Shown here one piece after another: positions 1-64,000 of a stretch of DNA of 64,000 nucleotides. Below the pieces are notes generated by a model, which was not told where the DNA came from, did not search any database, and saw only the letters and a program-made list of their open reading frames with translations. The position numbers and the translations under genes were made by a program. How positions within the stretch are numbered: the stretch's first letter is position 1; each line of letters begins with the position of its first letter. This stretch comes from Nocardiopsis mwathae (GTDB lineage: Bacteria; Actinomycetota; Actinomycetes; Streptosporangiales; Streptosporangiaceae): the NCBI RefSeq assembly GCF_014201195.1, contig NZ_JACHDS010000001.1, positions 4,898,001-4,962,000 on the forward strand, read 5' to 3'.

Positions 1-36
1 GATCTGCTGCGCCACGCCCGGAAGGAGACGCCGTGA
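1..36 (+). CDS. istA: C-terminal tail of IS21-family transposase IstA (partial)
   Basis: The open frame entering at base 1 reads DLLRHARKETP and stops with TGA at 34-36. That TGA overlaps the GTG start of istB in a GTGA. A transposase gene ending by overlap with istB is the standard layout of IS21 elements, so this is taken as the last 11 codons of istA. The residues alone are too few to prove homology; the call rests on context. Confidence 0.6.
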   Translation, partial: DLLRHARKETP

Positions 37-821
37 ACCGCCGCCATTCCCTGACCGAGCCGGCTTCTGATGCCGCGATCGATTCGGCTTGCCGGGCGCT
101 TCGCCTGCCCACGATGCGCGCGCAGTTCTCCGAACTCGCCGATCGGGCCGAGCGCGACCACTTGTCCTACCGGGGGTTCTTGGCCGAGCTTCTGATGGCC
201 CAGTGCGACGACCGGGACCGCCGACGCTCCGAGCGGCGGATCCGGGCGGCGAAGTTCCCTCGGGAGAAGTCGCTGCGCGACTTCGACTACGACGCCAATC
301 CCAACGTCACCCCGGCGGTGGTCAACAATCTGGCCACCTGCGACTGGATCCGGCGGGGAGAGCCGCTCTGCCTGATCGGCGATTCGGGGACCGGTAAGTC
401 CCATCTGCTGATCGCGTTGGGCACCGCGGCGGCGATGGCGGGCTTCCGGGTCAAGTACACCCTGGCCGCGAAGCTGGTCAACGAGCTGGTCGAGGCCGCC
501 GATGACAAGCAGCTGACCAAGACCATCGCCCGCTATGGACGGGTGGATCTTCTCTGCATCGATGAGCTGGGGTATCTCGAGCTTGATCGCCGGGGAGCCG
601 AGATGTTGTTCCAGGTGCTGACCGAGCGCGAGGAGAAGAACAGCGTCGCGATCGCATCGAATGAGTCGTTCGGCGGGTGGGGCAAGACGTTCACCGATCC
701 CCGTCTTTGCGCGGCGATCATCGACCGGTTGACCTTCAACGGCACGATCGTGGAGACCGGCAGTGATTCCTACCGGCTGGCGCATACCAAGGCCCGCCAG
801 CAGCAGGCCGCGATGAGGTAG
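33..821 (+). CDS. istB: IS21-family helper ATPase IstB
   Basis: The 262-residue product is a full-length DnaC-like AAA+ ATPase that assists the IstA transposase in target selection. The N-terminal third is the basic helical part seen in IstB proteins (LRLPTMRAQF near residue 25). Walker A is GDSGTGKSH near residue 118 and Walker B is LLCIDELGY near residue 176. The C-terminus has the typical IDRLTFNGTIVETGSDSYR block. The GTG start overlaps the istA stop, implying translational coupling. It appears intact, but its partner istA is almost entirely outside the window. Confidence 0.93.
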   Translation: MNRRHSLTEPASDAAIDSACRALRLPTMRAQFSELADRAERDHLSYRGFLAELLMAQCDDRDRRRSERRIRAAKFPREKSLRDFDYDANPNVTPAVVNNLATCDWIRRGEPLCLIGDSGTGKSHLLIALGTAAAMAGFRVKYTLAAKLVNELVEAADDKQLTKTIARYGRVDLLCIDELGYLELDRRGAEMLFQVLTEREEKNSVAIASNESFGGWGKTFTDPRLCAAIIDRLTFNGTIVETGSDSYRLAHTKARQQQAAMR

Positions 822-829
822 TCGAGGGG

Positions 830-944
830 TGGGGCCAGTTCGAGCCGTCATCGCGGGGCCGAATCAGGGCGTCATGACGGTCCGAAGTGGCCCCGGGGTG
901 GGGCCAGTTCAAGTCGTCCTGGTGGGGCCATTTCACACCGTCAT
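830..944 (+). repeat. Terminal repeats of the IS21 element
   Basis: Copies of a roughly 21-bp motif, consensus TGGGGCCANTTCNANNCGTC, lie at 830-851, 899-919 and 923-944. A more divergent direct copy lies at 855-875, and an inverted copy at 874-894 meets it around GTCATGAC. Multiple end repeats serve as transposase-binding sites in the IS21 family. Read backwards they add the in-frame NWPH/KWPH repeats to the tail of the truncated intron protein. Confidence 0.6.
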
Positions 945-2815
945 AGCCACAGCGCAGCCGGTGCAGCCGGAAGACGTCGCTGGCGAGGAGGTAGTACTGG
1001 ACGATGCCCCGGTACTCGGCCCCGTAGCGGGCAACGATGCTGTAGTCGTGATCGTTGACCATCGGGTTCCGGCGTGCGGGTTGGCCGCGCGACAAGTACG
1101 GAGCGGACTTGGCCTTGACCACGGACGCAGGCACGTGCAGGACGATGGTCCCGTTCAGCGACCGGCGGTTGCGCCGGTCGGTCGCGGAGGGGCGCCGTGT
1201 TCTGCGGTTGCGGCTGGCGACCGAGATCTCATAGCCGAGGAACCTGGCCCGCTGGCTGCGGGCATGGGTGACCAGCGTCTTGTCTTCGGAGAGTTCCAGC
1301 TTGAGGTCCTCGCGCAGGAACCGCCTCAGACGCTGTTTGATCTGCTCGGCTTCGGCTTTAGGCCCGGCGAACCCGAGCAGGCTGTCATCGGCGTATCTGC
1401 AGTAGCGCAGCCTGCGGTAGCCCGGGTCACGGGGATCCTGGCTGGGCAGGCTATGCAGCTGCCGGTAGAGGGATCGCACCTGGGCGCGGTCGCCTCGGCG
1501 GCGGGCCCGGACGATCTCCTGCTCGGTCTTGCGGTACTCCGGGTTGCGTGCCCGGAGCCTGCCCCGGGTGAATTCCGGGATCAGCACTGTCTCGATGAAG
1601 ACGTCCAGCTTGTGCAGGTAGATGTTGGACAGTACAGGCGAGGCGATTCCGCCTTGGGGAACCCCGCTGAGGGTCGCACCCCACCTGAAGTCCTCCAGGT
1701 ATCCGGCCGTCAGCATGTTCCGCACCAGCCGCAGGAACCGGTTGTCGTGGATCTTCTCCGACAGGATCGCGATCATCACATCGTGGTCGAATGACCCGAA
1801 GCAGTCGGCGATGTCGCACTCGACGAACCAGGTGGTCCCGGTCCAGGTGTTGGCCACCTCCCGCAAGGCGGTGTGGCAGCCCTTCCCGGGCCGAAACCCG
1901 TGGGAGCGGTCGGAGAACACCGGCTCGTAGTAGGCCTCCAACAACAGCCGCACCACTTCACCGACGAGTTTGTCCGACCAGGTCGGCATGCCCAGCGGGC
2001 GCGTCTTCCCGTCCTTCTTGGGGATGTGCACCCTGCGCACCGGGCGGAACCGGTAGCGCTCCTGGCGCATTGCCGCAATGATCCGCTCGATCGTGCGCAG
2101 GGACATGCCGTCCACGGTCTCCTGCGTGGCCCCCGGCGTCATCGCTCCGCTGTTGGCGTAGATGCGCCCATAGGCCAGCAGATACAACTGCGGGTTGAAC
2201 ATCTATCGATACAGTTCCTCACACGGCAGGCCCCGCCCGCCGCGCTCACGCAGGACACCCAGCACCGTTTCGGCGCTCTGCATTACGCATACCTCCCGAT
2301 TCCCGGGGTGTCCGATCACCTGGCCCCCTTCGCCCGTGCAGGCGGCTTTCCCGCCCTCCTTGTCCGGGCGTGACTCCGGCGACTACTACGGGGCCTCCGT
2401 CGCCCTGGGGCTCGCGCCCGGTAGGCGATCCCACGTTCGTCACGGTCGTACGTGCCAGCGTGATGTAGGCGTCCCACTCATCTCCTTGAATGCCCTCACT
2501 GGGCATCGCTCCTGGCCCCGAAGGGTGCCGCCTTGCTCCAACCCTCAGCGGCAGGGCCGGCGCCGGTTTCAGGCGTCTTTCCGGCGGATGTGAACTTCCA
2601 TCTTCTGGAGATTGGGATTCAGGCAATCCAGCTTTCGCCATGTCACGCGGGTCCCCCAGAGCACCGCCCCCAACGCCTGGGCCCGGCCCCTGGTTAACTG
2701 GCATGCTCTGGTCCCTATAAGCCTTTCGGCATCAGGTCAGCCATCGAACCCAGGAACCTCCCTTCGAGTTCCTCCCGGCTGCGCCGGGGATACGACCGTG
2801 CGCCTCGTGGCGCAC
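944..2815 (-). mobile_element. Group II intron, 3'-truncated
   Basis: The intron runs on the minus strand. Its 5' end is placed at 2815, where an IS481-type transposase frame (VERF) is interrupted by GTGCGCCACGAGGCGC; this fits the GUGYG 5' consensus of group II introns. About 530 bases of presumed ribozyme domains I-III (2284-2815) precede the intron-encoded protein. The 3' end, including domains V and VI, is absent because the sequence switches to IS21 at about 944. Without those domains the intron cannot splice or retrohome on its own. Confidence 0.85.
946..2283 (-). pseudogene. Group II intron-encoded reverse transcriptase/maturase, broken
   Basis: This is an LtrA-type reverse transcriptase. 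The frame probably began at 2283 (MQSAETVLGVLRERG), but a TAG at 2203-2205 stands where family members usually have Gln (LYR-stop-MFNPQLYLLAYGRI). The downstream open part (ATG at 2202) keeps the RT fingers and palm: FVECDIADCFG, GVPQGGIASPVLSN and the catalytic YADD. The maturase domain stops at SDVFRLHRLR, where IS21 sequence begins, so the frame then reads through IS21 end repeats. Both lesions make a functional protein unlikely. The RT identity is very secure. Confidence 0.87.
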
Positions 2816-3473
2816 TTGAAGCGCTCGACCTTGCCGTTGGTCTGGGGCCGGTACGGGCGGGTGCGCTTGTGCTTGATCTTCTGGGCGGCGAGCAGATCGC
2901 GCCATAGGCGGGACTTGTAGCAGGACCCGTTGTCGGTCAGCACCCGCTCCACCGTGATCCCGACCGACGCGATGTAGGCGCGGGCGCGTTCCCAGAACCC
3001 GGCGGCGGTCTCTTTCTTCTCATCGGCGAGGTTCTCCGTGTAGGCGAGACGGGAGTGGTCGTCGACGGCGGTGACCTTGGTCTGCAGCATCGGCGATTCC
3101 TACGACAACGCGCTGGCCGAAGTGTTCCACTCGCTGTTCAAGGCCGAGCTCATTCGCAATCGGGGCCCGTGGACGAGCTTCGATGAGTTGGCGATCGCGG
3201 TGGCCGAGTACATCGACTGGTTCAACCGCAGCCTGCACGGAGAGATCGGGCTGGTCCCGCCAGCGGAGTTCGAATCAGACTTCTACCAGCACAAACACGT
3301 GTCAGCAGAGGCTGACGCGTCAGTCGGAAGTCTCCACTAAACCCGGCACGGGACAGCGCCGGGCGATGGTGTGGCTGACCTGGAAGCGTCCGGCTACTCG
3401 GCGAAGCGGCCACTGGTCGGCGACCACGCAGCGGGCGAGAGACAGGCGGCCGGGGGGTCAGTTTGGCTTCGAT
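2816..3473 (-). pseudogene. IS481-type transposase, interrupted
   Basis: Two minus-strand pieces of one DDE transposase survive. The N-terminal HTH part (about 3357-3473) reads CVVADQWPLRRVAGRFQVS, with a frameshift relative to the preceding EAKLTP. The catalytic part (about 2816-3085) reads AVDDHSRLAYTE, then RVLTDNGSCYKS and RTRPYRPQTNGKVERF. An IS3-family fragment separates them, and the group II intron cuts the second piece after VERF. The end of the gene is not found beyond the intron; it was presumably lost when IS21 truncated the locus. I see no start codon for the N-terminal piece. Confidence 0.75.
3086..3340 (+). pseudogene. IS3-family transposase OrfB, C-terminal fragment
   Basis: The fragment reads SIGDSYDNALAE, then LFKAELIRNRGPW and YIDWFNRSLHGEIG, the C-terminal rve-type catalytic end of IS3 OrfB proteins. 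The final Glu of the DDE triad lies in ALAE. Everything upstream of SIGDSYDN is missing. The sequence after the stop (CTAAACCCGGCACGGGACAG, about 3338-3357) resembles an IS3-family right inverted repeat. The fragment sits inside the IS481-type gene, probably through insertion followed by deletion. Confidence 0.75.
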
Positions 3474-3567
3474 GTGGGTAGCGTGGGGGCACCGAGGGCC
3501 TTCCGGGTGGTGGGACGTGAGACATCCGGAGCGATCCCGGAGGGCCTCTTGTGTATCAGTCGGGGCT

Positions 3568-3595
3568 GGTGTTATCGACCTCAGTGACCAGTACA
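3568..3595. repeat. Probable outer end of the IS481-type element
   Basis: Read on the minus strand, the block starts TGTACTGGTCACTGAGGTCG, about 120 bases upstream of the transposase N-terminus. It abuts the stop codon of the SARP gene at 3597-3599. Position and the TGT...ACA-type tip suggest an inverted repeat. The partner end is missing, so this cannot be confirmed here. Confidence 0.35.
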
Positions 3596-3596
3596 T

Positions 3597-5696
3597 CTAG
3601 ATCCCCTGCCCGTCGATGTAGGCCGCGATCTGAAGGCAGAACTCCCACAGCGAAGCGAGGCGGCTCGTCGAGATCCGGGACGACGACTCCGCCATCCATC
3701 GCTGCACGGACGCGAAGGAGAGACCCTCGCCGTTGTCGCTGGTAGGCTCCGCAGTCGGGAGCGCATCACTCGGGATCGGGGGCCCGGCGCCTGTGAGGGT
3801 GGCGAGTGCCCGCCGCTCGCCCACGCCCGCAACCCGCATGCGCGAAACGCAAGTCTGCAGAACACGGGTGTGCACAGCGGTCTGCTCGGCCTTCGCGTAC
3901 TCCCGCTCCCCTTGCTCCATGAGAAGGAGCAAGAACAGCTCAGGCAGACGGTAGCGGAACCTTCCCTCCCGGTCAGGCCCACCGACGCTGATCACGCGCG
4001 CGTCGACTAGTTCCTCCAGCAAGTCTTCCGCTTCACGTTCCGGGACGTTCAGAGCCGCAGCCGCCGCCCAGACAGGAATGGTGTACGTTCCCAACAGCGC
4101 GAGGCGCTGCAGGGCCGCCTTCTTCGTAGCTGGCAGCGGGTCGTAGTTCTGCTTCAGGGCGGCCCTCAGGTCCAGATTAGAGATGCGCAACTCATCAAGG
4201 CGGCTCTGCGAACCATCGGACATTCGGCGCAGCAACCGGGCTAGTGACCAGTGGGGGCGAGCGGCCAGGCGGGCGGCCGCTATCCGGACTGCCAGTGGGA
4301 GATGCTCACAAAGCTCGACCAAGCGTTCCGCAGCCACGGTTTCCGCACCGACCCGACCAGGGCCGATGACCTTACCCAGCAGTTCGAGAGCCTCAGCGCG
4401 TTCGAATGGACCGAGATCGACACGTCGGGCGCCATCCAGGACAGCGAGCCGCACTCGGCTGGTCACGATGCCGCGCGCCCGCCCTATACTGGGCAGCAGC
4501 ATCCGAGCCTGGCTCTCGTTTTGGGCATTGTCAATTAGGATCAGCATCCTTCGGTCCGCGAGTTTGGCGCGGTATAGCTGCGTCCTTTCCTCCAGCGACT
4601 GTGGCAGCTCGCCGTCCAATCCCAAGGCCTCGATGAACTTCCCAAGGACCTGGAATAGATCATCGCCCCCCTTCATGTTGACGTACAGGTGGCCGTCAGG
4701 GAAGTCCGGGAGGCATTGATTCGCCAGATGAACGGCCAGCGAACTCTTTCCAGTTCCGACCATCCCGGAAATCGCCAGAGGCCCCCTTCCCTCTGATCGC
4801 ATTTCGGCGAAGAGCCTGCGGAGGTGGGACTCACGGCCGGTGAAATCGGCGAGGTCGGGAGGAAGCAATGCCGGACGCTCCGCCGTCCGCGATGTTACAT
4901 TCAGTTTCCGCGTCGGCGCCCCGGGGACTTCGAGCGTAAGCTCGCCGTTGAGTATGGACTGGAAGACGTTGTTTAGCATGGCGCTCGGGTCTACCCCGAG
5001 ATGTTCAGCAAGCAGCTCGCGCCCTCGGCGGTACACTTCCAGCGCATCCGCCTGTCGACCGCAGCAGTAGAGCGCTGTCATCAACTGGGCACGTATGCGC
5101 TCGCGCAGGGGGAACCGTTCGACGAGGTCGTTTAACTCCAACACGAGCTGATCGTGTTTCCCCAGCGCCAGGTCCGCCTCCACCCGGCCCTCGAGCGCGG
5201 CCATCTTGAACTCGGTGAACCTGGGCTGCTCGGCATCGGCGAGGAACTCCGTGGCACCGGTAAGTGCGGTACCCCTCCAGAGGGCCAAAGCTTCGGAAAG
5301 ACGAGCCGATGCTGCATCGTAGCACCCTCGCTTCAGGTCATCATATCCGATGGCTGCCAGTCGTTCGAACTCGCCCAGATCAGACGTGATCACGTTGGCT
5401 TGCAGGAGGTAGCCAGAGTCCCTTCGCACAATATGGGCGCAGGGCTCGACGAGCTTACGAAGCCTGGATACCTGGGTATGGATCTGAGCACTTACTGTGG
5501 CCGGCGGACTATGCCCCCAGAGCAGAGCCTTCAGACGATTACTCGATAGAACACGGCCATCGGCTAGAAGCAATGCCGCCGCGACCGTCTTCGGCTTGGC
5601 ACCATTGAGTGGCAGCGTCCTCTCATCTTTAACGATCTCAACCGGACCTAGGACTCGAAATTCCATTCTTTCCCGATCCAAGGCGCTCACGCTCAC
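3597..5696 (-). CDS. SARP-family regulator with NB-ARC ATPase domain
   Basis: This is a 699-residue AfsR/SARP-type activator. The N-terminus has the OmpR-like winged-helix DNA-binding domain (MEFRVLGPVEI to GYLLQA, about residues 11-98) followed by the bacterial transcriptional activation domain (to about residue 250). An NB-ARC/STAND module follows, with P-loop GMVGTGKSSL, LILIDNA (Walker B) and CEHLPLAVRIAAARLA (GLPLA-like). There is no TPR extension. Starts at 5696 (GTG) and 5666 (ATG) are both possible. The stop lies against an IS481-type end, so the native C-terminus may have been altered. No biosynthetic cluster adjoins it, so its target is unknown. Confidence 0.9.
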   Translation of the reverse strand: MSVSALDRERMEFRVLGPVEIVKDERTLPLNGAKPKTVAAALLLADGRVLSSNRLKALLWGHSPPATVSAQIHTQVSRLRKLVEPCAHIVRRDSGYLLQANVITSDLGEFERLAAIGYDDLKRGCYDAASARLSEALALWRGTALTGATEFLADAEQPRFTEFKMAALEGRVEADLALGKHDQLVLELNDLVERFPLRERIRAQLMTALYCCGRQADALEVYRRGRELLAEHLGVDPSAMLNNVFQSILNGELTLEVPGAPTRKLNVTSRTAERPALLPPDLADFTGRESHLRRLFAEMRSEGRGPLAISGMVGTGKSSLAVHLANQCLPDFPDGHLYVNMKGGDDLFQVLGKFIEALGLDGELPQSLEERTQLYRAKLADRRMLILIDNAQNESQARMLLPSIGRARGIVTSRVRLAVLDGARRVDLGPFERAEALELLGKVIGPGRVGAETVAAERLVELCEHLPLAVRIAAARLAARPHWSLARLLRRMSDGSQSRLDELRISNLDLRAALKQNYDPLPATKKAALQRLALLGTYTIPVWAAAAALNVPEREAEDLLEELVDARVISVGGPDREGRFRYRLPELFLLLLMEQGEREYAKAEQTAVHTRVLQTCVSRMRVAGVGERRALATLTGAGPPIPSDALPTAEPTSDNGEGLSFASVQRWMAESSSRISTSRLASLWEFCLQIAAYIDGQGI

Positions 5697-6327
5697 ATAG
5701 GACTCCCAGCACCAAAGGACGCTCGCTGATCACAGGACACAGATGCATGCACGACCGCCTGGCGCGACAGCGCAGTATGGCTTTAATCTCTCCCCTCACA
5801 TTGGCGATTGGTGGCCACACGTCACACCCCGCCGAATTTGATCCTCTCTCCTGACAGGACAAACCCACACACTATCTATGTCCAACCTACAATTTCCTCT
5901 CATTGCGGTAATTTTGACTGAATTTTGCATGATCGTGGCACAACTGACACCTTTCCACAAGGACCGTGGAACCACTAAAGGATCCGCTGCGCATCGTCAT
6001 CCCAGCGTGCGCCCACTTCACGCCAGCGGGATGGGCAGCACGCAACCGAGAAATAGCATCCCAGGACACGAAAATGCTCAGCCGCCGGTGCACCAAGAGT
6101 CGCGTCATACAGCGGCATACGTGCTACTGATCTGCGATCCAGTGGTTGAAGGCTCAACCTCGATTCTTCAGTGGGGTGGGGCCATTGATCGGTCCGGCGT
6201 TTCACCCGTTATGTCCTCGGCCGGTGGAGGGCGGGCCGTCGCGTGACACTGCGGGGTGCGCCGGGCTCCACGCGCCCGGTGCCAGGCTTCTCCTCCTCTC
6301 CATTTCCTCCTTGAGTCCTGCCCGCCG
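5697..6327. other. Gene-poor gap upstream of SARP
   Basis: I find no convincing gene. The part around 5880-5960 is noticeably richer in A and T than the surroundings and probably includes the SARP promoter. The part after about 6170 probably belongs to the end of the IS1380 remnant. A 122-codon frame at 5878-6246 has no family features and non-coding-like composition. Confidence 0.5.
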
Positions 6328-6790
6328 TCAGCCGACGGCGGGCAGGACGCTGAGTCTGCTCCAGCAGGCGGCGAACACCTCCGCCCAGAGCCAGGTGCGC
6401 TCCAACCGCAGGAAGCGGCGTCGGGTGTGGCGGGCCAGCCGGGCTGGCAGGTGACAGAGGCGTAGCCGCATGGTGTCGGGCCCGGCCCCGGCGAGTGCGT
6501 CGTGGTCGTGCAGGGCGAGAAGGCACAGCCAGGCGTCCAGGTCGCAGGCGGTGTTCGCGGCCAGCACCCAACCGCAATTGACCTCCCAGGATGCCGACGC
6601 CAGCCGGTGCAGGCCCATCGCCTTGTTGGTGCGCACCCGGTCCTCGACCTCGGCGTGGTCGTGGTGCAGCACGTCGAGGAACTGGCGCTGGTGGGAGCCG
6701 GGGATGCCCCGCATCCGGCCGATGTTGGTGGCGGTGATCGAGTAGCGCCACCCAGTCGTGCGTTCGAAAGCGGTCAGGCTCTTGGCATGC
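6328..6790 (-). pseudogene. IS1380-family transposase, C-terminal fragment
   Basis: About 150 residues of an IS1380-type transposase C-terminus survive: SLTAFERTTGWRYSITATNI, then HAEVEDRVRTNKAMGLH and the conserved WEVNCGWVLAANTACDLDAW. The N-terminal two thirds are absent. At about 6790 the sequence changes abruptly to ISL3 coding sequence on the same strand, so the fragment has no start of its own. Confidence 0.75.
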
Positions 6791-7442
6791 CGTTTGGAGG
6801 GGCGGACCCGTCGCGCAGCACGGTCTGGACCCCGGGGTGGTCGAGTAGCCATTGCCGGAGGGTGTCGGCGCTGCGGTCGGGCGGGACGTCGATGCGCGCG
6901 TTGGTCACGGCGTCGGTGAGCACGGTGGCGTATCGGCGCCCCTTGCGCAGGGCGAAGTCGTCTACCCTCAGCACGCGCGGCACGGGGCGTTGCGGCAGGG
7001 GCAGGCGCATCAGCGCCCGAAGCGCGGTGTTCTTCGAGATCCGTGTGGCCGGGGCCGACAGTACTCTCGCGCCTGGCCGGCCAGCTCGCGCACCACCGCG
7101 CCGATCCGGGCGGCCAGTCGGGGCGTACGCCGCTGGTAGCGGGCCAGGACGCCGGGCAGCTGTTCTCGGAAGGTCTGCCGGTGGCAGGTGGGGGTGGGGC
7201 ACACCAGGCGACGGACCCTGACGACGGCGAGCACGTTGCGGGTGTCGAGGGGTGTGTCGGCCACGGTGCGTTGGTGGAAGGCGTGCACTTTGGCCGAGCG
7301 GGCACCGCATACCGGGCAGGGGGCCGGTTCCTCGGGGGCGGGCGCGAAGCCGGATCGCTGCCTCGTCGCTGTCTATGTTCTCGATGGCCAGGGGGGACAG
7401 GCCGGAGAAGAGGGTCTGTACAAGCTCTATGACGTCACGCAT
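6791..7442 (-). pseudogene. ISL3-family transposase, N-terminal half with frameshifts
   Basis: The sequence starts MRDVIELVQTLFSGLSPLAI and continues in a second frame (HAFHQRTVADTPLDTRNVL, then RRLVCPTPTCHRQTFREQLP with zinc-binding cysteines). It then returns to the first frame (RVLRVDDFALRKGRRYATVL). Two frameshifts are therefore needed to read the protein. The gene stops at VLRDGSA, at the junction with the IS1380 fragment. A likely left inverted repeat, GGCTCTGTCTCCATTCCGG read on the minus strand, ends at about 7496. Confidence 0.78.
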
Positions 7443-7633
7443 AGCCGAGCGTGACAGGACGATGCCCTACGTCACCACCGGAATGGAGACAGAGCCGTTG
7501 TGTTTACAGACCCAAGGGGCGGCACCCCGTAGGAAAAGAGCGTCAGGGACTCGCAGCTGCCAGCGATAGCCGCACTTTGCTCAGTGACGACGGATGATGC
7601 CAGGCACGACACCACCAGAAGGAGATAAGGGCC

Positions 7634-8368
7634 TTAACGGTGGTACCCCCGGTGGGTGTTCTGTTCGATAAACTTCATCAGCGCCTCACGGGAGATGTAT
7701 TTTCTCGATCCGATCAAGACATGCTCGATCTCCCAACGGTTCACGAGCTCGGTGACTGTTGAGTACGACAGGCCCAGGGCCTTGCCAGCGTCTTTGATAC
7801 TGAGTAGGAGCGGCCCCTCCTTCGACAGCGGGTTCGGCTTGATCACCGTTGTCTGTTCGGCCTCGATGACCTCCACCTCGGAATTAGTCGTCTTCCATGA
7901 GCCGAAATACCCGTAGGGGCGGTCGAACTCCGCCTGCACCCTCTTGGCCGCGTCCTCTTCGTCCGCGGCGCGAACGTAGCGTTCGGCCACCTGTACCCGA
8001 GTCACCATCACGCGGTATCGCATAAAGGTCTCCCGAATCTCCACATGGCGGGTCTTGACCGCCCGAGGCTTCTTGGCGGCGGTCCTCCGCACCGCGCGGA
8101 CCGTCGCGTCCTGCGATTCGACCTCATCTGAGGCTGGGCCTTCGCGTTGGGGGTAGGTGCCGTGCTCCAGGTAGTACCTACCGTCATCGGTCACCGACGC
8201 AGACCACGAACCTCTGCGCTTGCTGACCACCACAAGACGCCGACCCTGCAAGGCAATGGCGGTGGCCTTGTAGGTGAAGCCCTTCATGACGCCCTCAGGG
8301 CAGCCGTCGCTGATCCATTTCAGGACCTCAAGCTGCCAGGAACTGAGAGGCGGAAACCGGCGCGCCAT
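7634..8368 (-). CDS. Excisionase-like helix-turn-helix protein
   Basis: This 244-residue protein is of unknown function. Its C-terminal 60 residues form an excisionase/MerR-like DNA-binding domain (SIKDAGKALGLSYSTVTELV, then the wing SRKYISREALMKFIEQ). The N-terminal half (ERYVRAADEEDAAKRVQAEF and neighbours) is not a domain I recognise. A linker rich in Lys and Arg (RRTAAKKPRAVKTR) separates them. It lies beside IS remnants and a broken tRNA, which suggests a leftover of an integrated element. No integrase is visible. Confidence 0.72.
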   Translation of the reverse strand: MARRFPPLSSWQLEVLKWISDGCPEGVMKGFTYKATAIALQGRRLVVVSKRRGSWSASVTDDGRYYLEHGTYPQREGPASDEVESQDATVRAVRRTAAKKPRAVKTRHVEIRETFMRYRVMVTRVQVAERYVRAADEEDAAKRVQAEFDRPYGYFGSWKTTNSEVEVIEAEQTTVIKPNPLSKEGPLLLSIKDAGKALGLSYSTVTELVNRWEIEHVLIGSRKYISREALMKFIEQNTHRGYHR

Positions 8369-8858
8369 CCCTCAAGTTGACCACAGCCACCGCGTGACAT
8401 GGGCGATTCTCGAAAACCAACGGCGTCGCGCACATGTCAGCCGCAGACGACTGCCCCTGATGGCTCCTGCCGTCCGGTTCCCGGAGCTGAAGGGTCTTGA
8501 CGTGCTTCAAGGAACGTGATAAGCGAGATCGGCCCGGTGTTTCCGTTCTGTTTCCGACGCGGGGTTCCCCGCTCTCATGGCTCACCGAAGAGCAGAAGGC
8601 GGGCCAAAAACCCGCAGGTCAAACGGGCTTCCGCTGCGGCTTTCCTCGCGCCGGACGTCGCTTGAGCAGCGCTTTTCAAGACCGCCGCACTCGGCCGCTA
8701 TGCGAACCCTCCTGGTGGTGCCTTGAGACACCGGAACAGATGCTAGCTCACTTCACGAGGAGCGTGGCGTCCACGGTTCGAGAGCGGGGCCGACCGTGGT
8801 GGCCGGTGCCGTGCTCGGCAGCGGATGCCCGTTGCGGTGGGGGTCGTAGACTCCCGCT
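8369..8858. other. Intergenic region with integration-scar character
   Basis: No protein-coding gene is supported. The only recognisable content is the tRNA-Ser-like 5' half at 8667-8712. A GC-rich stretch of short inverted repeats (8600-8640, around CGGGCCAAAAACCCG) follows it on the minus strand and could be a terminator. Confidence 0.5.
8667..8712 (-). pseudogene. 5' half of a tRNA-Ser(TGA) gene
   Basis: Read on the minus strand, GGAGGGT (acceptor 5' arm), TC, a GCA/TGC D stem with loop TAGCGGCCGAG, and the anticodon loop CTTGAAA (anticodon TGA) appear in correct order and spacing. The anticodon stem GCGGT/AGCGC has one mismatch. No variable arm, T arm or matching acceptor 3' strand follows. 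This looks like a tRNA-Ser gene cut at the anticodon arm, as expected at an att site after recombination or deletion. Confidence 0.5.
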
Positions 8859-9758
8859 GTGGATTGGGTCGAGCGGATCGCCGGGATCAGGCGGTGGTCG
8901 CGGAACGGGTACCGGGCTCCGCACAAGCCGTTGCTGATCCTGTATGCGCTCGGCCGGTTCCAAGCGCGCGGGGATGAGCCGATCGCCTACCGCACCGCCG
9001 AAGGGCACCTGTCGCGGCTCCTTGAGGAGTTCGGGCCGCCGAAGGAGACGACCCCCGCCTACCCGTTTCACCACCTGACCACCGACGGCCTGTGGATCGT
9101 GGACACCGCCTACGCCCACGGATCCCCCGGGCCGTACGTCACGCGGCTGCGGGAGTGCGATGCCCGAGGGCGGTTGGCTCCAGAGCTCGTGAATGCGCTG
9201 GGGAACGACCCGCCTCTGCTGGGGCGCATCGCGCGGTCGCTGCTGGAGGCCAACTTCGAGCCCTCACTGCACGCCGACATCTGCATGCTCGCCGGAGTGA
9301 GCCCCGGCGCGGCCGAACCGGGAGCTGCGGGAGTTCGGCGAACGGTCCGGTCCCGGGACCCGGCGTTTCGGGAGGAAGTCCTCGATGCCTACGGCCACCG
9401 CTGTGCGTTCTGCGGCTTCGACGGCCGACTCGACAGGAGCACGGTCGCGCTGGAGGCAGCACACGTGCAGTGGTGGGCCTTCGACGGCCCCGACCACCCC
9501 GGCAACGGGCTGAGCCTTTGCTCGCTCCACCACAAGCTGTTCGACCGCGGAGTCCTCGGACTCACCGGCGAGCGCTCGATCGCGGTCTCGCAACGGTTCA
9601 CCGGCACCGGTCGCAGCGCCGAGGAACTGGTCCTGGCGCTCCACGGCCGCCCGGTCGCCCTTCCGCAACCCGGAGTCCCGGATGTCGAGGTCGAACGCAT
9701 CGACTGGCACCACCGACAGGTCTTTCGCGCCCCCGCCCGGTCGGCGGCCGCCGCCTGA
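8859..9758 (+). CDS. HNH endonuclease, likely phosphorothioate-DNA-directed
   Basis: This 299-residue protein resembles the ScoMcrA type of type IV restriction enzyme. The N-terminus carries [16 protein letters not shown], the signature block of the sulfur-binding domain that recognises phosphorothioated DNA. The C-terminal half holds an HNH nuclease: [17 protein letters not shown], then [12 protein letters not shown] (residues about 185-235). ScoMcrA also has an SRA-like domain, which I do not see; the protein matches the shorter SBD-HNH form. The GTG start has only a weak Shine-Dalgarno sequence. No dnd genes are in the window. It sits on the edge of the accessory region. Confidence 0.82.
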
Positions 9759-10042
9759 GGCGGCCGACAGGCGGCATCCGCGCAGGCCTCCGACGCGCCT
9801 CGCCCCCAAGGCCGCGTCGCCGCACATCGGTCCATACGACCACCCGGTCAAGGCCTTTCCGAGACTCACCCGAGGTGGTTCCAGGAGCGTTCGAGAGCAG
9901 CTGTAGAAAGCCGGGGCATTCTGACTCCCCGTGGCACAGCAGCCGACGGACAGAGCGGAAAGCAGGGAACGGGCCGGAAACCCCCTGCTCGGCCGGTCGC
10001 ATCGGACTTTCACGCTCAGGATCGAAAGGGAACCAGCCTCCC

Positions 10043-11800
10043 GTGCGTAAAGTTCTGATCGCCAACCGCGGCGAGATCGCGGTGCGGATCGCCCGCGCCT
10101 GCAAAGACGCCGGACTCACCAGCGTCGCCGTCTACGCCGAACCCGACCTCGACGCCCTGCACACCACCACCGCCGACCAAGCCCACGCCCTCGGCGGAAC
10201 CACCCCCGCCGACAGCTACCTCGACATCACCAAAATCCTCACCATCGCCCAACGCACCGGCGCCGACGCCCTCCACCCCGGCTACGGGTTCCTCGCCGAG
10301 AACGCCGACTTCGCCCAAGCCGTCATCGACGCCGGACTCACCTGGATCGGCCCCCCGCCCGCGGCCATCACCGCCCTGGGCGACAAGGTCCAGGCCCGCC
10401 ACATCGCCCAGAAGGTCGGCGCCCCCCTGGTCGCCGGCACCCCCGACCCCGTCGCCGACGCCGACGAGGCCCTCGCCTTCGCCCGCACCCACGGGCTGCC
10501 GATCGCGATCAAGGCCGCCTTCGGCGGCGGCGGGCGCGGACTCAAGGTCGCCCGCACCCTGGACGAGGTGCCCGACGCCTTCGAGTCGGCGGTGCGCGAG
10601 GCCACCACCGCCTTCGGCCGCGGGGAGTGCTTCGTGGAGCGCTACCTGGACCGGCCCCGCCACGTGGAGACCCAGTGCCTGGCCGATGCCCACGGCAACG
10701 TGGTAGTGGTCTCCACCCGCGACTGCTCCCTGCAGCGCCGCCACCAGAAACTCGTCGAAGAGGCCCCCGCGCCGTTCTTGTCGCCGGAGCAGACCGAGCT
10801 GCTCCACACCTCCTCCAAAGCCATCCTGCGCGAAGCCGGGTATGTGGGGGCGGGCACGTGCGAGTTCCTGGTCGGGGCCGACGGCACCGTCTCCTTCCTG
10901 GAGGTCAACACCCGCCTGCAGGTCGAGCACCCGGTCACCGAGGAGGTCACCGGCATCGACCTGGTCCGCGAGATGTTCCGCATCGCCGACGGCGAGGAGC
11001 TGGGCTACACCGACCCCCCGGCCCGCGGCCACTCCTTCGAGTTCCGGATCAACGCCGAGGACGCCGGGCGCGGCTTCATGCCCGCCCCGGGCACCATCAC
11101 CGCGCTGAACCTGCCCGGCGGGCCCGGGGTGCGGGTGGACACCGGCTGCCAGGCCGGGTTCACCGTCCCCCAGGCGTTCGACTCCATGGTCGCCAAACTG
11201 ATCGTGACCGGCGCCACCCGCGCCCAGGCCCTTGAGCGCTCCCGCCGCGCGCTGGGCGAGTTCGAGGTCGGGGGGATGCCCACCGTGCTGCCCTTCCACC
11301 GCGCGGTGGTGGAGGACCCCGCCTTCGCCCCCCAGGGCGATGCGCCGTTCAGCGTGCACACCCGGTGGATCGAAACCGAATTCACCACCCCCATCGAGCC
11401 CTACACCGGGGAGACCGAGCAGGCCGAGGCCCCCGAGCGCGACACCGTGACCGTGGAGGTCGGGGGCAAGCGGGTCGAGGTCGTCCTCCCCGCCGGACTC
11501 GGCGCCGGGTCGGATAGAGCCCTCAAGAAGCCGCCCAGGCGGGGACGGGGCAGAACCGGCCGAGTCGGGGCCTCGGCGGGCGGGGATGCGCTGGTCTCGC
11601 CGATGCAGGGCACGGTCATCAAGCGGGTGGCCGAGGACGGCCAGGAGGTCGCCGAGGGCGACACGGTCGTGGTCATCGAGGCCATGAAGATGGAGCAGCC
11701 GCTGACCGCCCACAAGTCGGGCACCGTCACCGGCCTGGCCGTCACCGCCGGCGAGACCGTCGCCAACGGCGGCGTCATCTGCGAGATCAAGGACACCTGA
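10043..11800 (+). CDS. accA: Acyl-CoA carboxylase alpha subunit (biotin carboxylase/BCCP)
   Basis: The 585-residue product carboxylates its own biotin for acetyl- or propionyl-CoA carboxylase, supplying malonyl/methylmalonyl-CoA. [20 protein letters not shown] opens the biotin carboxylase domain. [11 protein letters not shown] is the ATP-grasp glycine loop, and [16 protein letters not shown] contains catalytic residues. The BCCP domain ends the protein with biotinylated Lys in [11 protein letters not shown] at 10043 follows AAAGGGA at a usual distance; the open frame extends far upstream but only as an out-of-frame overlap of the HNH gene. The linker before BCCP is unusually basic ([13 protein letters not shown]). 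The beta subunit is not nearby. Confidence 0.93.
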
Positions 11801-11969
11801 CACCAGCCCGCCATGCGCGGGGTCCTATGGTCGTCCCTGTGGGCGGTCACCCACGCGGTGTCCCGGGGTGGAAAGCAGCACCGACGAGGGCGGCAGGGGC
11901 CTGGGGTGGCGTTCGCCCTACGGTGGGCCCGTGGCCGGGGCGGGGCCGCCCAGCACGACCCTCCTCTCC

Positions 11970-12458
11970 TCAGGCCGATCCGTCCGTGCCGGATTTCCCC
12001 TGGCCATCGGCACGGGCGGCGGCCTCGACCTTGGCCTTGATGATGGGCATCTGCACGCGCGTGTTGCGGTCCAGGCGCGCCTTCATCGCCATGTCGTCGA
12101 GAGGGGCGTGGGGTTTCATCTCGAAGTCCTGCTCCCAGCGCATGCGGACACCCTCCGGTTCCTGGACGTAGGTCCAGCGGATGTTCATGTAGCGGAAGAC
12201 GCCCGTCTCGACCCGGTGGGCCAGAACGGTTCGGGTGGCCTCGTCCATGGTCCGCCGGGAGACCCAGCTCCACACCGTGCCGTTCTCGTCGGGGTGCAGC
12301 GCGAGCCGGAAGGTCACGGTGTCTCCGTCGCGTTCGAGGATCTTGGCCTCCGCGTACTCGGTGAACAGCCGCGGCCATTCGGCCACGTCGTTGGTCATCG
12401 ACCACACCAGGTCCATCGGCGCGTCGATGACGATCGAGTTGTCGGTTCTCGCCGCCAT
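11970..12458 (-). CDS. Polyketide aromatase/cyclase (SRPBCC)
   Basis: This 162-residue START/SRPBCC-fold protein corresponds to the N-terminal domain of TcmN and to WhiE ORFVI, which direct first-ring cyclisation and aromatisation of a poly-beta-ketone chain. Typical features are SIVIDAPMDLVWSMTNDVAEWP, WSWVSRRTMD and YMNIRWTYVQEPEGVRMRWEQDFEMKP in order. It lacks the methyltransferase domain of TcmN. Its ATG shares one base with the ACP stop (TGATG), so it is coupled to the minimal PKS. Confidence 0.88.
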   Translation of the reverse strand: MAARTDNSIVIDAPMDLVWSMTNDVAEWPRLFTEYAEAKILERDGDTVTFRLALHPDENGTVWSWVSRRTMDEATRTVLAHRVETGVFRYMNIRWTYVQEPEGVRMRWEQDFEMKPHAPLDDMAMKARLDRNTRVQMPIIKAKVEAAARADGQGKSGTDGSA

Positions 12459-12730
12459 CAGGGGCCTCCCTCCGCCAGTCCGCTGTTGACGTACGCGACG
12501 ACGTCGCGCATGGTCTGGCCGTTGTCGAGTTCACCGTCGGGGATTCGGACGCCGTACTCCTGCTCGATGCGGTTGCCGAGCTCCAGCACGGCCAGCGAGT
12601 CGTAGCCGAGTTCGGCGAAGGTGGTGTCGCCCACCTGTCCGCCGTCCATGTCGACCGCCTCATCGGCCCCCGCGACCGCGAGGAGCATCCGTTTCACGTC
12701 GTCTACCGTGATCTCACCGATCCGACCCAT
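12458..12730 (-). CDS. Type II PKS acyl carrier protein
   Basis: The 90-residue ACP carries the phosphopantetheine serine in ELGYDSLAVLELGNRIEQE. The ATG at 12730 follows AGGCGAGG; an ATG at 12763 in the same frame has no good ribosome-binding site. The start overlaps the end of the CLF gene by 17 bases and the stop overlaps the cyclase start. It tethers the growing chain for KS-alpha/CLF. Confidence 0.92.
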   Translation of the reverse strand: MGRIGEITVDDVKRMLLAVAGADEAVDMDGGQVGDTTFAELGYDSLAVLELGNRIEQEYGVRIPDGELDNGQTMRDVVAYVNSGLAEGGP

Positions 12731-14009
12731 GTCCGCCTCGCCTTTCGTCGGGTTCCTGTTCACTCCGGATCGTCCGGTCGCCCGCCCCGAGTACCAGGGC
12801 GGAGGTGAATCCGCCGTGGCCGCGGGCCAGGACGAGCGCGGTCCGCGGCCTGATCCGCCGCGGGTGGTCGAGGACCAGGTCGAGCCCGCAGTCCGCGGTC
12901 GGCCGCAGCCCGCCGGCGGTGTGCGGTACGACGCCGCTGCCGAGCGCCAGCAGGGCCGTCGCGGCGTCGAGCGCCGCCCCGCCGGCGTACAGCCGCCCCG
13001 TCAGGGTCTTCGGCGCGGTCACCGGGACCCCGCCGGGACCGAAGACCTCGGTGATCGCCCTGGCCTCGTCGCGGTCACGCTCGGGTAGGCCGAACGCGTC
13101 GGCGAAGACGACGCCGACCGCACCCGGTTCGAGCTCCGCGTCGGCCAGTGCCCGACGGATCACCGACGCCAGCACGGGTGGCCGACCCGCCCATGGGGCC
13201 GGGTCGAACCCGGCCGCGTAGCCGAGCAGCGCTCCGTAGTGTCCGGCGCTGCGCCGATCCGCCGACTCGACGGTGAGGAAGGCGCCGCCTTCCCCTGGGA
13301 CGTATCCGGATGCCGCCGAATCGAAGGGGCGGTAGGCCGCGCCGGGGTCGCTGATCGTCGAGAGTCCGCCCGCCGTCAACTGCGCGACGAGGCCGTAGGG
13401 GCACAGCGGGGCATCGGTTCCGCCCGCGAGCACGAGCTGTGAGCCGGTCGACAGCAGCCGCCGGGCCTGGCCGAGTGCGTCCAGCCCGCCAGCCTGCTCG
13501 CTGCAGAGCACGCCGCACGGGCCGCGCATTCCGTGCCGGATCGACACCTGTCCCGTCGTCGCCGCGTAGAACCAGGCGATCGACTGGTACGCGCCCACCC
13601 ACGAGGGTCCCTTCCGGTAGAGGTTCTCCATCTCGTGCTGGCCGAACTCGGTGCCGCCGGACGAGCTGGCGGTGACCACCCCCAGCTCGTACTCGGGCAG
13701 TGCCCCGGGGTCGACGCGGGCGTCGTCCAGTGCTTCCTGCGCGGCGGCCAGTGCGAGGTGGGTGAACCGGTCGGTCTGCGGGATCAGCCGTCCCGGGATG
13801 TGGTCGCGCGCCTCGAATCCCGGGACCTCGCCGGCGACCTGGACCGGGTAGCCGGAGGGGTCGAAGCGGGTGATCCGGCCGAGACCGCTCGTGCCCGCCA
13901 GGACCGCGTCCCAGTGCCGTCGCGCCCCGATCCCGGTCGGTGCCACCACCCCGATACCGGTCACGACGGCCCGCACGCGCCGCCCCGTTGGCACCCCCGT
14001 GGCGCTCAC
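12714..14009 (-). CDS. Type II PKS chain length factor (KS-beta)
   Basis: This 431-residue ketosynthase homologue has the active-site Cys replaced by Gln ([13 protein letters not shown]), the hallmark of chain length factors. It pairs with KS-alpha, primes by malonyl decarboxylation and sets chain length. The GTG start at 14009 overlaps the KS-alpha stop (GTGA) and follows GAGGAGG. The same frame stays open far upstream only as an out-of-frame overlap of KS-alpha. Confidence 0.93.
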
Positions 14010-15283
14010 GCCGGTATCGCCCTCCTCACCTGGAATCGGCCCAGCACCATCGCGGTCTGGAAGCCGCCGAAACCGCTGCCGACGCTCAGTACCCGGTCCA
14101 TCCGGTGGGAGCGTGCCTCGTTCGGCACGTAGTCCAGGTCGCAGACGGGGTCGGGCACCGTGAGATTGGCCGTGGGCGGCACGACCTGGTGTCTCAGCGC
14201 CAGGGCGCAGGCGGCGACCTCCAGGGACCCGATCGCGCCGAGGGAGTGCCCGATCATCGACTTGATCGAGCTGACCGGGACCTCGTAGGCGCGCTGCCCC
14301 AGGCTGCGTTTGAAGGCCGCCGTCTCGTGCCGGTCGTTCTGCTGCGTTCCCGATCCGTGCGCGTTGATGTAGTCGATGGCGGCGGGATCCAGGCGGGCGC
14401 GGTCCAATGCGACCCGGATCGCCTCGGCCATCTCGCGCCCGTCCGGTTTGAGACCGGTCATGTGGTAGGCGTTGCTGCGCCCGGCGAAGCCGAGTACCTC
14501 GGCGTAGACGGTTGCGCCGCGGCGCCGTGCCGCAGCGGCCTCCTCCAGCACGACGACGGCGGCGCCCTCCCCGAGCACGAATCCGTCGCGCCGCGCGTCG
14601 AAGGGCCGCGACGCGTGCCGCGGGTCGGCGTTGTTCGGTGTGGTCGCCTTGATGGCGTCGAAGCACGCCGAGGTGATGGGTGCGAGTGGGGCGTCGGTGG
14701 CGCCGGCGAGGACGACGTCGGCGGTGCCCTCTTCGATGAGCTGGACCCCGTGGCCGATGGCGTCCAGCCCCGAGGTGCAGCCGGTGGAGACCAGCGCGAC
14801 CGGCCCCTCGGCGCCGACCTGCCAGGCGACCTCCACGGCCAGGGTGCTGGGGACCATGTAGCCGTAGAGGTGCGGCACGCCGTAGGTGTGGTCGACGAGC
14901 CAGTCGCGTCCGTCGTCGGCGAGGACGGCGTACTCCTCCTCCAGGCTCATGGTGCATCCCACGGCGCTGCCGATGCTCACACCGGTTCGGGAGGGGTCGC
15001 GGGCGCCCGGGTCCAGCCCGCTGTCGGCGACGGCTTCCCGGGCCGCCACCACGGCGAACTGCGCGGCGCGGTCCATGCGCCGCACTTCCTTCGGCGTGAG
15101 TCCGGCCGCCGACGGGTCGAAGTCGCATTCGGCCGCGACGCGGGACCGGAATCCGGACGGATCGAAGAGGGTGATCCCGCGGGTGGCGGTGCGCCCGGAC
15201 GACAGCAGGTCCCAGTAGGCGTCGCGGCCGATTCCGCCGGGCGCGACGGCGCCGACCCCGGTGATGACCGACCGACGGCTCAC
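14006..15283 (-). CDS. Type II PKS ketosynthase alpha
   Basis: The 425-residue beta-ketoacyl synthase has nucleophile Cys in [15 protein letters not shown] and the two catalytic His residues in [12 protein letters not shown] and [11 protein letters not shown]. It performs decarboxylative Claisen condensations with CLF and ACP. The GTG start overlaps the cupin stop (GTGA). General similarity is to spore pigment and tetracenomycin/pentangular-type KS-alpha, but product class cannot be fixed by reading alone. Confidence 0.95.
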
Positions 15284-15708
15284 CGCGGGCGGCCCACGTC
15301 GGGGTTGGCGGCGTTCGGGTTCGGCGGCCGCTCGGTGTCGACGTGGCCGAGCTCGGGCCGGGGGGCGAGCGGGGAGAGGTGGAAGACGGCCTCCGCAGGT
15401 GCGTCCCCGACGTTGACCAGCCGGTGGCGTACGCCGGTCGGGACCAGCAGCGAATCGCCGGGGCCGAGCTCGACGGGCTCGCCGTTCAGCCGCATCTCCA
15501 GGCGTCCCGCGACGACGTGGAGGAACTCCTCGGAGTAGGGGTGGTAGTGCTCGGTGACGAATTCTCCGGGGCGCAGCCGCACCACACCCCCGAAGCCGGA
15601 TGTCGACCCCACGGTCTTGGGGCTCAGGGTGACGCGGATGTCGCCGCCCCGCCTGGTGTTGGGTGTGATCGAGTCCGCGGCGATCCTGGTCGCGGTCGTC
15701 GGTGTCAC
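15280..15708 (-). CDS. Cupin-domain polyketide protein (TcmJ/WhiE-ORFII type)
   Basis: This 142-residue single cupin has motif 1 as [19 protein letters not shown] and motif 2 as [17 protein letters not shown], so a metal site is plausible. TcmJ and WhiE ORFII homologues occupy the same place before KS-alpha and improve or direct polyketide cyclisation. The GTG at 15708 follows a GGGGGG tract and overlaps the TcmI-like stop. A longer frame to 16167 is unlikely because it covers that upstream gene. Confidence 0.88.
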
Positions 15709-16076
15709 GGCGTTCCCCCCAAGCTCGGTCCGGTGACGGGCGTGATCAACGGTCCCTGGTGCGGAGTCCACGAATAGAAGGGGACCGCCATCGCGTCCCG
15801 GGGTTCCTTCCAGTCCGGGTCGAACGGTGAGATATACCGGTAGAGACGGGTGTGTATGTCCCGGTACAGGGGATGGCCGCGCACCTTGTAGAGATCCTGC
15901 GTTATGTCCTTTTCGGACTCGACCAGGTGGAAGTAGAGCCCGTGGAACGCGAGCAGGGTACGCCGGTGGACTCCGATCATGGCCGGCAGATCGGAGCCGT
16001 CGGAATCCGCGAATATCCCGGCGACGTTCGGCGCGTCCGCGCGGTTCATTCTCGCGACGATCAGAGTTCTGTGCAC
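15705..16076 (-). CDS. TcmI-family polyketide cyclase
   Basis: This 123-residue ferredoxin-like (ABM-type) cyclase starts [11 protein letters not shown]. It contains [14 protein letters not shown] and [18 protein letters not shown], the typical TcmI/WhiE-ORFVII pattern. These enzymes close later rings of the aromatic polyketide. It is the first gene of the coupled block TcmI-cupin-KS-CLF-ACP-cyclase and overlaps the cupin gene by four bases. Confidence 0.9.
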
Positions 16077-16122
16077 CGCACCCCCCAGGTCCGCTATTCG
16101 TGATTCGATCTTCGGCCGGGAG

Positions 16123-16140
16123 GCTCAAAATTCTCTTGAA
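16123..16140 (-). promoter_or_regulatory. Candidate SARP-binding direct repeat
   Basis: On the minus strand, 47 bases before the TcmI-like start, TTCAAGA and TTTGAGC lie as heptamers with an 11-base period (TTCAAGAGAATTTTGAGC). SARP regulators bind heptamer direct repeats at about one helical turn, next to the -10 region. The SARP gene directly upstream makes this a natural site. The match is short and imperfect, and I see no convincing -10 at the ideal distance. Confidence 0.25.
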
Positions 16141-16189
16141 ATGGCCTGGAAGTCGCACCGCGGACACGTGCAGCGGATGTCACGGTGGT

Positions 16190-18139
16190 TCACGCGCTGG
16201 GGAGCAGCCATTTCCGGTTCATATCCTGCGACCCATGGCCGATCAGGGATTCGGAACCATGTCCGGGGTCGTTCCGCAACCGTTCGACGGCCAGCCGCAC
16301 CAGGGGAGGAACGGTGTAGACGGGTTCGGATGCCGCTACCGGATCGGGTCCATCCGGCGCGGTGAACGTCTCCTCCACCAGATAGGCATCGATGAGTTCT
16401 TCCAGCAGGCGCTCGGCGAACGTGTTCTTGAGGCCACGCACCGCGTCGCTCGCCTGCCAGTGGACGCGGCCGTCCCGAGCCAGGCGTTCGAGCAGTTCCC
16501 GGGACGGGGCGGACAGGTGTCCGTGACTCGCCGCGATCGTCCCCAGCAGCGACTGGGTACCCGCGGGCACGTCGAGCAGGAGGCCCCGGTCGTGGAGGAG
16601 GCGGTCGAGCAGCCACTCGGCCGACCGGTCCGGGCGCAGCGCGAGCCGGCCGGCGATGGCCCGAACGGTCAGGGGGAGCCCCTCGCACAGGTCGAGCAGG
16701 TGCCGGACCGCCTCCATCCGGTCGCCGGCCTGCCGGCCCCCCACCGCATGTGCGTACAGCTCCACCATCTGCTCCAGCGAGAGCCGGGGCACCATCACCT
16801 TCCGCCCGGCCGCCAGGCCGCGACCGCGGAACCGGTTGGTGGCGATGACCGCGGAACCGGTGCCGGCCGGCAGGAACTCCGACAGGCGGGAGACCACCGT
16901 GACATCGTCGGCGACGATCAGGACGCGTCGGCTTGCCGTCCAGCTGCGGAACATCAGGGCGAGATCCGCCGGTCGGGTGCGAACGTTCGCGCGTGGAGCC
17001 CCCCACGACTCCAGTGCGGCGGCCAGCACCTCGGCGAACCGGATACCGCCCTGCCCGCCCTCCGACATGTCCAGGAAGAGTTGGCCGTCGGGGAAGTGGC
17101 GGCGCAGGCGATAGGCCGCCCGCACCGCCAACGCCGTCTTTCCCACTCCCGGTGGACCGTGGATCTCGGCGATGCGCAGCCCGTCGCCGCCCTTCCCTCC
17201 GGCTTGCAGGTAGGAGGTGACGGCGGCCAGCTCGGCCGACCGTCCGACCAGGCCGTCGGTGTCGGCGGGCAGCAGGCATGGCCCGGGGGCCGAGCACGCC
17301 CGGGCCGGCGGGGCCGCCGCGGGTTCGCCTCCCCTCGGGACGGACGCCGCCTCTCCTGGGTCGACCAGCACGTCCTTGTGCAGTTGCTGCAGCGCCGCCG
17401 ACGGCTCGATGCCGAGCTCGGTGACGAGCCGGTCGCGCAGCACTCGGAAGACCTCCAGTGCTTCCGGGCGGCGACCGCATCGTTGGAAGGCCCGCATGAG
17501 CTGCCCGGCGAGGCCCTCGTGCATGGGATGGGCGTCGACCGCGGCCGACAGGCCGTCGAGGATCGCCCGCTCATGGCCGAGCCGGAGCTCGATCTCGAAG
17601 CGCTGCTCCAGCACGCTCTGGTGCTGCTGCTCCAGGCGGACGGACCAGGCCGAAAGCCGCTCGCCGCGGATCACATCCACCAGGGGGCTCCCGCGCCAGC
17701 GGTCCAGTGCCTGCCGGTAGGTGGCGGATGCCGCGGCGACGTGGCCGGCACGGCACTGGGCCCTGGCCTGCCGGGCCAGGTGCTCGAACTCGTAGGCGTC
17801 GATGGCCAGCCGGTCGGGGAGGCGCAGTTCGTACCCTCCGACCCGGGTGAGCAGCGCCGGTGACGCATCGGTCGCACTGCCGGGGCCGCCCCGACCGGTG
17901 TTCCTCCCGGTGGACAGCCCGAGGCTGCGTCTCAGCTGGCAGATGTAGGTCTGGAGAGTGGTCTGCGCGCTGACCGGCGGCCGGTCCGCCCACAGCTCGC
18001 TGTAGAGCTGGTCGACACTGACCGATGAATCGACGTTCAGCGCCAAAAGAGCGAGCACTTGTCTCAGTTTCGGCGCCCCGGGGGTAATATCAGTGCCGCC
18101 GGAAAATACGCGGAATGACCCCAGCAGAGAAATCTTCAT
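16190..18139 (-). CDS. SARP-family regulator with NB-ARC domain, cluster-situated
   Basis: The 649-residue activator has a winged-helix domain (MKISLLGSFRVFSGG to GGYELRLP), the BTAD helical domain (about residues 105-255) and an NB-ARC/STAND module with P-loop GPPGVGKTAL, VLIVADDV and CEGLPLTVRAIAGRLALRP. The ATG at 18139 follows AAAGGACGAC. The open frame extends further upstream, but without SARP features. It lies immediately upstream of, and in the same direction as, the polyketide genes, so it is the likely pathway activator. It is related to, but clearly different from, the SARP at 3597-5696. Confidence 0.92.
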   Translation of the reverse strand: MKISLLGSFRVFSGGTDITPGAPKLRQVLALLALNVDSSVSVDQLYSELWADRPPVSAQTTLQTYICQLRRSLGLSTGRNTGRGGPGSATDASPALLTRVGGYELRLPDRLAIDAYEFEHLARQARAQCRAGHVAAASATYRQALDRWRGSPLVDVIRGERLSAWSVRLEQQHQSVLEQRFEIELRLGHERAILDGLSAAVDAHPMHEGLAGQLMRAFQRCGRRPEALEVFRVLRDRLVTELGIEPSAALQQLHKDVLVDPGEAASVPRGGEPAAAPPARACSAPGPCLLPADTDGLVGRSAELAAVTSYLQAGGKGGDGLRIAEIHGPPGVGKTALAVRAAYRLRRHFPDGQLFLDMSEGGQGGIRFAEVLAAALESWGAPRANVRTRPADLALMFRSWTASRRVLIVADDVTVVSRLSEFLPAGTGSAVIATNRFRGRGLAAGRKVMVPRLSLEQMVELYAHAVGGRQAGDRMEAVRHLLDLCEGLPLTVRAIAGRLALRPDRSAEWLLDRLLHDRGLLLDVPAGTQSLLGTIAASHGHLSAPSRELLERLARDGRVHWQASDAVRGLKNTFAERLLEELIDAYLVEETFTAPDGPDPVAASEPVYTVPPLVRLAVERLRNDPGHGSESLIGHGSQDMNRKWLLPSA

Positions 18140-18425
18140 GTCGTCCTTTCCCGCGATCCACGACAGTTCCGATACATCGGCCACCACAGCGCGCAGGAAC
18201 GGGGAACCCGACCCCAGAGAATGACAGATAGATGCTCCGAAGCTCCTCAGGTTATCCGCACCGAAAGTCCCCCGTTTCACTCCACCCCCGCTTGTGCCGT
18301 CTACCGGCAATTCCAGAATAAGCAGAACACGCCGGATCGCGCCATAGCTCGCGCCATGGTTCTTCGAGGTCGAACCGGCGGCCCGGAGTTCTACGACGCG
18401 CGGTATCGCCCTTCCACTCGCGAAA

Positions 18426-18875
18426 TCACGCCAGTACCGCTCCGACAGCGGCCAATGTGCATCCCGCGAATGCGAATACGGTCCGAACCAGATGCCAGTC
18501 GCGCAATCTGGTGCGCGGATCGTTCCAGTCCGGGCCGATGTCTTCCGGACGAAGCCGCTTGACCTGCCTGTTGAGCGGCACATTCCTGGTCCGCGAAACC
18601 ACCATGACGCCGGCCATGCAGGCGGCTGCGAGCGCGAAGGACCAGCGGGCCGTACCGGCCGTGCTCACGGCGAGGGCGATACCGAGCACGGCCGATCCGA
18701 GCACGAGGAACGGCATGACCCGGTCGGAATAGCGTCCGAGAAGATCGTGGGTGTAGACATACCGGTCCGGCGGCATCGCGTTGAGGGCGGGGACGATGGT
18801 GATCGCGACTGCGAAGAAGCCCCCCATCACCACACCTGTGCCGAGGAGCGCGAGGACGCTGAGCAGCTGTGTCAC
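18426..18875 (-). CDS. DUF1772 / anthrone-oxygenase-like membrane protein
   Basis: This 149-residue protein has about four hydrophobic helices (LLSVLALLGTGVVMGGFFAV, then MPFLVLGSAVLGIALAV, and two more). It has the family's NVPLNRQVKRL and W...HLVRT segments. DUF1772 proteins in type II PKS clusters act as anthrone oxygenases, converting an anthrone ring to a quinone; others have no known role. The GTG at 18875 follows GGGAGG. Position suggests a tailoring enzyme of the adjacent cluster. Confidence 0.78.
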   Translation of the reverse strand: MTQLLSVLALLGTGVVMGGFFAVAITIVPALNAMPPDRYVYTHDLLGRYSDRVMPFLVLGSAVLGIALAVSTAGTARWSFALAAACMAGVMVVSRTRNVPLNRQVKRLRPEDIGPDWNDPRTRLRDWHLVRTVFAFAGCTLAAVGAVLA

Positions 18876-19116
18876 GGTATCCGCCTCCCACCGTGCCGCG
18901 GCCGCCCTTTTCGAACACCCGCGGATTCGGATCGAGCGTGCGCGGCTCTCCTCGATTTTCGCTGGAGGATGCCTCGACCGGCCCGCGCCCCGGCCGGCGG
19001 CGCCGGGCTCCGGCGGAGGCCGGGCGGACGGGATCCTGGGCATACACGCCGGCGCCCGCTCCCCGGGCTTCGGGAGAGCGGGCGTGGGCGTGGGCGTTCC
19101 GGTCGTCCGTCGGCGC

Positions 19117-21999
19117 CTAGCGCGGCCAGGCGAAGGCCTCGCCGACGGTGGCGGCGAGTTGGAGGTAGGCGTCGCGGGTGGACGGGTGGAGGCGGTCGAG
19201 GTCGACCTCGGCGCCCTCTTCCAGGTGGGGGTCCCACGGGACGCGGACCACCGCGCGGCAGCGGCTGGCGAAGTGCTGCTCCAGCCGGTCCAGGTCGATG
19301 GTGCTCTTACCGTCGGTGCGCACCATGGACAGCACGACGACCGCGCCCCGGACCAGGTAGCCGTACTCGTGCGCCTCCAGCCAGTCGAGGGTGGCGCTGG
19401 CGCTGCGCGCGCCGTCGACCGACGCCGAGCTGACCAGCACCACCTGGTCGGCCAGGCCCAGCACCCCGCGCATGGCCGAGTGGAGCAGCCCGGTACCGCA
19501 GTCGGTGAGGCAGATCGAGTAGTAGTGCTCCAGGATCCGGGTGACCTGGCGGTAGTCCTCCTCGCTGAACGCCTCCGACACCGCCGGGTCGCGGTCGGAG
19601 GCCAGGATCTCCAGGCGGCTCGCCGCCTGCGAGGTGAAGCCGCGGATGTCGGCGTAGCGCCGGATCGTGTCCCGCTCGTTCAACAGGTCGCGGATGGTCG
19701 CCGCGGTCTGCAGCCGCACCTTGTCCGAGAGCGTGCCGCGGTCCGGGTTGGCGTCGACCGCCAGGACGCGGTCGCCGCGCAGCGAGGCCAGCATGGAGCC
19801 GAGCGCGACCGTCGTCGTGGTCTTGCCGACCCCGCCCTTGAGGCTGAGCACCGCCACCCGGTGGTGCCCGCCCGCGACGTGCGTGGTGGCACGGGCGGTG
19901 AGTTCGCGGCGCCGCACCTCGTTTGCGGACTCACCGGGGTTCACCAGGCCGAACGTCGCCGACTGCACGACCTTGCGCCACCCCTTGGCCTGGGGCTTGG
20001 GGCGGTTGCGCACCAGCGAGTCGGCGTCGAGCATGTCGGACGTCTCGCCGGCGCCCTGCTGCCCCTCGCCGTCTCCCACGATGTGGGCGCGGTACTGGAA
20101 GGGATGTGCGGCGTCCGGGTGGGGCATGGCGGAGGTCTGCGGACCGTGGGCTCCGGGAGCTCCAGGAGGTCCGGGAAATCCGGGAGGTCCCTGCTGCTGC
20201 GGCCCCCAGGGTGCGTTCGGCCCCATGGGCACCTGGCCGCCGGTCGCGTAGCCCTGGGGCGGCCCGGCCGAGGAGGGCCCCGGCTGCTGGGGTCCGGTGT
20301 GCGGGTGGCCTCCCGGCCCAGGCGGCGCGTGCGGGCCGGGGCGGCCCTGCCGGCCCGGGTACGGCGCCTGGGGCGGTGGCCCCTGCGGGTGCGGCCCCGG
20401 CGCTTGCGGACCGGTGTGCGGCTGCGCGGGGTACGGCTGCTGCGGACCCGTGTACCCGTGTCCCGGGGGCGGCCCCGGCTGCGGGGGGTGCGGGTGCTGC
20501 TGCGGGCCGGGATAGGGCGGGTAAGGCTGGGGCTGCTCCGGGCCGTGCGGGGCCTGCTGACTCGGGGCGGACTGACCGTTGGGGAGGTGCGGCGGCACCT
20601 GCGGTCCGCTCGGCGACCCCTGGGGAGCCGGGGCGTGGGCGTCCGCCTCGGTGGGCTCGGTGGGCTCGGTGGGGTCCGTGGGGTCCGTGGGCTCGACGGG
20701 CGACGCGGACTCCTGACCCACCTGGTCGGTCCGCTCCTCCGACGGCAGGGGTGCCCCCTGCGGGGCCTCCTCGGCGGGGACGGCGGCAGCGTCGAGTGCA
20801 GGGTCGACGGTGGGGTCGACGGTGGGGTCGGCCATGGGGTCGACGGACGGTCCCTCGGCCGTCGTCTCCGCGACCGACCGGTCCGGCGTCGGCTCCTCGT
20901 CGGCCGCGAGGTCGTGCGGTCCTCCCGCTGACGCGTACTCGGCGGGGGCCGACTCCAGCGGGGGCAGCGGCTCGGGCTCGGGCACGTCGTCGAACGGCGC
21001 GTAGCCGGCCGCCTCCGGCTGCTCGTCCGGGAACGCCGGGGGAGCGCCCGTGGGATCGGCGCCCCCGGCGGGGCCCGAGTGGGGCGTCGTCGGGGGGACC
21101 GGTGGCCCCCACGCGCCCGGGTCGGACTCGGGCTCCGGCGCGGGCTGCTGCCCTCCGGAGTGCCGGACCTCGGGGTGCCGGGGGTCGGGGAAGGCAGGGG
21201 CCTCGGGAGGCGCGGGCGCCTGCCACGCCTGCGGCGGCCCCGCCGGCGCCTGGGGCGCCGGGTACGGAGGTGCGGCGGCCTGCGACCAGTCCGGTGCGGG
21301 GTGGCCGTCCTGGGGCCACGCCTGCTGGGCGCCCGACGCGGGGCCATACGGTCCGGGCGGCGCGGGAGGTGCCGGCGGCGCGGCGTGCTCCGGCCATGCC
21401 GAGGGCGTGCGGGGCTCTCCCGGCCACGTCTGCGGCGTATCCGACGGAGGCTGGGGTGCGGGGCCGCCGGGCCAGGGGCGGTCGCCCTCCGGCTGCGGTC
21501 GCGGCCCGTGCACGGGAGGGGCCGGCTGCGCGGGCGCGGCCGGAGCGGCGGGGTCGCCCGCGTGCGGCGCCGGGTCCCAGGGCGGCACGTACCCGGACTC
21601 CGGTGTCGCGTAAGCAGGCGGTTGAGCCGTCTCCGGCCCGACCGCCTGCTGTGGCTGCTGTGGCTGGTAGTGCTCTCCGACCCCGCCGTCCGAGGGCCCC
21701 GGGCCGCCAGGCCGGTCCTGGCCCGGTGGTGCGTGCGGGCCGTTCATAAGTGGGGACGCAGCGTCATGCCCGCCCACCGCGTAGGGCGGCGGAGGCGGCA
21801 TGTCCCCGATCGCGTAGGGGGGCGGGGGAGGGAACCCGCCGTCGCCGAACCAGTCGTCGGCCGGAGACGCGGGCCCCGGACCACCCGGCTGCTCACCCTG
21901 TTCCGCGTAGGCGTTCTCCAGCGCGGTGTCGCGGTCACGTTCCCCGTCTCGCGGACGCGCACCCGCGAACTTCGAACCGTCGTGTTCTCTGTGTGCCAC
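19117..21999 (-). CDS. MinD/ParA-like ATPase with long proline-rich N-terminus (EspI-like)
   Basis: About 660 residues of low-complexity Pro/Gly/Ala-rich sequence (PPPPYAIGDMPPPPPYAVGG, GPQQPYPAQPHTGPQ and similar) precede a deviant-Walker-A ATPase: VAVLSLKGGVGKTTTTVALG, VLAVDANPDRGTLSDK and ICLTDCGTGLLHSAMRGVL. The layout matches EspI-type and related actinobacterial MinD-like proteins, often linked to type VII secretion. No ESX genes are in the window, so the role is open. GTG at 21999 follows GAGGAG; an ATG five codons upstream is less well placed. It is monocistronic and divergent from the oxidoreductase gene. Confidence 0.85.
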   Translation of the reverse strand: MAHREHDGSKFAGARPRDGERDRDTALENAYAEQGEQPGGPGPASPADDWFGDGGFPPPPPYAIGDMPPPPPYAVGGHDAASPLMNGPHAPPGQDRPGGPGPSDGGVGEHYQPQQPQQAVGPETAQPPAYATPESGYVPPWDPAPHAGDPAAPAAPAQPAPPVHGPRPQPEGDRPWPGGPAPQPPSDTPQTWPGEPRTPSAWPEHAAPPAPPAPPGPYGPASGAQQAWPQDGHPAPDWSQAAAPPYPAPQAPAGPPQAWQAPAPPEAPAFPDPRHPEVRHSGGQQPAPEPESDPGAWGPPVPPTTPHSGPAGGADPTGAPPAFPDEQPEAAGYAPFDDVPEPEPLPPLESAPAEYASAGGPHDLAADEEPTPDRSVAETTAEGPSVDPMADPTVDPTVDPALDAAAVPAEEAPQGAPLPSEERTDQVGQESASPVEPTDPTDPTEPTEPTEADAHAPAPQGSPSGPQVPPHLPNGQSAPSQQAPHGPEQPQPYPPYPGPQQHPHPPQPGPPPGHGYTGPQQPYPAQPHTGPQAPGPHPQGPPPQAPYPGRQGRPGPHAPPGPGGHPHTGPQQPGPSSAGPPQGYATGGQVPMGPNAPWGPQQQGPPGFPGPPGAPGAHGPQTSAMPHPDAAHPFQYRAHIVGDGEGQQGAGETSDMLDADSLVRNRPKPQAKGWRKVVQSATFGLVNPGESANEVRRRELTARATTHVAGGHHRVAVLSLKGGVGKTTTTVALGSMLASLRGDRVLAVDANPDRGTLSDKVRLQTAATIRDLLNERDTIRRYADIRGFTSQAASRLEILASDRDPAVSEAFSEEDYRQVTRILEHYYSICLTDCGTGLLHSAMRGVLGLADQVVLVSSASVDGARSASATLDWLEAHEYGYLVRGAVVVLSMVRTDGKSTIDLDRLEQHFASRCRAVVRVPWDPHLEEGAEVDLDRLHPSTRDAYLQLAATVGEAFAWPR

Positions 22000-22238
22000 C
22001 GCGGTTCTCCTCAAGACGCTCTCTGTGGGGGCGTGAACGTTCGCAGCCGGGTGCCCCTTTCCTTCGGGTCGGATCGTGGGGACCGATCCCCCAGCCTCGC
22101 GATTTTCTTCAGCTCAGTCAACAAACATAAAACCATCCGAAGGCGACGCGGACACCGCGTACCGACCGACTTCGGACCTGCGTCACACGGCCCTCCGGCA
22201 TACGCCGACCCCATGCGCATCCTGGGTAGCGTGCAGTC

Positions 22239-23222
22239 ATGCATGCCATCGTGATCAGCGAGCCGGGTGACGCCGACGTCCTCGTGTGGAGCGAGGTGCC
22301 CGACCCGGTTCCCGACCTCGGCGAGGTCCTCGTCGACGTCCGCGCGACCGCCGTCAACCGTGCCGATGTCGCCCAGCGCCAGGGCACCTACCCGCCGCCG
22401 CCCGGCGCCTCGGAGTACCCCGGGCTGGAGTGCTCGGGCACCATCGCGGAGCTCGGCCCCGGAACAGAGGGCTCGGGCTGGTCGGTCGGAGACGAGGTGT
22501 GCGCGCTGCTGACCGGGGGAGGCTACGCCGAGCGCGTCGCCGTGCCCGTCGGCCAGCTGCTGCCCGTTCCCCGCGGGGTCTCGCTCGTCGAAGCGGCAGC
22601 GCTACCCGAGGTGGCCTGCACGGTGTGGTCGAACCTGTGCATGGTCGCCGACCTGCGCCCCGGAGAGACACTGCTGGTGCACGGCGGGGGCAGCGGCATC
22701 GGCACGTTCGCCGTGCAGTTCGCCTGTGCCCTGGGCGCCCGCGTCATCGTGACGGCGGGCAGTGAGGCCAAGCTCGAACGCTGCCGGGAACTGGGCGCGG
22801 CCGTAGCGATCAACTACCGTGAAGAGGACTTCGCCGCACGCGTCAAGGACGCGACGGGCGGCGCGGGCGCCGACGTCATTCTGGACATCATGGGTGGCTC
22901 CTATCTGGAGTCCAATGTCCGGTCCCTGGCCGTGGGCGGCCGCCTGGTCATCATTGGGCTGATGGGCGGACGCAAGGCCGAGCTCGACATCGGCCGGATG
23001 CTGGTGAAGCGGCTGTCCGTGCAGGCCACGACGTTGCGATCGCGCCCCGCTGAGGAGAAGGCGCGGATCGTCGCCGGGGTCGCGGGGCAGGTGTGGCCAC
23101 TTCTGGCCGCCGGATCGGTCCGCCCGGTGGTGGATCACACGCTTCCGCTGCACCAGGCCGCCGCAGCACACCGCATCATGGAATCGAGCGCACATGTCGG
23201 CAAGCTCGTGCTGACAGTCTGA
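22239..23222 (+). CDS. NAD(P)H:quinone oxidoreductase, zinc-independent MDR family
   Basis: The 327-residue product is a PIG3/QOR-type medium-chain reductase. It has the N-terminal GroES-like fold (VNRADVAQRQGTYPPPPG, PGLECSG) and a Rossmann fold with LLVHGGGSGIGTFAVQFA. No structural or catalytic zinc ligands are visible. It reduces quinones or other electrophilic carbonyls with NADPH; the substrate is unknown. bpa follows after 54 bases and may be cotranscribed. Confidence 0.9.
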   Translation: MHAIVISEPGDADVLVWSEVPDPVPDLGEVLVDVRATAVNRADVAQRQGTYPPPPGASEYPGLECSGTIAELGPGTEGSGWSVGDEVCALLTGGGYAERVAVPVGQLLPVPRGVSLVEAAALPEVACTVWSNLCMVADLRPGETLLVHGGGSGIGTFAVQFACALGARVIVTAGSEAKLERCRELGAAVAINYREEDFAARVKDATGGAGADVILDIMGGSYLESNVRSLAVGGRLVIIGLMGGRKAELDIGRMLVKRLSVQATTLRSRPAEEKARIVAGVAGQVWPLLAAGSVRPVVDHTLPLHQAAAAHRIMESSAHVGKLVLTV

Positions 23223-23276
23223 TGACCGACGGCCTGACAGCGCCGGGATATCGAAAAGCCGCAAGGTGAGGGTTGA

Positions 23277-23843
23277 ATGAACGACGCAGCCAACAACCAG
23301 CAGCAGGTCCTGATCGTCGGCCCCGGCGGCGCCTCCCTGGGGCCCGCTTCCGACACCGGTGACCCGGAGCAGGGGAAGGCGGGCGCGACCGAGGAGCGCT
23401 CGCTGAGCGAGATGGTGGAGCAGCCCGCGAAGGTGATGCGGATCGGCAGCATGATCCGCCAGCTCCTGGACGAGGTGAAGGCGGCCCCGCTGGACGAGGC
23501 CAGCCGCGTGCGGCTCCGCGAGATCCACACCAATTCGATAAAGGAACTTGAGGACGGCCTGGCTCCGGAGCTGATCGAGGAGCTGGAGCGCCTCACCCTC
23601 CCGTTCACGGACGAGGGCACCCCGACCGAAGCCGAGCTGCGGATCGCCCAGGCCCAGCTGGTGGGCTGGTTGGAAGGGCTCTTCCACGGAATCCAGACGA
23701 CCCTGTTCGCCCAGCAGATGGCGGCCCGCGCCCAGCTGGAGAACATGCGCAAGGCCCTGCCCGCGGGCGGTTCCGTGCACGCGCAGGAGCAGGGTGCCGA
23801 CCACATGGGTCCGGGTGGCGCGGGGTCGGGCCCCTACCTGTAG
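23277..23843 (+). CDS. bpa: Bacterial proteasome activator Bpa (PafE)
   Basis: This 188-residue protein (DUF2587 family) forms a ring that opens the 20S proteasome gate without ATP. The helical core runs from SLSEMVEQPAKVMRIGSMIR to GWLEGLFHGIQTTLFAQQMAARAQLE. The extreme C-terminus, which docks into the proteasome, reads SGPYL instead of the usual GQYL. The N- and C-terminal tails are disordered. Its presence implies a mycobacterial-type proteasome elsewhere in the genome. Confidence 0.9.
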   Translation: MNDAANNQQQVLIVGPGGASLGPASDTGDPEQGKAGATEERSLSEMVEQPAKVMRIGSMIRQLLDEVKAAPLDEASRVRLREIHTNSIKELEDGLAPELIEELERLTLPFTDEGTPTEAELRIAQAQLVGWLEGLFHGIQTTLFAQQMAARAQLENMRKALPAGGSVHAQEQGADHMGPGGAGSGPYL

Positions 23844-23868
23844 GGGCAGGGGAACCCCAGCCGTACAC

Positions 23869-23905
23869 CGAGGGCCGGGAGCGTCGACGACGCTCCCGGC
23901 CCTCG
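23869..23905. terminator. Bidirectional terminator between bpa and serS
   Basis: A near-perfect inverted repeat (CGAGGGCCGGGAGCGTCG and its complement, with essentially no spacer) lies between the convergent bpa and serS genes. There is no U-tract, which is usual for actinobacterial hairpin terminators. Confidence 0.7.
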
Positions 23906-23931
23906 CTCGCGTGATGGCTCGCCCCCCGGGG

Positions 23932-25203
23932 CTACTTCTTCGTGTTCACCGGTTCCAGCACGTCACGCCCGACGAAGGGGCGCAGCGCCTCCGGGACCAC
24001 CACGGAGCCGTCCGCCCGCTGGTGGTTCTCCAGGATCGCCACGATCCACCGGGTGGTGGCGAGCGTGCCGTTGAGCGTGGCGGCGAACCGCGGCTTGCCG
24101 TCGGCGTCCCGGTAGCGGATGTTCAGCCGCCGGGACTGGTAGTCGGTGCAGTTGGAGGTGGAGGTCAGCTCGCGGTAGCGGCCCTGGGTGGGCACCCAGG
24201 CCTCGCAGTCGAACTTGCGGGCCGCGCTCGACCCGAGGTCGCCCCCGGCGATGTCCACGACGCGGTAGGGCAGCTCCAGCTTGTCGAGCATCTCCCGCTC
24301 CCAGGCCAGCAGCCGCCGGTGCTCCTCGTGCGCCCGGTCGGGGTGGGCGTAGACGAACATTTCGACCTTGTTGAACTGGTGCACCCGGATGATGCCGCGG
24401 GTGTCCTTGCCGTACGAGCCGGCCTCGCGGCGGAAGCAGGAGGACCAGCCGATGTAGCGGTTCGGCAGCGCGTCGGCGGCCAGGATCTCCCCGGCGTGGT
24501 ACCCGGCGAGCGGGACCTCGGAGGTCCCCACGAGGTAGAGGTCGTCGGCCGGAAGCCGGTAGACCTCGTCGGCGTGCGCACCGAGGAACCCGGTGCCCTC
24601 CATGGTCTCGGGCTTCACCAGCACCGGCGGGACCATCGGGGTGAACCCGGCCGCCACCGCCTGCCGCATGGCCATGTTGAGAAGTCCGAGTTCCAGCATG
24701 GCGCCGACACCGGTGAGGAAATAGAAGCGCGCGCCGGACACCTTGGCGCCGCGCTCGGTGTCGATGGCGCCCAGCATCTCGCCCAGTTCGAGGTGGTCGC
24801 GCGGGGCGAAGTCGAACTCGGGCGGGGTGCCGACCTCCTCCAGCACGGTGAAGTCGTCGACGCCGCCCTCGGGCGCGCCCTGCTCGACGATGTTGGGCAC
24901 GTCCTTAAGGGTCGCGTCGAGTTCGTCGCCGAGCCGCCCCGCCTCGGCCTCGGCCTCCTTGACCTCGGTGGCGAGCGTCTTGGCGCGGGACAGCAGTACG
25001 TCGCGCTCCTCCGCGGACGCCTTGGACACCGACTTGCCGACGCTCTTCTGCTCGGCGCGCAGGGTTTCGAAGCGCGTGAGCGCGGCGCGGCGGCGCGAGT
25101 CCAGGTCGAGCAGCCGGTCGACGACGGCGTCGTCTTCCCCGCGGGCCCGCTGCGATGCGCGAAGGCGGTCAGGGTCGTCTCGGAGTGCGCGAAGGTCGAT
25201 CAC
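23932..25203 (-). CDS. serS: Seryl-tRNA synthetase
   Basis: This 423-residue class II synthetase charges tRNA-Ser. The N-terminal coiled-coil tRNA-binding arm (about residues 30-100, [20 protein letters not shown]) precedes the catalytic domain. Motif 2 is [33 protein letters not shown] follows, and motif 3 lies in the segment ending [21 protein letters not shown] at 25203 gives the standard [15 protein letters not shown] start; the frame extends 33 codons further without homology. Confidence 0.96.
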
Positions 25204-25472
25204 GTTCAGCAGGTTACCGGGGATGGGCCGCCGAACCACATCGATCACCCCCGCGAAACCGTCACCACCCTCCCCTAGCGTTCGATGGTGGGCGGGACGC
25301 ACCGGCGATCGGGATCACAGGGAGAAAATCCGCCGAAGCAGCGTCATGACCCGCGGGAACGCGCGTTAGTAGGAGTGGCGGACGCGACTCGTGAAAGAGC
25401 CGGGTCCTGATCCGCCGCCGGTCGCCCGCGAGGCTGCGGCCGGATCGCCCGCGCGGACGAAGGAGGAGCAGG

Positions 25473-25655
25473 ATGACGCGATCGTGGCCGATGAAGCCGC
25501 TCGCCGAGATGACGGCCGCTGAACTCGTGGCGGCGCTGCGGCGGCTGGCCCACGTGTCACCGGACGACATCGCACTGGAGAAAGCGCTGCGCGGCCGTCT
25601 CGCCCTCGTCCTGGGCGAGGAGCCGGCGGCCCGGCCCGAATGGAGCATGGCATGA
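25473..25655 (+). CDS. Small hypothetical protein, 60 aa
   Basis: The gene is not recognised. It has an excellent ribosome-binding site (AAGGAGGAGCAGG before ATG) and a compact helical sequence (EMTAAELVAALRRLAHVSPD, then ALEKALRGRLALVLGEEP). These favour a real gene. The stop overlaps the start of the next small frame by four bases (ATGA). It is divergent from serS, about 270 bases away. Confidence 0.55.
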   Translation: MTRSWPMKPLAEMTAAELVAALRRLAHVSPDDIALEKALRGRLALVLGEEPAARPEWSMA

Positions 25656-25825
25656 GCGTTGGGAAGCAGGAAGAGCGTCACGTCACCCCGCACCTGGGCT
25701 GCCGCCTGTGCGCGCGCAGCGGGCGCACCCGTTCGACTCGGTCGACACGGTGGAACGAGACGGACCGGGGCCATGGCCCGCGCGCCGGCCGCACCTCGGC
25801 GAAGGGCACGCCCCCGAGGCCGTGA
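25652..25825 (+). CDS. Small hypothetical protein, 57 aa, coupled to preceding gene
   Basis: The start ATG overlaps the stop of the preceding small gene (ATGA at 25652-25655). It reads MSVGKQEERHVTPHLGCRLC and becomes rich in Arg, Thr and Gly. One CxxC pair (CRLC) is present. No family is recognised and the tail is compositionally weak, so it may be chance. An alternative frame starting at 25659 has no ribosome-binding site. Confidence 0.3.
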   Translation: MSVGKQEERHVTPHLGCRLCARSGRTRSTRSTRWNETDRGHGPRAGRTSAKGTPPRP

Positions 25826-25836
25826 AGACGCGCTCT

Positions 25837-25920
25837 TCCCGTTGGTCTCGGAGATATCGGGGTGAAAATCGCTCGTGAGACCCCAACATCTCCGAGATCA
25901 ACGGAGGCAGAAACGGGAAA
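25837..25920. repeat. Palindromic intergenic repeat / terminator, copy 1
   Basis: CGTTGGTCTCGGAGATATCG and CATCTCCGAGATCAACG form a long imperfect stem around a loop containing GAAAATCGCTCGTGAG. CCCGTT and AACGGG extend the base. It lies between the small plus-strand genes and the convergent pheA. Related sequences occur at 26194 and 32970. Confidence 0.6.
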
Positions 25921-26193
25921 GCGCCGTGCGCGGGTCAGGGGCGCCCGAATCGGGAGATCGAGTCGATCCGGGACTACTCCCCGCGGTGATCGTGGGAAAC
26001 AGTCGGGCGAACCGGACGCCGTGAGATGTGCGCCCATGGTCAGCCCGGGGAGAGCCCGAGGCTCCCGGATCGCGGAAATCGCTGCACGCGAAGCGGAAAC
26101 CCGTGGTTCCGGGCCGCCACGAGTACCGGTCTCGCACCCGCAGCCGCCTGCCTACCTGCCCTGAAAGGCAACCTGACTGCGCTCTCGCGCCCC

Positions 26194-26215
26194 CTTCCCC
26201 GTTGATCTCGGAGAG
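26194..26215. repeat. Half-copy of the intergenic repeat
   Basis: CTTCCCCGTTGATCTCGGAG repeats the left arm of the palindrome at 25837-25920, just after the pheA stop. The matching right arm is absent here; on its own it makes only a weak structure. Between the two copies (25921-26193) I see no gene. Confidence 0.5.
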
Positions 26216-26227
26216 GGAGGACGGGGG

Positions 26228-27175
26228 TCAGGCCACACCGCCGCTGCGGATGCGTTCGAGCCAGAGTTCGGCGTCGTGGTAGTCGGCGTTGCTGGTGGCC
26301 CGGGGCCGGGTCGGCCGGGCGGGGCCGGTGGACTCGTCCGCGCACGGGTAGCTGCCGAGGAAGCGGACGTCGCGGCAGATGCGGCGCAGGCCCATCAGGG
26401 CCTCGCCGAGGGCGGCGTCGGCGACGTGGCCCTGTGCGTCGATGCAGAAGCAGTACCGCCCCAGGCCGTCGCCGGTCGGCCGGGACTCCAGCCTGGTCAG
26501 GTTCACTCCGCGCAGCGCGAACTGGTTGAGGAGTTCGACCAGGGCACCGGGGTGGTCGTCGGCGATGAACGCGACGAGGGAGGTGCGGTCGGCGCCCGTG
26601 GGGGCGGGGAGTGCGCCGGGGCGGCTGAGCCGGATGAACCGGGTGGCCGCTTCGGACCGGTCGCCGATGTCGTCGGCGAGCGGGCGAAGCCCGTAGCGTT
26701 CGGCCGCGATGGGCGCGCAGACGGCGGCGTCGTAGGGCGCGCCGGGTTCCGCCACGGCCTGGGCGGCCGCTGCGGTGGAGGAGACGGTGAACGTCTCGGC
26801 CTCGGGCAGGTGGGCCGAGATCCAGCCGCGGACCTGGGCGAGCGCGTGCGGGTGGGTCGCGATCCGCTTGACGTCGGCCAGCGCGGCGCCGTCCCGCGCC
26901 GCGAGGGTGAACCGAACGGGGACGGCCGCCTCGGCCGAGATCAGCAGCGGGACGCCGTTGATGAGCTCGGCGATGGTGGTGGTGACACCGCCCTCGACGG
27001 AGTTCTCCAGCGGCACCACCCCGCCGTCGACCTCGCCCTTGCGGACCATGGCGAAGACCGCGTCGACCCCGGAGCAGGGCACGGACGCGTCCTCGGTGAG
27101 GCCGGGGTGCAGCTGCCGGAGCGCGGCTTCGGTGAACGTGCCCGCCGGTCCCAGGTAGGCGTAACGGTTCGGCAT
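26228..27175 (-). CDS. pheA: Prephenate dehydratase
   Basis: This 315-residue monofunctional prephenate dehydratase converts prephenate to phenylpyruvate in phenylalanine synthesis. The catalytic domain has YLGPAGTFTEAAL, PLENSVEGGV and the TRFIRL motif. The C-terminal ACT domain contains ESRPTGDGLGRYCFCID, the phenylalanine-sensing ESRP motif, so feedback inhibition is expected. It has no chorismate mutase domain, as usual in actinobacteria. The last 35 residues extend beyond ACT. Confidence 0.95.
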   Translation of the reverse strand: MPNRYAYLGPAGTFTEAALRQLHPGLTEDASVPCSGVDAVFAMVRKGEVDGGVVPLENSVEGGVTTTIAELINGVPLLISAEAAVPVRFTLAARDGAALADVKRIATHPHALAQVRGWISAHLPEAETFTVSSTAAAAQAVAEPGAPYDAAVCAPIAAERYGLRPLADDIGDRSEAATRFIRLSRPGALPAPTGADRTSLVAFIADDHPGALVELLNQFALRGVNLTRLESRPTGDGLGRYCFCIDAQGHVADAALGEALMGLRRICRDVRFLGSYPCADESTGPARPTRPRATSNADYHDAELWLERIRSGGVA

Positions 27176-27253
27176 ATGCGTCAGGCTATACCCGTCACCG
27201 TGCGTGACGTGAGGTAACGGTGATGTGTGCGGCCGCTTCGGTGGCGGCCCCCG

Positions 27254-27823
27254 TCACGTGGCGGACTCGGGGACCTCCCGCAGCCGGACCGCGGGGCCGG
27301 GGTCGGTGACCACATCGCGGGGGTTGCGCGCGTCCTCGCGGCGCTCCGCGTCCTCCTCCGCGGCGGCGCGCCGCGCCGGTTCCAGCGGTGGGATCCGGGA
27401 GACGGTCTGGGCGTCGCCCACGGGCACCTGCCCGAGGCCCTGTCCCAGGCGGGCGGCGCGGATGGCGCGGTACTCCTCCGGAGACAGCGTCTCGGCCGCG
27501 CGGCCGGCCTGGATGGCCTTGGCGTAGGTACGGGACTCGGTGCGCCCGTTGATCGAGGAGACGACGATGCCGTCGCCCGCGGCGTTGAGCAGCGCCAGCG
27601 AGAAGGACCGCGCACCGGACATCTCCTCCAGCGCGTCGTAGCGCACCACCGCGACGTCGCGGATGGCGCGGGTGTCGACCTCCCCGCTCTCGGGGATGTG
27701 CCGCGGGACCAGGGCCTCGCGATCACCGATGGCGGTGCGGGACTGCATGAGCGCGTACCCGCCGACGATGAGCCCGCCCATACCGGTCAGCGTGCCGAAG
27801 ACGGCCAGGGTGATAGTGAACAC
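27254..27823 (-). CDS. DUF4446-like membrane-anchored protein
   Basis: This 189-residue protein has one N-terminal transmembrane segment (FTITLAVFGTLTGMGGLIVG). A compact domain follows with AIRDVAVVRYDALEEMSGARSF and LLNAAGDGIVVSSINGRTES, the DUF4446 pattern. The C-terminal 60 residues are charged and probably disordered. Function is unknown. GTG at 27823 is chosen because the membrane segment begins there. It lies downstream of the glycosyltransferase gene with a 43-base gap. Confidence 0.78.
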   Translation of the reverse strand: MFTITLAVFGTLTGMGGLIVGGYALMQSRTAIGDREALVPRHIPESGEVDTRAIRDVAVVRYDALEEMSGARSFSLALLNAAGDGIVVSSINGRTESRTYAKAIQAGRAAETLSPEEYRAIRAARLGQGLGQVPVGDAQTVSRIPPLEPARRAAAEEDAERREDARNPRDVVTDPGPAVRLREVPESAT

Positions 27824-27866
27824 AATGCGAGCGTAACCGCTCGGCCACGATCGACGCAGGATGCTG

Positions 27867-28706
27867 CTAGCGTTTCCCGCCCTTGTGGCGCGGGATTTTT
27901 CGCGCCACGGACGCCGTGGTCGCACGGACGTTCTCCCGGGCGCGCCGCAGGCGGCGGACCATCGCCGGACGTAGCTCGCGTGCGGCCAGTGCGCGCGCCA
28001 CGTCGGCGAACTGCCGTGCGCGGTGCAGCTGGGCGTGGAGGTCGGTCCCGGTGGCCCGGTGTTCCAGGGGCACCTCGACCTCGACGACCCGGAATCCCAG
28101 GTGCAGCACGTCGATGGTCAGCCCGGTCTCCACGCCGAACCCGGGGGCCAGCGGAAGCGCGGTCTCGAAGGCCGCGCGCGTGACGCATCGCTGCCCGTTG
28201 AGGGGCTGCTCGGGCTCCCACCCGGTGGCTCGGCGGATACCGTCGCGGGCAAGGCGCACCACGAACCCGTGCCCGCCCAACCGCATCCGGGTGGCGGGGA
28301 AGAGGGCGATCGTCATGTCGGCCTCGCCGGAGACGACCGGCTTGATCAGCGGCGCCGCCCCGGAGGCGGTGGACCCCAGGTCGGCGTCGAGGAAGAGCAG
28401 GTGGCGTGGGGGGGCGACGATACCCTCGGCGGCCTCGTGCTCCTCGATGAGCCGAACCCCCTCGGCGCCGGTCTCCATGGCCGCGCCCTTGCCCCGGTTG
28501 CGGCTGTGCCGCAGCACCCGGGCCCCGGCCTCGGCCGCGGACTCGGCGGTGGTGTCCCGCGAACCGTCGTCGACCACGACGACGAGGTCGACCCCGGGAA
28601 GCTCGCGCACGGCGCGCACGGTCCGGGCGATCCGGACCTCCTCGTCCTTGGCCGCGATGACGACCGCGACACCCGCCGGGCCGCCGCTCGCCGAACCGTC
28701 GCTCAT
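27867..28706 (-). CDS. Family 2 glycosyltransferase
   Basis: This 279-residue GT-A glycosyltransferase has VAVVIAAKDEEVRIARTVRA, VVVDDGSRDTTAESA and the metal-binding LFLDADLGST; acceptor-side residues include the GFGVETGLTIDVL segment. There are no membrane helices, so it is probably cytosolic or peripherally bound. The substrate cannot be read; related enzymes make polyprenyl-phosphate sugars or glucosyl-phosphoglycerate. ATG at 28706 is chosen over the upstream ATG at 28751 for homology and the GGGAGA site. Confidence 0.87.
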   Translation of the reverse strand: MSDGSASGGPAGVAVVIAAKDEEVRIARTVRAVRELPGVDLVVVVDDGSRDTTAESAAEAGARVLRHSRNRGKGAAMETGAEGVRLIEEHEAAEGIVAPPRHLLFLDADLGSTASGAAPLIKPVVSGEADMTIALFPATRMRLGGHGFVVRLARDGIRRATGWEPEQPLNGQRCVTRAAFETALPLAPGFGVETGLTIDVLHLGFRVVEVEVPLEHRATGTDLHAQLHRARQFADVARALAARELRPAMVRRLRRARENVRATTASVARKIPRHKGGKR

Positions 28707-28788
28707 GGTGTGTCTCCCGCTCGCCCGCGGGGCGTGTGGCTCCTCGCCCACGCCCGTGTCCCGCCCGGAGGTCCCGGGCGGTCGAGGA

Positions 28789-29145
28789 CTACTTGGCCGC
28801 GTTGGTGCCGGCGGTGATCGGAAGGGAGTCGGTCGAGTCCTTGAGGGTGAAGACGGCGTTCAGGCCGGTGACCTCAAGGATCTTCATGACCGCCGGCTTG
28901 GGCGCGACGAGTTCGAGGTCGCCCTCCTTCTCGCGTGCGCGCTTCATCGCCGACAGCAGGACGTTCATCCCGGTGGAATCGCAGAACTCCACCCGCGACA
29001 TGTCGATGATGAGGCGGCGTGCCCCGTCGTCGAGCGCGTCGACCAGCTCGCTGTGCAGCTGCGGTGCCGTGTAAAGATCAATCTCGCCGGACACGGCGAC
29101 AACCGCGTAATCGGCGCGAGACTGACTTGAGATCTTCAACTCCAC
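28789..29145 (-). CDS. STAS-domain anti-anti-sigma factor
   Basis: This 118-residue protein is a SpoIIAA/RsbV-like antagonist. SGEIDLYTAPQLHSELVDAL is the N-terminal strand-helix, and the phosphorylatable serine lies in EFCDSTGMNVLL. Unphosphorylated it would bind an anti-sigma kinase and release a sigma factor. The neighbouring HATPase protein is an obvious candidate partner. No sigma factor gene lies in the window. Confidence 0.92.
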   Translation of the reverse strand: MELKISSQSRADYAVVAVSGEIDLYTAPQLHSELVDALDDGARRLIIDMSRVEFCDSTGMNVLLSAMKRAREKEGDLELVAPKPAVMKILEVTGLNAVFTLKDSTDSLPITAGTNAAK

Positions 29146-29248
29146 AGTCGTGACTGTAGCGGCCGCAGAGGTCGCTGGCCACCTCGTTGGCGGCGTTTCA
29201 CGGTTTGGGTCACGATCCGACGGTTAGAACCCCCCGATCCGGGGAATG

Positions 29249-29749
29249 TCATGCCCTCGCGGTCTGCGGCTCGCCGACCCCCTGCGGCACGGCCGCACTC
29301 CCGGCCCCCTCCGCCCGCGCGCACGGCTCCAGCGCGTCCACGGCGACCTCCAGCACCGCCCACACCGTGGTCACCCCGCCGTCGACCTCGGTCCCCCACT
29401 TGGCGGCGATGTGCTGCACGATCTCCAGGCCCCGACCGCCCAGCGCCGACCTCGACGGCCGCGCGACGCGCGGCAGGGTGGCCGCCCCGCCGTCGGTCAC
29501 CGCGATCTCCAGCCAGCCGTCGCCGCTGTCGGCACCCACACCCCATGACGCCTCGACGCAATCAGGGGGGAACGGCTCGGGCAGCGGGGCGGCGTGCCGC
29601 AGGGCGTTGCTGAGTAACTCGCTCAGGACGAGCGCGGCGTCGTTCACCCGCGCCGAGTCGAACCCCGCGTCGTGCAGGTCGGAACACAGGCGTCGGCGCG
29701 CGGTGCTCACGCTCGACGGCGCGTGTGGCAGCAGTACGGCCCTCGACAC
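29249..29749 (-). CDS. RsbW-like ATP-binding anti-sigma regulatory protein
   Basis: This 166-residue GHKL ATPase has the N box LVLSELLSNALRHAA (Glu, Asn), the G1-box equivalent VTDGGAA and the G2-type GGRGLEIVQHIAAKWG. Such stand-alone HATPase proteins are abundant in Streptomyces relatives and act as serine kinases on STAS proteins or bind sigma factors. The STAS gene starts 103 bases downstream in the same direction. GTG at 29749 gives the usual SRAVLLPHAPSSVSTARR start. Confidence 0.87.
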   Translation of the reverse strand: MSRAVLLPHAPSSVSTARRRLCSDLHDAGFDSARVNDAALVLSELLSNALRHAAPLPEPFPPDCVEASWGVGADSGDGWLEIAVTDGGAATLPRVARPSRSALGGRGLEIVQHIAAKWGTEVDGGVTTVWAVLEVAVDALEPCARAEGAGSAAVPQGVGEPQTARA

Positions 29750-29994
29750 GTCCCTCTCTCCTGTTCCCCGGCGCCCTTGTGTGCGCTCGGTTCGCCTCAG
29801 CACCGACCGGAACGTGACCAGGCCTTTGCCGATGACCGACTCCGGGCGCGCTCGGTATTCCGTTGGCCGGTTTTCGGCAAAGTCGCGACAGTGAACCTCG
29901 CCAGGGCCGAAATGCCCCGTTAGGTCCCAGTGGAAACACCCGCGTGCCGCAGAAGTCCCTCGCCGGGAGGATCAGGCCCCGCGGAAGCGCCGAC

Positions 29995-31899
29995 TCATCG
30001 CGCCGGATCCGCCGTCTCCGCAGGCAGGTCGGCAATCGGGCCGTCAGCCGACTGTAATGTAAATCTCATTCTCGTGCCACGCTCCCGTGCGTGGGCGGTG
30101 ACGTCGCCGCCCTGGGCACGGGCCAGGCGGCGCACGATGTAGAGCCCCAGTCCGATACCGCCGAACCTGCGGCGGTCCCCGGCCTCGCCCTGGGCGAACC
30201 GGCCGAAGACGCGCTCCTCGTCCCCGGGGGCGATCCCGATCCCCTCATCCTCGACGGTGACGACGAGCCGCCCGTCCTCCGCCTGTGCGCGCAGGCTCAC
30301 CCGGCCGCCGTCGGGCGAGTACTTGAACGCGTTCTCCAGCAGATGGTCGACGATCACCTCGGTGGCCATGGGGTCCCCGGACACCGCGGGGAGGTCGTCG
30401 GGCAGCTCCAGGAGGAGGGTGTGGCGGTCGGAGTAGCCCGCGAACGCCTCGGCGTTGGCCCGCAGCAGCCGCGCCGGGTCGAACGGGGCACGATGCACCC
30501 GCAGGTCGCCGTTGCCCGCGTGCGAACCCAGCAGCAGGTTCTCCACCAGCTCGGCCAGGGTCCGGGCGCGCTCGGCGATGGTGTCGACGGCGTTGCGCCG
30601 CGCCCCCTCGTCCAGCCTCCCCCACCGCTGGACCAGCGTCCCGGCGAGCCCCTGGATGACGGTGATCGGGGTGCGCAGCTCGTGCCCGGCCGTCGCCAGG
30701 AACAGGTCCTTCTGCTCCTCCAGCTCCTTGGCTTCGGTGATGTCGCGGAAGTCCACCACCCGCTCGGCGGTGGCGGGGATGTCGGTCACCAGGATCTCCA
30801 GCCAGCGCCCGTTGTCGAGCCTGTGCTTGATCTGACCGTCCACGGACACCGGGAGCGGGAACGGGGGCAGCCTCCCGATGACGTCGGTCGCCGCGTACCC
30901 GGTCAGCTCGGCCGCCGACCGGTTCCACTTGCGCACCCGTCCGTCGCGGTCCAGCACGGCGATGCCGTCGGCGCTGGAGTCGACGACGGCGTGCTCGTAG
31001 GCGCGCTGCCGCACCATCTCCTGGTAGGCCATGGCGTTGGCGAGCGCGCTGCCGGCGTGGGCGGCCAGCAGTTCCAGCAGCTCCAGTTCGAGGTGGCCGA
31101 CCTTGCGGCGGCTGTAGAGCGCGTACAGCGCCCCGTACGGGCGCCCCTGCACGTTGGACACGCCCAGGGCGATGGTGTGCAGACCCTCCAGGTCGGCCCA
31201 GATGAGGTCGTCCAGGCTGCGGGTCTCGTTGGTGGCCAGCAGCACGGTCTTCCCACTGCGCAGCAGCTCACCGAAGAGGCTGGACTCCAGGGGCGCGGTG
31301 TACCCGCGCAGGTGGTCGGAGAGCTGGGTGAGGCTGACCAGGTGCAGCCGGTCGTCCTCGATGAGGACGAAGCCCCCGGCGTCGGCTCCGGTCAGCTCGG
31401 TGAGGCTGTGCGCGATGCGGTCGAGCACCGCGCTCAGGTCGAGTTCGGCGTTGATGTCGGCGACGACGTCGGTGAGGCGGCGCACCAGGCGCGCCCGCTC
31501 GGTCATGTGCGCCTGGACGGCGTCGTCGGCGGCGGCCGACGTGCTCTGGTAGGGGTGCAGGACGGTGACCCAGCCGGTGGCCTCGCCGGCGTCGTCGAAC
31601 AGGCAGCTGGTGTCGATCCGGACGTCGATGACGGTGCCGTCGCGGCGCTGCCGCCTGGTCACGATCGACAGCGGGCCGCCGGTGCGCACCCGCTCCAGCA
31701 CCGCGTGCTGCTCGGCGAGCAGTTCGTCGGGGATGATCGGTGGCGCGCTCCCGGCGATCTCCTCGGCCGACCACCCGAACATCCGCTCGGCTGCCGGATT
31801 CCACAGCACGACACGGAACTCGGTGTCCACGGCGACGATCGCGTCGGCCGAGAACGCCAGCACCGCGTCGGCGCTGAGGGGAGCTCGATCGTGGGCCAC
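29995..31899 (-). CDS. PAS-GAF-PAS sensor histidine kinase
   Basis: This 634-residue kinase has no membrane segment, so it is cytosolic. PAS domain 1 covers residues 1-120 (FSADAIVAVDTEFRVVLWNP), a GAF domain about 140-305, and PAS 2 about 320-395 (SSADGIAVLDRDGRVRKWNR). The phosphoacceptor His is in TAGHELRTP near residue 406. The HATPase domain has EVIVDHLLENAFKYSP, EDEGIGI and GIGLGLYIV. No response regulator is adjacent, so it is an orphan here. GTG at 31899 begins at the first PAS domain. Confidence 0.9.
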   Translation of the reverse strand: MAHDRAPLSADAVLAFSADAIVAVDTEFRVVLWNPAAERMFGWSAEEIAGSAPPIIPDELLAEQHAVLERVRTGGPLSIVTRRQRRDGTVIDVRIDTSCLFDDAGEATGWVTVLHPYQSTSAAADDAVQAHMTERARLVRRLTDVVADINAELDLSAVLDRIAHSLTELTGADAGGFVLIEDDRLHLVSLTQLSDHLRGYTAPLESSLFGELLRSGKTVLLATNETRSLDDLIWADLEGLHTIALGVSNVQGRPYGALYALYSRRKVGHLELELLELLAAHAGSALANAMAYQEMVRQRAYEHAVVDSSADGIAVLDRDGRVRKWNRSAAELTGYAATDVIGRLPPFPLPVSVDGQIKHRLDNGRWLEILVTDIPATAERVVDFRDITEAKELEEQKDLFLATAGHELRTPITVIQGLAGTLVQRWGRLDEGARRNAVDTIAERARTLAELVENLLLGSHAGNGDLRVHRAPFDPARLLRANAEAFAGYSDRHTLLLELPDDLPAVSGDPMATEVIVDHLLENAFKYSPDGGRVSLRAQAEDGRLVVTVEDEGIGIAPGDEERVFGRFAQGEAGDRRRFGGIGLGLYIVRRLARAQGGDVTAHARERGTRMRFTLQSADGPIADLPAETADPAR

Positions 31900-32062
31900 G
31901 CCGTCATAGTGCCACCGACCACCGACCCCGCGGCTGCCGTTTTCCCAAAGCGAGACGGGATAGAAAGACGGGACCGGAGCGGCGGAACGACCGGAATCGG
32001 GTAGTTCGCGAGACCGAAAACCGGCCCGATCGCGCCCTGCCTCTTCGGCCCCGTCCCCGGCC

Positions 32063-32395
32063 TCAGACGACCTGCGGCTGCCCGCCGCCCTCGCTGACCA
32101 TGGCGCGGCGCGACAACGCCCACGCCTGCATCCCTCCGGCGACGTTGGCCGCCTGCCAGCCCGCCTCGTTGAGGGCCCGCACCGCCTGCGCGGAGCGGCC
32201 GCCGACCCGGCACACGACATAGACCTGGCGGTCCCGGGGCACTTCGTCCGCCCGCTGGGCGAGCTCACCGAGCGGGATGTGCACGGCCTGCGGCGCGTGC
32301 CCCGCGTTCCACTCATCGGGTTCCCGGACGTCGAGCACGTAGCCGTCGTCCGGGACCGAACCGACTTCGACGACCGGCACGTTGGATTCGAACAC
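32063..32395 (-). CDS. Rhodanese-like single-domain protein
   Basis: This roughly 110-residue protein has the rhodanese fold: YVLDVREPDEWNAGHAPQAV, then HIPLGEL, and the active-site loop VVCRVGGRSAQAV with the sulfur-carrying Cys. It probably transfers sulfane sulfur, but the acceptor is unknown. GTG at 32395 sits eight bases after AGAGGGG; ATG at 32419 in the same frame is possible but lacks a ribosome-binding site. Confidence 0.88.
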   Translation of the reverse strand: MFESNVPVVEVGSVPDDGYVLDVREPDEWNAGHAPQAVHIPLGELAQRADEVPRDRQVYVVCRVGGRSAQAVRALNEAGWQAANVAGGMQAWALSRRAMVSEGGGQPQVV

Positions 32396-32478
32396 GCTGA
32401 AAACCCCTCTTCGCTCCATTCGACCGCGGGGAGTGTGATCCAGGGAACCCCGCCGCGACCCCCCGCGTCGAACAGAGT

Positions 32479-32958
32479 ATGCGCATGCACACACGCACCG
32501 TGCTGGCACGTCTCGCGCCGCTCGCGGCCATCGGCGTCCTGGTCGCGGGCTGCGGCGGCGATGCCACCCCGGTCACGCCCGCACCGGACACCGCGACCGA
32601 GAACGGCGCCGAGGGCGCCGGCACCGAACTGACGATCGAGATCACCTACGAGGAGGGGTCGGAGCTGACCCCCGAGGACGCCGCACCCCGCGAGTGGACG
32701 CTCACGTGTTCACCCGCGGGCGGCGACCATCCCGACCCGGAACAGGCCTGCGCCGACCTGGAGAAGGCCGGTGGCCCGGAGGCCTTCGCGGAGGTCCCGG
32801 ACGACCAGGTGTGCACGCACATCTACGGCGGTCCGGAAATCGCCGCGGTGAGCGGGCACGTCGACGGGACCGAAATCGACACCGTGTTCAACAGGTCCGG
32901 CGGGTGCGAGATCGCCCGCTACGACGACATGGGCGCCGTCCTGGAACCCGGCACCTGA
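32479..32958 (+). CDS. SSI-type protease inhibitor-like lipoprotein
   Basis: This 159-residue exported protein has a signal peptide with lipobox LVAGC, so it should be anchored to the outer face of the membrane. After a Thr/Glu-rich linker it shows the Streptomyces subtilisin inhibitor pattern: LTCSPAGGDHPDPEQACADL, then VCTHIYGGPEIAAVSGHVDG and FNRSGGCEIARYD. The four cysteines fit two disulfides. The normally conserved reactive-site region between Cys pairs is short. A membrane-bound SSI is less common than the secreted form. Confidence 0.78.
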   Translation: MRMHTRTVLARLAPLAAIGVLVAGCGGDATPVTPAPDTATENGAEGAGTELTIEITYEEGSELTPEDAAPREWTLTCSPAGGDHPDPEQACADLEKAGGPEAFAEVPDDQVCTHIYGGPEIAAVSGHVDGTEIDTVFNRSGGCEIARYDDMGAVLEPGT

Positions 32959-32969
32959 CGTCCCCGCCC

Positions 32970-33040
32970 CTCCGTCGATCTCGGAGACACCGGGATGAGA
33001 ACGGCCCGCGAGGCCCCGAGGGCGACGAGGTCGACGGAGG
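32970..33040. repeat. Palindromic intergenic repeat / terminator, copy 2
   Basis: CTCCGTCGATCTCGGAGACA and ACGAGGTCGACGGAG form an imperfect palindrome whose loop resembles the copy at 25837 (GATGAGAACGGCCCGCGAGG against GTGAAAATCGCTCGTGAG). It lies between convergent genes, the lipoprotein and tenA, and probably terminates both. Confidence 0.55.
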
Positions 33041-33056
33041 GCACGGGCGAGCAGGA

Positions 33057-33668
33057 TCAGGGGACGTCCCAGAAGGCGAGCTCGTGGCGCATGCCCTCGG
33101 TGAAGAGCCGCCGCGCGCGCCGCGGCTCCGGCTCGGCTTCGTCGAGCATCTCCGCACACCTGCGGGTGAGCTCGGCGAAGCCGGGGTCGGCGTAGGTGTC
33201 GATCCAGCGCCGGTACCGGGCGTCGGCGGGCTCGGCGTCGGCCAGCAGCGCGCCCAGTGTCGAGTACCCCCACATGCACGGGTACAGCGCCGCCAGCCCG
33301 TCGGTGTAGTCGGCCGCCGCGTCCAGCAGCCAGGAGGTGTAGGCGGCGCAGGCCGGCCCCTTGACCGCCCCCTGGAGGTCGGCCCCGAACTCCAGGGCGA
33401 GCGAGCGGTGCAGGTCGAGCTCATCGTGCAGGGTGGAGTGCGCCAGATCGACCAGGTCGCCGACGCGCGGCTGGGGCGCCTGCCAGGCCAGCCGGGCGAA
33501 CACCCGCACGTAGTCGAGCAGGTAGAGATAGTCCTGTTCCAGCCAGGACGCGAACACCCGCTCGTCGAGGTCGCCGCGGGCGATACCGGCGACGGTCGGA
33601 TGGCGCAGCTGCTCGGCCACCATCGGGCGGCCGATCTCGTGGAGTTCCTCGCTCACCGGCACACGCAC
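33057..33668 (-). CDS. tenA: TenA-family protein (thiaminase II / aminopyrimidine aminohydrolase)
   Basis: This 203-residue helical protein has FASWLEQDYLYLLDYVRVFA, and ALYPCMWGYSTLGALLA with the catalytic Cys of the family. The Glu-containing C-terminal helix reads EGMRHELAFWDV. TenA salvages the thiamin pyrimidine. No other thiamin gene or TPP riboswitch is visible. GTG at 33668 gives RVPVSEELHEIGRPMV; other GTG codons nearby are possible, and no clear ribosome-binding site decides. Confidence 0.87.
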   Translation of the reverse strand: MRVPVSEELHEIGRPMVAEQLRHPTVAGIARGDLDERVFASWLEQDYLYLLDYVRVFARLAWQAPQPRVGDLVDLAHSTLHDELDLHRSLALEFGADLQGAVKGPACAAYTSWLLDAAADYTDGLAALYPCMWGYSTLGALLADAEPADARYRRWIDTYADPGFAELTRRCAEMLDEAEPEPRRARRLFTEGMRHELAFWDVP

Positions 33669-33802
33669 AGTGTGGCACGGCGGGCTTCGCCGCGTGGAGG
33701 CGGAGCGGCCGAAGGAGAGCACAGCGGCGGCACAGGGGAGAGAACGCGAAAAGACCCCGATCGGGGAGAACCAACTCCACCGAACCGGGGTCTTCCTCAG
33801 TG

Positions 33803-33885
33803 TGGGCGAGGAGGGATTTGAACCCTCACATCCTTTCGGACACACGGACCTGAACCGTGCGCGTCTACCGTTCCGCCACCCGCCC
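33803..33885 (-). tRNA. tRNA-Leu (CAG)
   Basis: Minus-strand fold: acceptor GGGCGGG pairs with CTCGCCC (discriminator A). The anticodon stem CACGG/CCGTG encloses TTCAGGT, giving anticodon CAG. A long variable arm (GTGTCCGAAAGGATGT) marks a class II tRNA, and the T arm is GAGGGTTCAAATCCCTC. CCA is not encoded. A tRNA-Leu next to fhaA is conserved in this chromosomal neighbourhood in other actinobacteria. Confidence 0.95.
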
Positions 33886-34134
33886 GAGTGACATATATAT
33901 AGAGTGTTCGCATCAGGTCCGACCCCCGGTGTTCCGGGCTGTCCGCCTGGCGACAGAGATAAGGCTAGCACGGTCGTGGCACCGGTCGTGCACACATATC
34001 CGATGCCTCCCGGCCCCTGCCCCTTCGCGGCCCCCACCGCGAGAGGTGGTGAGAGGTGTGCGTGAAACCAAGGGAACGATTACCCGGTTACGATCGACCA
34101 GTAAAAGACCGGAGTAGAGCAAGGGAGGTACCTC

Positions 34135-34896
34135 GTGGGAGTGCTCCAACGCTTCGAGCGCAGGCTTGGCGGCATGATCGAAGGCACCTTCGCGCGAGCC
34201 TTCAAGTCCAAGCTCGAACCAGTGGAGATCGCCAGCGCCGTCCAGCGCGAGATGGACGAGCGGGCGGCCATCGTGGCCCAAGGCCGGACCCTGGTTCCCA
34301 ACGACTTCGTCGTCGAGCTGTCGGGCGAGGACAAGGAGCACATGGAGGCCCTCGCCGACACCATCGGCCAGGAGCTGGCCAAGCTCGCCCGCGACTATGC
34401 CACGGAGCAGGGGTACTCCTTCGTCGGCCCGGTACGCGTGCACTTCAAGTCCGACGAGACCCTGCAGATGGGCCGGTTCCGAATCCGTTCCGGTGTCATC
34501 CGCGGGTCCACGGTCGAGAGCGGCGAGATCCGCCAGCCGGTGAGCGACCACCCCCGCGGCGGGCAGCAGGTGCAGGGCCAACCGCGGCTGCTGATCTCCC
34601 CCGGCAGCGGCGCGCTGGAGGACAGCCCGGCCGGCCAGGGCATGCAGCAGTCGTTCGAGCTCAACACCCAGGTGACCCTGCTGGGCCGGGGCACCGACTG
34701 CGACCTGAGGCTGGTGGACAACGGTGTCTCCCGGCACCACGCGGAGATCCGTGTCGAGGACGACGACGCCGTCCTCGTGGACCTCGGCTCGACCAACGGC
34801 ACGTTCGTCAACGGGCAGCAGGTCAAGCGGGCCCGGTTGGTGGACGGCACGCGCATCAGCCTCGGCCGGACGACCATGACCTTCCGCCGGGACTGA
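34135..34896 (+). CDS. fhaA: FHA-domain protein FhaA (DUF3662-FHA)
   Basis: This 253-residue protein has an N-terminal DUF3662 domain (MGVLQRFERRLGGMIEGTFA to about residue 120). A linker leads to a C-terminal FHA domain with LLGRGTDCDLRL, NGVSRHHAEI and LGSTNGTFVNG, which binds phosphothreonine. In mycobacteria FhaA binds the MviN pseudokinase and PknB targets to control peptidoglycan synthesis. The GTG start follows GGGAGG. Confidence 0.95.
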   Translation: MGVLQRFERRLGGMIEGTFARAFKSKLEPVEIASAVQREMDERAAIVAQGRTLVPNDFVVELSGEDKEHMEALADTIGQELAKLARDYATEQGYSFVGPVRVHFKSDETLQMGRFRIRSGVIRGSTVESGEIRQPVSDHPRGGQQVQGQPRLLISPGSGALEDSPAGQGMQQSFELNTQVTLLGRGTDCDLRLVDNGVSRHHAEIRVEDDDAVLVDLGSTNGTFVNGQQVKRARLVDGTRISLGRTTMTFRRD

Positions 34897-35164
34897 TTTC
34901 CCCCACGAACCCGGGGATGCGGGCGAAACCAACAGCGCCCCCCAGGCGTCTGATGGGGCGTATGAAGGACGCGACGGACACCGACGTGATCGTGATCGCC
35001 GGCCGCGGGACGCAGACCCGTTCGACCGGGCACAATGGCGGCAGCCCGTGGGACCGCCGTGCCGTGCCGCACGATCCCGCGGTTTCGACGCCGAGTAGAC
35101 GCGGTGGCGACTGAAGACGGCCGCCATCACAGCCGGAGCACGACAGGGGCCGAAGAGCAGATCA

Positions 35165-35632
35165 ATGTCCGAATTGACCCTCATGCTGATCAAGATCCTG
35201 TTCCTCGGGGTGCTGTGGCTGTTCGTGATCATGGCGGTCGGCGTCATCCGCACCGACCTCTTCGGTCCCTCGAAGTCCAAGGACAAGCGCCCGAAGAAGG
35301 CCCCGCAGCGCAAACCCTCACTGCCGCGCGGGCGGCGTAACGAGCCGCGCGCCCTCGTCGTCACCAAGGGCCCCCTCACCGGAACCACCCTCAACCTCGC
35401 CTCCCAACCGATCACCATCGGCCGTGCCGGCGACTCCACCCTCGTCATCAACGATGACTACACCTCCGGCCGCCACGCGCGTATCTTCACCGAGAACGGC
35501 CGCTGGTTCGTCGAGGACCTCAACTCGACGAACGGCACCTTCATCGGCCAGGAGCGCCTGACCCGTCCCCAGCCCATTACGGTGGGACAGCCCATCCGCA
35601 TCGGCAAGACCGTCCTGGAACTGCGCAAATGA
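35165..35632 (+). CDS. fhaB: FHA-domain membrane protein FhaB (FipA)
   Basis: This 155-residue protein has one N-terminal transmembrane helix (LMLIKILFLGVLWLFVIMAV), a basic linker, then an FHA domain (ITIGRAGDSTLVI, TSGRHARIF, LNSTNGTFIGQ). It recruits threonine-phosphorylated division proteins at the membrane. Its stop overlaps the pstP start (ATGA). The 268 bases between fhaA and fhaB hold no gene. Confidence 0.95.
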   Translation: MSELTLMLIKILFLGVLWLFVIMAVGVIRTDLFGPSKSKDKRPKKAPQRKPSLPRGRRNEPRALVVTKGPLTGTTLNLASQPITIGRAGDSTLVINDDYTSGRHARIFTENGRWFVEDLNSTNGTFIGQERLTRPQPITVGQPIRIGKTVLELRK

Positions 35633-37074
35633 CAATCGCTCTCCGCTACGCCGCGTACTCCGACGTGGGATGCCTCCGCGAAGGCAACGAGGACTCCGCC
35701 TACGCCGGCCCCTACATCCTCGCGGTCGCCGACGGCATGGGCGGGCACGCCGGCGGCGAGATCGCCAGCTCGATCGCGATCTCGACGCTCATGGCGCTCG
35801 ACGACGACGTCCCACCGGCCGACGAGATGGCCTCCTCCCTCCAGCAGGCGGTCGACCTGGCCAACTCCACCCTCGCCCAGCGCGTCCGCGAGGAGCCCCG
35901 GCTGGAGAACATGGGGACGACGCTGACCGCCATGCTGTGGTCCGGCGCACGCGTGGCCCTGATCCACGTCGGTGACTCCCGTGCCTACCTCCTGCGCGAC
36001 GGCGAGTTCGGCCAGATCACCCACGACCACACCCTGGTGCAGACCCTTGTCGACGAGGGCAAGATCACCGAGGAGGAGGTCGCCACCCACCCCCAGCGGT
36101 CCCTGCTGCTGCGCGCGCTCGACGGCCGCAGCCAGGTCGACCCGGACATCTCCATCAGCGAGGCGCGGGTGGGCGACCGCTACCTGCTGTGCTCCGACGG
36201 CCTGTCCGGTGTCGTCAGCAAGGAGACCCTGCACGAGACCCTCACCTCGGAGACCAACCCGGACGCCGCGGCGCGGCGGCTGATCGACCTCGCCAACCGG
36301 GGCGGCGGGCCCGACAACATCACGGCCGTCGTCGCCGACGTCATCGACACCGCCACCGACCCGCGCGGCCCGACCCAGGAGCCGGCCGTCGTCGGCGCCG
36401 CCGACCAGCGGCGCGAGCCCGTCATGACCCCCGACACCCCGGCAGGGCGCGCCCAGGGGCTCAACAACCGCAGCGGCGACACCGCCGAGATGACCCGGCC
36501 GCCGGAGTTCGCCGCTTCCGGCGACGACTCCGAGCCCGAGCGGCGCACCCGCCGCTGGTGGCCGATGGTCGCCGCGTTCCTGGCGGTCTCCGCCCTCGTC
36601 GCCGGGGCCGGCTACTACTACGGCTCCAACTACATCAACAACCAGTACTTCATCGGCCCCACCGCCGACAGCAAGCACGTCGCGATCTTCCAGGGGATCA
36701 ACGAGGACATCGCCGGATACAGCCTGGCCGACCAGGTCCAGGACACCGAGATCCCGCTGGACCGGCTCCCCGAGAGCGAGCGCAACGCGGTCACCAACAC
36801 CATCCCGATGGGTGACCGGGCCGCGGCCGACGAGCGCGTCGAGGAGCTGCGCGCCAAGGCGCAGGACTGCGAGCGGGACCCGGAGTCCTGCGGGCTGCCG
36901 GCCGCGGCGTCCGAGGCCGACGCCGCCGACACGTCCGAGGCCACCGAGACGGCCGAGACGGCCGACCCGGCCGGCGGCTCCGATGACAGGGGCGCCGAGG
37001 CGAACCTCCCGCAGGGCGGCACCGGCGGTGCCGGCAACCCGGGCGAGCCCGCCACCGGGGGGCGCGATGAGTGA
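35629..37074 (+). CDS. pstP: PP2C-type Ser/Thr phosphatase PstP
   Basis: This 481-residue phosphatase reverses PknA/PknB signalling. The catalytic domain has the metal-binding residues in GNEDSAYAG, AVADGMGGHAGGE and LLCSDGLSG, and RGGGPDNITAVVADV at its end. A transmembrane segment lies near residue 315 (WWPMVAAFLAVSALVAG). An extracellular part of about 145 residues follows, ending in an acidic Ala/Glu/Gly-rich tail. It overlaps fhaB by four and rodA by eight bases. Confidence 0.95.
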   Translation: MTIALRYAAYSDVGCLREGNEDSAYAGPYILAVADGMGGHAGGEIASSIAISTLMALDDDVPPADEMASSLQQAVDLANSTLAQRVREEPRLENMGTTLTAMLWSGARVALIHVGDSRAYLLRDGEFGQITHDHTLVQTLVDEGKITEEEVATHPQRSLLLRALDGRSQVDPDISISEARVGDRYLLCSDGLSGVVSKETLHETLTSETNPDAAARRLIDLANRGGGPDNITAVVADVIDTATDPRGPTQEPAVVGAADQRREPVMTPDTPAGRAQGLNNRSGDTAEMTRPPEFAASGDDSEPERRTRRWWPMVAAFLAVSALVAGAGYYYGSNYINNQYFIGPTADSKHVAIFQGINEDIAGYSLADQVQDTEIPLDRLPESERNAVTNTIPMGDRAAADERVEELRAKAQDCERDPESCGLPAAASEADAADTSEATETAETADPAGGSDDRGAEANLPQGGTGGAGNPGEPATGGRDE

Positions 37075-38506
37075 GCCGACCACCGCGCTGCCGCCGGTCA
37101 AGCGGCGCAACGCGGAACTCGTGATGACGCTGTTCGCCATCGGCATCACCCTGTTCGCGATGATCGCGACGGGCCTGACGCGCAACGGCGAGGTCCCGCC
37201 CGACCTCATGCTCTACGGGGCGCTCTTCGGCGGGCTGGCGATCCTCGCGCACGTCTTCATCCGCTTCTTCGCGCCGTGGTCCGACCCGCTGCTGCTGCCG
37301 CTGGCCGTCCTGCTCAACGGCCTGGGCATCGCGATGCTCTACCGGCTGTTCGAGTCCACGGGCGACACCGACCACGGCAGCGCGTCGAGTCAGCTGATGC
37401 TGACGGCGATCAGCCTGGTGGTGTTCGCGGGTGTCGTGTACTTCCTGAAGGAGCCGCGCACGCTGCAGCGGTACCCCTACCTCTTCGGGCTCGCCTCGAT
37501 CTTCCTGCTGCTGCTCCCGCTGATCCCCGGCCTGGGCATGACCGTCCTGGGCGCCCGGCGCTGGATCAACGTCGGCTTCACCACACTGCAGCCGTCCGAG
37601 TTCGCGCAGATCACCCTGGTGATCTTCCTGGCCGGCTACCTCGTCAGCAAGCGCGATGTGCTCTCCCTGGCCAGCAAGCAGATCAAGATCGGCCCGCTCA
37701 AGATCCTCGACGTACCGCGGATGCGCGACATGGCGCCCATGGCCGCCATGTGGGGCCTGTGCATCATCGTGCTGGTCATCCTGATGAACGACCTGGGCAC
37801 GTCGCTGCTGCTGTACGGCACCTTCCTGGCGATGATCTACGTTGCGACGCACCGGTCGTCCTGGATCATCATCGGGCTGACCGCGTTCTTCGGCGCCTGC
37901 GCCGCGCTCTACCCGTTCGTCTCGCACTTCCGGGTGCGCATGGTGACCTGGCTGGATGCGTTCAACCCCGAGGTGTTCTGCACGGACGCGGTCCGGTCGA
38001 ACCCCGAGGCCTACTGCATGATCCCGGGAAACGGCAACAGCCAGCAGCTGGTGCAGGGCCTGTTCGCGATGGCCGAGGGCGGTGTCACCGGGCAGGGGAT
38101 GGGCGGCGGCAAGCCGGGCTTCGTCCCCGAGGTCTACAACGACTTCATCATCACCGCCTTCGGTGAGGAGCTCGGCCTGGCCGGGCTGATGGTCATGTTC
38201 ATGGCACTGGCCCTGCTGGCGCAGCGGGGACTGCGGATCGCGCTGGCCTCCAAGGAGCTCTTCATCAAGATGCTGGCCTCGGGCCTGGCATTCGTGATCG
38301 CCTTCCAGAGCTTCATCGTCATCGCGGGCGTCACCCGGATCACCCCGATGACCGGCGCCGCCCTGCCGTTCATCGCCAAGGGCGGCTCCGCCCTGCTGTC
38401 GAGCTGGATCATGCTCGCGCTGCTGGTGCGGATGAGCAACAACGCGCGCAAGCCGGCCCCGCAGGCCATCCAGGACGAAGGCATGACGCAGGTGATCTCC
38501 CGATGA
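37067..38506 (+). CDS. rodA: SEDS-family peptidoglycan polymerase RodA/FtsW, copy 1
   Basis: This 479-residue protein has about ten transmembrane helices. SEDS features include GARRWINVGFTTLQPSEFAQ, NDLGTSLLLYGTFLAMIYVA and FGEELGLAGLM. It polymerises glycan strands from lipid II with a class B PBP, encoded immediately downstream. The ATG at 37067 overlaps pstP; the frame extends upstream without homology. Its stop overlaps pbpA (ATGA). A second, clearly related copy lies at 41814-43217. Confidence 0.94.
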   Translation: MSEPTTALPPVKRRNAELVMTLFAIGITLFAMIATGLTRNGEVPPDLMLYGALFGGLAILAHVFIRFFAPWSDPLLLPLAVLLNGLGIAMLYRLFESTGDTDHGSASSQLMLTAISLVVFAGVVYFLKEPRTLQRYPYLFGLASIFLLLLPLIPGLGMTVLGARRWINVGFTTLQPSEFAQITLVIFLAGYLVSKRDVLSLASKQIKIGPLKILDVPRMRDMAPMAAMWGLCIIVLVILMNDLGTSLLLYGTFLAMIYVATHRSSWIIIGLTAFFGACAALYPFVSHFRVRMVTWLDAFNPEVFCTDAVRSNPEAYCMIPGNGNSQQLVQGLFAMAEGGVTGQGMGGGKPGFVPEVYNDFIITAFGEELGLAGLMVMFMALALLAQRGLRIALASKELFIKMLASGLAFVIAFQSFIVIAGVTRITPMTGAALPFIAKGGSALLSSWIMLALLVRMSNNARKPAPQAIQDEGMTQVISR

Positions 38507-39941
38507 ACACGCCCATCCGACGCCTCGCCGTCTTCGTTCTCGCACTGTTCGGCGTGCTGATGCTGAACGCCACCTGGCTGCAGCTGTTCCACGCCGACGC
38601 GCTGCGCACCCACGAGTTCAACGGCAGACAGTTCGCCGACCGGCTCAAGGAGCCGCGCGGCACGATCTTCGCCGCCAACGAGACCAAGGTCGCCGAGTCC
38701 GAGCCGGTCGGAGGCGACAGCGACAACCTGCAGCGCGAGTACCCCGGGGGTCCGCTGTACGCCCACGTCGTGGGCACGTTCAGCCCCACCGGCGCCACCG
38801 GCATCGAGGAGGCGCAGAACGCCCTGCTCACCGGCGACGACGACCGGCTCGCGGTGCGGAACTTCGTCGACACGCTCACCGGCAACGAGCGCGAGGGCGC
38901 CAGCGTCGAGCTGACCATCGACCCCAAGGTGCAGGAGGCCGCGCTGGAGGGGCTGAGCGCGCTCGGCAAGAACGGCGCCGCGGTCGCGCTCGACCCGAAG
39001 ACCGGTGCCGTCCTCGCCTCGGTCAGCGTCCCCACGTTCGACCCCAACGAGGTCACCAGCGTCACCGACCCCGAGGACTCCCTGAAGAAGTGGAACGAGC
39101 TGGAGCAGGACAGCGACAAGCCGCTGCTCAACCGCGCGTTCAACGAGCGCTACCCGCCGGGCTCGACGTTCAAGGTGGTCACCGCGGCCGCCGCCCTGGA
39201 GGACGGGGCCACCCCGGAGTCCACCAAGGACGCCCCCGCCTCGCTCGACCTGGGTGCCCCGCTGCCCAACGCGTGGGGCGGGCCGTGCAACGGGGGGCAG
39301 CCTGACTCGCTCGCGCACTCCATCGAGCAGTCCTGCAACACCTCCATGGCGAACTGGGCGATCGATCTGGGCGGCCAGAAGCTGTCCGACCAGGCCACGG
39401 CGTTCGGATTCAACAGCGGCAAGGTGCAGACGCCGCTGGAGGCCGTCGAGAGCCTGTCCCCCGCAGAGACCGACCGCAACACCCTTGGCCGCGCAGGCAT
39501 CGGCCAGGGCAACAACGAGGCGACCCCGCTGCAGATGGCCATGGTCGCCGCCGGCATCGCCAATAAGGGTGAGGTCATGAAGCCCTACCTGGTGGAGTCG
39601 GTCAAGGATTCCGACGCGTCCGTCGTCGAGTCGGCCCAGCAGGAGAAGTTGTCCACCGCCGTCAGCGCCAAGACCGCCCAGGAGCTGACCGACATGATGG
39701 TCCTGGTCACCGAGGGCCAGGACGCATCCGCCCCGGGCGCGCAGATCCCGGGGGTGCAGGTGGCCGGCAAGACCGGTACGGCCGAGGTCGGCGACGGATC
39801 CACGCACAACTGGTTCATCTCCTTCGCCCCCGCGAACGATCCCAAGATCGCCGTCGCGGTCGTCGTGGAGCGGGGCAACGACAGCGGTGGCCGGGCCGCC
39901 GCTCCCGTCGCGAAGAAGATGATGGAAGCGGTGATCAACGA

Positions 39942-39945
<4 letters not shown>
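38503..39945 (+). CDS. pbpA: Class B penicillin-binding protein PbpA, copy 1
   Basis: This 480-residue transpeptidase is anchored by one N-terminal helix (LAVFVLALFGVLMLNATWL). The catalytic motifs are STFK (near residue 224, in PPGSTFKVVT), SCN (near 277, in EQSCNTSMANWA) and KTGTAE (near 423). It crosslinks new peptidoglycan and is the expected partner of the RodA encoded just before it. The stop overlaps the pknA start (GTGA). A related copy lies at 43214-44674. Confidence 0.94.
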
Positions 39946-41537
<1,592 letters not shown>

Positions 41538-41558
41538 CCGCACCCGTAGCAGGCACCT

Positions 41559-41594
41559 CGGCGGTGCCGCGCGCCAAGGCGCGCGGCACCGCCG
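41559..41594 (+). terminator. Hairpin terminator after pknA
   Basis: CGGCGGTGCCGCGCGCC and its exact complement are separated by AA, giving a 17-bp stem. It lies 22 bases after the pknA stop and would end the fhaA-to-pknA transcript before the second rodA-pbpA pair. Confidence 0.75.
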
Positions 41595-41598
41595 TGTC

Positions 41599-41663
41599 GT
41601 TGTTCTCGGCGGAGTGCACCGGAAATCCGCCGCCGGAATCCGGTGCACTCCGCCGAGAACAAC
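41599..41663. repeat. Perfect 24-bp inverted repeat
   Basis: GTTGTTCTCGGCGGAGTGCA, continuing CCGG, returns as its exact complement after a 17-base spacer (AAATCCGCCGCCGGAAT). It follows directly on the pknA terminator hairpin. It may be a second terminator or a palindromic intergenic repeat; no promoter for the second rodA is visible inside it. Confidence 0.7.
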
Positions 41664-41813
41664 GGAGCGACGGGGTGGCGTCGGGCGGAGCTCAGGCTTA
41701 GAGCGGGGCGGACGGGGACATATAGATCGGTGTGAGTGGATCACTCACACGGCCGCACGGTCGGCAGGCCGGCCGGTGCGCACGGTCGGCACAATGCCCT
41801 GGCGGAGGCCGTC

Positions 41814-43217
41814 GTGGCTGCATCTTCTACCGCACTTCCGCAGGTCAAACGGCGCAACGCCGAACTGGTGATGACGGTCTTCGCCATCGCCATCACACTG
41901 TTCGCGATGGTCGAGGCGGGGCTGACCCGCAACGGGGAGATCCCGCCCGACCTCGCCCTGTTCGGCGGCCTCTTCGGGGGGCTGGCGCTCCTCGCGCACG
42001 TCTTCATCCGCTTCTTCGCCCCGTGGTCCGACCCGCTGCTGTTACCCCTGGCCGTCCTGCTCAACGGCCTGGGCATCGCGATGCTGTGGCGGCTGTTCGA
42101 GGCCACCGGCGACACGGAGAGCGGCAGCGCGTCGAACCAGCTGATGCTGACCGCGCTCAGCATGGCGGTCTTCGCCGGGATCGTGTTTTTCCTCAAGGAC
42201 CCGCGCAAACTGCAGCGCTACCCCTACCTCATGGCGGTGGGGGCGGTGCTGCTGCTCATGCTGCCGCTGCTGCCCGACCCGATCGGGCGGACGGTCAACG
42301 GCGCACGGCAGTGGGTGAACTTCGGCTTCACCGCACTGCAGCCCTCGGAGTTCGCCAAGATCGCGCTGATCATCTTCCTGTCGGGGTACATGGTCACCAA
42401 GCGGGACGCGATGGCGCTGGTGAACCGGCAGATCAGGGTGGGGTCCGTCAAGCTGCTGGGGCTGCCCCGGCTGCGCGACACCGCGCCGATGGCGTTCATG
42501 TGGGGTTTCTGCATCATCGTGCTGGTCGGCCTGATGAACGACCTGGGCACCGCGCTGCTGCTGTTCGGCACCTTCCTGGCGATGGTGTACGTGGCCACGC
42601 ACCGGGCCTCGTGGATCGTCCTGGGCCTGGTGCCGTTCTTCGCGGCCTGCTATGCGCTGTACTTCGTCGTCCCGCACTTCCGCGTGCGGGTCAACACGTG
42701 GCTGCACCCGTTCGAGCCGGGCATCATCGACGGTCCGGTGGGCGGCAACAGTGAGCAGCTGGTCCGCGGACTGTTCGCGATGGCCGAGGGCGGGGTGGTC
42801 GGCACCGGGTTGGGCGGCGGCCAGCCGGGGTTCGTCCCCGAGGTGCAGAACGACTTCATCTTCTCCGCGTTCGCCGAGGAGCTGGGCCTCACCGGCGTGA
42901 TGACGATCCTGCTGGTGCTGATGCTGCTGGTGGAGCGGGGGCTGCGGATCGCGCTGGCGTCCCAGGAGCTGTTCGTCAAGATGTGCGCCTCGGGGCTGGC
43001 GTTCCTGCTGGGCTTCCAGACCTTCGTGGTCATCGGCGGGGTCACCCGGGTCATCCCGCTGACCGGCGCGACCATCCCGTTCGTCGCCAAGGGCGGGTCG
43101 GCGCTGCTGTCGAGCTGGATCATCCTGGCCCTGCTCGTGCGGATGAGCAACAACGCGCGCAAGCCGGGACCCCAGGCTCTCCAGGACGAGGGGTCGACGC
43201 AGGTGATCTCGCGATGA
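41814..43217 (+). CDS. SEDS-family peptidoglycan polymerase RodA/FtsW, copy 2
   Basis: This roughly 467-residue protein is closely similar to copy 1 along its length. It shares blocks such as TRNGEIPPDLALFGGLFGG, GARQWVNFGFTALQPSEFAK and NDLGTALLLFGTFLAMVYVA. GTG at 41814 follows GGAGG at six bases; an ATG at 41736 in frame is less well supported. Its stop overlaps the second pbpA (ATGA). It appears intact, so a functional duplicate is likely. Confidence 0.92.
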   Translation: MAASSTALPQVKRRNAELVMTVFAIAITLFAMVEAGLTRNGEIPPDLALFGGLFGGLALLAHVFIRFFAPWSDPLLLPLAVLLNGLGIAMLWRLFEATGDTESGSASNQLMLTALSMAVFAGIVFFLKDPRKLQRYPYLMAVGAVLLLMLPLLPDPIGRTVNGARQWVNFGFTALQPSEFAKIALIIFLSGYMVTKRDAMALVNRQIRVGSVKLLGLPRLRDTAPMAFMWGFCIIVLVGLMNDLGTALLLFGTFLAMVYVATHRASWIVLGLVPFFAACYALYFVVPHFRVRVNTWLHPFEPGIIDGPVGGNSEQLVRGLFAMAEGGVVGTGLGGGQPGFVPEVQNDFIFSAFAEELGLTGVMTILLVLMLLVERGLRIALASQELFVKMCASGLAFLLGFQTFVVIGGVTRVIPLTGATIPFVAKGGSALLSSWIILALLVRMSNNARKPGPQALQDEGSTQVISR

Positions 43218-44674
43218 ACCGGTCGATCCGCAGGCTCTCGGTGTTCCTTATGGCGCTGTTCGTGGTGCTGCTCCTCAACGTCACCTGGATCCAGGGTTTC
43301 CAGGCCGAGGAGCTGCGGGAGAACGAGCACAACACCCGCCGCTACCTGGATCGGTTGCAGGAGCCGCGGGGGCCGATCGTCATCGGGGAGACGCGGGCGG
43401 CGTACTCCACGCCGCTGGAGAGCACGAGCGGCGGCGGCCAGGTGCGCTACCAGCGCGAGTACCCCGAGGGGCCGCTGTACTCCCACGTCGTGGGCACGTT
43501 CCGGACCACCGGCGCCTCGGGGATCGAGGACAGCGAGAACGAGCTGCTCAACGGCACCGACGACCGGCTCGCGGTGCGCAACCTCATCGACCTGCTCACC
43601 GGGGAGCGGCCCACCGGCGCGACCGTCGCCCTGACCCTCGACCCCGCCGCACAGCGGGCCGCCCGGGACGGCTTGGCGCAGCTGGGCCGCAACGGGGCGG
43701 CCGTCGCCCTGGATCCGTCGACCGGGGCGGTACTGGCCGCCTACTCCGCGCCCACCTTCGACCCCGGCGAGGTCACCAGCGTGACGCACCCGCAGGCAGC
43801 GGCGGATCGCTGGGAGCAGCTGTCCGCGGCCGACAGCCAGCCGCTCCTCAACCGGGCGTTCAACCAGACCTACCCGCCGGGTTCGGCGTTCAAGATCGTC
43901 ACCGCCGCAGCGGCGCTGGAGAACGGGGCGACCCCGGAATCCACCCAGCCCGCGCCGGCCGTGCTGGCCCTCCCCCAGGGCGGGACCCTCCCCAACGCGT
44001 TCAGCGGACCGTGCAACGACGGCGCCCCCGACACTCTGGCGCACTCCATCGAGATCTCCTGCAATACCTCGATGGCCAACTGGGCCCTGGCGCTCGGCGA
44101 GGACGAGATGCGCGAGCAGGCCGAGCGCTTCGGCTTCGACCGCCCCGGGCTGGAGATCCCGTCCCCCGTCGCCCAGAGCGTGTATCCGACGGGGATGGGC
44201 GGCAGCAGCCTCGCGCAGACCGGGATCGGCCAGTTCGACGTGCGGGCCACTCCGCTGCAGATGGCGATGGTCGCCGCGGGTGTCGCCAACGGCGGCGAGG
44301 TCATGAGGCCCTATCTCGTGGACCGGATCGCCGACGCCGACCTGGAGCCCATCATGCGGACGCGGCCGGAGGCGTACGGCGAGGCGATGAGCGCGCACAC
44401 CGCCGAGCAGCTGACGCGCATGATGGTCAGCGTCACCGAGGGCGCCCAGGGATCCGGGCGCTCGGCCGCGATCCCGGGGGTGCAGGTGGCGGGGAAGACC
44501 GGGACGGCGGAGACGAGCGGGCCGACGCACAACTGGTTCATCGCCTTCGCCCCGGCGGACGACCCCCGGGTGGCGGTGGCGGTCGTGGTCGAGCACGGCG
44601 GCGGCAGCGGGGGGACGCTGGCCGCACCCATCGCGCGGTCGATCATCCAGGCCGTACTGGACGCGCCCTCCTGA
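43214..44674 (+). CDS. Class B penicillin-binding protein PbpA, copy 2
   Basis: This 486-residue transpeptidase has an N-terminal anchor (LSVFLMALFVVLLLNVTWI). Motifs are SAFK (near residue 224), SCN (near 282) and KTGTAE (near 428). It is paralogous to the protein at 38503-39945 but more diverged than the RodA pair: the region around LYSHVVGTFRTTGASGIEDS is alike, the segment following the N-terminal anchor is not. All catalytic residues are present. Confidence 0.92.
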   Translation: MNRSIRRLSVFLMALFVVLLLNVTWIQGFQAEELRENEHNTRRYLDRLQEPRGPIVIGETRAAYSTPLESTSGGGQVRYQREYPEGPLYSHVVGTFRTTGASGIEDSENELLNGTDDRLAVRNLIDLLTGERPTGATVALTLDPAAQRAARDGLAQLGRNGAAVALDPSTGAVLAAYSAPTFDPGEVTSVTHPQAAADRWEQLSAADSQPLLNRAFNQTYPPGSAFKIVTAAAALENGATPESTQPAPAVLALPQGGTLPNAFSGPCNDGAPDTLAHSIEISCNTSMANWALALGEDEMREQAERFGFDRPGLEIPSPVAQSVYPTGMGGSSLAQTGIGQFDVRATPLQMAMVAAGVANGGEVMRPYLVDRIADADLEPIMRTRPEAYGEAMSAHTAEQLTRMMVSVTEGAQGSGRSAAIPGVQVAGKTGTAETSGPTHNWFIAFAPADDPRVAVAVVVEHGGGSGGTLAAPIARSIIQAVLDAPS

Positions 44675-45012
44675 AGCGAGCCACCGCAGCACACCCGTGA
44701 GCAGGGAGAACTCAGGCGGGGCGGGTGAAGGGCCGAGTTGCCCGGGTTCGGCCAGGCGATCCGCGGGTCGGTAGACACGCCACGATAAGCTGACCGACGG
44801 AGAACTACACTCCTGTACCGATCGGCGGGATTCGGGTGCCATCGGACGCGGCGAACACCCAAGATGGTACAGCGCACGCGCGCGCCGCCACGAGGTCCGC
44901 GGACGCGGGTCCGGCTGTCGAAGACGAGTGGTAAAGGCACCAGACACGAGAACTCACCAGGTGACGGCGGACCGCTGCCGCCACCGCGGAGATACGAGGA
45001 ACAGTTCACGAC
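44675..45012. other. Intergenic region upstream of pknB
   Basis: No gene is supported in these 338 bases. The size and position imply that pknB has its own promoter rather than being read only from the rodA-pbpA pair. I could not identify convincing -35/-10 elements. Confidence 0.5.
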
Positions 45013-46827
<1,815 letters not shown>

Positions 46828-46971
46828 CCGTTCCGGATCGCCGGGCGGTTTTCGGCGAGATGCAGCGCAGCGGCGGTCGGCGGGCCGTCCGGATGCCGAC
46901 CGCTGCGCAGTGCGTACACTGGGGTAATCTTCACGCGTAAGTACCGGCCGATTCGTTTTGGAGCAGCGACC

Positions 46972-47226
46972 GTGCCCAAGTCCCGCAACGATCGCAAGAA
47001 GAAGGCCGTCTACACGCCACCGCCGTCGTCGGCGAAGCCGAAGGTCAGCCCGCGGTGGCTGGTGCCGACGATGCTCGGGTTCGGCATCCTCGGCATCTTG
47101 TGGATCGCGGTGTACTACATCGCCGGGACGATGGTGCCTATCATGCAGGATCTGGGCAACTGGAACCTGGCGATCGGGTTCGGCGGAATCATCATCTGCG
47201 TCATCTTGTCCACACGCTGGCACTGA
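46972..47226 (+). CDS. crgA: Cell division protein CrgA
   Basis: This 84-residue protein has a basic N-terminus (MPKSRNDRKKKAVYTPPP) and two transmembrane helices (LVPTMLGFGILGILWIAVYY and IGFGGIIICVILSTRW). That is the standard CrgA layout and length. CrgA coordinates Z-ring formation and links FtsI/PBP and Wag31 to the divisome. Its last codons contain a DnaA-box-like TTGTCCACA. Confidence 0.94.
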   Translation: MPKSRNDRKKKAVYTPPPSSAKPKVSPRWLVPTMLGFGILGILWIAVYYIAGTMVPIMQDLGNWNLAIGFGGIIICVILSTRWH

Positions 47227-47328
47227 CGTCGCATTTCCCGTGTTTCCCCTGCTCAGACAGGGCAATTGGGGCCATCACAACAACCGGTGAACGTTGTATC
47301 CACAGAGTTATCCACAGCCTGTGGGGAG
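47206..47328. promoter_or_regulatory. DnaA-box cluster at the end of crgA
   Basis: TTGTCCACA, the usual actinobacterial DnaA box, lies at 47206-47214 inside crgA. TTATCCACA, a perfect box, lies at 47308-47316, with GTATCCACA at 47296-47304, 12 bases before it. TGTGGGGAG at 47320-47328 is a weaker inverted box. The non-coding ones are all within 33 bases. The gene order of the window places it near oriC, but no dnaA or dnaN is here, so this is not oriC itself. Confidence 0.5.
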
Positions 47329-47379
47329 TTGCGTCCTGCGCACCGAAAAGCCGTTTCCCGTCCACCACGGGAACACGTG

Positions 47380-47417
47380 ACGGGGCCGGGGAGCAGTGAA
47401 CTGCTCCCCGGCCCCGT
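47380..47417. terminator. Bidirectional terminator between crgA and rhomboid gene
   Basis: ACGGGGCCGGGGAGCAG and its exact complement flank the loop TGAA, giving a 17-bp stem between the convergent crgA and rhomboid genes. There is no U-tract. Confidence 0.8.
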
Positions 47418-47436
47418 CCGTTTCTCGGCGTCGCCG

Positions 47437-48297
47437 TCAGCCCAGCCAGTACAGGGTGCCGGCGTAGGCCAGCACCACCAGCAACAGCGCGCAGACACCC
47501 GTCGCGGCCGCGTGGATGGCCGTCCGGTGCGGCGCCGACTGGCGCGGCAGGTAGGCGTAGACGCCCGCCAGGGCGAGCCCGGTGACGAGCCCACCGATGT
47601 GCCCGGTCCACGAGATGTTCGGGACCAGGAACGTGATCACCAGGTTCACGGCCAGCAGGCCGACGATGAACCGGGTGTCGAGCCCGAGCCGCTTACCGAT
47701 CACGAACACCGCGCCGAACAGGCCGAAGATCGCGCCCGAGGCACCCACCGACAGCTGGGTCGGCTGCACGAGCAGGGTGAGCACCGACCCGCCGATGGCG
47801 CTGAGCACCCACAGGGCCAGGTAGCGGGCGTGGCCGAGCCATCTCTCCAGCTGCGGGCCGATGACGTACAGGGCGAAGCCGTTGAACAGCAGGTGCATCA
47901 CCCCGCCGTGCAGGAACGCGGCGGTGATCAGGCGGTACCACTCGCCCTCCACCATGGCTGCGCCGCCGTGCATCCCGAACAGCACCGTCAGCTGCGGGGA
48001 ACCCATCTGCGCCAGGAACACGGCGACGATGAGACCCAGCAGCGTCCACGTCACATAGGGGCCCTGCACGACCTTCCCGCCGAAGGCGGTGCGCGCCTGG
48101 CGCATCGACTTCTGCCCCTCGGCGACGCACTCCACACAGTGGAAGCCCACGGCGGCGTCGCGCATGCAGTCGGGGCAGACCGGCCGCTCACATCGGGTGC
48201 ACCGGACGTAGGTCTCCCGGTCGGTGTGCCGGAAGCAGGTGGGGACGGCGTTCTCCCCTGCCCCGGATCCGGGGTGGGGAGTCGGGGGGAGGCTCAT
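47437..48297 (-). CDS. Rhomboid-family intramembrane serine protease
   Basis: This 286-residue protein has an N-terminal zinc-binding B-box-like segment (CFRHTDRETYVRCTRCERPV, then CPDC and CVEC). A six- to seven-helix rhomboid domain follows with the Ser nucleophile in GASGAIFGLFG and the His in WTGHIGGLVTG. The HGGVMHLLFNGFALY block supplies the oxyanion-side residues. It cleaves transmembrane substrates; none are known here. Confidence 0.92.
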   Translation of the reverse strand: MSLPPTPHPGSGAGENAVPTCFRHTDRETYVRCTRCERPVCPDCMRDAAVGFHCVECVAEGQKSMRQARTAFGGKVVQGPYVTWTLLGLIVAVFLAQMGSPQLTVLFGMHGGAAMVEGEWYRLITAAFLHGGVMHLLFNGFALYVIGPQLERWLGHARYLALWVLSAIGGSVLTLLVQPTQLSVGASGAIFGLFGAVFVIGKRLGLDTRFIVGLLAVNLVITFLVPNISWTGHIGGLVTGLALAGVYAYLPRQSAPHRTAIHAAATGVCALLLVVLAYAGTLYWLG

Positions 48298-48306
48298 CGG
48301 CCGGCC

Positions 48307-48834
48307 CTAGCCCCGCTCGATCTCGACGGACGTGATGGTGACGTCTTCAAGCGGGCGGTCCTGCGGGTTGGTCGCGACCTTGGAGATGGCTTCGACGATG
48401 TCGGTGCCCTCGACGACCTCACCGAAGATGGTGTGCTTATTGTTCAGCCAGTCGGGCGTGCCGACGGTGATGAAGAACTGCGAGCCGTTGGTGTTGGGGC
48501 CGGCGTTGGCCATCGCCAGCAGGTACGGGCGGTCGAACTTCAGACCGGAGTCGAACTCGTCCTTGAACTTGTAGCCGGGGCCGCCGCGGCCGTTACCCAG
48601 CGGGTCGCCGCCCTGGAGCATGAACTTGTCGATGACCCGGTGGAAGATCGTGCCGTCGTAGAGCTTGGCGGTGGAGGGCTGGCCCGTGGTGGGGTCGATC
48701 CACTGCTTCGTGCCCTCGGCAAGGCCGACGAAGTTCGCGACCGTCTCCGGGGACTCCTCGGCGAAGAGCCGGACGACGATCGTTCCCTTGGTGGTGTTCA
48801 GCCGAGCATGGATTCGGCCGTTGACTTCGGACAC
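48307..48834 (-). CDS. Cyclophilin-type peptidyl-prolyl isomerase
   Basis: This 175-residue cytosolic cyclophilin has the catalytic Arg in FHRVIDKFMLQGGDP and the binding-pocket residues in NGSQFFITVGTPDWLNNKHT and IFGEVVEG. No signal peptide is present. It speeds proline isomerisation during protein folding. Its place beside the rhomboid and crgA genes is conserved in actinobacteria. Confidence 0.95.
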   Translation of the reverse strand: MSEVNGRIHARLNTTKGTIVVRLFAEESPETVANFVGLAEGTKQWIDPTTGQPSTAKLYDGTIFHRVIDKFMLQGGDPLGNGRGGPGYKFKDEFDSGLKFDRPYLLAMANAGPNTNGSQFFITVGTPDWLNNKHTIFGEVVEGTDIVEAISKVATNPQDRPLEDVTITSVEIERG

Positions 48835-49168
48835 CTGGGTGCCTTTCCGTTGCGATTACGTGCGGTCCCACGTTACCCGCCGTCGTCAGGGGACGGCCGC
48901 TCCCCCGGACCATCGGGCAGCCTGAGCGGACCCGTCCGATCGGGGCTCAACAGGGCCAGGCGAGCGAATGCGGGTGACCGTCGCGTCGCGTGTCGAACCG
49001 TCGATTCGTGGACGGAGTGGACGTATGTTGAGATACCAGGGGAGATAACACAGGGATAACGGCTGCGCCCGAGCCGTACGACCAGGTCCGAATAGCCGAA
49101 CATACGCATAAGGACCGGCACGAACGGGCAGGGGGCTACCCACATCCGTCATCGCATGGGAGGTCATT
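48835..49168. other. Intergenic region between divergent genes
   Basis: These 334 bases lie between divergent cyclophilin and hypothetical genes and should contain both promoters. I see no RNA gene or clear operator in it. Confidence 0.4.
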
Positions 49169-49867
49169 GTGCGCAAGAAGCTCAAGCGTCGCGCGGGCAA
49201 CGCCGAGGCCGAGGCGGCTCTCGCCCGCCTGCAGGAAGTCGCGCGCGAGCAGGCCGAACGTCTCGGACCCTACGCAGGCCAGGCCAAGGAGAGCGCCGCC
49301 CAGGGGCTGCTGCAGGCCCGCGGCTGGACGGCACCGCGCCTGGAGACCGCCGCGCACCGTGTCGAGGACACCGTCGCACCGCGCGTCGCCGACCTGCTCA
49401 CCGCGGCGGCGGCCCGCGTGGAGCCCAACCGGGCGCGCCGCCGCATGATCACCGCTCGCAAGAACGGGCGCCGGATCCCACGCGTCGTCGTCTTCGCCGG
49501 GGTGGCCGCCATGGGTGCGGCGGTGCTGTACGGGGTGCTCAAGCTGCGCCAGGCGTCGCAGGACGCGGAGTGGCAGGAAAACCTCGACCAGGCCCGCGAG
49601 CAGGTGCGCGAGACGCGCGACAAGCTCGTCGGCAAGGCGGAGGAGGCCAAGGAGAAGGTGTCCAAGGCCGCGTCGGATCTCAGGGACGAAGCCGGGGACA
49701 AGGCGGAGGAAGCCCGTGAGAAGGCGTCCAAGACCGCCTCTCAGGCCAGGAAGAAGGTCGAGGAGGCCGGGGACACGGCCGCCAAGACGGCCACGGAGGT
49801 GAAGGAGAAGGCCGAGGAGAAGGCGGAGGAAGCCGCCCAGGAGCTCAACGGCCGCGTCAAGAAGTGA
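49169..49867 (+). CDS. Membrane protein with LEA-like 11-mer repeats (DUF5324-like)
   Basis: This 232-residue protein has a basic, helical N-terminal half (AALARLQEVAREQAERLGPY). One transmembrane segment lies near residue 115 (RVVVFAGVAAMGAAVLYGVL). The C-terminal 95 residues are highly charged Lys/Glu/Ala repeats (GKAEEAKEKVSKAASDLRD, DKAEEAREKASKTASQARK), predicted to be a long amphipathic or coiled helix. Function is unknown; similar actinobacterial proteins sit near crgA/cyclophilin. GTG start. Confidence 0.82.
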   Translation: MRKKLKRRAGNAEAEAALARLQEVAREQAERLGPYAGQAKESAAQGLLQARGWTAPRLETAAHRVEDTVAPRVADLLTAAAARVEPNRARRRMITARKNGRRIPRVVVFAGVAAMGAAVLYGVLKLRQASQDAEWQENLDQAREQVRETRDKLVGKAEEAKEKVSKAASDLRDEAGDKAEEAREKASKTASQARKKVEEAGDTAAKTATEVKEKAEEKAEEAAQELNGRVKK

Positions 49868-49963
49868 CGGCACCCACCGGTCCGGCGATCGGCGCCACCG
49901 CGCCGGTGGCGGGGCCGGTGGCGGCGGGGGCCGTCGCCGCGGGGACGGCGGCCGCGGCGACGG

Positions 49964-50620
49964 TCAATCCTTGACGGCCCGCCAGGTGAAGGGGTACTTC
50001 CAGCGCCCGCCGACCAGGGCGACGAGTCCGGCGATCGCCGGCATGAAGACCCACCCGATCATCATGAGCACCCACAGGATGGCGGGGATGACCAGCCACG
50101 CCAGGCCGATCATCACGATCGACGCGATCAGAACGGTGAGCTGGTAGTTGAGCGCCTCATAGGCGTGCCTCCGCACATAGGGGGAGGTGCGCCCGCTGGC
50201 GAGCACGACGATCAGCGGACCCAGCGCGCTCAGGAAGTACCCGGAGACGTGACCGCCGGCGGCCAGCAGCCGTTCCGAGCCGTTCGGCGGCGCTTCGGGC
50301 TGCCCGGGCTGCGCCGGGGGCACGGCGGAGGCGTGTGGCGCCGGGGACTGGTGCGCGTTGCGCGGGACGATGTCGTTGAACAGCGGTTCGAGGTCGGCCG
50401 GGAACTTGGCCTTCATCGCGAGCCCGAGCCGCTCCTCGAACTCCTCGTCGTCCAGGCGCCCGTCGGCGTAGGCCTCTTTCAGCGTCTCGGCTGCGGCGTC
50501 ACGCTCGGCATGCGTCAGGCGGATGGCCGGCTGGGCGGGATCCCACCTGCGATCGGGCACCCTCCCGTCGCGGCCGCCGTGACCCGGTGAGGACATCGGT
50601 TCATGCACTGCCACACTCAC
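49964..50620 (-). CDS. DUF1707-DUF4870 membrane protein
   Basis: This 218-residue protein has a DUF1707 domain near the N-terminus (RLTHAERDAAAETLKEAYAD, GRLDDEEFEERL, then DLEPLFNDI). After a Pro-rich linker comes a DUF4870-type domain with about three membrane helices (YFLSALGPLIVVLASGRTSP, VLIASIVMIGLAWLVI, WVFMPAIAGLVALVGG). Function is unknown; DUF1707 often accompanies regulatory or envelope domains. Confidence 0.85.
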   Translation of the reverse strand: MSVAVHEPMSSPGHGGRDGRVPDRRWDPAQPAIRLTHAERDAAAETLKEAYADGRLDDEEFEERLGLAMKAKFPADLEPLFNDIVPRNAHQSPAPHASAVPPAQPGQPEAPPNGSERLLAAGGHVSGYFLSALGPLIVVLASGRTSPYVRRHAYEALNYQLTVLIASIVMIGLAWLVIPAILWVLMMIGWVFMPAIAGLVALVGGRWKYPFTWRAVKD

Positions 50621-50910
50621 TCCTCACAGACCACCGGATACCGCGCCCAAGGCCCGGCGGGACAAAGTCCTCCCACACTCAATGCTCCCCTCCATAATGC
50701 GCCCGGCCCGCCGGCCAGACCATGGGGGATAGCCCTGAGAAGACCCTGGTTCACCTGAGGACCAGTGCCGACGATAGTCGGATGCGCACCCACAACCATG
50801 TGGAGGGGAGTCCGGATGTGCTCGATGAAGCCAATACCTCGGGTGTCTAGCCTCCAGAACCAAGCAACAACCTGCACGTGAGGCGGAGATCCAGATCCGT
50901 CAAGAGGACG

Positions 50911-51831
50911 TCACAGACTCAGCATGCGCAATGGCCCGGTGCGGGTGATTTCGACGATCCGTTCGGCGGTGAGCCCTGCCTCGGTGAAGCAGCGCTGCGT
51001 CCAGTCCATCCAGGGCCCTATGTCCATCTGGGATGGCTGGCCAAGGTCGGAGCTGTACACCACCCTGGGAAGGCGGGAGAGAACGGCGGCGAAGTCAGAC
51101 CAGCTCTGGTAATCGAGCAGCCGCGTGAGCGCGGTCTGCTCCGCCCACACCTGATCCGGTGCGGCTACCTCCACAAGGTCCTGGTAGGCCAGCCCGGTCA
51201 TGGGATTGGCCGGCTGGTTGAGCAAGAGACGGGGCAGGTCCAGCCGTACCGCCTCCTCGACCAGCAGCCGTACCTCATATCCGTTGCTATGGCCGGTGGA
51301 GATGACTATCGGCAAGTCGCGGGCGGCGTGCAGCAGTGCACGGACGTCGCGGCGAAGAACTCGACCATCTTGAGTGACGGTCAGCGGGCGTAGGCCTTCG
51401 GCCAACAGTGGGTGTGAGGGGCTTCGGCGCAGGCGGCTGCGGTGGGCACGGCCGGTGACTGTGGGCAAGTGGACGATCAGGCGCAGTCCGCTGTCGTCAC
51501 CGTGCTGGATGACAGCCTGCTCCACTGCCCGCAGGTCAAAGCCGCCAGCGAGATCGTTGAGCACGAGTGAGCCGGAGACGGGGAGGCCTTGCTGTCGGGC
51601 CTCCCATGCCTGGGCAGCAGTCGAGCCGAGGTGGTTCTTCAGAACGACCCAGCCGCCGTGCTCCGCGTAGATCGCAGCGGCAGTGGCGGCATGATGGCGA
51701 CGCACGTACGCGTCCGGTCCGACGTGGTAGTGGACGTCGATGAAGCGCGCTTCGTAGGCAGAAAGCTGGTCGGTCTGTGCAGTGAGGCAGTCGCCCTTTC
51801 CTGCCTCAGCAGACTCAGAGGTCACCATCAT
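50911..51831 (-). CDS. DUF6282-like amidohydrolase-type metal hydrolase
   Basis: This roughly 306-residue protein shows amidohydrolase-like features: FIDVHYHVGPDAYVRRHH (HxH metal motif), WVVLKNHLGSTAA, VISTGHSNGYEVRLLVEEAV, and a late Asp in RVVYSSDLGQPSQMDIGPW. DUF6282 is my best match by pattern. The reaction is unknown; hydrolysis or decarboxylation of a small acid fits the neighbours. ATG at 51831 follows GGGAGGACGGGGG and overlaps the RraA-like gene by 17 bases. It is the last gene of the operon. Confidence 0.72.
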   Translation of the reverse strand: MMVTSESAEAGKGDCLTAQTDQLSAYEARFIDVHYHVGPDAYVRRHHAATAAAIYAEHGGWVVLKNHLGSTAAQAWEARQQGLPVSGSLVLNDLAGGFDLRAVEQAVIQHGDDSGLRLIVHLPTVTGRAHRSRLRRSPSHPLLAEGLRPLTVTQDGRVLRRDVRALLHAARDLPIVISTGHSNGYEVRLLVEEAVRLDLPRLLLNQPANPMTGLAYQDLVEVAAPDQVWAEQTALTRLLDYQSWSDFAAVLSRLPRVVYSSDLGQPSQMDIGPWMDWTQRCFTEAGLTAERIVEITRTGPLRMLSL

Positions 51832-52537
51832 CGCCCCCGTCCTCCCACGGCCGCGCGTAGCCGAAGCGGGCGCGTGCCGCGTCCAGCCTGCTGCCACCAA
51901 GGACAGCTCGGCGGATACGGGACTCCGTACGTTCCACAGCTTCGGCACGTCGGATGACTTCCGGAAGCGCAGAAGCTGGGATGCGCAGCGCCCCGTTGTC
52001 GTCAGCGAACACCCAGTCACCCGGCGCGACCACCGTGCCCTCGATGTCTACCTGCACACCGGTGCGGTCCAGCACGACGCGGTTCTTACCGCTGACCATC
52101 GTCACTGCCGTACTGAACAGCGGGTAGCCCAGGGCACGGCCTTCTCGCACATCTCGTACCGAGCCGTTCACGACCGTACCTGCCACGCCGTTTTCCTGGG
52201 CGACCGTGCTGAGTAGGGAGCCCCAGTTGGTACAGGTGCGGCTGCCGCCATTGTCAACGACGATGACCGAGCCGGCGGGTACTTCATCGATGTAGTTGGC
52301 GGCATTGCGAAAACCGGCAGTGTCCGCAACGGGCCGATAGCGGACGGTGAACGCGGGTCCGCAAGCCACGGTGCCCGGGGTTCGGGGTCTGATATGGGGC
52401 AGCATGAACGGTGCGGCGTGCAGACTGTCCATGGCGTGGAGACTGTCCATCGCGTCGGAGACAGCGGCCGTGTCCAGCCGGGACATTCGCTCGCGTAGCG
52501 CTTCGAAGTCAGGGTGTGCGGGAGCAAGAGCAGTCAT
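51815..52537 (-). CDS. RraA-family HMG/CHA-type aldolase or decarboxylase
   Basis: This 240-residue RraA-fold protein has SVIVVDNGGSRTCTNWGSLL, VAGTVVNGSVRDVREGRALG (the Arg-Asp-x-x-Glu aldolase motif) and FADDNGALRIPAS. Enzymes with this motif cleave 4-hydroxy-4-methyl-2-oxoglutarate-type keto acids or decarboxylate oxaloacetate. That makes it an enzyme rather than an RNase E inhibitor. A six-residue block, MDSLHA, is tandemly repeated near residue 30. It overlaps its neighbours by four and 17 bases. Confidence 0.85.
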   Translation of the reverse strand: MTALAPAHPDFEALRERMSRLDTAAVSDAMDSLHAMDSLHAAPFMLPHIRPRTPGTVACGPAFTVRYRPVADTAGFRNAANYIDEVPAGSVIVVDNGGSRTCTNWGSLLSTVAQENGVAGTVVNGSVRDVREGRALGYPLFSTAVTMVSGKNRVVLDRTGVQVDIEGTVVAPGDWVFADDNGALRIPASALPEVIRRAEAVERTESRIRRAVLGGSRLDAARARFGYARPWEDGGDDGDL

Positions 52538-54744
52538 TCGGATACCTCCGGGACGCGGTGGTCAGTGAGGTGCCGGACAACGGACCATCCAGCAAACTCG
52601 GTGAAGTAGGTGCCGACCTCGGCTCCGCGATTGGGAATGGTCAGTCCACGTGTGCGCTCGCCGGATGCGTCGCGAACCGTACAGCTCAGGGCGACTGTGC
52701 CGGTGTAGTTCTCGCGGTCCCCGTCCTGCCATGTCCCGGACAGGGCGACGCTGAGGGTCTGCGAGCCGCTGCTACGGCGTTCCTCGGCCAGCTTGGCAGC
52801 GAAGGCGCCTTCAGTGAGCTGGTCATCGATGTCCAGCGCCAGGTCGTGTTGGTCCAACAGCAGTGCCAACTCCTGGACAGCCGTGCGGTGCTGGTCGGTA
52901 ACGATGTAGTCCATCAGCGCGGAGTCCACGCGCTTAGCGAGGGTGCCGACCGCGTCTGCCGAGCCGTCCAGCCGGATATCGACGTACGGGTAGTGCCAGC
53001 GATAGGCCGACTTGATCGGCAGCCGACTGTCCCGAACAAGCTCGTCCACCAAAGCCGCCACATCTGCCTCGATGATGCCGAGCGTGCGCCGGAAGACCGT
53101 GGTCCTCTCGGGCTGGCGAGGCAGGTGTGCGAGGGCCTCGTGCATTGCCTCCGCCAGCATCGGGAGGCATTCCCGGGGCGGGCCAGGAAGCATGATCACT
53201 ACGCTCCCCTGGGCCTCGGCGCGGCATCCCCATGCCGACCCGTTGGGGTTCGGGAGCAGCTCGGCGCCCTCAGGGAACAGGGCTTGGCGGCGGTTGTCGA
53301 CGTGGATAGCGACACCGAAGCGGGTAAGGCGTTCCACGACACCCTGCCAGGCTCGCTCTCTGTGCTCCAGGGGACGATTGAGCGCGCGGGCTACGGCACT
53401 GCGGGTCACATCATCCGAAGTGGGGCCAAGTCCCCCCATGACCACGATGACGTCGTCGCGCCCGAGGCAGCCTTGGATCGTGTCCGAGATCGCGGCCTCG
53501 TCGTCGCGGACGGTGTGGCGAACTCGGACCGCAATCCCGTGCTCGCCGAGTACCCGTGAAGCGTTCCTTCCATTGGAGTCCTCCAGGTCACCGCTGAGGA
53601 GCTCGTCACCGATGGACAGGATCGCGGCCGTGGGCATGTCCGGCGCCGAACGACAGGCGTCGATGATTGACGCTGCTGCCTCGGTCGTCGTGGCGGTACC
53701 GCCGAGATCGTAGGTCACCCGGTCGCGGCGGCGGGCCACGTGCCTTACGGCCTCCTGAATGCCCTCGGCCTCACTGGCAAAGCCGAGATGCTCCAGCATC
53801 AGACCGATGGTCAGGAACGCGGCAGCAGGGTTGGCGCGCCCCTGACCTGCCATGGCCGGGGCACTGCCGTGCACCGGCTCGAAGTAGCCGCCGGCTTCGC
53901 CGATGTTGGCGCTGGCGGCCAGACCCAGCCCACCCATGACGCCACCGCCGAGGTCGGAGAGGATGTCACCGAACATGTTCTCGGCAACAACGACGCCGAA
54001 GCGTTCAGGACGACGCACCATCCACAACGCGACCGCGTCCACATTGAGCACCTCAGAGATGATCTCCGGGTAGTCCGCGGCGATCGTCTCCAGACGCTGG
54101 CGGACGTAGGCGCTGCTATGCCGTAGAACGTTGGGCTTGTCTGCGAGAGTGACCCGCTCGTAGCCACGGTGACGGGCGGTTTCGAAGGCGAACCGCAGGA
54201 TGCGGTCCAAGCCGTGCGATGTCTGAAGGCGGATGCTGGCCGTGGTGTCGGCATGACCGCTGCGGAGCACGTTGGGATGTTCGGCGACCAGGGGCCACAT
54301 CTCGTCCGGTACGTCGCGGAAATCGAGACCCGCATACAGCCCCTCTGTGTTCTCCCGGACCACGCAGAAGCGGTAGGGAGTACCGCCGCCGAGGTAGTTC
54401 TCCACGGGGCGAAGGTTTGCGAACAGGTCCAGTTGCTGGCGCAGTTGGATGATCGGCGAGACATACTGCGCCCCGCGCTTGCGCAGTTCGGGCTCCAGTT
54501 GCGCTGCTGCCTCGCGAGGCGGCTTACTCGTGGTGGCTCCCAGCAGAACGGCGTCGCTGCGGCTGATCAGCTCCCATGTGCGGTCCGGCACGGGGTTTCC
54601 CTCTGCGCGCCAGCACTCCCAACCGATGTCGCCGAATTCCAGATCGAGGGGTACGCCGAGGTACTCGATCACCGGAAGCGCGGCATCCAGGACTTCCGGC
54701 CCGATCCCATCACCAGGCAGTACTGCGATGGTCTTGCGGTTCAT
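52534..54744 (-). CDS. Isopropylmalate/isocitrate-type dehydrogenase fused to CinA-like domain
   Basis: This 736-residue fusion begins with a beta-decarboxylating dehydrogenase (about residues 1-368): VLPGDGIGPEV, VVRENTEGLYAG, ENMFGDILSDLGGG and EPVHGSAPAMAGQGRANP. From MPTAAILSIGDELLSGDLED a CinA/MoaB-type domain follows: VVMGGLGPTSDDVTRSAVAR, LPNPNGSAWGC and VIMLPGPPRECLP. The last 110 residues only weakly recall a CinA amidase domain. The frame is open across the junction, with no stop or frameshift. Tartrate/malate-type substrates are possible for the first half. I know of no established role for this pairing. Confidence 0.87.
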   Translation of the reverse strand: MNRKTIAVLPGDGIGPEVLDAALPVIEYLGVPLDLEFGDIGWECWRAEGNPVPDRTWELISRSDAVLLGATTSKPPREAAAQLEPELRKRGAQYVSPIIQLRQQLDLFANLRPVENYLGGGTPYRFCVVRENTEGLYAGLDFRDVPDEMWPLVAEHPNVLRSGHADTTASIRLQTSHGLDRILRFAFETARHRGYERVTLADKPNVLRHSSAYVRQRLETIAADYPEIISEVLNVDAVALWMVRRPERFGVVVAENMFGDILSDLGGGVMGGLGLAASANIGEAGGYFEPVHGSAPAMAGQGRANPAAAFLTIGLMLEHLGFASEAEGIQEAVRHVARRRDRVTYDLGGTATTTEAAASIIDACRSAPDMPTAAILSIGDELLSGDLEDSNGRNASRVLGEHGIAVRVRHTVRDDEAAISDTIQGCLGRDDVIVVMGGLGPTSDDVTRSAVARALNRPLEHRERAWQGVVERLTRFGVAIHVDNRRQALFPEGAELLPNPNGSAWGCRAEAQGSVVIMLPGPPRECLPMLAEAMHEALAHLPRQPERTTVFRRTLGIIEADVAALVDELVRDSRLPIKSAYRWHYPYVDIRLDGSADAVGTLAKRVDSALMDYIVTDQHRTAVQELALLLDQHDLALDIDDQLTEGAFAAKLAEERRSSGSQTLSVALSGTWQDGDRENYTGTVALSCTVRDASGERTRGLTIPNRGAEVGTYFTEFAGWSVVRHLTDHRVPEVSE

Positions 54745-55580
54745 GTTTTGTCGTTTTCTACAAATTGAGCAACGGCGTTGCTGGTCAGGTCAGGTTGGTC
54801 CGCCCACGGACGCATACCCGCACGTGGGATACCCGTGTACCCGTGGTTCGACTGTGTCCCGGTGGCGAGGTGCGTGCGCTGTACGAGCAGCGACTGTTCG
54901 CCGTACACGTGCAGCAGAGATCCAGGGAAGCCCCGGACACTGGAACGGACATCGAGATCGCGCAGGAGCCGCAGGCCTGCGGCCAGTCGTCGGCCTGCTC
55001 GCTCCTGCTCATGCGAATCCGGTCGCTCAATGCTGTCGCTGTCGCGACCCGACCCGACGCCCTCCGGCTGGTGGTCAGGGCCCCTCACGACCTCACCGAG
55101 CCGACGCAGCGCTGCGGCCAAGCCGCACGTTCCAACGGTGGCGGCGATCCCTTCCAGCCTGGAATTCAGAGCGTCGTCGGCGACGGTGGGGGCGGACAGG
55201 AGCAGGACCTTCGCCTGGTGCGTCCATTCCTGAGCGAGGATCGACTGTACGACCGCCCCGCCAAGCGCGTTTCCGACCAGAACGTCTGGCGCGGCGTCAC
55301 TGCTCGACGCGAGCAGCCGCACCCACCGATCCGCCAGGGTGCCCAGGTCATCGCCCTCTCTCCAGATCGACAGCGTGTCGTACACGGTGATCCGGTGCCC
55401 CGAACCGAGCAGGGATTCTGCGATGCGCTGGAAGAAAGCGCCATGGTCCCAACGGGGCAGCACTGGACTCAGGACAACCGCGTGGAGCGGTGCACCACCC
55501 TCGCCAAGGAGAAGGCGGGCAGGCACAGCGGTCGGGTTCTCCACCTGCACAGGTCCCGCTACCGGAGGACGTGGCGTCAC
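54741..55580 (-). CDS. Alpha/beta-hydrolase-fold protein lacking the serine nucleophile
   Basis: This 279-residue protein has the alpha/beta-hydrolase plan: HAVVLSPVLPRWDHGAFFQR, VYDTLSIW, then DVLVGNALGGAVVQSI at the nucleophile elbow and LLHVYGEQSLLVQ late. The elbow reads G-N-A-L-G instead of G-x-S-x-G, so the nucleophile is replaced by Ala. No catalytic His is obvious at the C-terminus. A non-hydrolytic or binding role is likely. It overlaps both neighbours by four bases. Confidence 0.72.
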   Translation of the reverse strand: MTPRPPVAGPVQVENPTAVPARLLLGEGGAPLHAVVLSPVLPRWDHGAFFQRIAESLLGSGHRITVYDTLSIWREGDDLGTLADRWVRLLASSSDAAPDVLVGNALGGAVVQSILAQEWTHQAKVLLLSAPTVADDALNSRLEGIAATVGTCGLAAALRRLGEVVRGPDHQPEGVGSGRDSDSIERPDSHEQERAGRRLAAGLRLLRDLDVRSSVRGFPGSLLHVYGEQSLLVQRTHLATGTQSNHGYTGIPRAGMRPWADQPDLTSNAVAQFVENDKT

Positions 55581-56509
55581 CGGGCCCCCGCAGCCTTCAG
55601 TTCGCGAGCTGCCGAGAAGGCGTCACCGATCCAATGCGTGGGCAGCTTGCTGCGCTCTTCGACGGACAGGTCGAAGTGACCCAGGATCAGGTCAGGCAAT
55701 GGAAGAGAAGGCACGGCCTCTTCGAATTCCGCCTCCATGCCATGGGCGAGACTCAGGATTCGGCCCAGGTCATATCCCTGTCCCCGCCCGTGGCGAGCGA
55801 GGTAGGCGACCCATTGTTCAGTGACGAGGTTGCCCGGCCCCTTACCCATCCCGAGCACGGAGGAGTCGATCCAGGTCGCTCCCGCATCCACCGCGGCAAT
55901 CGCGTTGGAAAGCGCCAGACCGAGGTTGTTGTGCGCGTGCAGGCCGATAGCCGCATCGGTCACCGACCGGACCAGAGTGACAAGTTCGGATACCTCATGC
56001 GGTAGCAGGCTGCCATTGGAGTCGGCCAGGTATACGACGTCAGCACCAGCATCACCGGACATCGCAGCGAGCTCCGCCAGTCGACGTCGCGGAAGTTGGC
56101 TGACTCGCGTGATGTTGACAGTGGTACTGAAGCCAAGGTCTGCGGCCTGCGAAAGCATGGCCAAACCAGGTCCGGGCGCGCCGGACGGCAGGCAGAACCG
56201 CACTAGCCGGATGCCGGCCTCGTACATACGAGGCAGGTCGTCCTCCGTGATGTTCTTGGGGTGGAGGATCATACAGAGTCGTTCCGGGGCGACCACGTCG
56301 GCAATCGCACGAATGTAGTCGTCTGCTCCCAACCCGGTGATGCCGATATCTGGCATGGGCTTGAATGAACCGTTCCGATATCCGATCTCGATCCACTCCA
56401 TCCCCGCAGCGGCACTCTCCTTGGCATGGCGAATCGCGTAGTCGAGTGGGAATTCAAAGTTGTTCCTGTATCCACCGTCGCGCAGAGTGACGTCAAGATT
56501 GGTAATCAT
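55577..56509 (-). CDS. HMGL-like (DmpG-type) aldolase/synthase
   Basis: This 310-residue TIM-barrel enzyme has the metal and substrate signature DVTLRDGGYRNNFEF, SNGSLLPHEVSELV, and GLHAHNNLGLALSNAIAAVD (HxH metal site), then DSSVLGMGKGPGN. Relatives include 4-hydroxy-2-oxovalerate aldolase, HMG-CoA lyase and homocitrate synthase. The NLDVTLRDGGYRN start resembles the aldolase branch. ATG at 56509 follows GGAGGGA. It is the first gene of the operon. The C-terminal DmpG communication domain appears absent. Confidence 0.85.
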   Translation of the reverse strand: MITNLDVTLRDGGYRNNFEFPLDYAIRHAKESAAAGMEWIEIGYRNGSFKPMPDIGITGLGADDYIRAIADVVAPERLCMILHPKNITEDDLPRMYEAGIRLVRFCLPSGAPGPGLAMLSQAADLGFSTTVNITRVSQLPRRRLAELAAMSGDAGADVVYLADSNGSLLPHEVSELVTLVRSVTDAAIGLHAHNNLGLALSNAIAAVDAGATWIDSSVLGMGKGPGNLVTEQWVAYLARHGRGQGYDLGRILSLAHGMEAEFEEAVPSLPLPDLILGHFDLSVEERSKLPTHWIGDAFSAARELKAAGAR

Positions 56510-57242
56510 TTTCCCTCCATATGACCTCATCAGGTTCAATGCTTGGCCGAGGCGACTATGGCGGCTGACAAAGAATGTTCTCCGGCTATAACCAAGCCCA
56601 GCAGGGCAGCCCGCGAGAAATACCGTTGCCTCCGCCGAAACCGCCCACCTGGGCCCCTCGCCCGACGCTTCGACCTGCCTGCTTCTCGCACCGCCCCCAG
56701 ACTCAGGACACGCAGGCACCAGGCCACACGAACGCGAAGACCCGCTTGCGTGACCTCGCACTCCCCCTTGTGGCCCTCGATAGCAGCGGGACGCCCGTTC
56801 AGGATGCAAACCCCATCGACCGCAAGCGGATGAACTGTAAGCCAGAGACGACAAGCATGTCAACGAATGCAGACATTCCATCCGAATGCGTCAACTATGG
56901 CTGTCGCTGCGGGTGGGCCCTTTGGGCAGCTGAGGCCAGGAGTGGGGACCTTCGGGTGTTGCACCGACCTGGCGATTCGTCTGAGCATGAGCGTCGTCAC
57001 ATGGAGGGTCGCCCGACACAACCCAGCAGCACCGCCCGCCGCTGAGTAGAACCCAAGCTCATAGGCGTCCACCGCACCCGAACACCTCACCCTGGCCTCA
57101 TTAATCGCAATTCGTGATGAGTGTCAGCGCGATTTGCGTCTTGGACGTCACCTCACCTGCTGCTGAAGTGGTTCTCGCCGCCCCCGGTGGAGTAGCCGGG
57201 GGCCGCGTGTGATGAGACCACCCACGATCCCGGAGAATCCCG
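56510..57242. other. Gene-free divergent promoter region
   Basis: These 733 bases separate the minus-strand aldolase operon from the plus-strand tautomerase and MFS genes. No frame has recognisable features or a good ribosome-binding site. A LysR gene follows 1.7 kb downstream, so its operators may lie here, but I see no clear T-N11-A palindrome worth naming. Confidence 0.5.
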
Positions 57243-57440
57243 ATGCCTCTTATCCAGGTGCAGCAGACCCCCGGCAAGACCGCCGAGCAGAAGGCCGAAC
57301 TCGTCCGCGAACTGACCAACGCCTACGTACAGGCCACTGGCAGCAAGCCGGAAAGCGTGTGGGTGACCGTGCAGGAGATCGACACCGAAAGTTGGTCGAT
57401 CGCAGGAGAGACGCTCGCCGCCCGCGCCGCCAAGCGCTGA
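57243..57440 (+). CDS. 4-oxalocrotonate tautomerase-family protein
   Basis: This 65-residue tautomerase starts MPLIQVQQTPGKTAEQKAEL, exposing the catalytic Pro-1 after Met removal. The family's Arg near residue 11 is replaced by Gly/Lys (TPGKT). The C-terminal half has ESVWVTVQEIDTESWSIAGE. Family members convert enol and keto forms of unsaturated dicarboxylates or related acids. It is divergent from the aldolase operon and probably acts in the same pathway. Confidence 0.87.
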   Translation: MPLIQVQQTPGKTAEQKAELVRELTNAYVQATGSKPESVWVTVQEIDTESWSIAGETLAARAAKR

Positions 57441-57484
57441 TTCACCACTGATTGATCAGTGAGGCCAGGAGATTGACACGCTCG

Positions 57485-58750
57485 ATGAAGTCCTCCGAGA
57501 CAACACGCACGCCTTACGCCCTGCTGCTCGCAGTGCTGTGCTCCCTCAACGCCGGAGGGCTGTTCGCCTCCGACATCAACTTGCCAGGGGTGCCGGCCAC
57601 CGCGCACGCCTTGGACACTCCGGTCGCGTCGGTGCAATGGACGTTCAGCGCCTTCATGATCGGTATCGCGATCTCACAGGCGGTCTACGGGCCGATCTCG
57701 GACGCCTACGGGCGCAAGCGTGTCATCGTCTCAGGACTCGGCCTGTTCGTCCTGGCCTCACTGGTGTGCGCGGCGGCGCCGACTGTCGAGGTCTTCGCCG
57801 CGGGGCGGCTGTTGCAGGCCCTCGGCGCCGGATCCGGCATGGTCCTCGGTCGGGCGGTGATCAGTGATCTCTACGACGAGAAGGACGCGGCGCGAATGTT
57901 CGCCACGGTCATGCCGATCGTGGGCGTCTCCCCGTCCATCGCCCCCCTCATCGGTGGCTACCTGACCACGTACGTGTCCTGGCGCGCTCCGTTCCTGGTC
58001 ACCGCACTGATCGGGTTGGCAACGCTGGTCGTCATGGCGCGCTCGATCCCCGAAAGCCTGCCGCCGGAACGCCGTAGCAGGCACCTGGGCGCCACGCTCC
58101 GGGGCTACCCCAGGCTGCTGGCCCAGCCCTTGTTCTGGGCCTACACCATGAACCTGGCAGTTGCCTACGGTGGCTACTTCGGGTACCTCGCCGCCTCGCC
58201 CCTGGTCTTCGAACGAATGGGTCTCGCCACCGAAACCACCAGCTACTGCTACATCACCGTCTCGATCGCCTACGTGGTGGGGAACCTCTCCTCGCGCAGG
58301 CTCGTCCGCACCCGACCCATCAACCAGTTGCTGTGGCTTGGTCACGGATTCTTCTTCGCCGGCGCACTGATGATGCTGGGCCTGGGCATCGCGGGAGTCG
58401 GCGCACCCTGGGGTCTGCTGGTGCTGGTCTTCATGCCGGTGATGACCTTCGGCAACGGGTTCCTGCTCCCGCTGTCGATGAGTGCGGGCGTAACTGCTTT
58501 CCGCACGGCGGCGGGCTCGGCCTCTGGGCTGATGGGAGCATTGCAACTCCTGGGTGCATCGCTGGGGATCTACCTCTCCAGCCTGCTGCCGGCCGGCGAC
58601 CTGTTCGCTCTGGGCTGGTTCGTGGTGGGAGCCTCGCTCGTGGGAATCGCGGCCTTTGCGGTGTTCCTCTCGCAAGCCGCACAACGGGCCACTACGCAAC
58701 CAACCGGAGGAGAGCCAACGCACACCATTGCCCCCAGAGGGGATCAGTAG
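57485..58750 (+). CDS. MFS transporter, Bcr/CflA type
   Basis: This roughly 421-residue protein has twelve transmembrane helices. It contains the loop 2-3 motif GPISDAYGRKRVIVSGL and the LQALGAGSGMVLGRAVISDL segment typical of drug/H+ antiporters of the Bcr/CflA group. It would export a small molecule, either the pathway's product or a toxic intermediate, though import cannot be ruled out. ATG at 57485 and an upstream in-frame TTG are both possible starts. Confidence 0.87.
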   Translation: MKSSETTRTPYALLLAVLCSLNAGGLFASDINLPGVPATAHALDTPVASVQWTFSAFMIGIAISQAVYGPISDAYGRKRVIVSGLGLFVLASLVCAAAPTVEVFAAGRLLQALGAGSGMVLGRAVISDLYDEKDAARMFATVMPIVGVSPSIAPLIGGYLTTYVSWRAPFLVTALIGLATLVVMARSIPESLPPERRSRHLGATLRGYPRLLAQPLFWAYTMNLAVAYGGYFGYLAASPLVFERMGLATETTSYCYITVSIAYVVGNLSSRRLVRTRPINQLLWLGHGFFFAGALMMLGLGIAGVGAPWGLLVLVFMPVMTFGNGFLLPLSMSAGVTAFRTAAGSASGLMGALQLLGASLGIYLSSLLPAGDLFALGWFVVGASLVGIAAFAVFLSQAAQRATTQPTGGEPTHTIAPRGDQ

Positions 58751-58986
58751 GCGCTCCCAGCATCTCGACGCATGGAGTGACCGACATCATTCCAAGGTTT
58801 CGCAGTGAGCCAACGTACCCTGTACACAGGTCGTCGAAGAGCACAGTCATCTCCTGGTATGTTCTCGATCATGCGAACTCCCCACCCGGGGTTCCGGGTT
58901 TCGCTGCACGACTGAAAAGGCGGCGAGCGTCATTGGATGGCACTCCCGGCCAGTAGAGACAAGGTCGGAGAAAATGCGGGGATTCA

Positions 58987-59943
58987 GTGGAACTACGGCA
59001 GATCCAGTACTTCGTCGCCGTCGCTGAGCAGTTGCATTTCGGACGAGCGGCGGAACAGCTACACATAGGGCAGCCCACAGTCAGTCAACAGGTGCGTCGG
59101 TTGGAGCGCGAATTACGCACTCAGCTCTTCGATCGCTCCACCCGCACGGTCAGCCTCACCCCGGCCGGTCAGGCCCTGCTTCCCGAGGCTCGCGAACTGC
59201 TCACGGCCCTGGACTCCCTCACCGCCAAGGCTCAGCACCTGGCCGCCTCTGATACGACCACTTTTCGTGTCGGAATCGGCTCTGCCGTAGGACAGCGCCT
59301 GGACGACTTCCTCGATGCGCTGACCACCGCCAGTAACGGCGCATGCTTCGAGTTCCAGACGCTTCCGGCACGTACTCGCCTGGAGCAGTTGCGCGCGGGG
59401 CGACTGGACGCGGCGTTCATCCGTGGTATCGACAGTGCCCCGGGTCTGCGGCTTCTCCCACTGTGGTGCGACCCCATGGTGGTCGCACTACCGGCATCAC
59501 ACCCCCGGGCCGCCGAGTCCCGATTGGACTTGGCGGACCTGGCCGAGCTGCCACTGCTTGTGGCCTCCCGCACTGCGAACCCGGTGCTTTTCGAAACCGT
59601 GACCGCAGCCTGTCGCAAGGCGGGTTTCGAGCCGACCGTTGGTCCTCCCTCAACCGGGTTACAGGACACCCTGGCCGGAATCAGCGCCGGCACACCGGGC
59701 TGGACCCCGATCTACCCGACAGCGGTCAACGCGGTCTCCTCCCGTCGAGTGATGGTGCTCCCTCTCGACGGAGATCCCATCACGATTCGGATGTCTCTCG
59801 CACTTCGGGAAGATGCAGATCCCAACCTCATGGAATTGCTCGCCACGGCCAGTGCCCAACTCCGAGATACGATCGCGCGCGAGGGCGAGACGTGTGCTGA
59901 ATTGACACCAGAGGTTTCGGGCAGTAACGAAATACGCACCTGA
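58987..59943 (+). CDS. LysR-family transcriptional regulator
   Basis: This 318-residue regulator has an N-terminal winged helix (MELRQIQYFVAVAEQLHFGR, AAEQLHIGQPTVSQQVRRLE) and a C-terminal effector-binding domain (from about residue 90, FRVGIGSAVGQRL). It is the only regulator next to the aldolase operon and MFS gene, so it is their likely controller. It is on the same strand as MFS with a gap of about 235 bases. Confidence 0.92.
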   Translation: MELRQIQYFVAVAEQLHFGRAAEQLHIGQPTVSQQVRRLERELRTQLFDRSTRTVSLTPAGQALLPEARELLTALDSLTAKAQHLAASDTTTFRVGIGSAVGQRLDDFLDALTTASNGACFEFQTLPARTRLEQLRAGRLDAAFIRGIDSAPGLRLLPLWCDPMVVALPASHPRAAESRLDLADLAELPLLVASRTANPVLFETVTAACRKAGFEPTVGPPSTGLQDTLAGISAGTPGWTPIYPTAVNAVSSRRVMVLPLDGDPITIRMSLALREDADPNLMELLATASAQLRDTIAREGETCAELTPEVSGSNEIRT

Positions 59944-60220
59944 CGGAGTCCAGGGCCATCAGCGCCGGTCGCTAAGGGAATGACCACTTCCCATCCGATT
60001 ATTGTGCGTCTTTGTGTGATTTTCCAATCTCGCCTGTCGGCTCACACCGTGAGCCCCGCCGCCGCAGATCGTCCTCTCGCCCCAAGCCTGCACGACGTGT
60101 CAACGGGCATGCGGCTCTACCCGCGATGCCAACCACAGGCGACGCAATGTAAGTTGTATATGACACAGCGATACAGGTAGTCGGCTACTGTTGTCCAGGT
60201 AGTGGATCACGGGTAGCGAG

Positions 60221-60652
60221 GTGGTGAGCGTGGCTGACAGCATGACCGACGAGCAGGACACGTTCGCCGCTCGGCTGCAGAGGTTGTTTCACGTGGTCCC
60301 GCGCCCGCCCGAGAAGGGTGGCGGTAGCTACTCGGTGGCCGAGGTCGCATCCGGTGTCGGCGTCAGCCGACAGCACCTCTACGACCTGTTGTCCGGTAAG
60401 AAGCAGCGGCCCGCGTGGGAGCTGGTCAACAACATCGCGAATTTCTTCGGCGTCTCGGTGGTCTACTTCGGCGACGACACAGCAGCAGAAGAGTACGCAC
60501 AACAGTTGGAACTGCTGGTTGCCCTTGGCAAGTCAGACGTCAAGGATATAGCACTGCGCCTGGGGCAGCTGTCTCCCCAGCACCGTGGGCTACTGATGAA
60601 CATGATGGAGCAGCTTCAGTCCCTGGAACAGGACGATGCTGATCAGGATTGA
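60221..60652 (+). CDS. XRE-family regulator (EspR-like)
   Basis: This 143-residue protein has a helix-turn-helix (YSVAEVASGVGVSRQHLYDL, LLSGKKQRP) followed by PAWELVNNIANFFGVSVVYF. A helical C-terminal dimerisation part follows. The arrangement resembles EspR and the XRE proteins found beside ImmA/IrrE peptidases. Upstream direct repeats CAGGTAGT (60174 and 60196) may be its operator. It is convergent with the membrane-protein gene. Start among several GTG codons is uncertain. Confidence 0.85.
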   Translation: MVSVADSMTDEQDTFAARLQRLFHVVPRPPEKGGGSYSVAEVASGVGVSRQHLYDLLSGKKQRPAWELVNNIANFFGVSVVYFGDDTAAEEYAQQLELLVALGKSDVKDIALRLGQLSPQHRGLLMNMMEQLQSLEQDDADQD

Positions 60653-60736
60653 ATCGGATTCACAGCAATGAGGACAGCCAGCACCAGAAAACGCAGTTTG
60701 CTTTCGTTATTCAGATCAGGCGGACCTGCTGACCTC

Positions 60737-61882
60737 CTATACGGCACTGTTTCCGACGCGATCAGAAAACTTCCTCCAGGCGCAGGCCAACGCAAGCAAT
60801 TCCTGAACATCTGCCTCCATCCCGGAGACCGCCGGGGCGGCGATAACGGATGCCTCCGAAACGGGCCCCCGTCCCTCTGATCGGCGTACGATAGCATCCC
60901 GCACAAGCTCTGCTTGTCGGATAATCGTTTTGTCGTCGCCAAGGTCAGCAATGTAGGGGCTGAGCGATACAAGGCCATCGCGGCACTCGATGATCCTCCG
61001 ATAGTAACGGAACCGCATAGACCGGAAATGCAGCATCTCCCGCAAGGGGTGCACCGGAGGAAAGAGCGCGATTTCGGGAAATTGCGAGGACAGCGCCGAC
61101 CATAGCGGGCGCAATTTACGGTAGTCGCGGCGAGCCTCAAACCAGAGTCGTATTTTCACGACGAGTGTTCGCCCCCCGGGATATCCAATCCCGACAAAGA
61201 ATGCGATTATGCCAATCGCCAAGATGGGGGTTGTCCATGTTTCTGTACCAGGAATCGGATCGATGCCCAACAGAAGCCGTCCCGACGTAGAAACTACGCG
61301 TGGGATATGGGTACCGATACAGTTCACTGCCAGTCCCGCAGAGGCCAGACGGAGACTCAGACGAGCACGCGACCGGGTGTGGTCGGACGCGGTCCACGCG
61401 AGGTGAGCACCACGCGCCGTCGCATAGCTCATGTACAGATTCCCAAGCGCATAGAACGCCAGTAGTCCCGGAGTCTGGCCAGCGTCTTCATAATTCACGG
61501 CCCCAACGTCGGAATCGATCGAGGCGAATGTGCTGATCAGTGCGAGGCAGGTCAGTAGTGCAATGGCAACCTCGATCCAGCCATGTTTCGGCTTGGCGAC
61601 TGGAGAAACGGCAGACTGCAGCAAGACAATGAGCAACGCGAAGAAGAGCGTCAGAATTACATTCTGAATGAGCTTAGGCGACTGACCCGGAAATACCTCG
61701 GAAGATCCAGCCGCACCGACCATGAGTTGCGCCGATAGCGCCAGGAAAACCATGACAGTGCAAACTACGACGATCCGAAGCCAGTTATCGCGCGGAACGC
61801 GAACAAGCTGGACTAGTTTCCACATGGCAGCAAGGCCGGAAGCAGCCCACATAAGGAGATTCGGCAAAAACATCATAGCCAC
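60737..61882 (-). CDS. Multi-TM protein, MAB_1171c / DUF6545-like
   Basis: This 381-residue protein has about seven N-terminal transmembrane helices (LLMWAASGLAAMWKLVQL, IVVVCTVMVFLALSAQLMVG, VILTLFFALLIVLLQSAV and further). A cytosolic C-terminal domain follows with LRPLWSALSSQFPEIALFPP and FRYYRRIIECRDGLVSLSPY. This is the pattern of the actinobacterial MAB_1171c-type putative transporters. Function is unknown. Its start overlaps the ImmA/IrrE gene by ten bases, so the two are coupled. Codon use is less GC-rich than in the core genes. Confidence 0.82.
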   Translation of the reverse strand: MAMMFLPNLLMWAASGLAAMWKLVQLVRVPRDNWLRIVVVCTVMVFLALSAQLMVGAAGSSEVFPGQSPKLIQNVILTLFFALLIVLLQSAVSPVAKPKHGWIEVAIALLTCLALISTFASIDSDVGAVNYEDAGQTPGLLAFYALGNLYMSYATARGAHLAWTASDHTRSRARLSLRLASAGLAVNCIGTHIPRVVSTSGRLLLGIDPIPGTETWTTPILAIGIIAFFVGIGYPGGRTLVVKIRLWFEARRDYRKLRPLWSALSSQFPEIALFPPVHPLREMLHFRSMRFRYYRRIIECRDGLVSLSPYIADLGDDKTIIRQAELVRDAIVRRSEGRGPVSEASVIAAPAVSGMEADVQELLALACAWRKFSDRVGNSAV

Positions 61883-62415
61883 CCTTGGTGATCATCGAAT
61901 GCGGATCGAAGCCGTCGGGCGGAATGTGTCTTCCGATCCGGAGAGAACTTTAATCGTTCGAGCAGGGTCGACCACTCTTTTATGACTGTCGCTACCATCT
62001 CAGCTTCGCGCTCGTGCTCGGGGCCGTAGCCGTCTCGCATCAGTATGCGTCGAATCAACTCGGGAGGAAGGTCCGGAAACACCTGACTCCATAGGTCGGC
62101 GTCGTTTTTATTTCCACCGTGGCCACTTATGATATGGCCAATCTCATGCAGAATAATGTGATCTTGGTGGGCAGGCGTTGTTTCTTTTTGGTAATAGATA
62201 TGATCTGCCTGCGCTGTGCCTACCCACAACCCAAATGCTCCGGGCACCGGTAATGGGTGAGGAACAAGCTTGATCGGGCGTCCGCGATGCTCACCCAACC
62301 GCTCACATAGCACACGAACATCCAGGGGCGCATCGAGATCCAGTTGACGCAGAAGCTGTTTCACACCACGTCGAAGCTGAAGATCATTGCGCCAGCCTCT
62401 GGCATCACCTTTCAT
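61873..62415 (-). CDS. ImmA/IrrE-family metallopeptidase
   Basis: This 180-residue protein has the zinc motif HIILHEIGHIISGHGG (HExxH) and a downstream glutamate-containing helix (EHEREAEMVATVIKEW). Short members cleave an XRE-type repressor to trigger a response; the XRE protein at 60221-60652 is a candidate target. The C-terminal 30 residues are basic. It overlaps the hydrolase gene upstream by 11 bases and the multi-TM gene downstream by ten. Confidence 0.88.
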   Translation of the reverse strand: MKGDARGWRNDLQLRRGVKQLLRQLDLDAPLDVRVLCERLGEHRGRPIKLVPHPLPVPGAFGLWVGTAQADHIYYQKETTPAHQDHIILHEIGHIISGHGGNKNDADLWSQVFPDLPPELIRRILMRDGYGPEHEREAEMVATVIKEWSTLLERLKFSPDRKTHSARRLRSAFDDHQGWL

Positions 62416-63232
62416 CTGGCCCTGTCTCCATGAACAGACGCTTCAGCTCGACGGCAAGTGCCCATGGGTGACTGACGAGACTGTTGTGACCGCCTGGCAT
62501 TTCAACGAGGTCGTGATCCAGACGTCGGGCCAGCTTCTGCGCACAGCGGTACTCCCACCCGCCTCGTGACTCCACACCGCCGGTAGCAATGACCGTCGTG
62601 GTGTTCGCAGCGGCCACGATCTCATCCGCGCTCAAGGCCGAACGCCGCACCGCCGGAAAGTCCTGGGCGAAGAACCAGCGCAGGTTCTCGTCGATATCAC
62701 CGACCAGGGGACCCGAGCGCGCTCCCTCCTGCACCGAGTCCTGGCCACCGCCGGTCAGTGAGGCCATGTGGCCGATCGCCGCTCGGACGTCCACCGTCGC
62801 AGCAGCCGCGACCTTGTCCAGCTCTGCTTCACGCTCATGGTCCAGGACCAGAGAGGCCATCGGCGGCTCATGCGCTACCAGCATCGAGACCCGATCTGTG
62901 TGCCGAACCGCCAAGTGAAGTCCGATGAGCGCCCCGATACTCGCCCCGATCACTCGGGCCGGCTGTGTCGTCGCGGCCGACAGGACCAGCGCCGCGTCGT
63001 CAGCGTGGCGCGCCATAGTGATCGGGACAGCGCCTCCGTCCGTGCTTCTGGACAGGCCACGACGGTCATAGGAGATGACTTGGTTGTCCCGAGCGAGTTC
63101 GTCAGCGAGCTGTTCGGTCGCGCCCGCTTCACCCATGCCACCCTGGATGATCAAGACAGGTGGGCCCTCGCCGCGTGTCTCGTAGTAGAGCCGGGCTCCG
63201 TCGGCCTCGATGGTCCCCTGAAGCGCCCCCAC
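62405..63232 (-). CDS. Alpha/beta hydrolase
   Basis: This 275-residue hydrolase has an intact triad: nucleophile Ser in VIGASIGALIGLH, an acid in the late strand region around IVAAANTTTVIATGGVESRG, and the His in EMPGGHNSLVSHPW. LIIQGGMGEAG is the oxyanion HG-type loop. The substrate is unknown. It starts the operon with ImmA/IrrE and the multi-TM gene; whether it belongs to that module functionally is unclear. Confidence 0.87.
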   Translation of the reverse strand: MGALQGTIEADGARLYYETRGEGPPVLIIQGGMGEAGATEQLADELARDNQVISYDRRGLSRSTDGGAVPITMARHADDAALVLSAATTQPARVIGASIGALIGLHLAVRHTDRVSMLVAHEPPMASLVLDHEREAELDKVAAAATVDVRAAIGHMASLTGGGQDSVQEGARSGPLVGDIDENLRWFFAQDFPAVRRSALSADEIVAAANTTTVIATGGVESRGGWEYRCAQKLARRLDHDLVEMPGGHNSLVSHPWALAVELKRLFMETGPDER

Positions 63233-63839
63233 TGCCCCTCGCTTCCCTGGCCGAATTGGTGATCAACTTGCTGACCACGAATGACTGACGACGTGCCGAG
63301 GGTAGTCGGACGCGCAACCGTCCAAGAGCAGGATTGTCTGCACAGCCATTCAGGGACGCGATGCTCCGATGATGCTGCTTCGTCTCGGAAGGCGCCCGTG
63401 AGCACGGGTGTCGCGCGGCTTTCGACAACGCAGCGCGCTCCTGTTCAGAAGCCTGCGTGTGGCAACGTTCATATGCGACGGGGCTGCTCTGACCGACAGC
63501 CTGGTGTTCTCCCGCCTGTCACGAGTGCCGATCGACAGCCATGGCAAACAGGTGTCCGGACGTTGCTGATGAGCGTCACCGGCAGCCGAAACCGCAAACG
63601 ACATCGTCGAACCCCTGTACCAGGACCTGTGCCTGATCGATGTCCCGGACCACGAGGAGAGCCAGGACATCGGGGACATGCTCGCGCGAGCACGCCTCGC
63701 CGACGTCTGACTCATACGACGGTAGGTGTCAAATCAAGTGAGACAGCGGGCTGGTTACGGGATCTGTAGCGTCGCCTCGCGGCGTCTGGCCGGGCCGTTG
63801 CCTGAGACCGTGTTGCTCGTACTGCCGCCCGGCGTCCCA
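63233..63839. other. Gap with a possible coding remnant
   Basis: No intact gene is visible in 607 bases. At 63598-63709 on the plus strand, the frame ending LYQDLCLIDVPDHEESQDIG, then DMLARARLADV and a stop, looks protein-like but has no start codon, because a TGA closes the frame just upstream. It may be the end of a decayed gene. Confidence 0.35.
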
Positions 63840-64000
63840 TCAGTCGCCGTCGGGCTGCTTCACTAACTCATGCCTCCGCGAGACGAACGACCCCATGCCC
63901 GGTCTCGTGATCAGTAATCCCTCTTCTCTCAGCGCCCGCACGGCCTTCCGTGCCGTCATCCTGGCAACGCCGAACTCCTGCTCCAGCCGGACCTCGGACA
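63840..64000 (-). CDS. GntR-family regulator, C-terminal end of HTH (partial)
   Basis: The visible 52 codons read SEVRLEQEFGVARMTARKAV, then RALREEGLLITRPGMGSFVS and a short tail ending KQPDGD. This is the GntR winged-helix domain (recognition helix and the GxGxFV-like wing). The N-terminus lies beyond the window. The protein stops soon after the wing, so it is a short DNA-binding protein without a usual effector domain, or a truncated one. Confidence 0.82.
   Translation of the reverse strand, partial: SEVRLEQEFGVARMTARKAVRALREEGLLITRPGMGSFVSRRHELVKQPDGD

Follow-up and report, generated by a model that had tools for sequence, protein, structure and literature searches.

A co-inherited five-enzyme operon with a dehydrogenase–CinA fusion in Nocardiopsis mwathae, possibly devoted to a small polycarboxylic acid

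The window, as the whole 64,000-nucleotide stretch of Nocardiopsis mwathae DNA analysed here is termed, contains an operon whose core is formed by five minus-strand genes with successive overlaps of 4, 4, 4, and 17 bases. The opposite (plus) strand carries the genes of a tautomerase, a Bcr/CflA-type exporter, and a LysR-type regulator. Both features had been read in a preliminary description of the sequence; the coordinates, re-derived, proved correct, and the three divergent genes were matched by PF01361, MFS_1/TIGR00710, and LysR models, respectively. In the 5' to 3' direction, the operon order is HMGL, ABH, dehydrogenase–CinA fusion, RraA, and DUF6282, and the genes are situated as follows:

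55577..56509, minus strand: HMGL/DmpG-like aldolase (HMGL), first core gene, 310 aa, PF00682 (E = 4e-32)
54741..55580, minus strand: ABH, 279 aa, an alpha/beta-hydrolase by its modelled fold in which the classical Ser-His pair is missing
54744-52534, minus strand: whole dehydrogenase–CinA fusion, 736 aa
53647..54744, minus strand: dehydrogenase half, residues 1–366 of the fusion, PF00180 (270 bits)
52534..53646, minus strand: CinA half, residues 367–736 of the fusion, PF00994 (104.8 bits)
51815..52537, minus strand: RraA-like protein (RraA), 240 aa, PF03737 (E = 2.5e-36)
50911..51831, minus strand: DUF6282 amidohydrolase-fold protein, 306 aa, PF19799 (E = 1.9e-46)
57243..57440, plus strand: 4-oxalocrotonate-tautomerase-type protein, 65 aa, PF01361 (E = 1.9e-15), Met-Pro start
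57485..58750, plus strand: Bcr/CflA-family MFS transporter, TIGR00710 (245.8 bits, cut-off 200.9)
58987..59943, plus strand: LysR-type regulator, PF00126 and PF03466

The HMGL gene starts at an ATG preceded by GGAGGG, and the DUF6282 gene at the ATG at 51831 preceded by GGAGG; the MFS gene starts at the ATG at 57485, with a longer open reading frame from the TTG at 57452. DNA similarity to a congener stops at window position 50780 and does not resume in the 39.8 kb examined of that single congener genome, while the G+C content shifts from 0.67–0.71 in the 44–50 kb region to 0.56–0.68 in the 51–64 kb region; for both reasons, the segment looks acquired.

The two aldolases belong to unlike families. 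HMGL is a member of the DRE-TIM/HMGL superfamily (PF00682, 112 bits against a 29-bit cut-off), in which R10, D11, H191, and H193 are invariant over 31 rows and cover the metal-site Asp and HxH of the superfamily; its closest structures are 3dxi (a putative aldolase) and 1nvm, and the gene is split or short in loci L024 and L025. Like the aldolase of the meta-cleavage DmpG/DmpF pair, it falls into the 4-hydroxy-2-oxovalerate aldolase group, but it reaches only 141 bits against the curated equivalog cut-off of 286 bits (TIGR03217), and no acylating aldehyde dehydrogenase was found among the seven window proteins scanned. RraA belongs to the RraA-like superfamily (PF03737, 125.6 against 24.5 bits) and has 3k4i as its closest structure; R128–D129, which we take to be the Arg-Asp motif of that superfamily, is invariant over 31 rows.

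In the case of DUF6282, the predicted structure (mean pLDDT 95.7) resembles dihydroorotase, lactonase, and PDC-hydrolase folds, and the protein possesses the fold and ligands of the amidohydrolase superfamily: H22, H24, H169, and D250 are invariant and Lys53 is conserved at ~91%, the HxH, Lys, His, and Asp presumably being the ligands. One genome (G068) contains a single weaker DUF6282 match (E = 4e-18). For ABH, neither Pfam nor NCBIfam gives a match at E 0.001; its family profile picks up BioH-type esterases (E = 6e-6), and its model forms an alpha/beta-hydrolase fold with a mean pLDDT of 90.3. With the nucleophile and catalytic-His positions assigned by motif, as we assume them to lie, the former is Ala in 40 of 61 rows and Ser in 18, and at the latter the expected GH is replaced by GMR, R257 being present in 59 of the 60 rows having a residue. 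ABH is thereby modelled as a serine alpha/beta-hydrolase by fold that lacks the Ser nucleophile and catalytic His pair. The unlike aldolases, the metal hydrolase, and the inactive-looking hydrolase fold had all been recognised in the preliminary description.

The dehydrogenase of the operon, 736 aa long, joins an isocitrate/homoisocitrate-type enzyme to a CinA domain (COG1058 pyrophosphatase); its beta-decarboxylating nature had been noted earlier, but the fused CinA domain was overlooked. The dehydrogenase half lies in the Iso_dh family (PF00180, 270 against a 27-bit cut-off), has 6lky and the homoisocitrate dehydrogenase 3asj/1x0l as structural relatives, and contains R102, R112, R130, Y137, K203, D236, D260, and D264, which we take to be its catalytic residues. 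Fold and catalytic residues are thus shared with isocitrate, homoisocitrate, and isopropylmalate dehydrogenases. Unlike those enzymes, the window protein is CinA-fused and passes none of the named cut-offs among 25 rows (LeuB, AksF, Icd, tartrate dehydrogenase; best AksF2, 289.6 against 540 bits), its operon contains neither an isomerase nor an acyl-CoA synthase, and its coenzyme site lacks the Asp typical of NAD-type relatives. Residues 374–540 form the COG1058/MoCF domain (PF00994, E = 4e-30, 104.8 against 26.6 bits), and among solved structures the C-terminal half is most closely related to Thermus thermophilus CinA 4ct8 (E = 1e-31). CinA is known for drug tolerance, and the GGLGPT-DD motif of this domain is shared with the CinA proteins of Mycobacterium tuberculosis and T. 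thermophilus; in contrast to those proteins, the window protein carries a short and degenerate PncC deamidase part beside its intact COG1058 domain, and it stays under the cut-off of the full-length CinA model (TIGR00200, 128.8 against 243 bits, aligned over 3–298 of 414). The fusion holds the sole COG1058 copy of the genome, and a stand-alone PncC is encoded elsewhere.

Relatives were sought with the fusion protein, and the loci of the best 80 of at least 576 relatives were examined, spanning Actinomycetota, Pseudomonadota, and Bacteroidota. These best 80 include 48 loci with the complete set of HMGL, ABH, dehydrogenase, RraA, and DUF6282; the remainder comprise 10 dehydrogenase-only loci, 10 partial loci (some at a contig end), and 12 decaying Bartonella loci. 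DUF6282 alone retrieved at least 13 carriers among 392 Streptomyces genomes (six candidates scored per genome), and the five-gene core is present in 13/13 of them; the retrieval was independent, although several of these genomes also appear in the fusion-retrieved set. Furthermore, the five core proteins diverge in step (r 0.78–0.95, with 0/1000 permutations for each of the ten pairs) in a comparison of the window with 48 loci, from which L082 and every locus missing one or more of the five were left out. The five-gene set that had been proposed for a search in other genomes was therefore found, and the five enzymes are one co-inherited module. Dehydrogenase and CinA share one frame in 33 of the best 80 loci, dehydrogenase and RraA are fused in 13, and RraA and DUF6282 in one (L039); because of these fusions, dehydrogenase, RraA, and DUF6282 serve neighbouring steps. 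That common families lie together here by chance, for which one could cite a dehydrogenase match in 58/60 relatives of the host and 822 plasmid records matching RraA, is contradicted by the 13/13 and 48/80 co-occurrence, the correlated divergence, and the fusions, and the probability of this reading is practically nil.

The loci fall into three classes by accessory enzymes. CinA is absent from classes II and III, so the core does not need it, and genes for NMO, ABM, luciferase, flavin reductase, and ATP-grasp proteins occur in 0/35 CinA loci among the best 80. Of the 23 non-Bartonella CinA loci of this set, 12 have the tautomerase gene next to their class I operon, and 18 have an MFS similar to that of the window. 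Among the seven window proteins scanned there is no oxygenase, in keeping with the earlier remark that a dioxygenase is missing, but flavin-dependent enzymes are added in 17 of the best 80 loci. Pseudomonas relatives carry two-component flavin monooxygenase genes. In Legionella, an amino-acid-ligase-like ATP-grasp gene accompanies the core, and Legionella adelaidensis supplies the one plasmid record with the core; the plasmid records contain no match to the window's ABH. The optional FAD enzyme of related loci is nearest to tricarballylate dehydrogenase TcuA but remains under its cut-off (L001, 344.8 against 369 bits), and no gene for it lies between those of the window's tautomerase and MFS. 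The operon described earlier is real; what that description missed is that its core spans several phyla and takes on interchangeable accessory enzymes.

In Bartonella, where RraA was sought within the loci, the operon is decaying: 7 of 12 loci have lost at least two catalytic residues of the dehydrogenase half, while 11 of 12 retain all 21 CinA positions checked, and in its evolution the CinA half behaves as a separable unit. The MFS is fragmented or missing in 5 of 12 (L027, L029, L030, L067, and L069). In 8/8 genomes there is no COG1058 copy apart from the fusion CinA, a stand-alone PncC being encoded elsewhere; a survey of 71 Bartonella genomes gave 39 strong COG1058 matches, with many genomes having a decayed one or none. 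Retention of CinA together with the MFS as an immunity unit is one option, against which both the sole copy and the broken transporter argue; for the same two reasons, simple co-option is possible.

No published account of this cluster was found by titles and abstract openings in open-access literature of incomplete coverage, in agreement with the earlier view of the operon as uncharacterised. As also noted before, no PEP mutase occurs among the seven window proteins scanned, so phosphonate pathways and the Pantoea PNP clusters were dropped; the words "aldolase" and "CinA" are absent from the Pantoea cluster paper (PMC7744662). Peptide synthetase, polyketide synthase, and terpene enzymes are likewise lacking among these seven.

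Among the known systems nearest to this one, the protocatechuate 4,5-cleavage pathway ends with the amidohydrolase-type LigI and LigJ and the RraA-type LigK. Similarly, RraA stands beside an amidohydrolase-fold protein here, is fused to it in L039, and DUF6282 has a PDC-hydrolase-like fold; however, the window RraA is far under the curated LigK/PcmE aldolase cut-off (TIGR02798, 76.6 against 304.5 bits), no dioxygenase is present, and a dehydrogenase, HMGL, ABH, and CinA are added.

We tentatively favour, at somewhat under even confidence, a horizontally mobile specialised-metabolite operon making an exported small polycarboxylic acid, with CinA in a protective or repair role. HMGL would couple an aldehyde or ketone with a pyruvate-type enolate, the dehydrogenase would oxidise and decarboxylate a 3-substituted-malate or isocitrate-like acid, and RraA would carry out the step that follows, an aldol reaction or a decarboxylation; DUF6282 may close or open a lactone or cyclic amide, and ABH may work without classical Ser-His hydrolysis. 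The substrates, product, and direction of this scheme are inferred throughout, and the probable product, of the tricarballylate, aconitate, or oxalomesaconate type, would leave through the MFS. Mobility is suggested by the patchy distribution (the Streptomyces carriers above; the full fusion in 1/60 host relatives) and the position at a synteny edge, and export by the MFS, which passes the drug-efflux (Bcr/CflA) cut-off and recurs in CinA loci. The (homo)isocitrate-type dehydrogenase, LigK-type RraA, TcuA-like FAD enzyme, and PDC-hydrolase-like fold point to a polycarboxylate; these resemblances agree with the branched keto or hydroxy-acid chemistry suggested earlier. Against this biosynthetic scheme, the named enzyme models all score under curated cut-offs, and LysR and MFS also fit uptake. 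A serious rival, if rather unlikely, is a catabolic operon degrading an environmental branched or polycarboxylic acid, in which LysR senses, the MFS imports, and HMGL and RraA act as retro-aldolases yielding pyruvate or oxaloacetate. The resemblance of both aldolases to lower-pathway enzymes (DmpG and LigK types), the tautomerase, LysR regulators, the likeness of the FAD enzyme to TcuA, an enzyme of tricarballylate use, and the Pseudomonas monooxygenases suit degradation; the drug-efflux subfamily of the MFS, the Legionella ligase-like gene, which suits making over breaking, and a CinA fusion without obvious catabolic use do not.

Within the favoured biosynthetic scheme, the CinA half would protect the producer by hydrolysing a nucleotide pyrophosphate, for which the likeliest candidates are a coenzyme adduct and a damaged dinucleotide that originate in the pathway or its product. 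The intact COG1058 domain beside the degenerate deamidase, the Bartonella retention, and literature linking CinA with drug–NAD adducts (PMC9033802) support such a separable part. Conversely, the COG1058 enzymes assayed in PMC3680494 do not cleave NADP, the coenzyme site lacks the NAD-type Asp, and the sole COG1058 copy and broken MFS in Bartonella count against reading that retention as protection. That CinA is a general ADP-ribose/NAD housekeeping enzyme, fused by happenstance and unlinked to the product, is improbable: its single copy here and in Bartonella and the separate PncC would fit, but the fusion accompanies this operon repeatedly, from Streptomyces to Pedobacter, and CinA is dispensable in Bartonella. 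Quite improbable, too, is a biosynthetic pyrophosphatase releasing a coenzyme-bound dehydrogenase product or a nucleotide-activated intermediate, to which the recurrent single-frame fusion and the absence of CinA where other finishing enzymes occur would point, since Bartonella CinA is conserved after the dehydrogenase half lost catalytic residues. As a distinctly speculative extension, the acid might form covalent coenzyme adducts that poison pyridine-nucleotide enzymes, as isoniazid does, with the dehydrogenase-tied CinA acting as immunity by cleaving the adduct in situ.

The product is probably a small organic acid, seemingly without an earlier description, made by a module that lacks the usual biosynthetic-cluster marker enzymes among the seven window proteins scanned, extends over three phyla or more, and has varied finishing enzymes added to it. 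Knowing what the product is would give access to a whole family of small-molecule pathways, assign roles to DUF6282 and to 3k4i, an RraA structure that has been solved but not characterised, and test whether CinA can be the producer's own protection.

The operon encodes, from 5' to 3', an aldolase of the HMGL/DmpG type, a protein with the alpha/beta-hydrolase fold (ABH), a dehydrogenase-CinA fusion of 736 residues, and RraA-like and DUF6282 proteins. The preliminary gene-by-gene description of these products is accurate apart from the CinA domain, which its account of the dehydrogenase gene overlooked.

56509 to 50911, minus strand: five-gene operon, with successive overlaps of 4, 4, 4 and 17 bases
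Plus strand: tautomerase of 65 residues (PF01361)
Plus strand: Bcr/CflA MFS gene and LysR gene

Residues 1–366 of the fusion resemble dehydrogenases acting on isocitrate, homoisocitrate and isopropylmalate (PF00180, 270 bits; structures 6lky and 3asj), and a PF00994 domain occupies residues 374–540 (104.8 bits). Within the 370-residue CinA half, residues 5–288 match the T. thermophilus CinA 4ct8 (E 1e-31) and the GGLGPT-DD motif is retained; the deamidase (PncC) part is short, and matches to CinA models end at approximately position 298 of 414. This fused domain is the sole COG1058 copy in the host genome, which also contains a PncC-type match elsewhere and a third, marginal match. In the coenzyme site of the dehydrogenase, the Asp of NAD-type relatives is missing, and a Tyr of the kind found in NADP enzymes is retained within TYD.

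Among the other core proteins, the aldolase has invariant R10, D11, H191 and H193, and the RraA-like protein invariant R128 and D129 (31 rows each). The nearest structure to the latter in a profile search is 3k4i (E 5e-98), a Pseudomonas syringae structural-genomics entry titled 'uncharacterized protein'. The predicted DUF6282 structure (mean pLDDT 95.7) matches dihydroorotases (2z00, Z 19.1, rmsd 4.1, 248 aligned), 2-pyrone-4,6-dicarboxylate hydrolases (2ffi, Z 17.8, rmsd 3.1, 232 aligned) and also lactonases; since several families are nearly tied, the structure does not fix the reaction. The predicted ABH structure (mean pLDDT 90.3) adopts the alpha/beta-hydrolase fold (4q3l, Z 24.6, rmsd 3.0, 253 aligned). 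Its nucleophile site holds Ala in 40 of 61 rows and Ser in 18, and the loop expected to hold the catalytic His has the sequence GMR; R257 is present in 59 of the 60 rows with a residue at that position.

The gene set is real, widespread and co-inherited and, within the literature searched, undescribed. With the fusion as query and a core protein counted above 100 bits, the full five-protein core is found in 48 of the best 80 of 576 related loci; the others comprise 10 partial loci, 12 Bartonella remnants and 10 dehydrogenase-only loci. Core hosts include Streptomyces, Lentzea, Actinopolyspora, Pseudomonas, Burkholderia, Legionella, Pseudoalteromonas, Endozoicomonas, Citrobacter, Lonsdalea, Pseudosulfitobacter and one Pedobacter assembly. 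With DUF6282 as query, matches appear in at least 13 of 392 Streptomyces genomes, and all 13 (12 plus G068, identical to locus L013) carry the whole core, nine in the CinA class and four in the second class described below. Furthermore, pairwise distances of the five core proteins correlate across the 48 loci and the window (r 0.78 to 0.95, to which the hosts' shared ancestry contributes), and for each of the ten protein pairs all 1000 permutations fell short of the observed value.

The dehydrogenase shares a frame with CinA in 33 of the 80 loci (two more, both Bartonella, have a broken frame) and with RraA in 13, and RraA shares one with DUF6282 in L039; these fusions link dehydrogenase, RraA and DUF6282 to neighbouring steps. 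Two Rhodospirillales assemblies (L046, L068) have a dehydrogenase carrying only about 100 CinA residues, with no ABH gene detected. Stand-alone dehydrogenases from archaea and deep-branching bacteria (L072–L074, L076–L080) are 43–46% identical to the first half of the fusion, the other four core genes being absent save for a weak HMGL match in L077.

Three classes of locus are distinguished. Class I carries the CinA fusion; of its 23 non-Bartonella loci, 18 have an MFS gene resembling that of the window. Class II (17 of 80 loci) carries an enzyme resembling nitronate monooxygenase/FabK together with an ABM/YCII protein; 12 of these loci add a luciferase-like monooxygenase and five a TcuA-like FAD enzyme. 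Class III, from Legionella (12 of 80 loci, plus L082), carries a cyanophycin-synthetase-like ATP-grasp gene. The nitronate-monooxygenase-like, ABM, luciferase, flavin reductase and ATP-grasp genes occur in none of the 35 CinA loci. The FAD enzyme is present in four of these (L001–L004); the window has no room for its gene between the tautomerase and MFS genes.

Around the host, the full-length fusion occurs in one of 60 relatives and ABH in one of two genomes of the genus. DNA similarity to the congener, the second genome of the genus, stops at 50780, just before the operon, and none resumes in the 39.8 kb examined. Beyond 50780 the G+C content drops, modestly over the operon and to a minimum at 61–62 kb. 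For every core protein, the five closest relatives in the fetched loci (the best 80 of 576) come from Streptomyces, whereas the host belongs to another genus, represented by two genomes in the collection. Next to the operon, at 60221–62415 within the lowest-G+C stretch, are genes for a regulator of Cro/C1 type, a membrane protein (DUF6545) and a small protein that lacks a Pfam match and has a HEIGH metalloprotease-like motif. Elsewhere in the window, at 36812–44674, a gene pair of FtsW/RodA type and penicillin-binding protein occurs twice in tandem, each pair followed by kinase-like genes.

33802–33885: tRNA-Leu (CAG), the only tRNA of the window, approximately 17 kb from the operon
36812–38506 and 41736–43217: FtsW copies
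38503–39945 and 42983–44674: transpeptidase copies

In Bartonella, the operon is in stepwise decay, and the CinA half outlives the dehydrogenase half of the fusion. Dehydrogenase-CinA is kept in twelve loci (L022, L023, L026–L031, L066, L067, L069, L070). Five of them (L022, L023, L066, L069, L070) retain ABH whole, and in the other seven it is fragmentary or missing; HMGL persists as short fragments in L027, L030, L031 and L067, and RraA as a fragment in L022. An HMGL search of eight Bartonella genomes returned one fragment, and DUF6282 is absent from all eight searched with a model that found three of three positive genomes. At least two of 11 checked dehydrogenase positions are changed in seven of the twelve loci, whereas all 21 checked CinA positions are kept in 11, the twelfth, L070, being truncated. 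Among pairs that are not independent, the dehydrogenase half has a mean dN/dS of 0.106 in four ABH-keeping loci (6 pairs) versus 0.260 in five ABH-losing loci (10 pairs), compared with 0.156 and 0.135, respectively, for the CinA half. A strong COG1058 match occurs in 39 of 71 Bartonella genomes (hand count), 31 of these matches lying in frames of at least 700 residues, the length of the fusion.

Since the CinA half stays conserved while the dehydrogenase half erodes, it has a use of its own. Immunity as that use is weakened because the fused CinA is the sole COG1058 copy in eight of eight Bartonella genomes and the MFS gene is fragmented or missing in five of the twelve loci.

The favoured reading is biosynthetic: the operon would make a small polycarboxylic acid, a product proposed from family resemblances, and CinA would act in repair of, or protection against, a dinucleotide adduct. 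A catabolic operon is a serious rival. This reading is favoured because of the COG1058 and M. tuberculosis CinA literature. In that literature, ADP-ribose is the best substrate of COG1058 enzymes, one of which also has some activity with Ap2A, FAD and NADH, and NADP is not hydrolysed (PMC3680494); the pyrophosphatase domain of M. tuberculosis CinA, not PncC, lowers drug-NAD adducts and confers tolerance (PMC9033802). The coenzyme site of the dehydrogenase, with its missing Asp and its retained Tyr, is in tension with the known substrates of CinA.

What the first reader, a model, noticed from the sequence alone, without database searches (positions are those of the whole stretch)
60221..63232. 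XRE / multi-TM / ImmA-IrrE module
An EspR-like XRE regulator is convergent with a coupled ImmA/IrrE peptidase and a MAB_1171c-like seven-helix protein; the pair overlaps by ten bases. ImmA peptidases cut XRE repressors in mobile elements and in DNA-damage control. A membrane partner would add a signal input. The combination is found in many actinobacteria, yet I know no assigned function. A stress, defence or exclusion role is possible.
Basis: partly seen in the sequence, partly recalled or inferred. Interest (0 to 1): 0.6.

Follow-up and report, generated by a model that had tools for sequence, protein, structure and literature searches.

The report
Sensor-protease-repressor switch with swappable enzyme

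Summary
In detail: an EspR-like XRE gene (60221-60652, +) is convergent with a MAB_1171c/DUF6545 seven-helix protein (60737-61882, -), which overlaps an ImmA/IrrE-type zinc peptidase (61873-62415, -) by 10 bp. In the closest relatives (Saccharopolyspora, Actinopolyspora, Sciscionella, Saccharothrix) the order is XRE>hydrolase>ImmA>TM on one strand, so the convergent XRE is derived. Over 97 non-redundant TM loci, ImmA lies directly upstream in 88 and XRE is nearby in 76. The adjacent gene is usually one small-molecule enzyme (PAP2, FAD monooxygenase, amidohydrolase, P450, amidase, hydrolase): 53/97 at position +1 downstream versus 2-5% further out. Enzyme type follows the TM tree. The 7TM model aligns best with GPCRs (Z 16, not proof of homology). 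Best reading: TM senses a small molecule, activates ImmA, ImmA cleaves XRE, and the enzyme operon is derepressed; a BlaR1/BlaI-like logic built from other parts. Sensing, cleavage and derepression are inferred. Defence, toxin-antitoxin and exclusion roles get no support. No published function for the module was found.

The parts
60221..60652 (+). EspR-like XRE regulator (143 aa), predicted repressor; start may be 60242
   Evidence: EspR PDB sequence match 6.8e-12; nearest XREs are those of the same-clade modules, L138 61-64%
60737..61882 (-). MAB_1171c-family seven-helix membrane protein (381 aa), predicted sensor
   Evidence: NF042915 290 bits; AF2 pLDDT 87.6, 7 TM helices; N-out/C-in by charge
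60773..61144 (-). DUF6545 cytosolic helical domain of the TM protein, predicted output domain
   Evidence: PF20182 residues 247-370, 2.4e-24; L257, L260, W261, P269, R295, D302, A324 at least 90% conserved
61873..61882 (-). 10-bp overlap of ImmA and TM genes
   Evidence: overlap in 65 of 144 ImmA-TM pairs, gap of at most 50 bp in 133
61873..62415 (-). ImmA/IrrE-type zinc metallopeptidase (180 aa)
   Evidence: invariant H90/E91/H94/E135 in 78 sequences; fold match IrrE/PprI Z 9.1, CapP Z 8.9
62134..62148 (-). HEIGH zinc-binding motif of the peptidase
62405..62415 (-). 11-bp overlap of hydrolase and ImmA genes
62405..63232 (-). alpha/beta hydrolase (275 aa), the enzyme component in this clade; invariant GxSIGA, GGH and WEYRCA
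   Evidence: PF00561 4.5e-14; next to ImmA in Saccharopolyspora, Actinopolyspora, Sciscionella, Saccharothrix and on the S. pogona plasmid

Best explanation
This is one copy of an actinobacterial four-component cassette: XRE repressor, ImmA-type protease, seven-helix receptor-like membrane protein, and one enzyme acting on a small molecule (here an alpha/beta hydrolase). Proposed mechanism: (1) XRE binds near the operon promoter and represses enzyme-ImmA-TM [inferred]; (2) the 7TM bundle binds a small, probably lipophilic compound [inferred]; (3) the signal passes through the cytosolic DUF6545 domain to ImmA, made from the adjacent, often overlapping gene [coupling of the genes shown, contact inferred]; (4) activated ImmA cleaves XRE [inferred from ImmA-ImmR and PprI-DdrO]; (5) the operon is derepressed and the enzyme modifies or removes the compound, so the receptor's ligand and the enzyme's substrate are related [inferred from enzyme type following the TM tree]. 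The logic is that of BlaR1-BlaI-beta-lactamase, with sensor and protease as separate, unrelated proteins.
For: Linkage: ImmA directly upstream of TM in 88/97 non-redundant loci, median gap 0; XRE near in 76/97, upstream same strand in 63. Co-variation r 0.87/0.54/0.53 against permutation maxima of about 0.26. Enzyme: small-molecule enzyme classes at 53/97 of +1 positions, against 2/96, 5/96, 4/91 and 2/78 at +2 to +5 (Fisher 7e-26 against +3..+5); unbiased Pfam counts PAP2 9, P450 7, FAD oxidoreductase 6, amidase 4, amidohydrolase 3 of 48, while no family exceeds 2 of 48 four genes away; many 4-8 bp gene overlaps with the enzyme. Enzyme label needs 15 changes on the TM tree, shuffled mean 35.8, none of 200 as low. 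Window clade: XRE>hydrolase>ImmA>TM in the relatives. Independent case: M. abscessus element KF981876 has XRE>ImmA>MAB_1171c>P450 with 1-8 bp overlaps. ImmA active-site residues invariant, IrrE/PprI fold. 7TM N-out/C-in topology, top structural matches all GPCRs, Z up to 16 over residues 1-246. XRE-ImmA pair also occurs without TM. Upstream of the 7 same-strand operons an inverted pair CTTGACA/TGTCAA is conserved, 41-42 bp apart where both halves fit. PprI cleaves DdrO (PMC4374696).
Against: No direct evidence for ligand binding, ImmA-TM contact or XRE cleavage. About 45% of loci have no recognised enzyme at +1 downstream (some have one upstream or convergent, e.g. SDR, ADH, hydrolase). Operator evidence is limited to one clade; single-sequence inverted repeats do not beat shuffles, and the window itself lacks the conserved pair. 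Foldseek E-values for the TM model are not significant (best 0.035); helical bundles reach high Z easily. Linked inheritance of neighbouring genes explains part of the tree agreement and co-variation.
Confidence: 0.5

Rival explanations
1. Signal-synthesis (autoinducer) cassette: the enzyme makes or finishes the ligand that its own 7TM receptor senses, giving a self-amplifying hormone or quorum circuit of the gamma-butyrolactone kind.
For: One enzyme per cassette, of types that tailor terpenoids, lipids or polyketides; the Adler P450 resembles albaflavenone/pentalenene oxygenases; enzyme type follows the receptor tree; several divergent copies can coexist in one genome.
Against: Hydrolase, amidase and amidohydrolase fit degradation at least as well; no dedicated precursor pathway genes recur beside the module (position +2 and beyond falls to 2-5%).
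Confidence: 0.2
2. MAB_1171c is a transporter (NCBI's name) for the enzyme's substrate or product, and XRE-ImmA senses an intracellular cue; the module is an ordinary transport and metabolism operon.
For: Family name 'putative transporter'; an M. abscessus MAB_1171c knockout has lower cefoxitin MIC and about 50% less biofilm (PMC8707978); XRE-ImmA works somewhere without TM.
Against: Seven helices plus a conserved cytosolic domain, structural matches to receptors and not transporters; tightest linkage and co-variation is with the protease, not the enzyme.
Confidence: 0.15
3. Mobile-element control, toxin-antitoxin, CBASS-like or phage-defence module.
For: ImmA-XRE pairs are typical of ICEs, prophages and TA-like loci (PMC2701414); weak CapH/CapP resemblance; low-GC patch over the module; copies on 11 plasmids and on the conjugative Adler element.
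Against: No toxin, nuclease or CD-NTase recurs next to it; TM not found in viral contigs or by direct search in phage records; the one record in the phage collection looks like a conjugative element with relaxase and type VII genes; the recurrent partner is a metabolic enzyme.
Confidence: 0.07
4. Neutral hitch-hiking: an XRE-ImmA-TM cassette inserts next to various genes and the enzymes are incidental.
For: Enzymes of many unrelated folds; modules lie in accessory regions.
Against: Position-specific enrichment, 4-8 bp gene overlaps, and hydrolase placed between XRE and ImmA in the window clade.
Confidence: 0.08

Closest known systems
ImmA-ImmR (ICEBs1) and PprI/IrrE-DdrO (Deinococcus)
   Same: Zinc peptidase of the same fold (Z 9.1 to IrrE/PprI) next to an XRE repressor
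   Different: Those respond to DNA damage or other intracellular cues; here a seven-helix membrane protein is the constant partner and the coupled gene is one metabolic enzyme
BlaR1-BlaI-BlaZ (PMC9834060)
   Same: Logic: membrane sensor, zinc protease, repressor, one inducible enzyme
   Different: BlaR1 is one protein, a zinc protease fused to a beta-lactam-sensing domain; here ImmA and 7TM are separate, there is no penicillin-binding domain, and the repressor is XRE
CapH-CapP (CBASS regulators)
   Same: XRE plus ImmA-fold peptidase; weak PADLOC hits (1e-8, 7.7e-5); CapP fold Z 8.9
   Different: No CBASS operon; partner is a 7TM protein and a small-molecule enzyme
EspR of M. tuberculosis
   Same: Full-length similarity of the XRE protein (6.8e-12)
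   Different: To my knowledge EspR has no ImmA/TM partner; these module XREs may represent the kind of regulator it came from
MAB_1171c (M. abscessus)
   Same: Same TM family; knockout lowers cefoxitin MIC and biofilm (PMC8707978)
   Different: Studied only as a presumed transporter; module context not considered there

Membership tests
MAB_1171c family (NF042915) | score above curated cut-off over the full length | tested here: met
   290 bits vs 100, positions 2-362 of 362
ImmA/IrrE (COG2856/M78) peptidases | HExxH plus glutamate zinc ligand | tested here: met
   H90, E91, H94, E135 invariant in 78 sequences
ImmA/IrrE (COG2856/M78) peptidases | Pfam PF06114 gathering score | tested here: not met
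   16.7 bits vs 22, E 0.0067: a divergent branch, so 'ImmA/IrrE-type' by fold and active site rather than by the Pfam model
ImmA/IrrE (COG2856/M78) peptidases | fold of IrrE/PprI/CapP | tested here: met
   top matches IrrE/PprI and CapP, Z 8.0-9.1; an M. tuberculosis regulator 7.7; next other fold 5.9
ImmA/IrrE (COG2856/M78) peptidases | cleaves its XRE partner | not testable with these tools
   needs biochemistry; a conserved Arg (R113) in the XRE C-terminal region recalls DdrO L108/R109 but is also present in EspR
EspR-like XRE regulators | full-length homology including C-terminal domain | tested here: met
   query residues 13-138 align to EspR 4-131
BlaR1-BlaI systems | BlaR1-type fused sensor-protease with penicillin-binding domain | tested here: not met
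   separate 180-aa peptidase and 381-aa 7TM protein; no such domain; analogy of logic only
CBASS with CapH/CapP | adjacent CD-NTase and effector | tested here: not met
   none among the neighbours examined
GPCR-type seven-helix receptors | common descent with GPCRs | tested here: inconclusive
   same helix count, N-out/C-in topology, VIA Z up to 16 but Foldseek E at least 0.035; no significant sequence match in PDB
COG2856-Xre toxin-antitoxin-like modules (PMC2701414) | adjacent RelE/PIN toxin | tested here: not met
   recurrent neighbours are metabolic enzymes

The most novel reading that the evidence does not exclude
Actinobacteria use a large family of GPCR-like seven-helix receptors that act not through G proteins or kinases but by switching on a dedicated ImmA protease that destroys a repressor; each receptor is paired with its own ligand-modifying enzyme, making a modular chemical-sensing system with many specificities.
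Probability: 0.3. Interest if true: 0.87.

Novelty: new variant of a known kind. Interest (0 to 1): 0.63.

Why it matters
About a quarter of sampled genomes of the class carry this module, some with four or five copies, yet its membrane component is named only 'putative transporter'. If right, it is an unrecognised chemical-sensing pathway in antibiotic producers and mycobacteria. The enzyme next to each receptor gives a strong hint to the ligand's chemistry, so receptor specificity and ligand identity become directly testable. It also offers ready-made ligand-to-transcription switches, and an evolutionary context for EspR.

Tried and rejected
Viral origin: no TM relatives in viral contigs or by window-TM search in phage records; the ImmA matches in the phage collection (two near-identical Adler records) lie on what looks like a conjugative element. 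Empty-site comparison with the other genome of the genus: uninformative, the flanks are absent there too. Operator search: inverted repeats in single upstream regions do not beat shuffles; only cross-species conservation supports the CTTGACA/TGTCAA pair, and the window and the S. pogona plasmid lack the full pair. Hydrolase as a bystander: rejected after finding it between XRE and ImmA in the relatives. Sequence search of the TM profile against PDB: nothing significant. The literature search found no paper on the module; only PMC8707978 mentions MAB_1171c and none mentions DUF6545. No RNA or repeat feature was pursued.

Full report
Observation. XRE at 60221-60652 (+) is similar over its full length to EspR (6.8e-12). 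The 381-aa protein at 60737-61882 (-) belongs to NF042915/PF20182, and its AlphaFold2 model (pLDDT 87.6) shows seven membrane helices followed by a helical cytosolic domain. The 180-aa protein at 61873-62415 (-) has HEIGH and falls below the Pfam M78 cut-off, but across 78 relatives H90, E91, H94 and E135 never vary, and its predicted structure is closest to IrrE/PprI and CapP (Z 8.0-9.1). The gene pair overlaps by ten bases as stated.

A fourth gene. Upstream of ImmA, and overlapping it by 11 bp, is an alpha/beta hydrolase (62405-63232). On the Saccharopolyspora pogona plasmid NZ_CP031144 the same layout occurs: hydrolase, ImmA, TM, convergent XRE. In Saccharopolyspora indica and endophytica, two Sciscionella and one Saccharothrix the four genes form one same-strand operon, XRE>hydrolase>ImmA>TM; in two Actinopolyspora the hydrolase frame lies in the same place. 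The hydrolases are 48-61% identical to the window's and keep GxSIGA, GGH and WEYRCA, whereas unlinked hydrolases of the family's genomes are mostly about 37-40% identical over the full length. The convergent XRE of the window is therefore a derived arrangement, and the XRE is still the cognate one (nearest XREs are those of the same clade).

How general. NF042915 rings in 96 of 394 sampled genomes of the class, and the module's ImmA profile in 97 of 394. I fetched 80 anonymous loci, three plasmid loci and 80 named ones, and reduced them to 97 TM clusters at 70% identity. ImmA is directly upstream on the same strand in 88, within 3.5 kb in 92; XRE within 3.5 kb in 76, of which upstream same strand 63 and convergent 11; the median ImmA-TM gap is 0. 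Distances between proteins co-vary: TM-ImmA r 0.87, TM-XRE 0.54, ImmA-XRE 0.53, permutation maxima 0.24-0.26; shared ancestry of linked genes contributes to this. The converse is less strict: ten fetched Streptomyces-type loci have the XRE-ImmA pair without TM. The window's genome has a second module, XRE>ImmA>TM>PAP2, at 2.68 Mb.

The interchangeable enzyme. The gene immediately after TM, often overlapping it by 4-8 bp, is typically a small-molecule enzyme. Pfam scan of 48 such genes: PAP2 9, P450 7, FAD oxidoreductases 6, amidase 4, amidohydrolase 3, alpha/beta hydrolase 3. Of 48 genes four positions away no family appears more than twice. With local profiles, 53 of 97 loci have such an enzyme at +1 downstream, against 2/96, 5/96, 4/91 and 2/78 at +2 to +5; the profiles were seeded from adjacent genes, which is why the Pfam comparison matters. 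Enzyme class on the TM tree needs 15 changes against a shuffled mean of 35.8 (0 of 200 as low): amidohydrolase, amidase, hydrolase and two different FAD-monooxygenase groups each mark their own TM clades, while P450 does not cluster clearly. An independent example is the M. abscessus element KF981876: XRE>ImmA>MAB_1171c>P450, each overlapping the next by 1-8 bp.

The membrane protein. Loop charges give N-out, C-in over 71 sequences, so DUF6545 faces the cytosol. Foldseek's 50 best PDB matches are GPCRs but none is significant (best E 0.035). VIA-align gives Z 16.0 (rmsd 4.3, 241 residues) for the prostaglandin EP1 receptor and 13.7 or more for 50 entries, all GPCRs, over residues 1-246. The tool warns that helical bundles reach 13-14 by themselves. 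I take this as a receptor-like seven-helix arrangement, not as proof of homology; the databank is also rich in GPCRs.

Regulation. In the seven same-strand operons of the window clade the region before XRE conserves CTTGACA (a -35-like element) and an inverted TGTCAA, 41-42 bp apart in the loci where both halves fit the pattern, with Saccharothrix and S. endophytica deviating in the first half. This is compatible with autorepression but is not significant in single sequences and is absent as a pair in the window.

Mechanism. Shown: gene content, order, coupling, active-site conservation, topology, enzyme enrichment, enzyme-receptor tree agreement. Inferred from known ImmA-ImmR and PprI-DdrO biology (PMC2701414, PMC4374696): ImmA cleaves XRE. 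Inferred from architecture: the 7TM protein gates ImmA in response to a small molecule, and the enzyme acts on that molecule. The nearest functional analogy is BlaR1-BlaI-beta-lactamase (PMC9834060); membership in that family is excluded by domain content. The main rival is that the enzyme makes the signal. Defence or toxin-antitoxin roles are not supported by neighbours.

Known or new. ImmA-XRE pairs are known, and COG2856-Xre was suggested to be a generic regulator of further genes (PMC2701414). I found no description of the 7TM-linked, enzyme-carrying version; the only phenotype is PMC8707978 (MAB_1171c knockout: about half the biofilm, cefoxitin MIC 4 versus 16), read there as transport. 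The paper library holds only open-licence papers, so an existing description elsewhere cannot be excluded.

Noticed in passing
L059 (G000:C1:2679000-2694000): Second module of the same genome: XRE with an extra N-terminal helix-turn-helix-like stretch (236 aa), then ImmA, TM and a PAP2-family protein.
   Followed up: partly
L246 / KF981876.1 1-49000: 'Mycobacterium phage Adler F1725' looks like a conjugative element (relaxase, FtsK, VirD4-like, EccD type VII genes) in this half, and carries the full four-gene module with a P450.
   Followed up: partly
L221-L227, L229, L230, L236: XRE-ImmA pair of the same families without any MAB_1171c gene nearby; what signals to it is unknown.
   Followed up: partly
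L126, L130 (also L109, L128): Clusters with two or three TM paralogues around one ImmA (or none), followed by a FAD monooxygenase; suggests receptor diversification or heteromers.
   Followed up: no
L058:14390-16810 and 13440-14420 (beyond the window's right end): 806-aa protein without Pfam match, resembling a polymorphic toxin by layout, with a possible partner gene downstream; a DUF6119 gene lies nearby (L058:17882-19972).
   Followed up: partly
window 52534-54744: One frame joins an isocitrate/isopropylmalate-dehydrogenase domain to a MoCF_biosynth domain, beside RraA-like, DUF6282 and HMGL-like genes: an unusual catabolic-looking operon.
   Followed up: no
window 60500-62500: GC falls to 0.53-0.58 over ImmA and TM against about 0.64-0.67 around, suggesting acquisition, while the coupled hydrolase is at 0.67.
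   Followed up: partly
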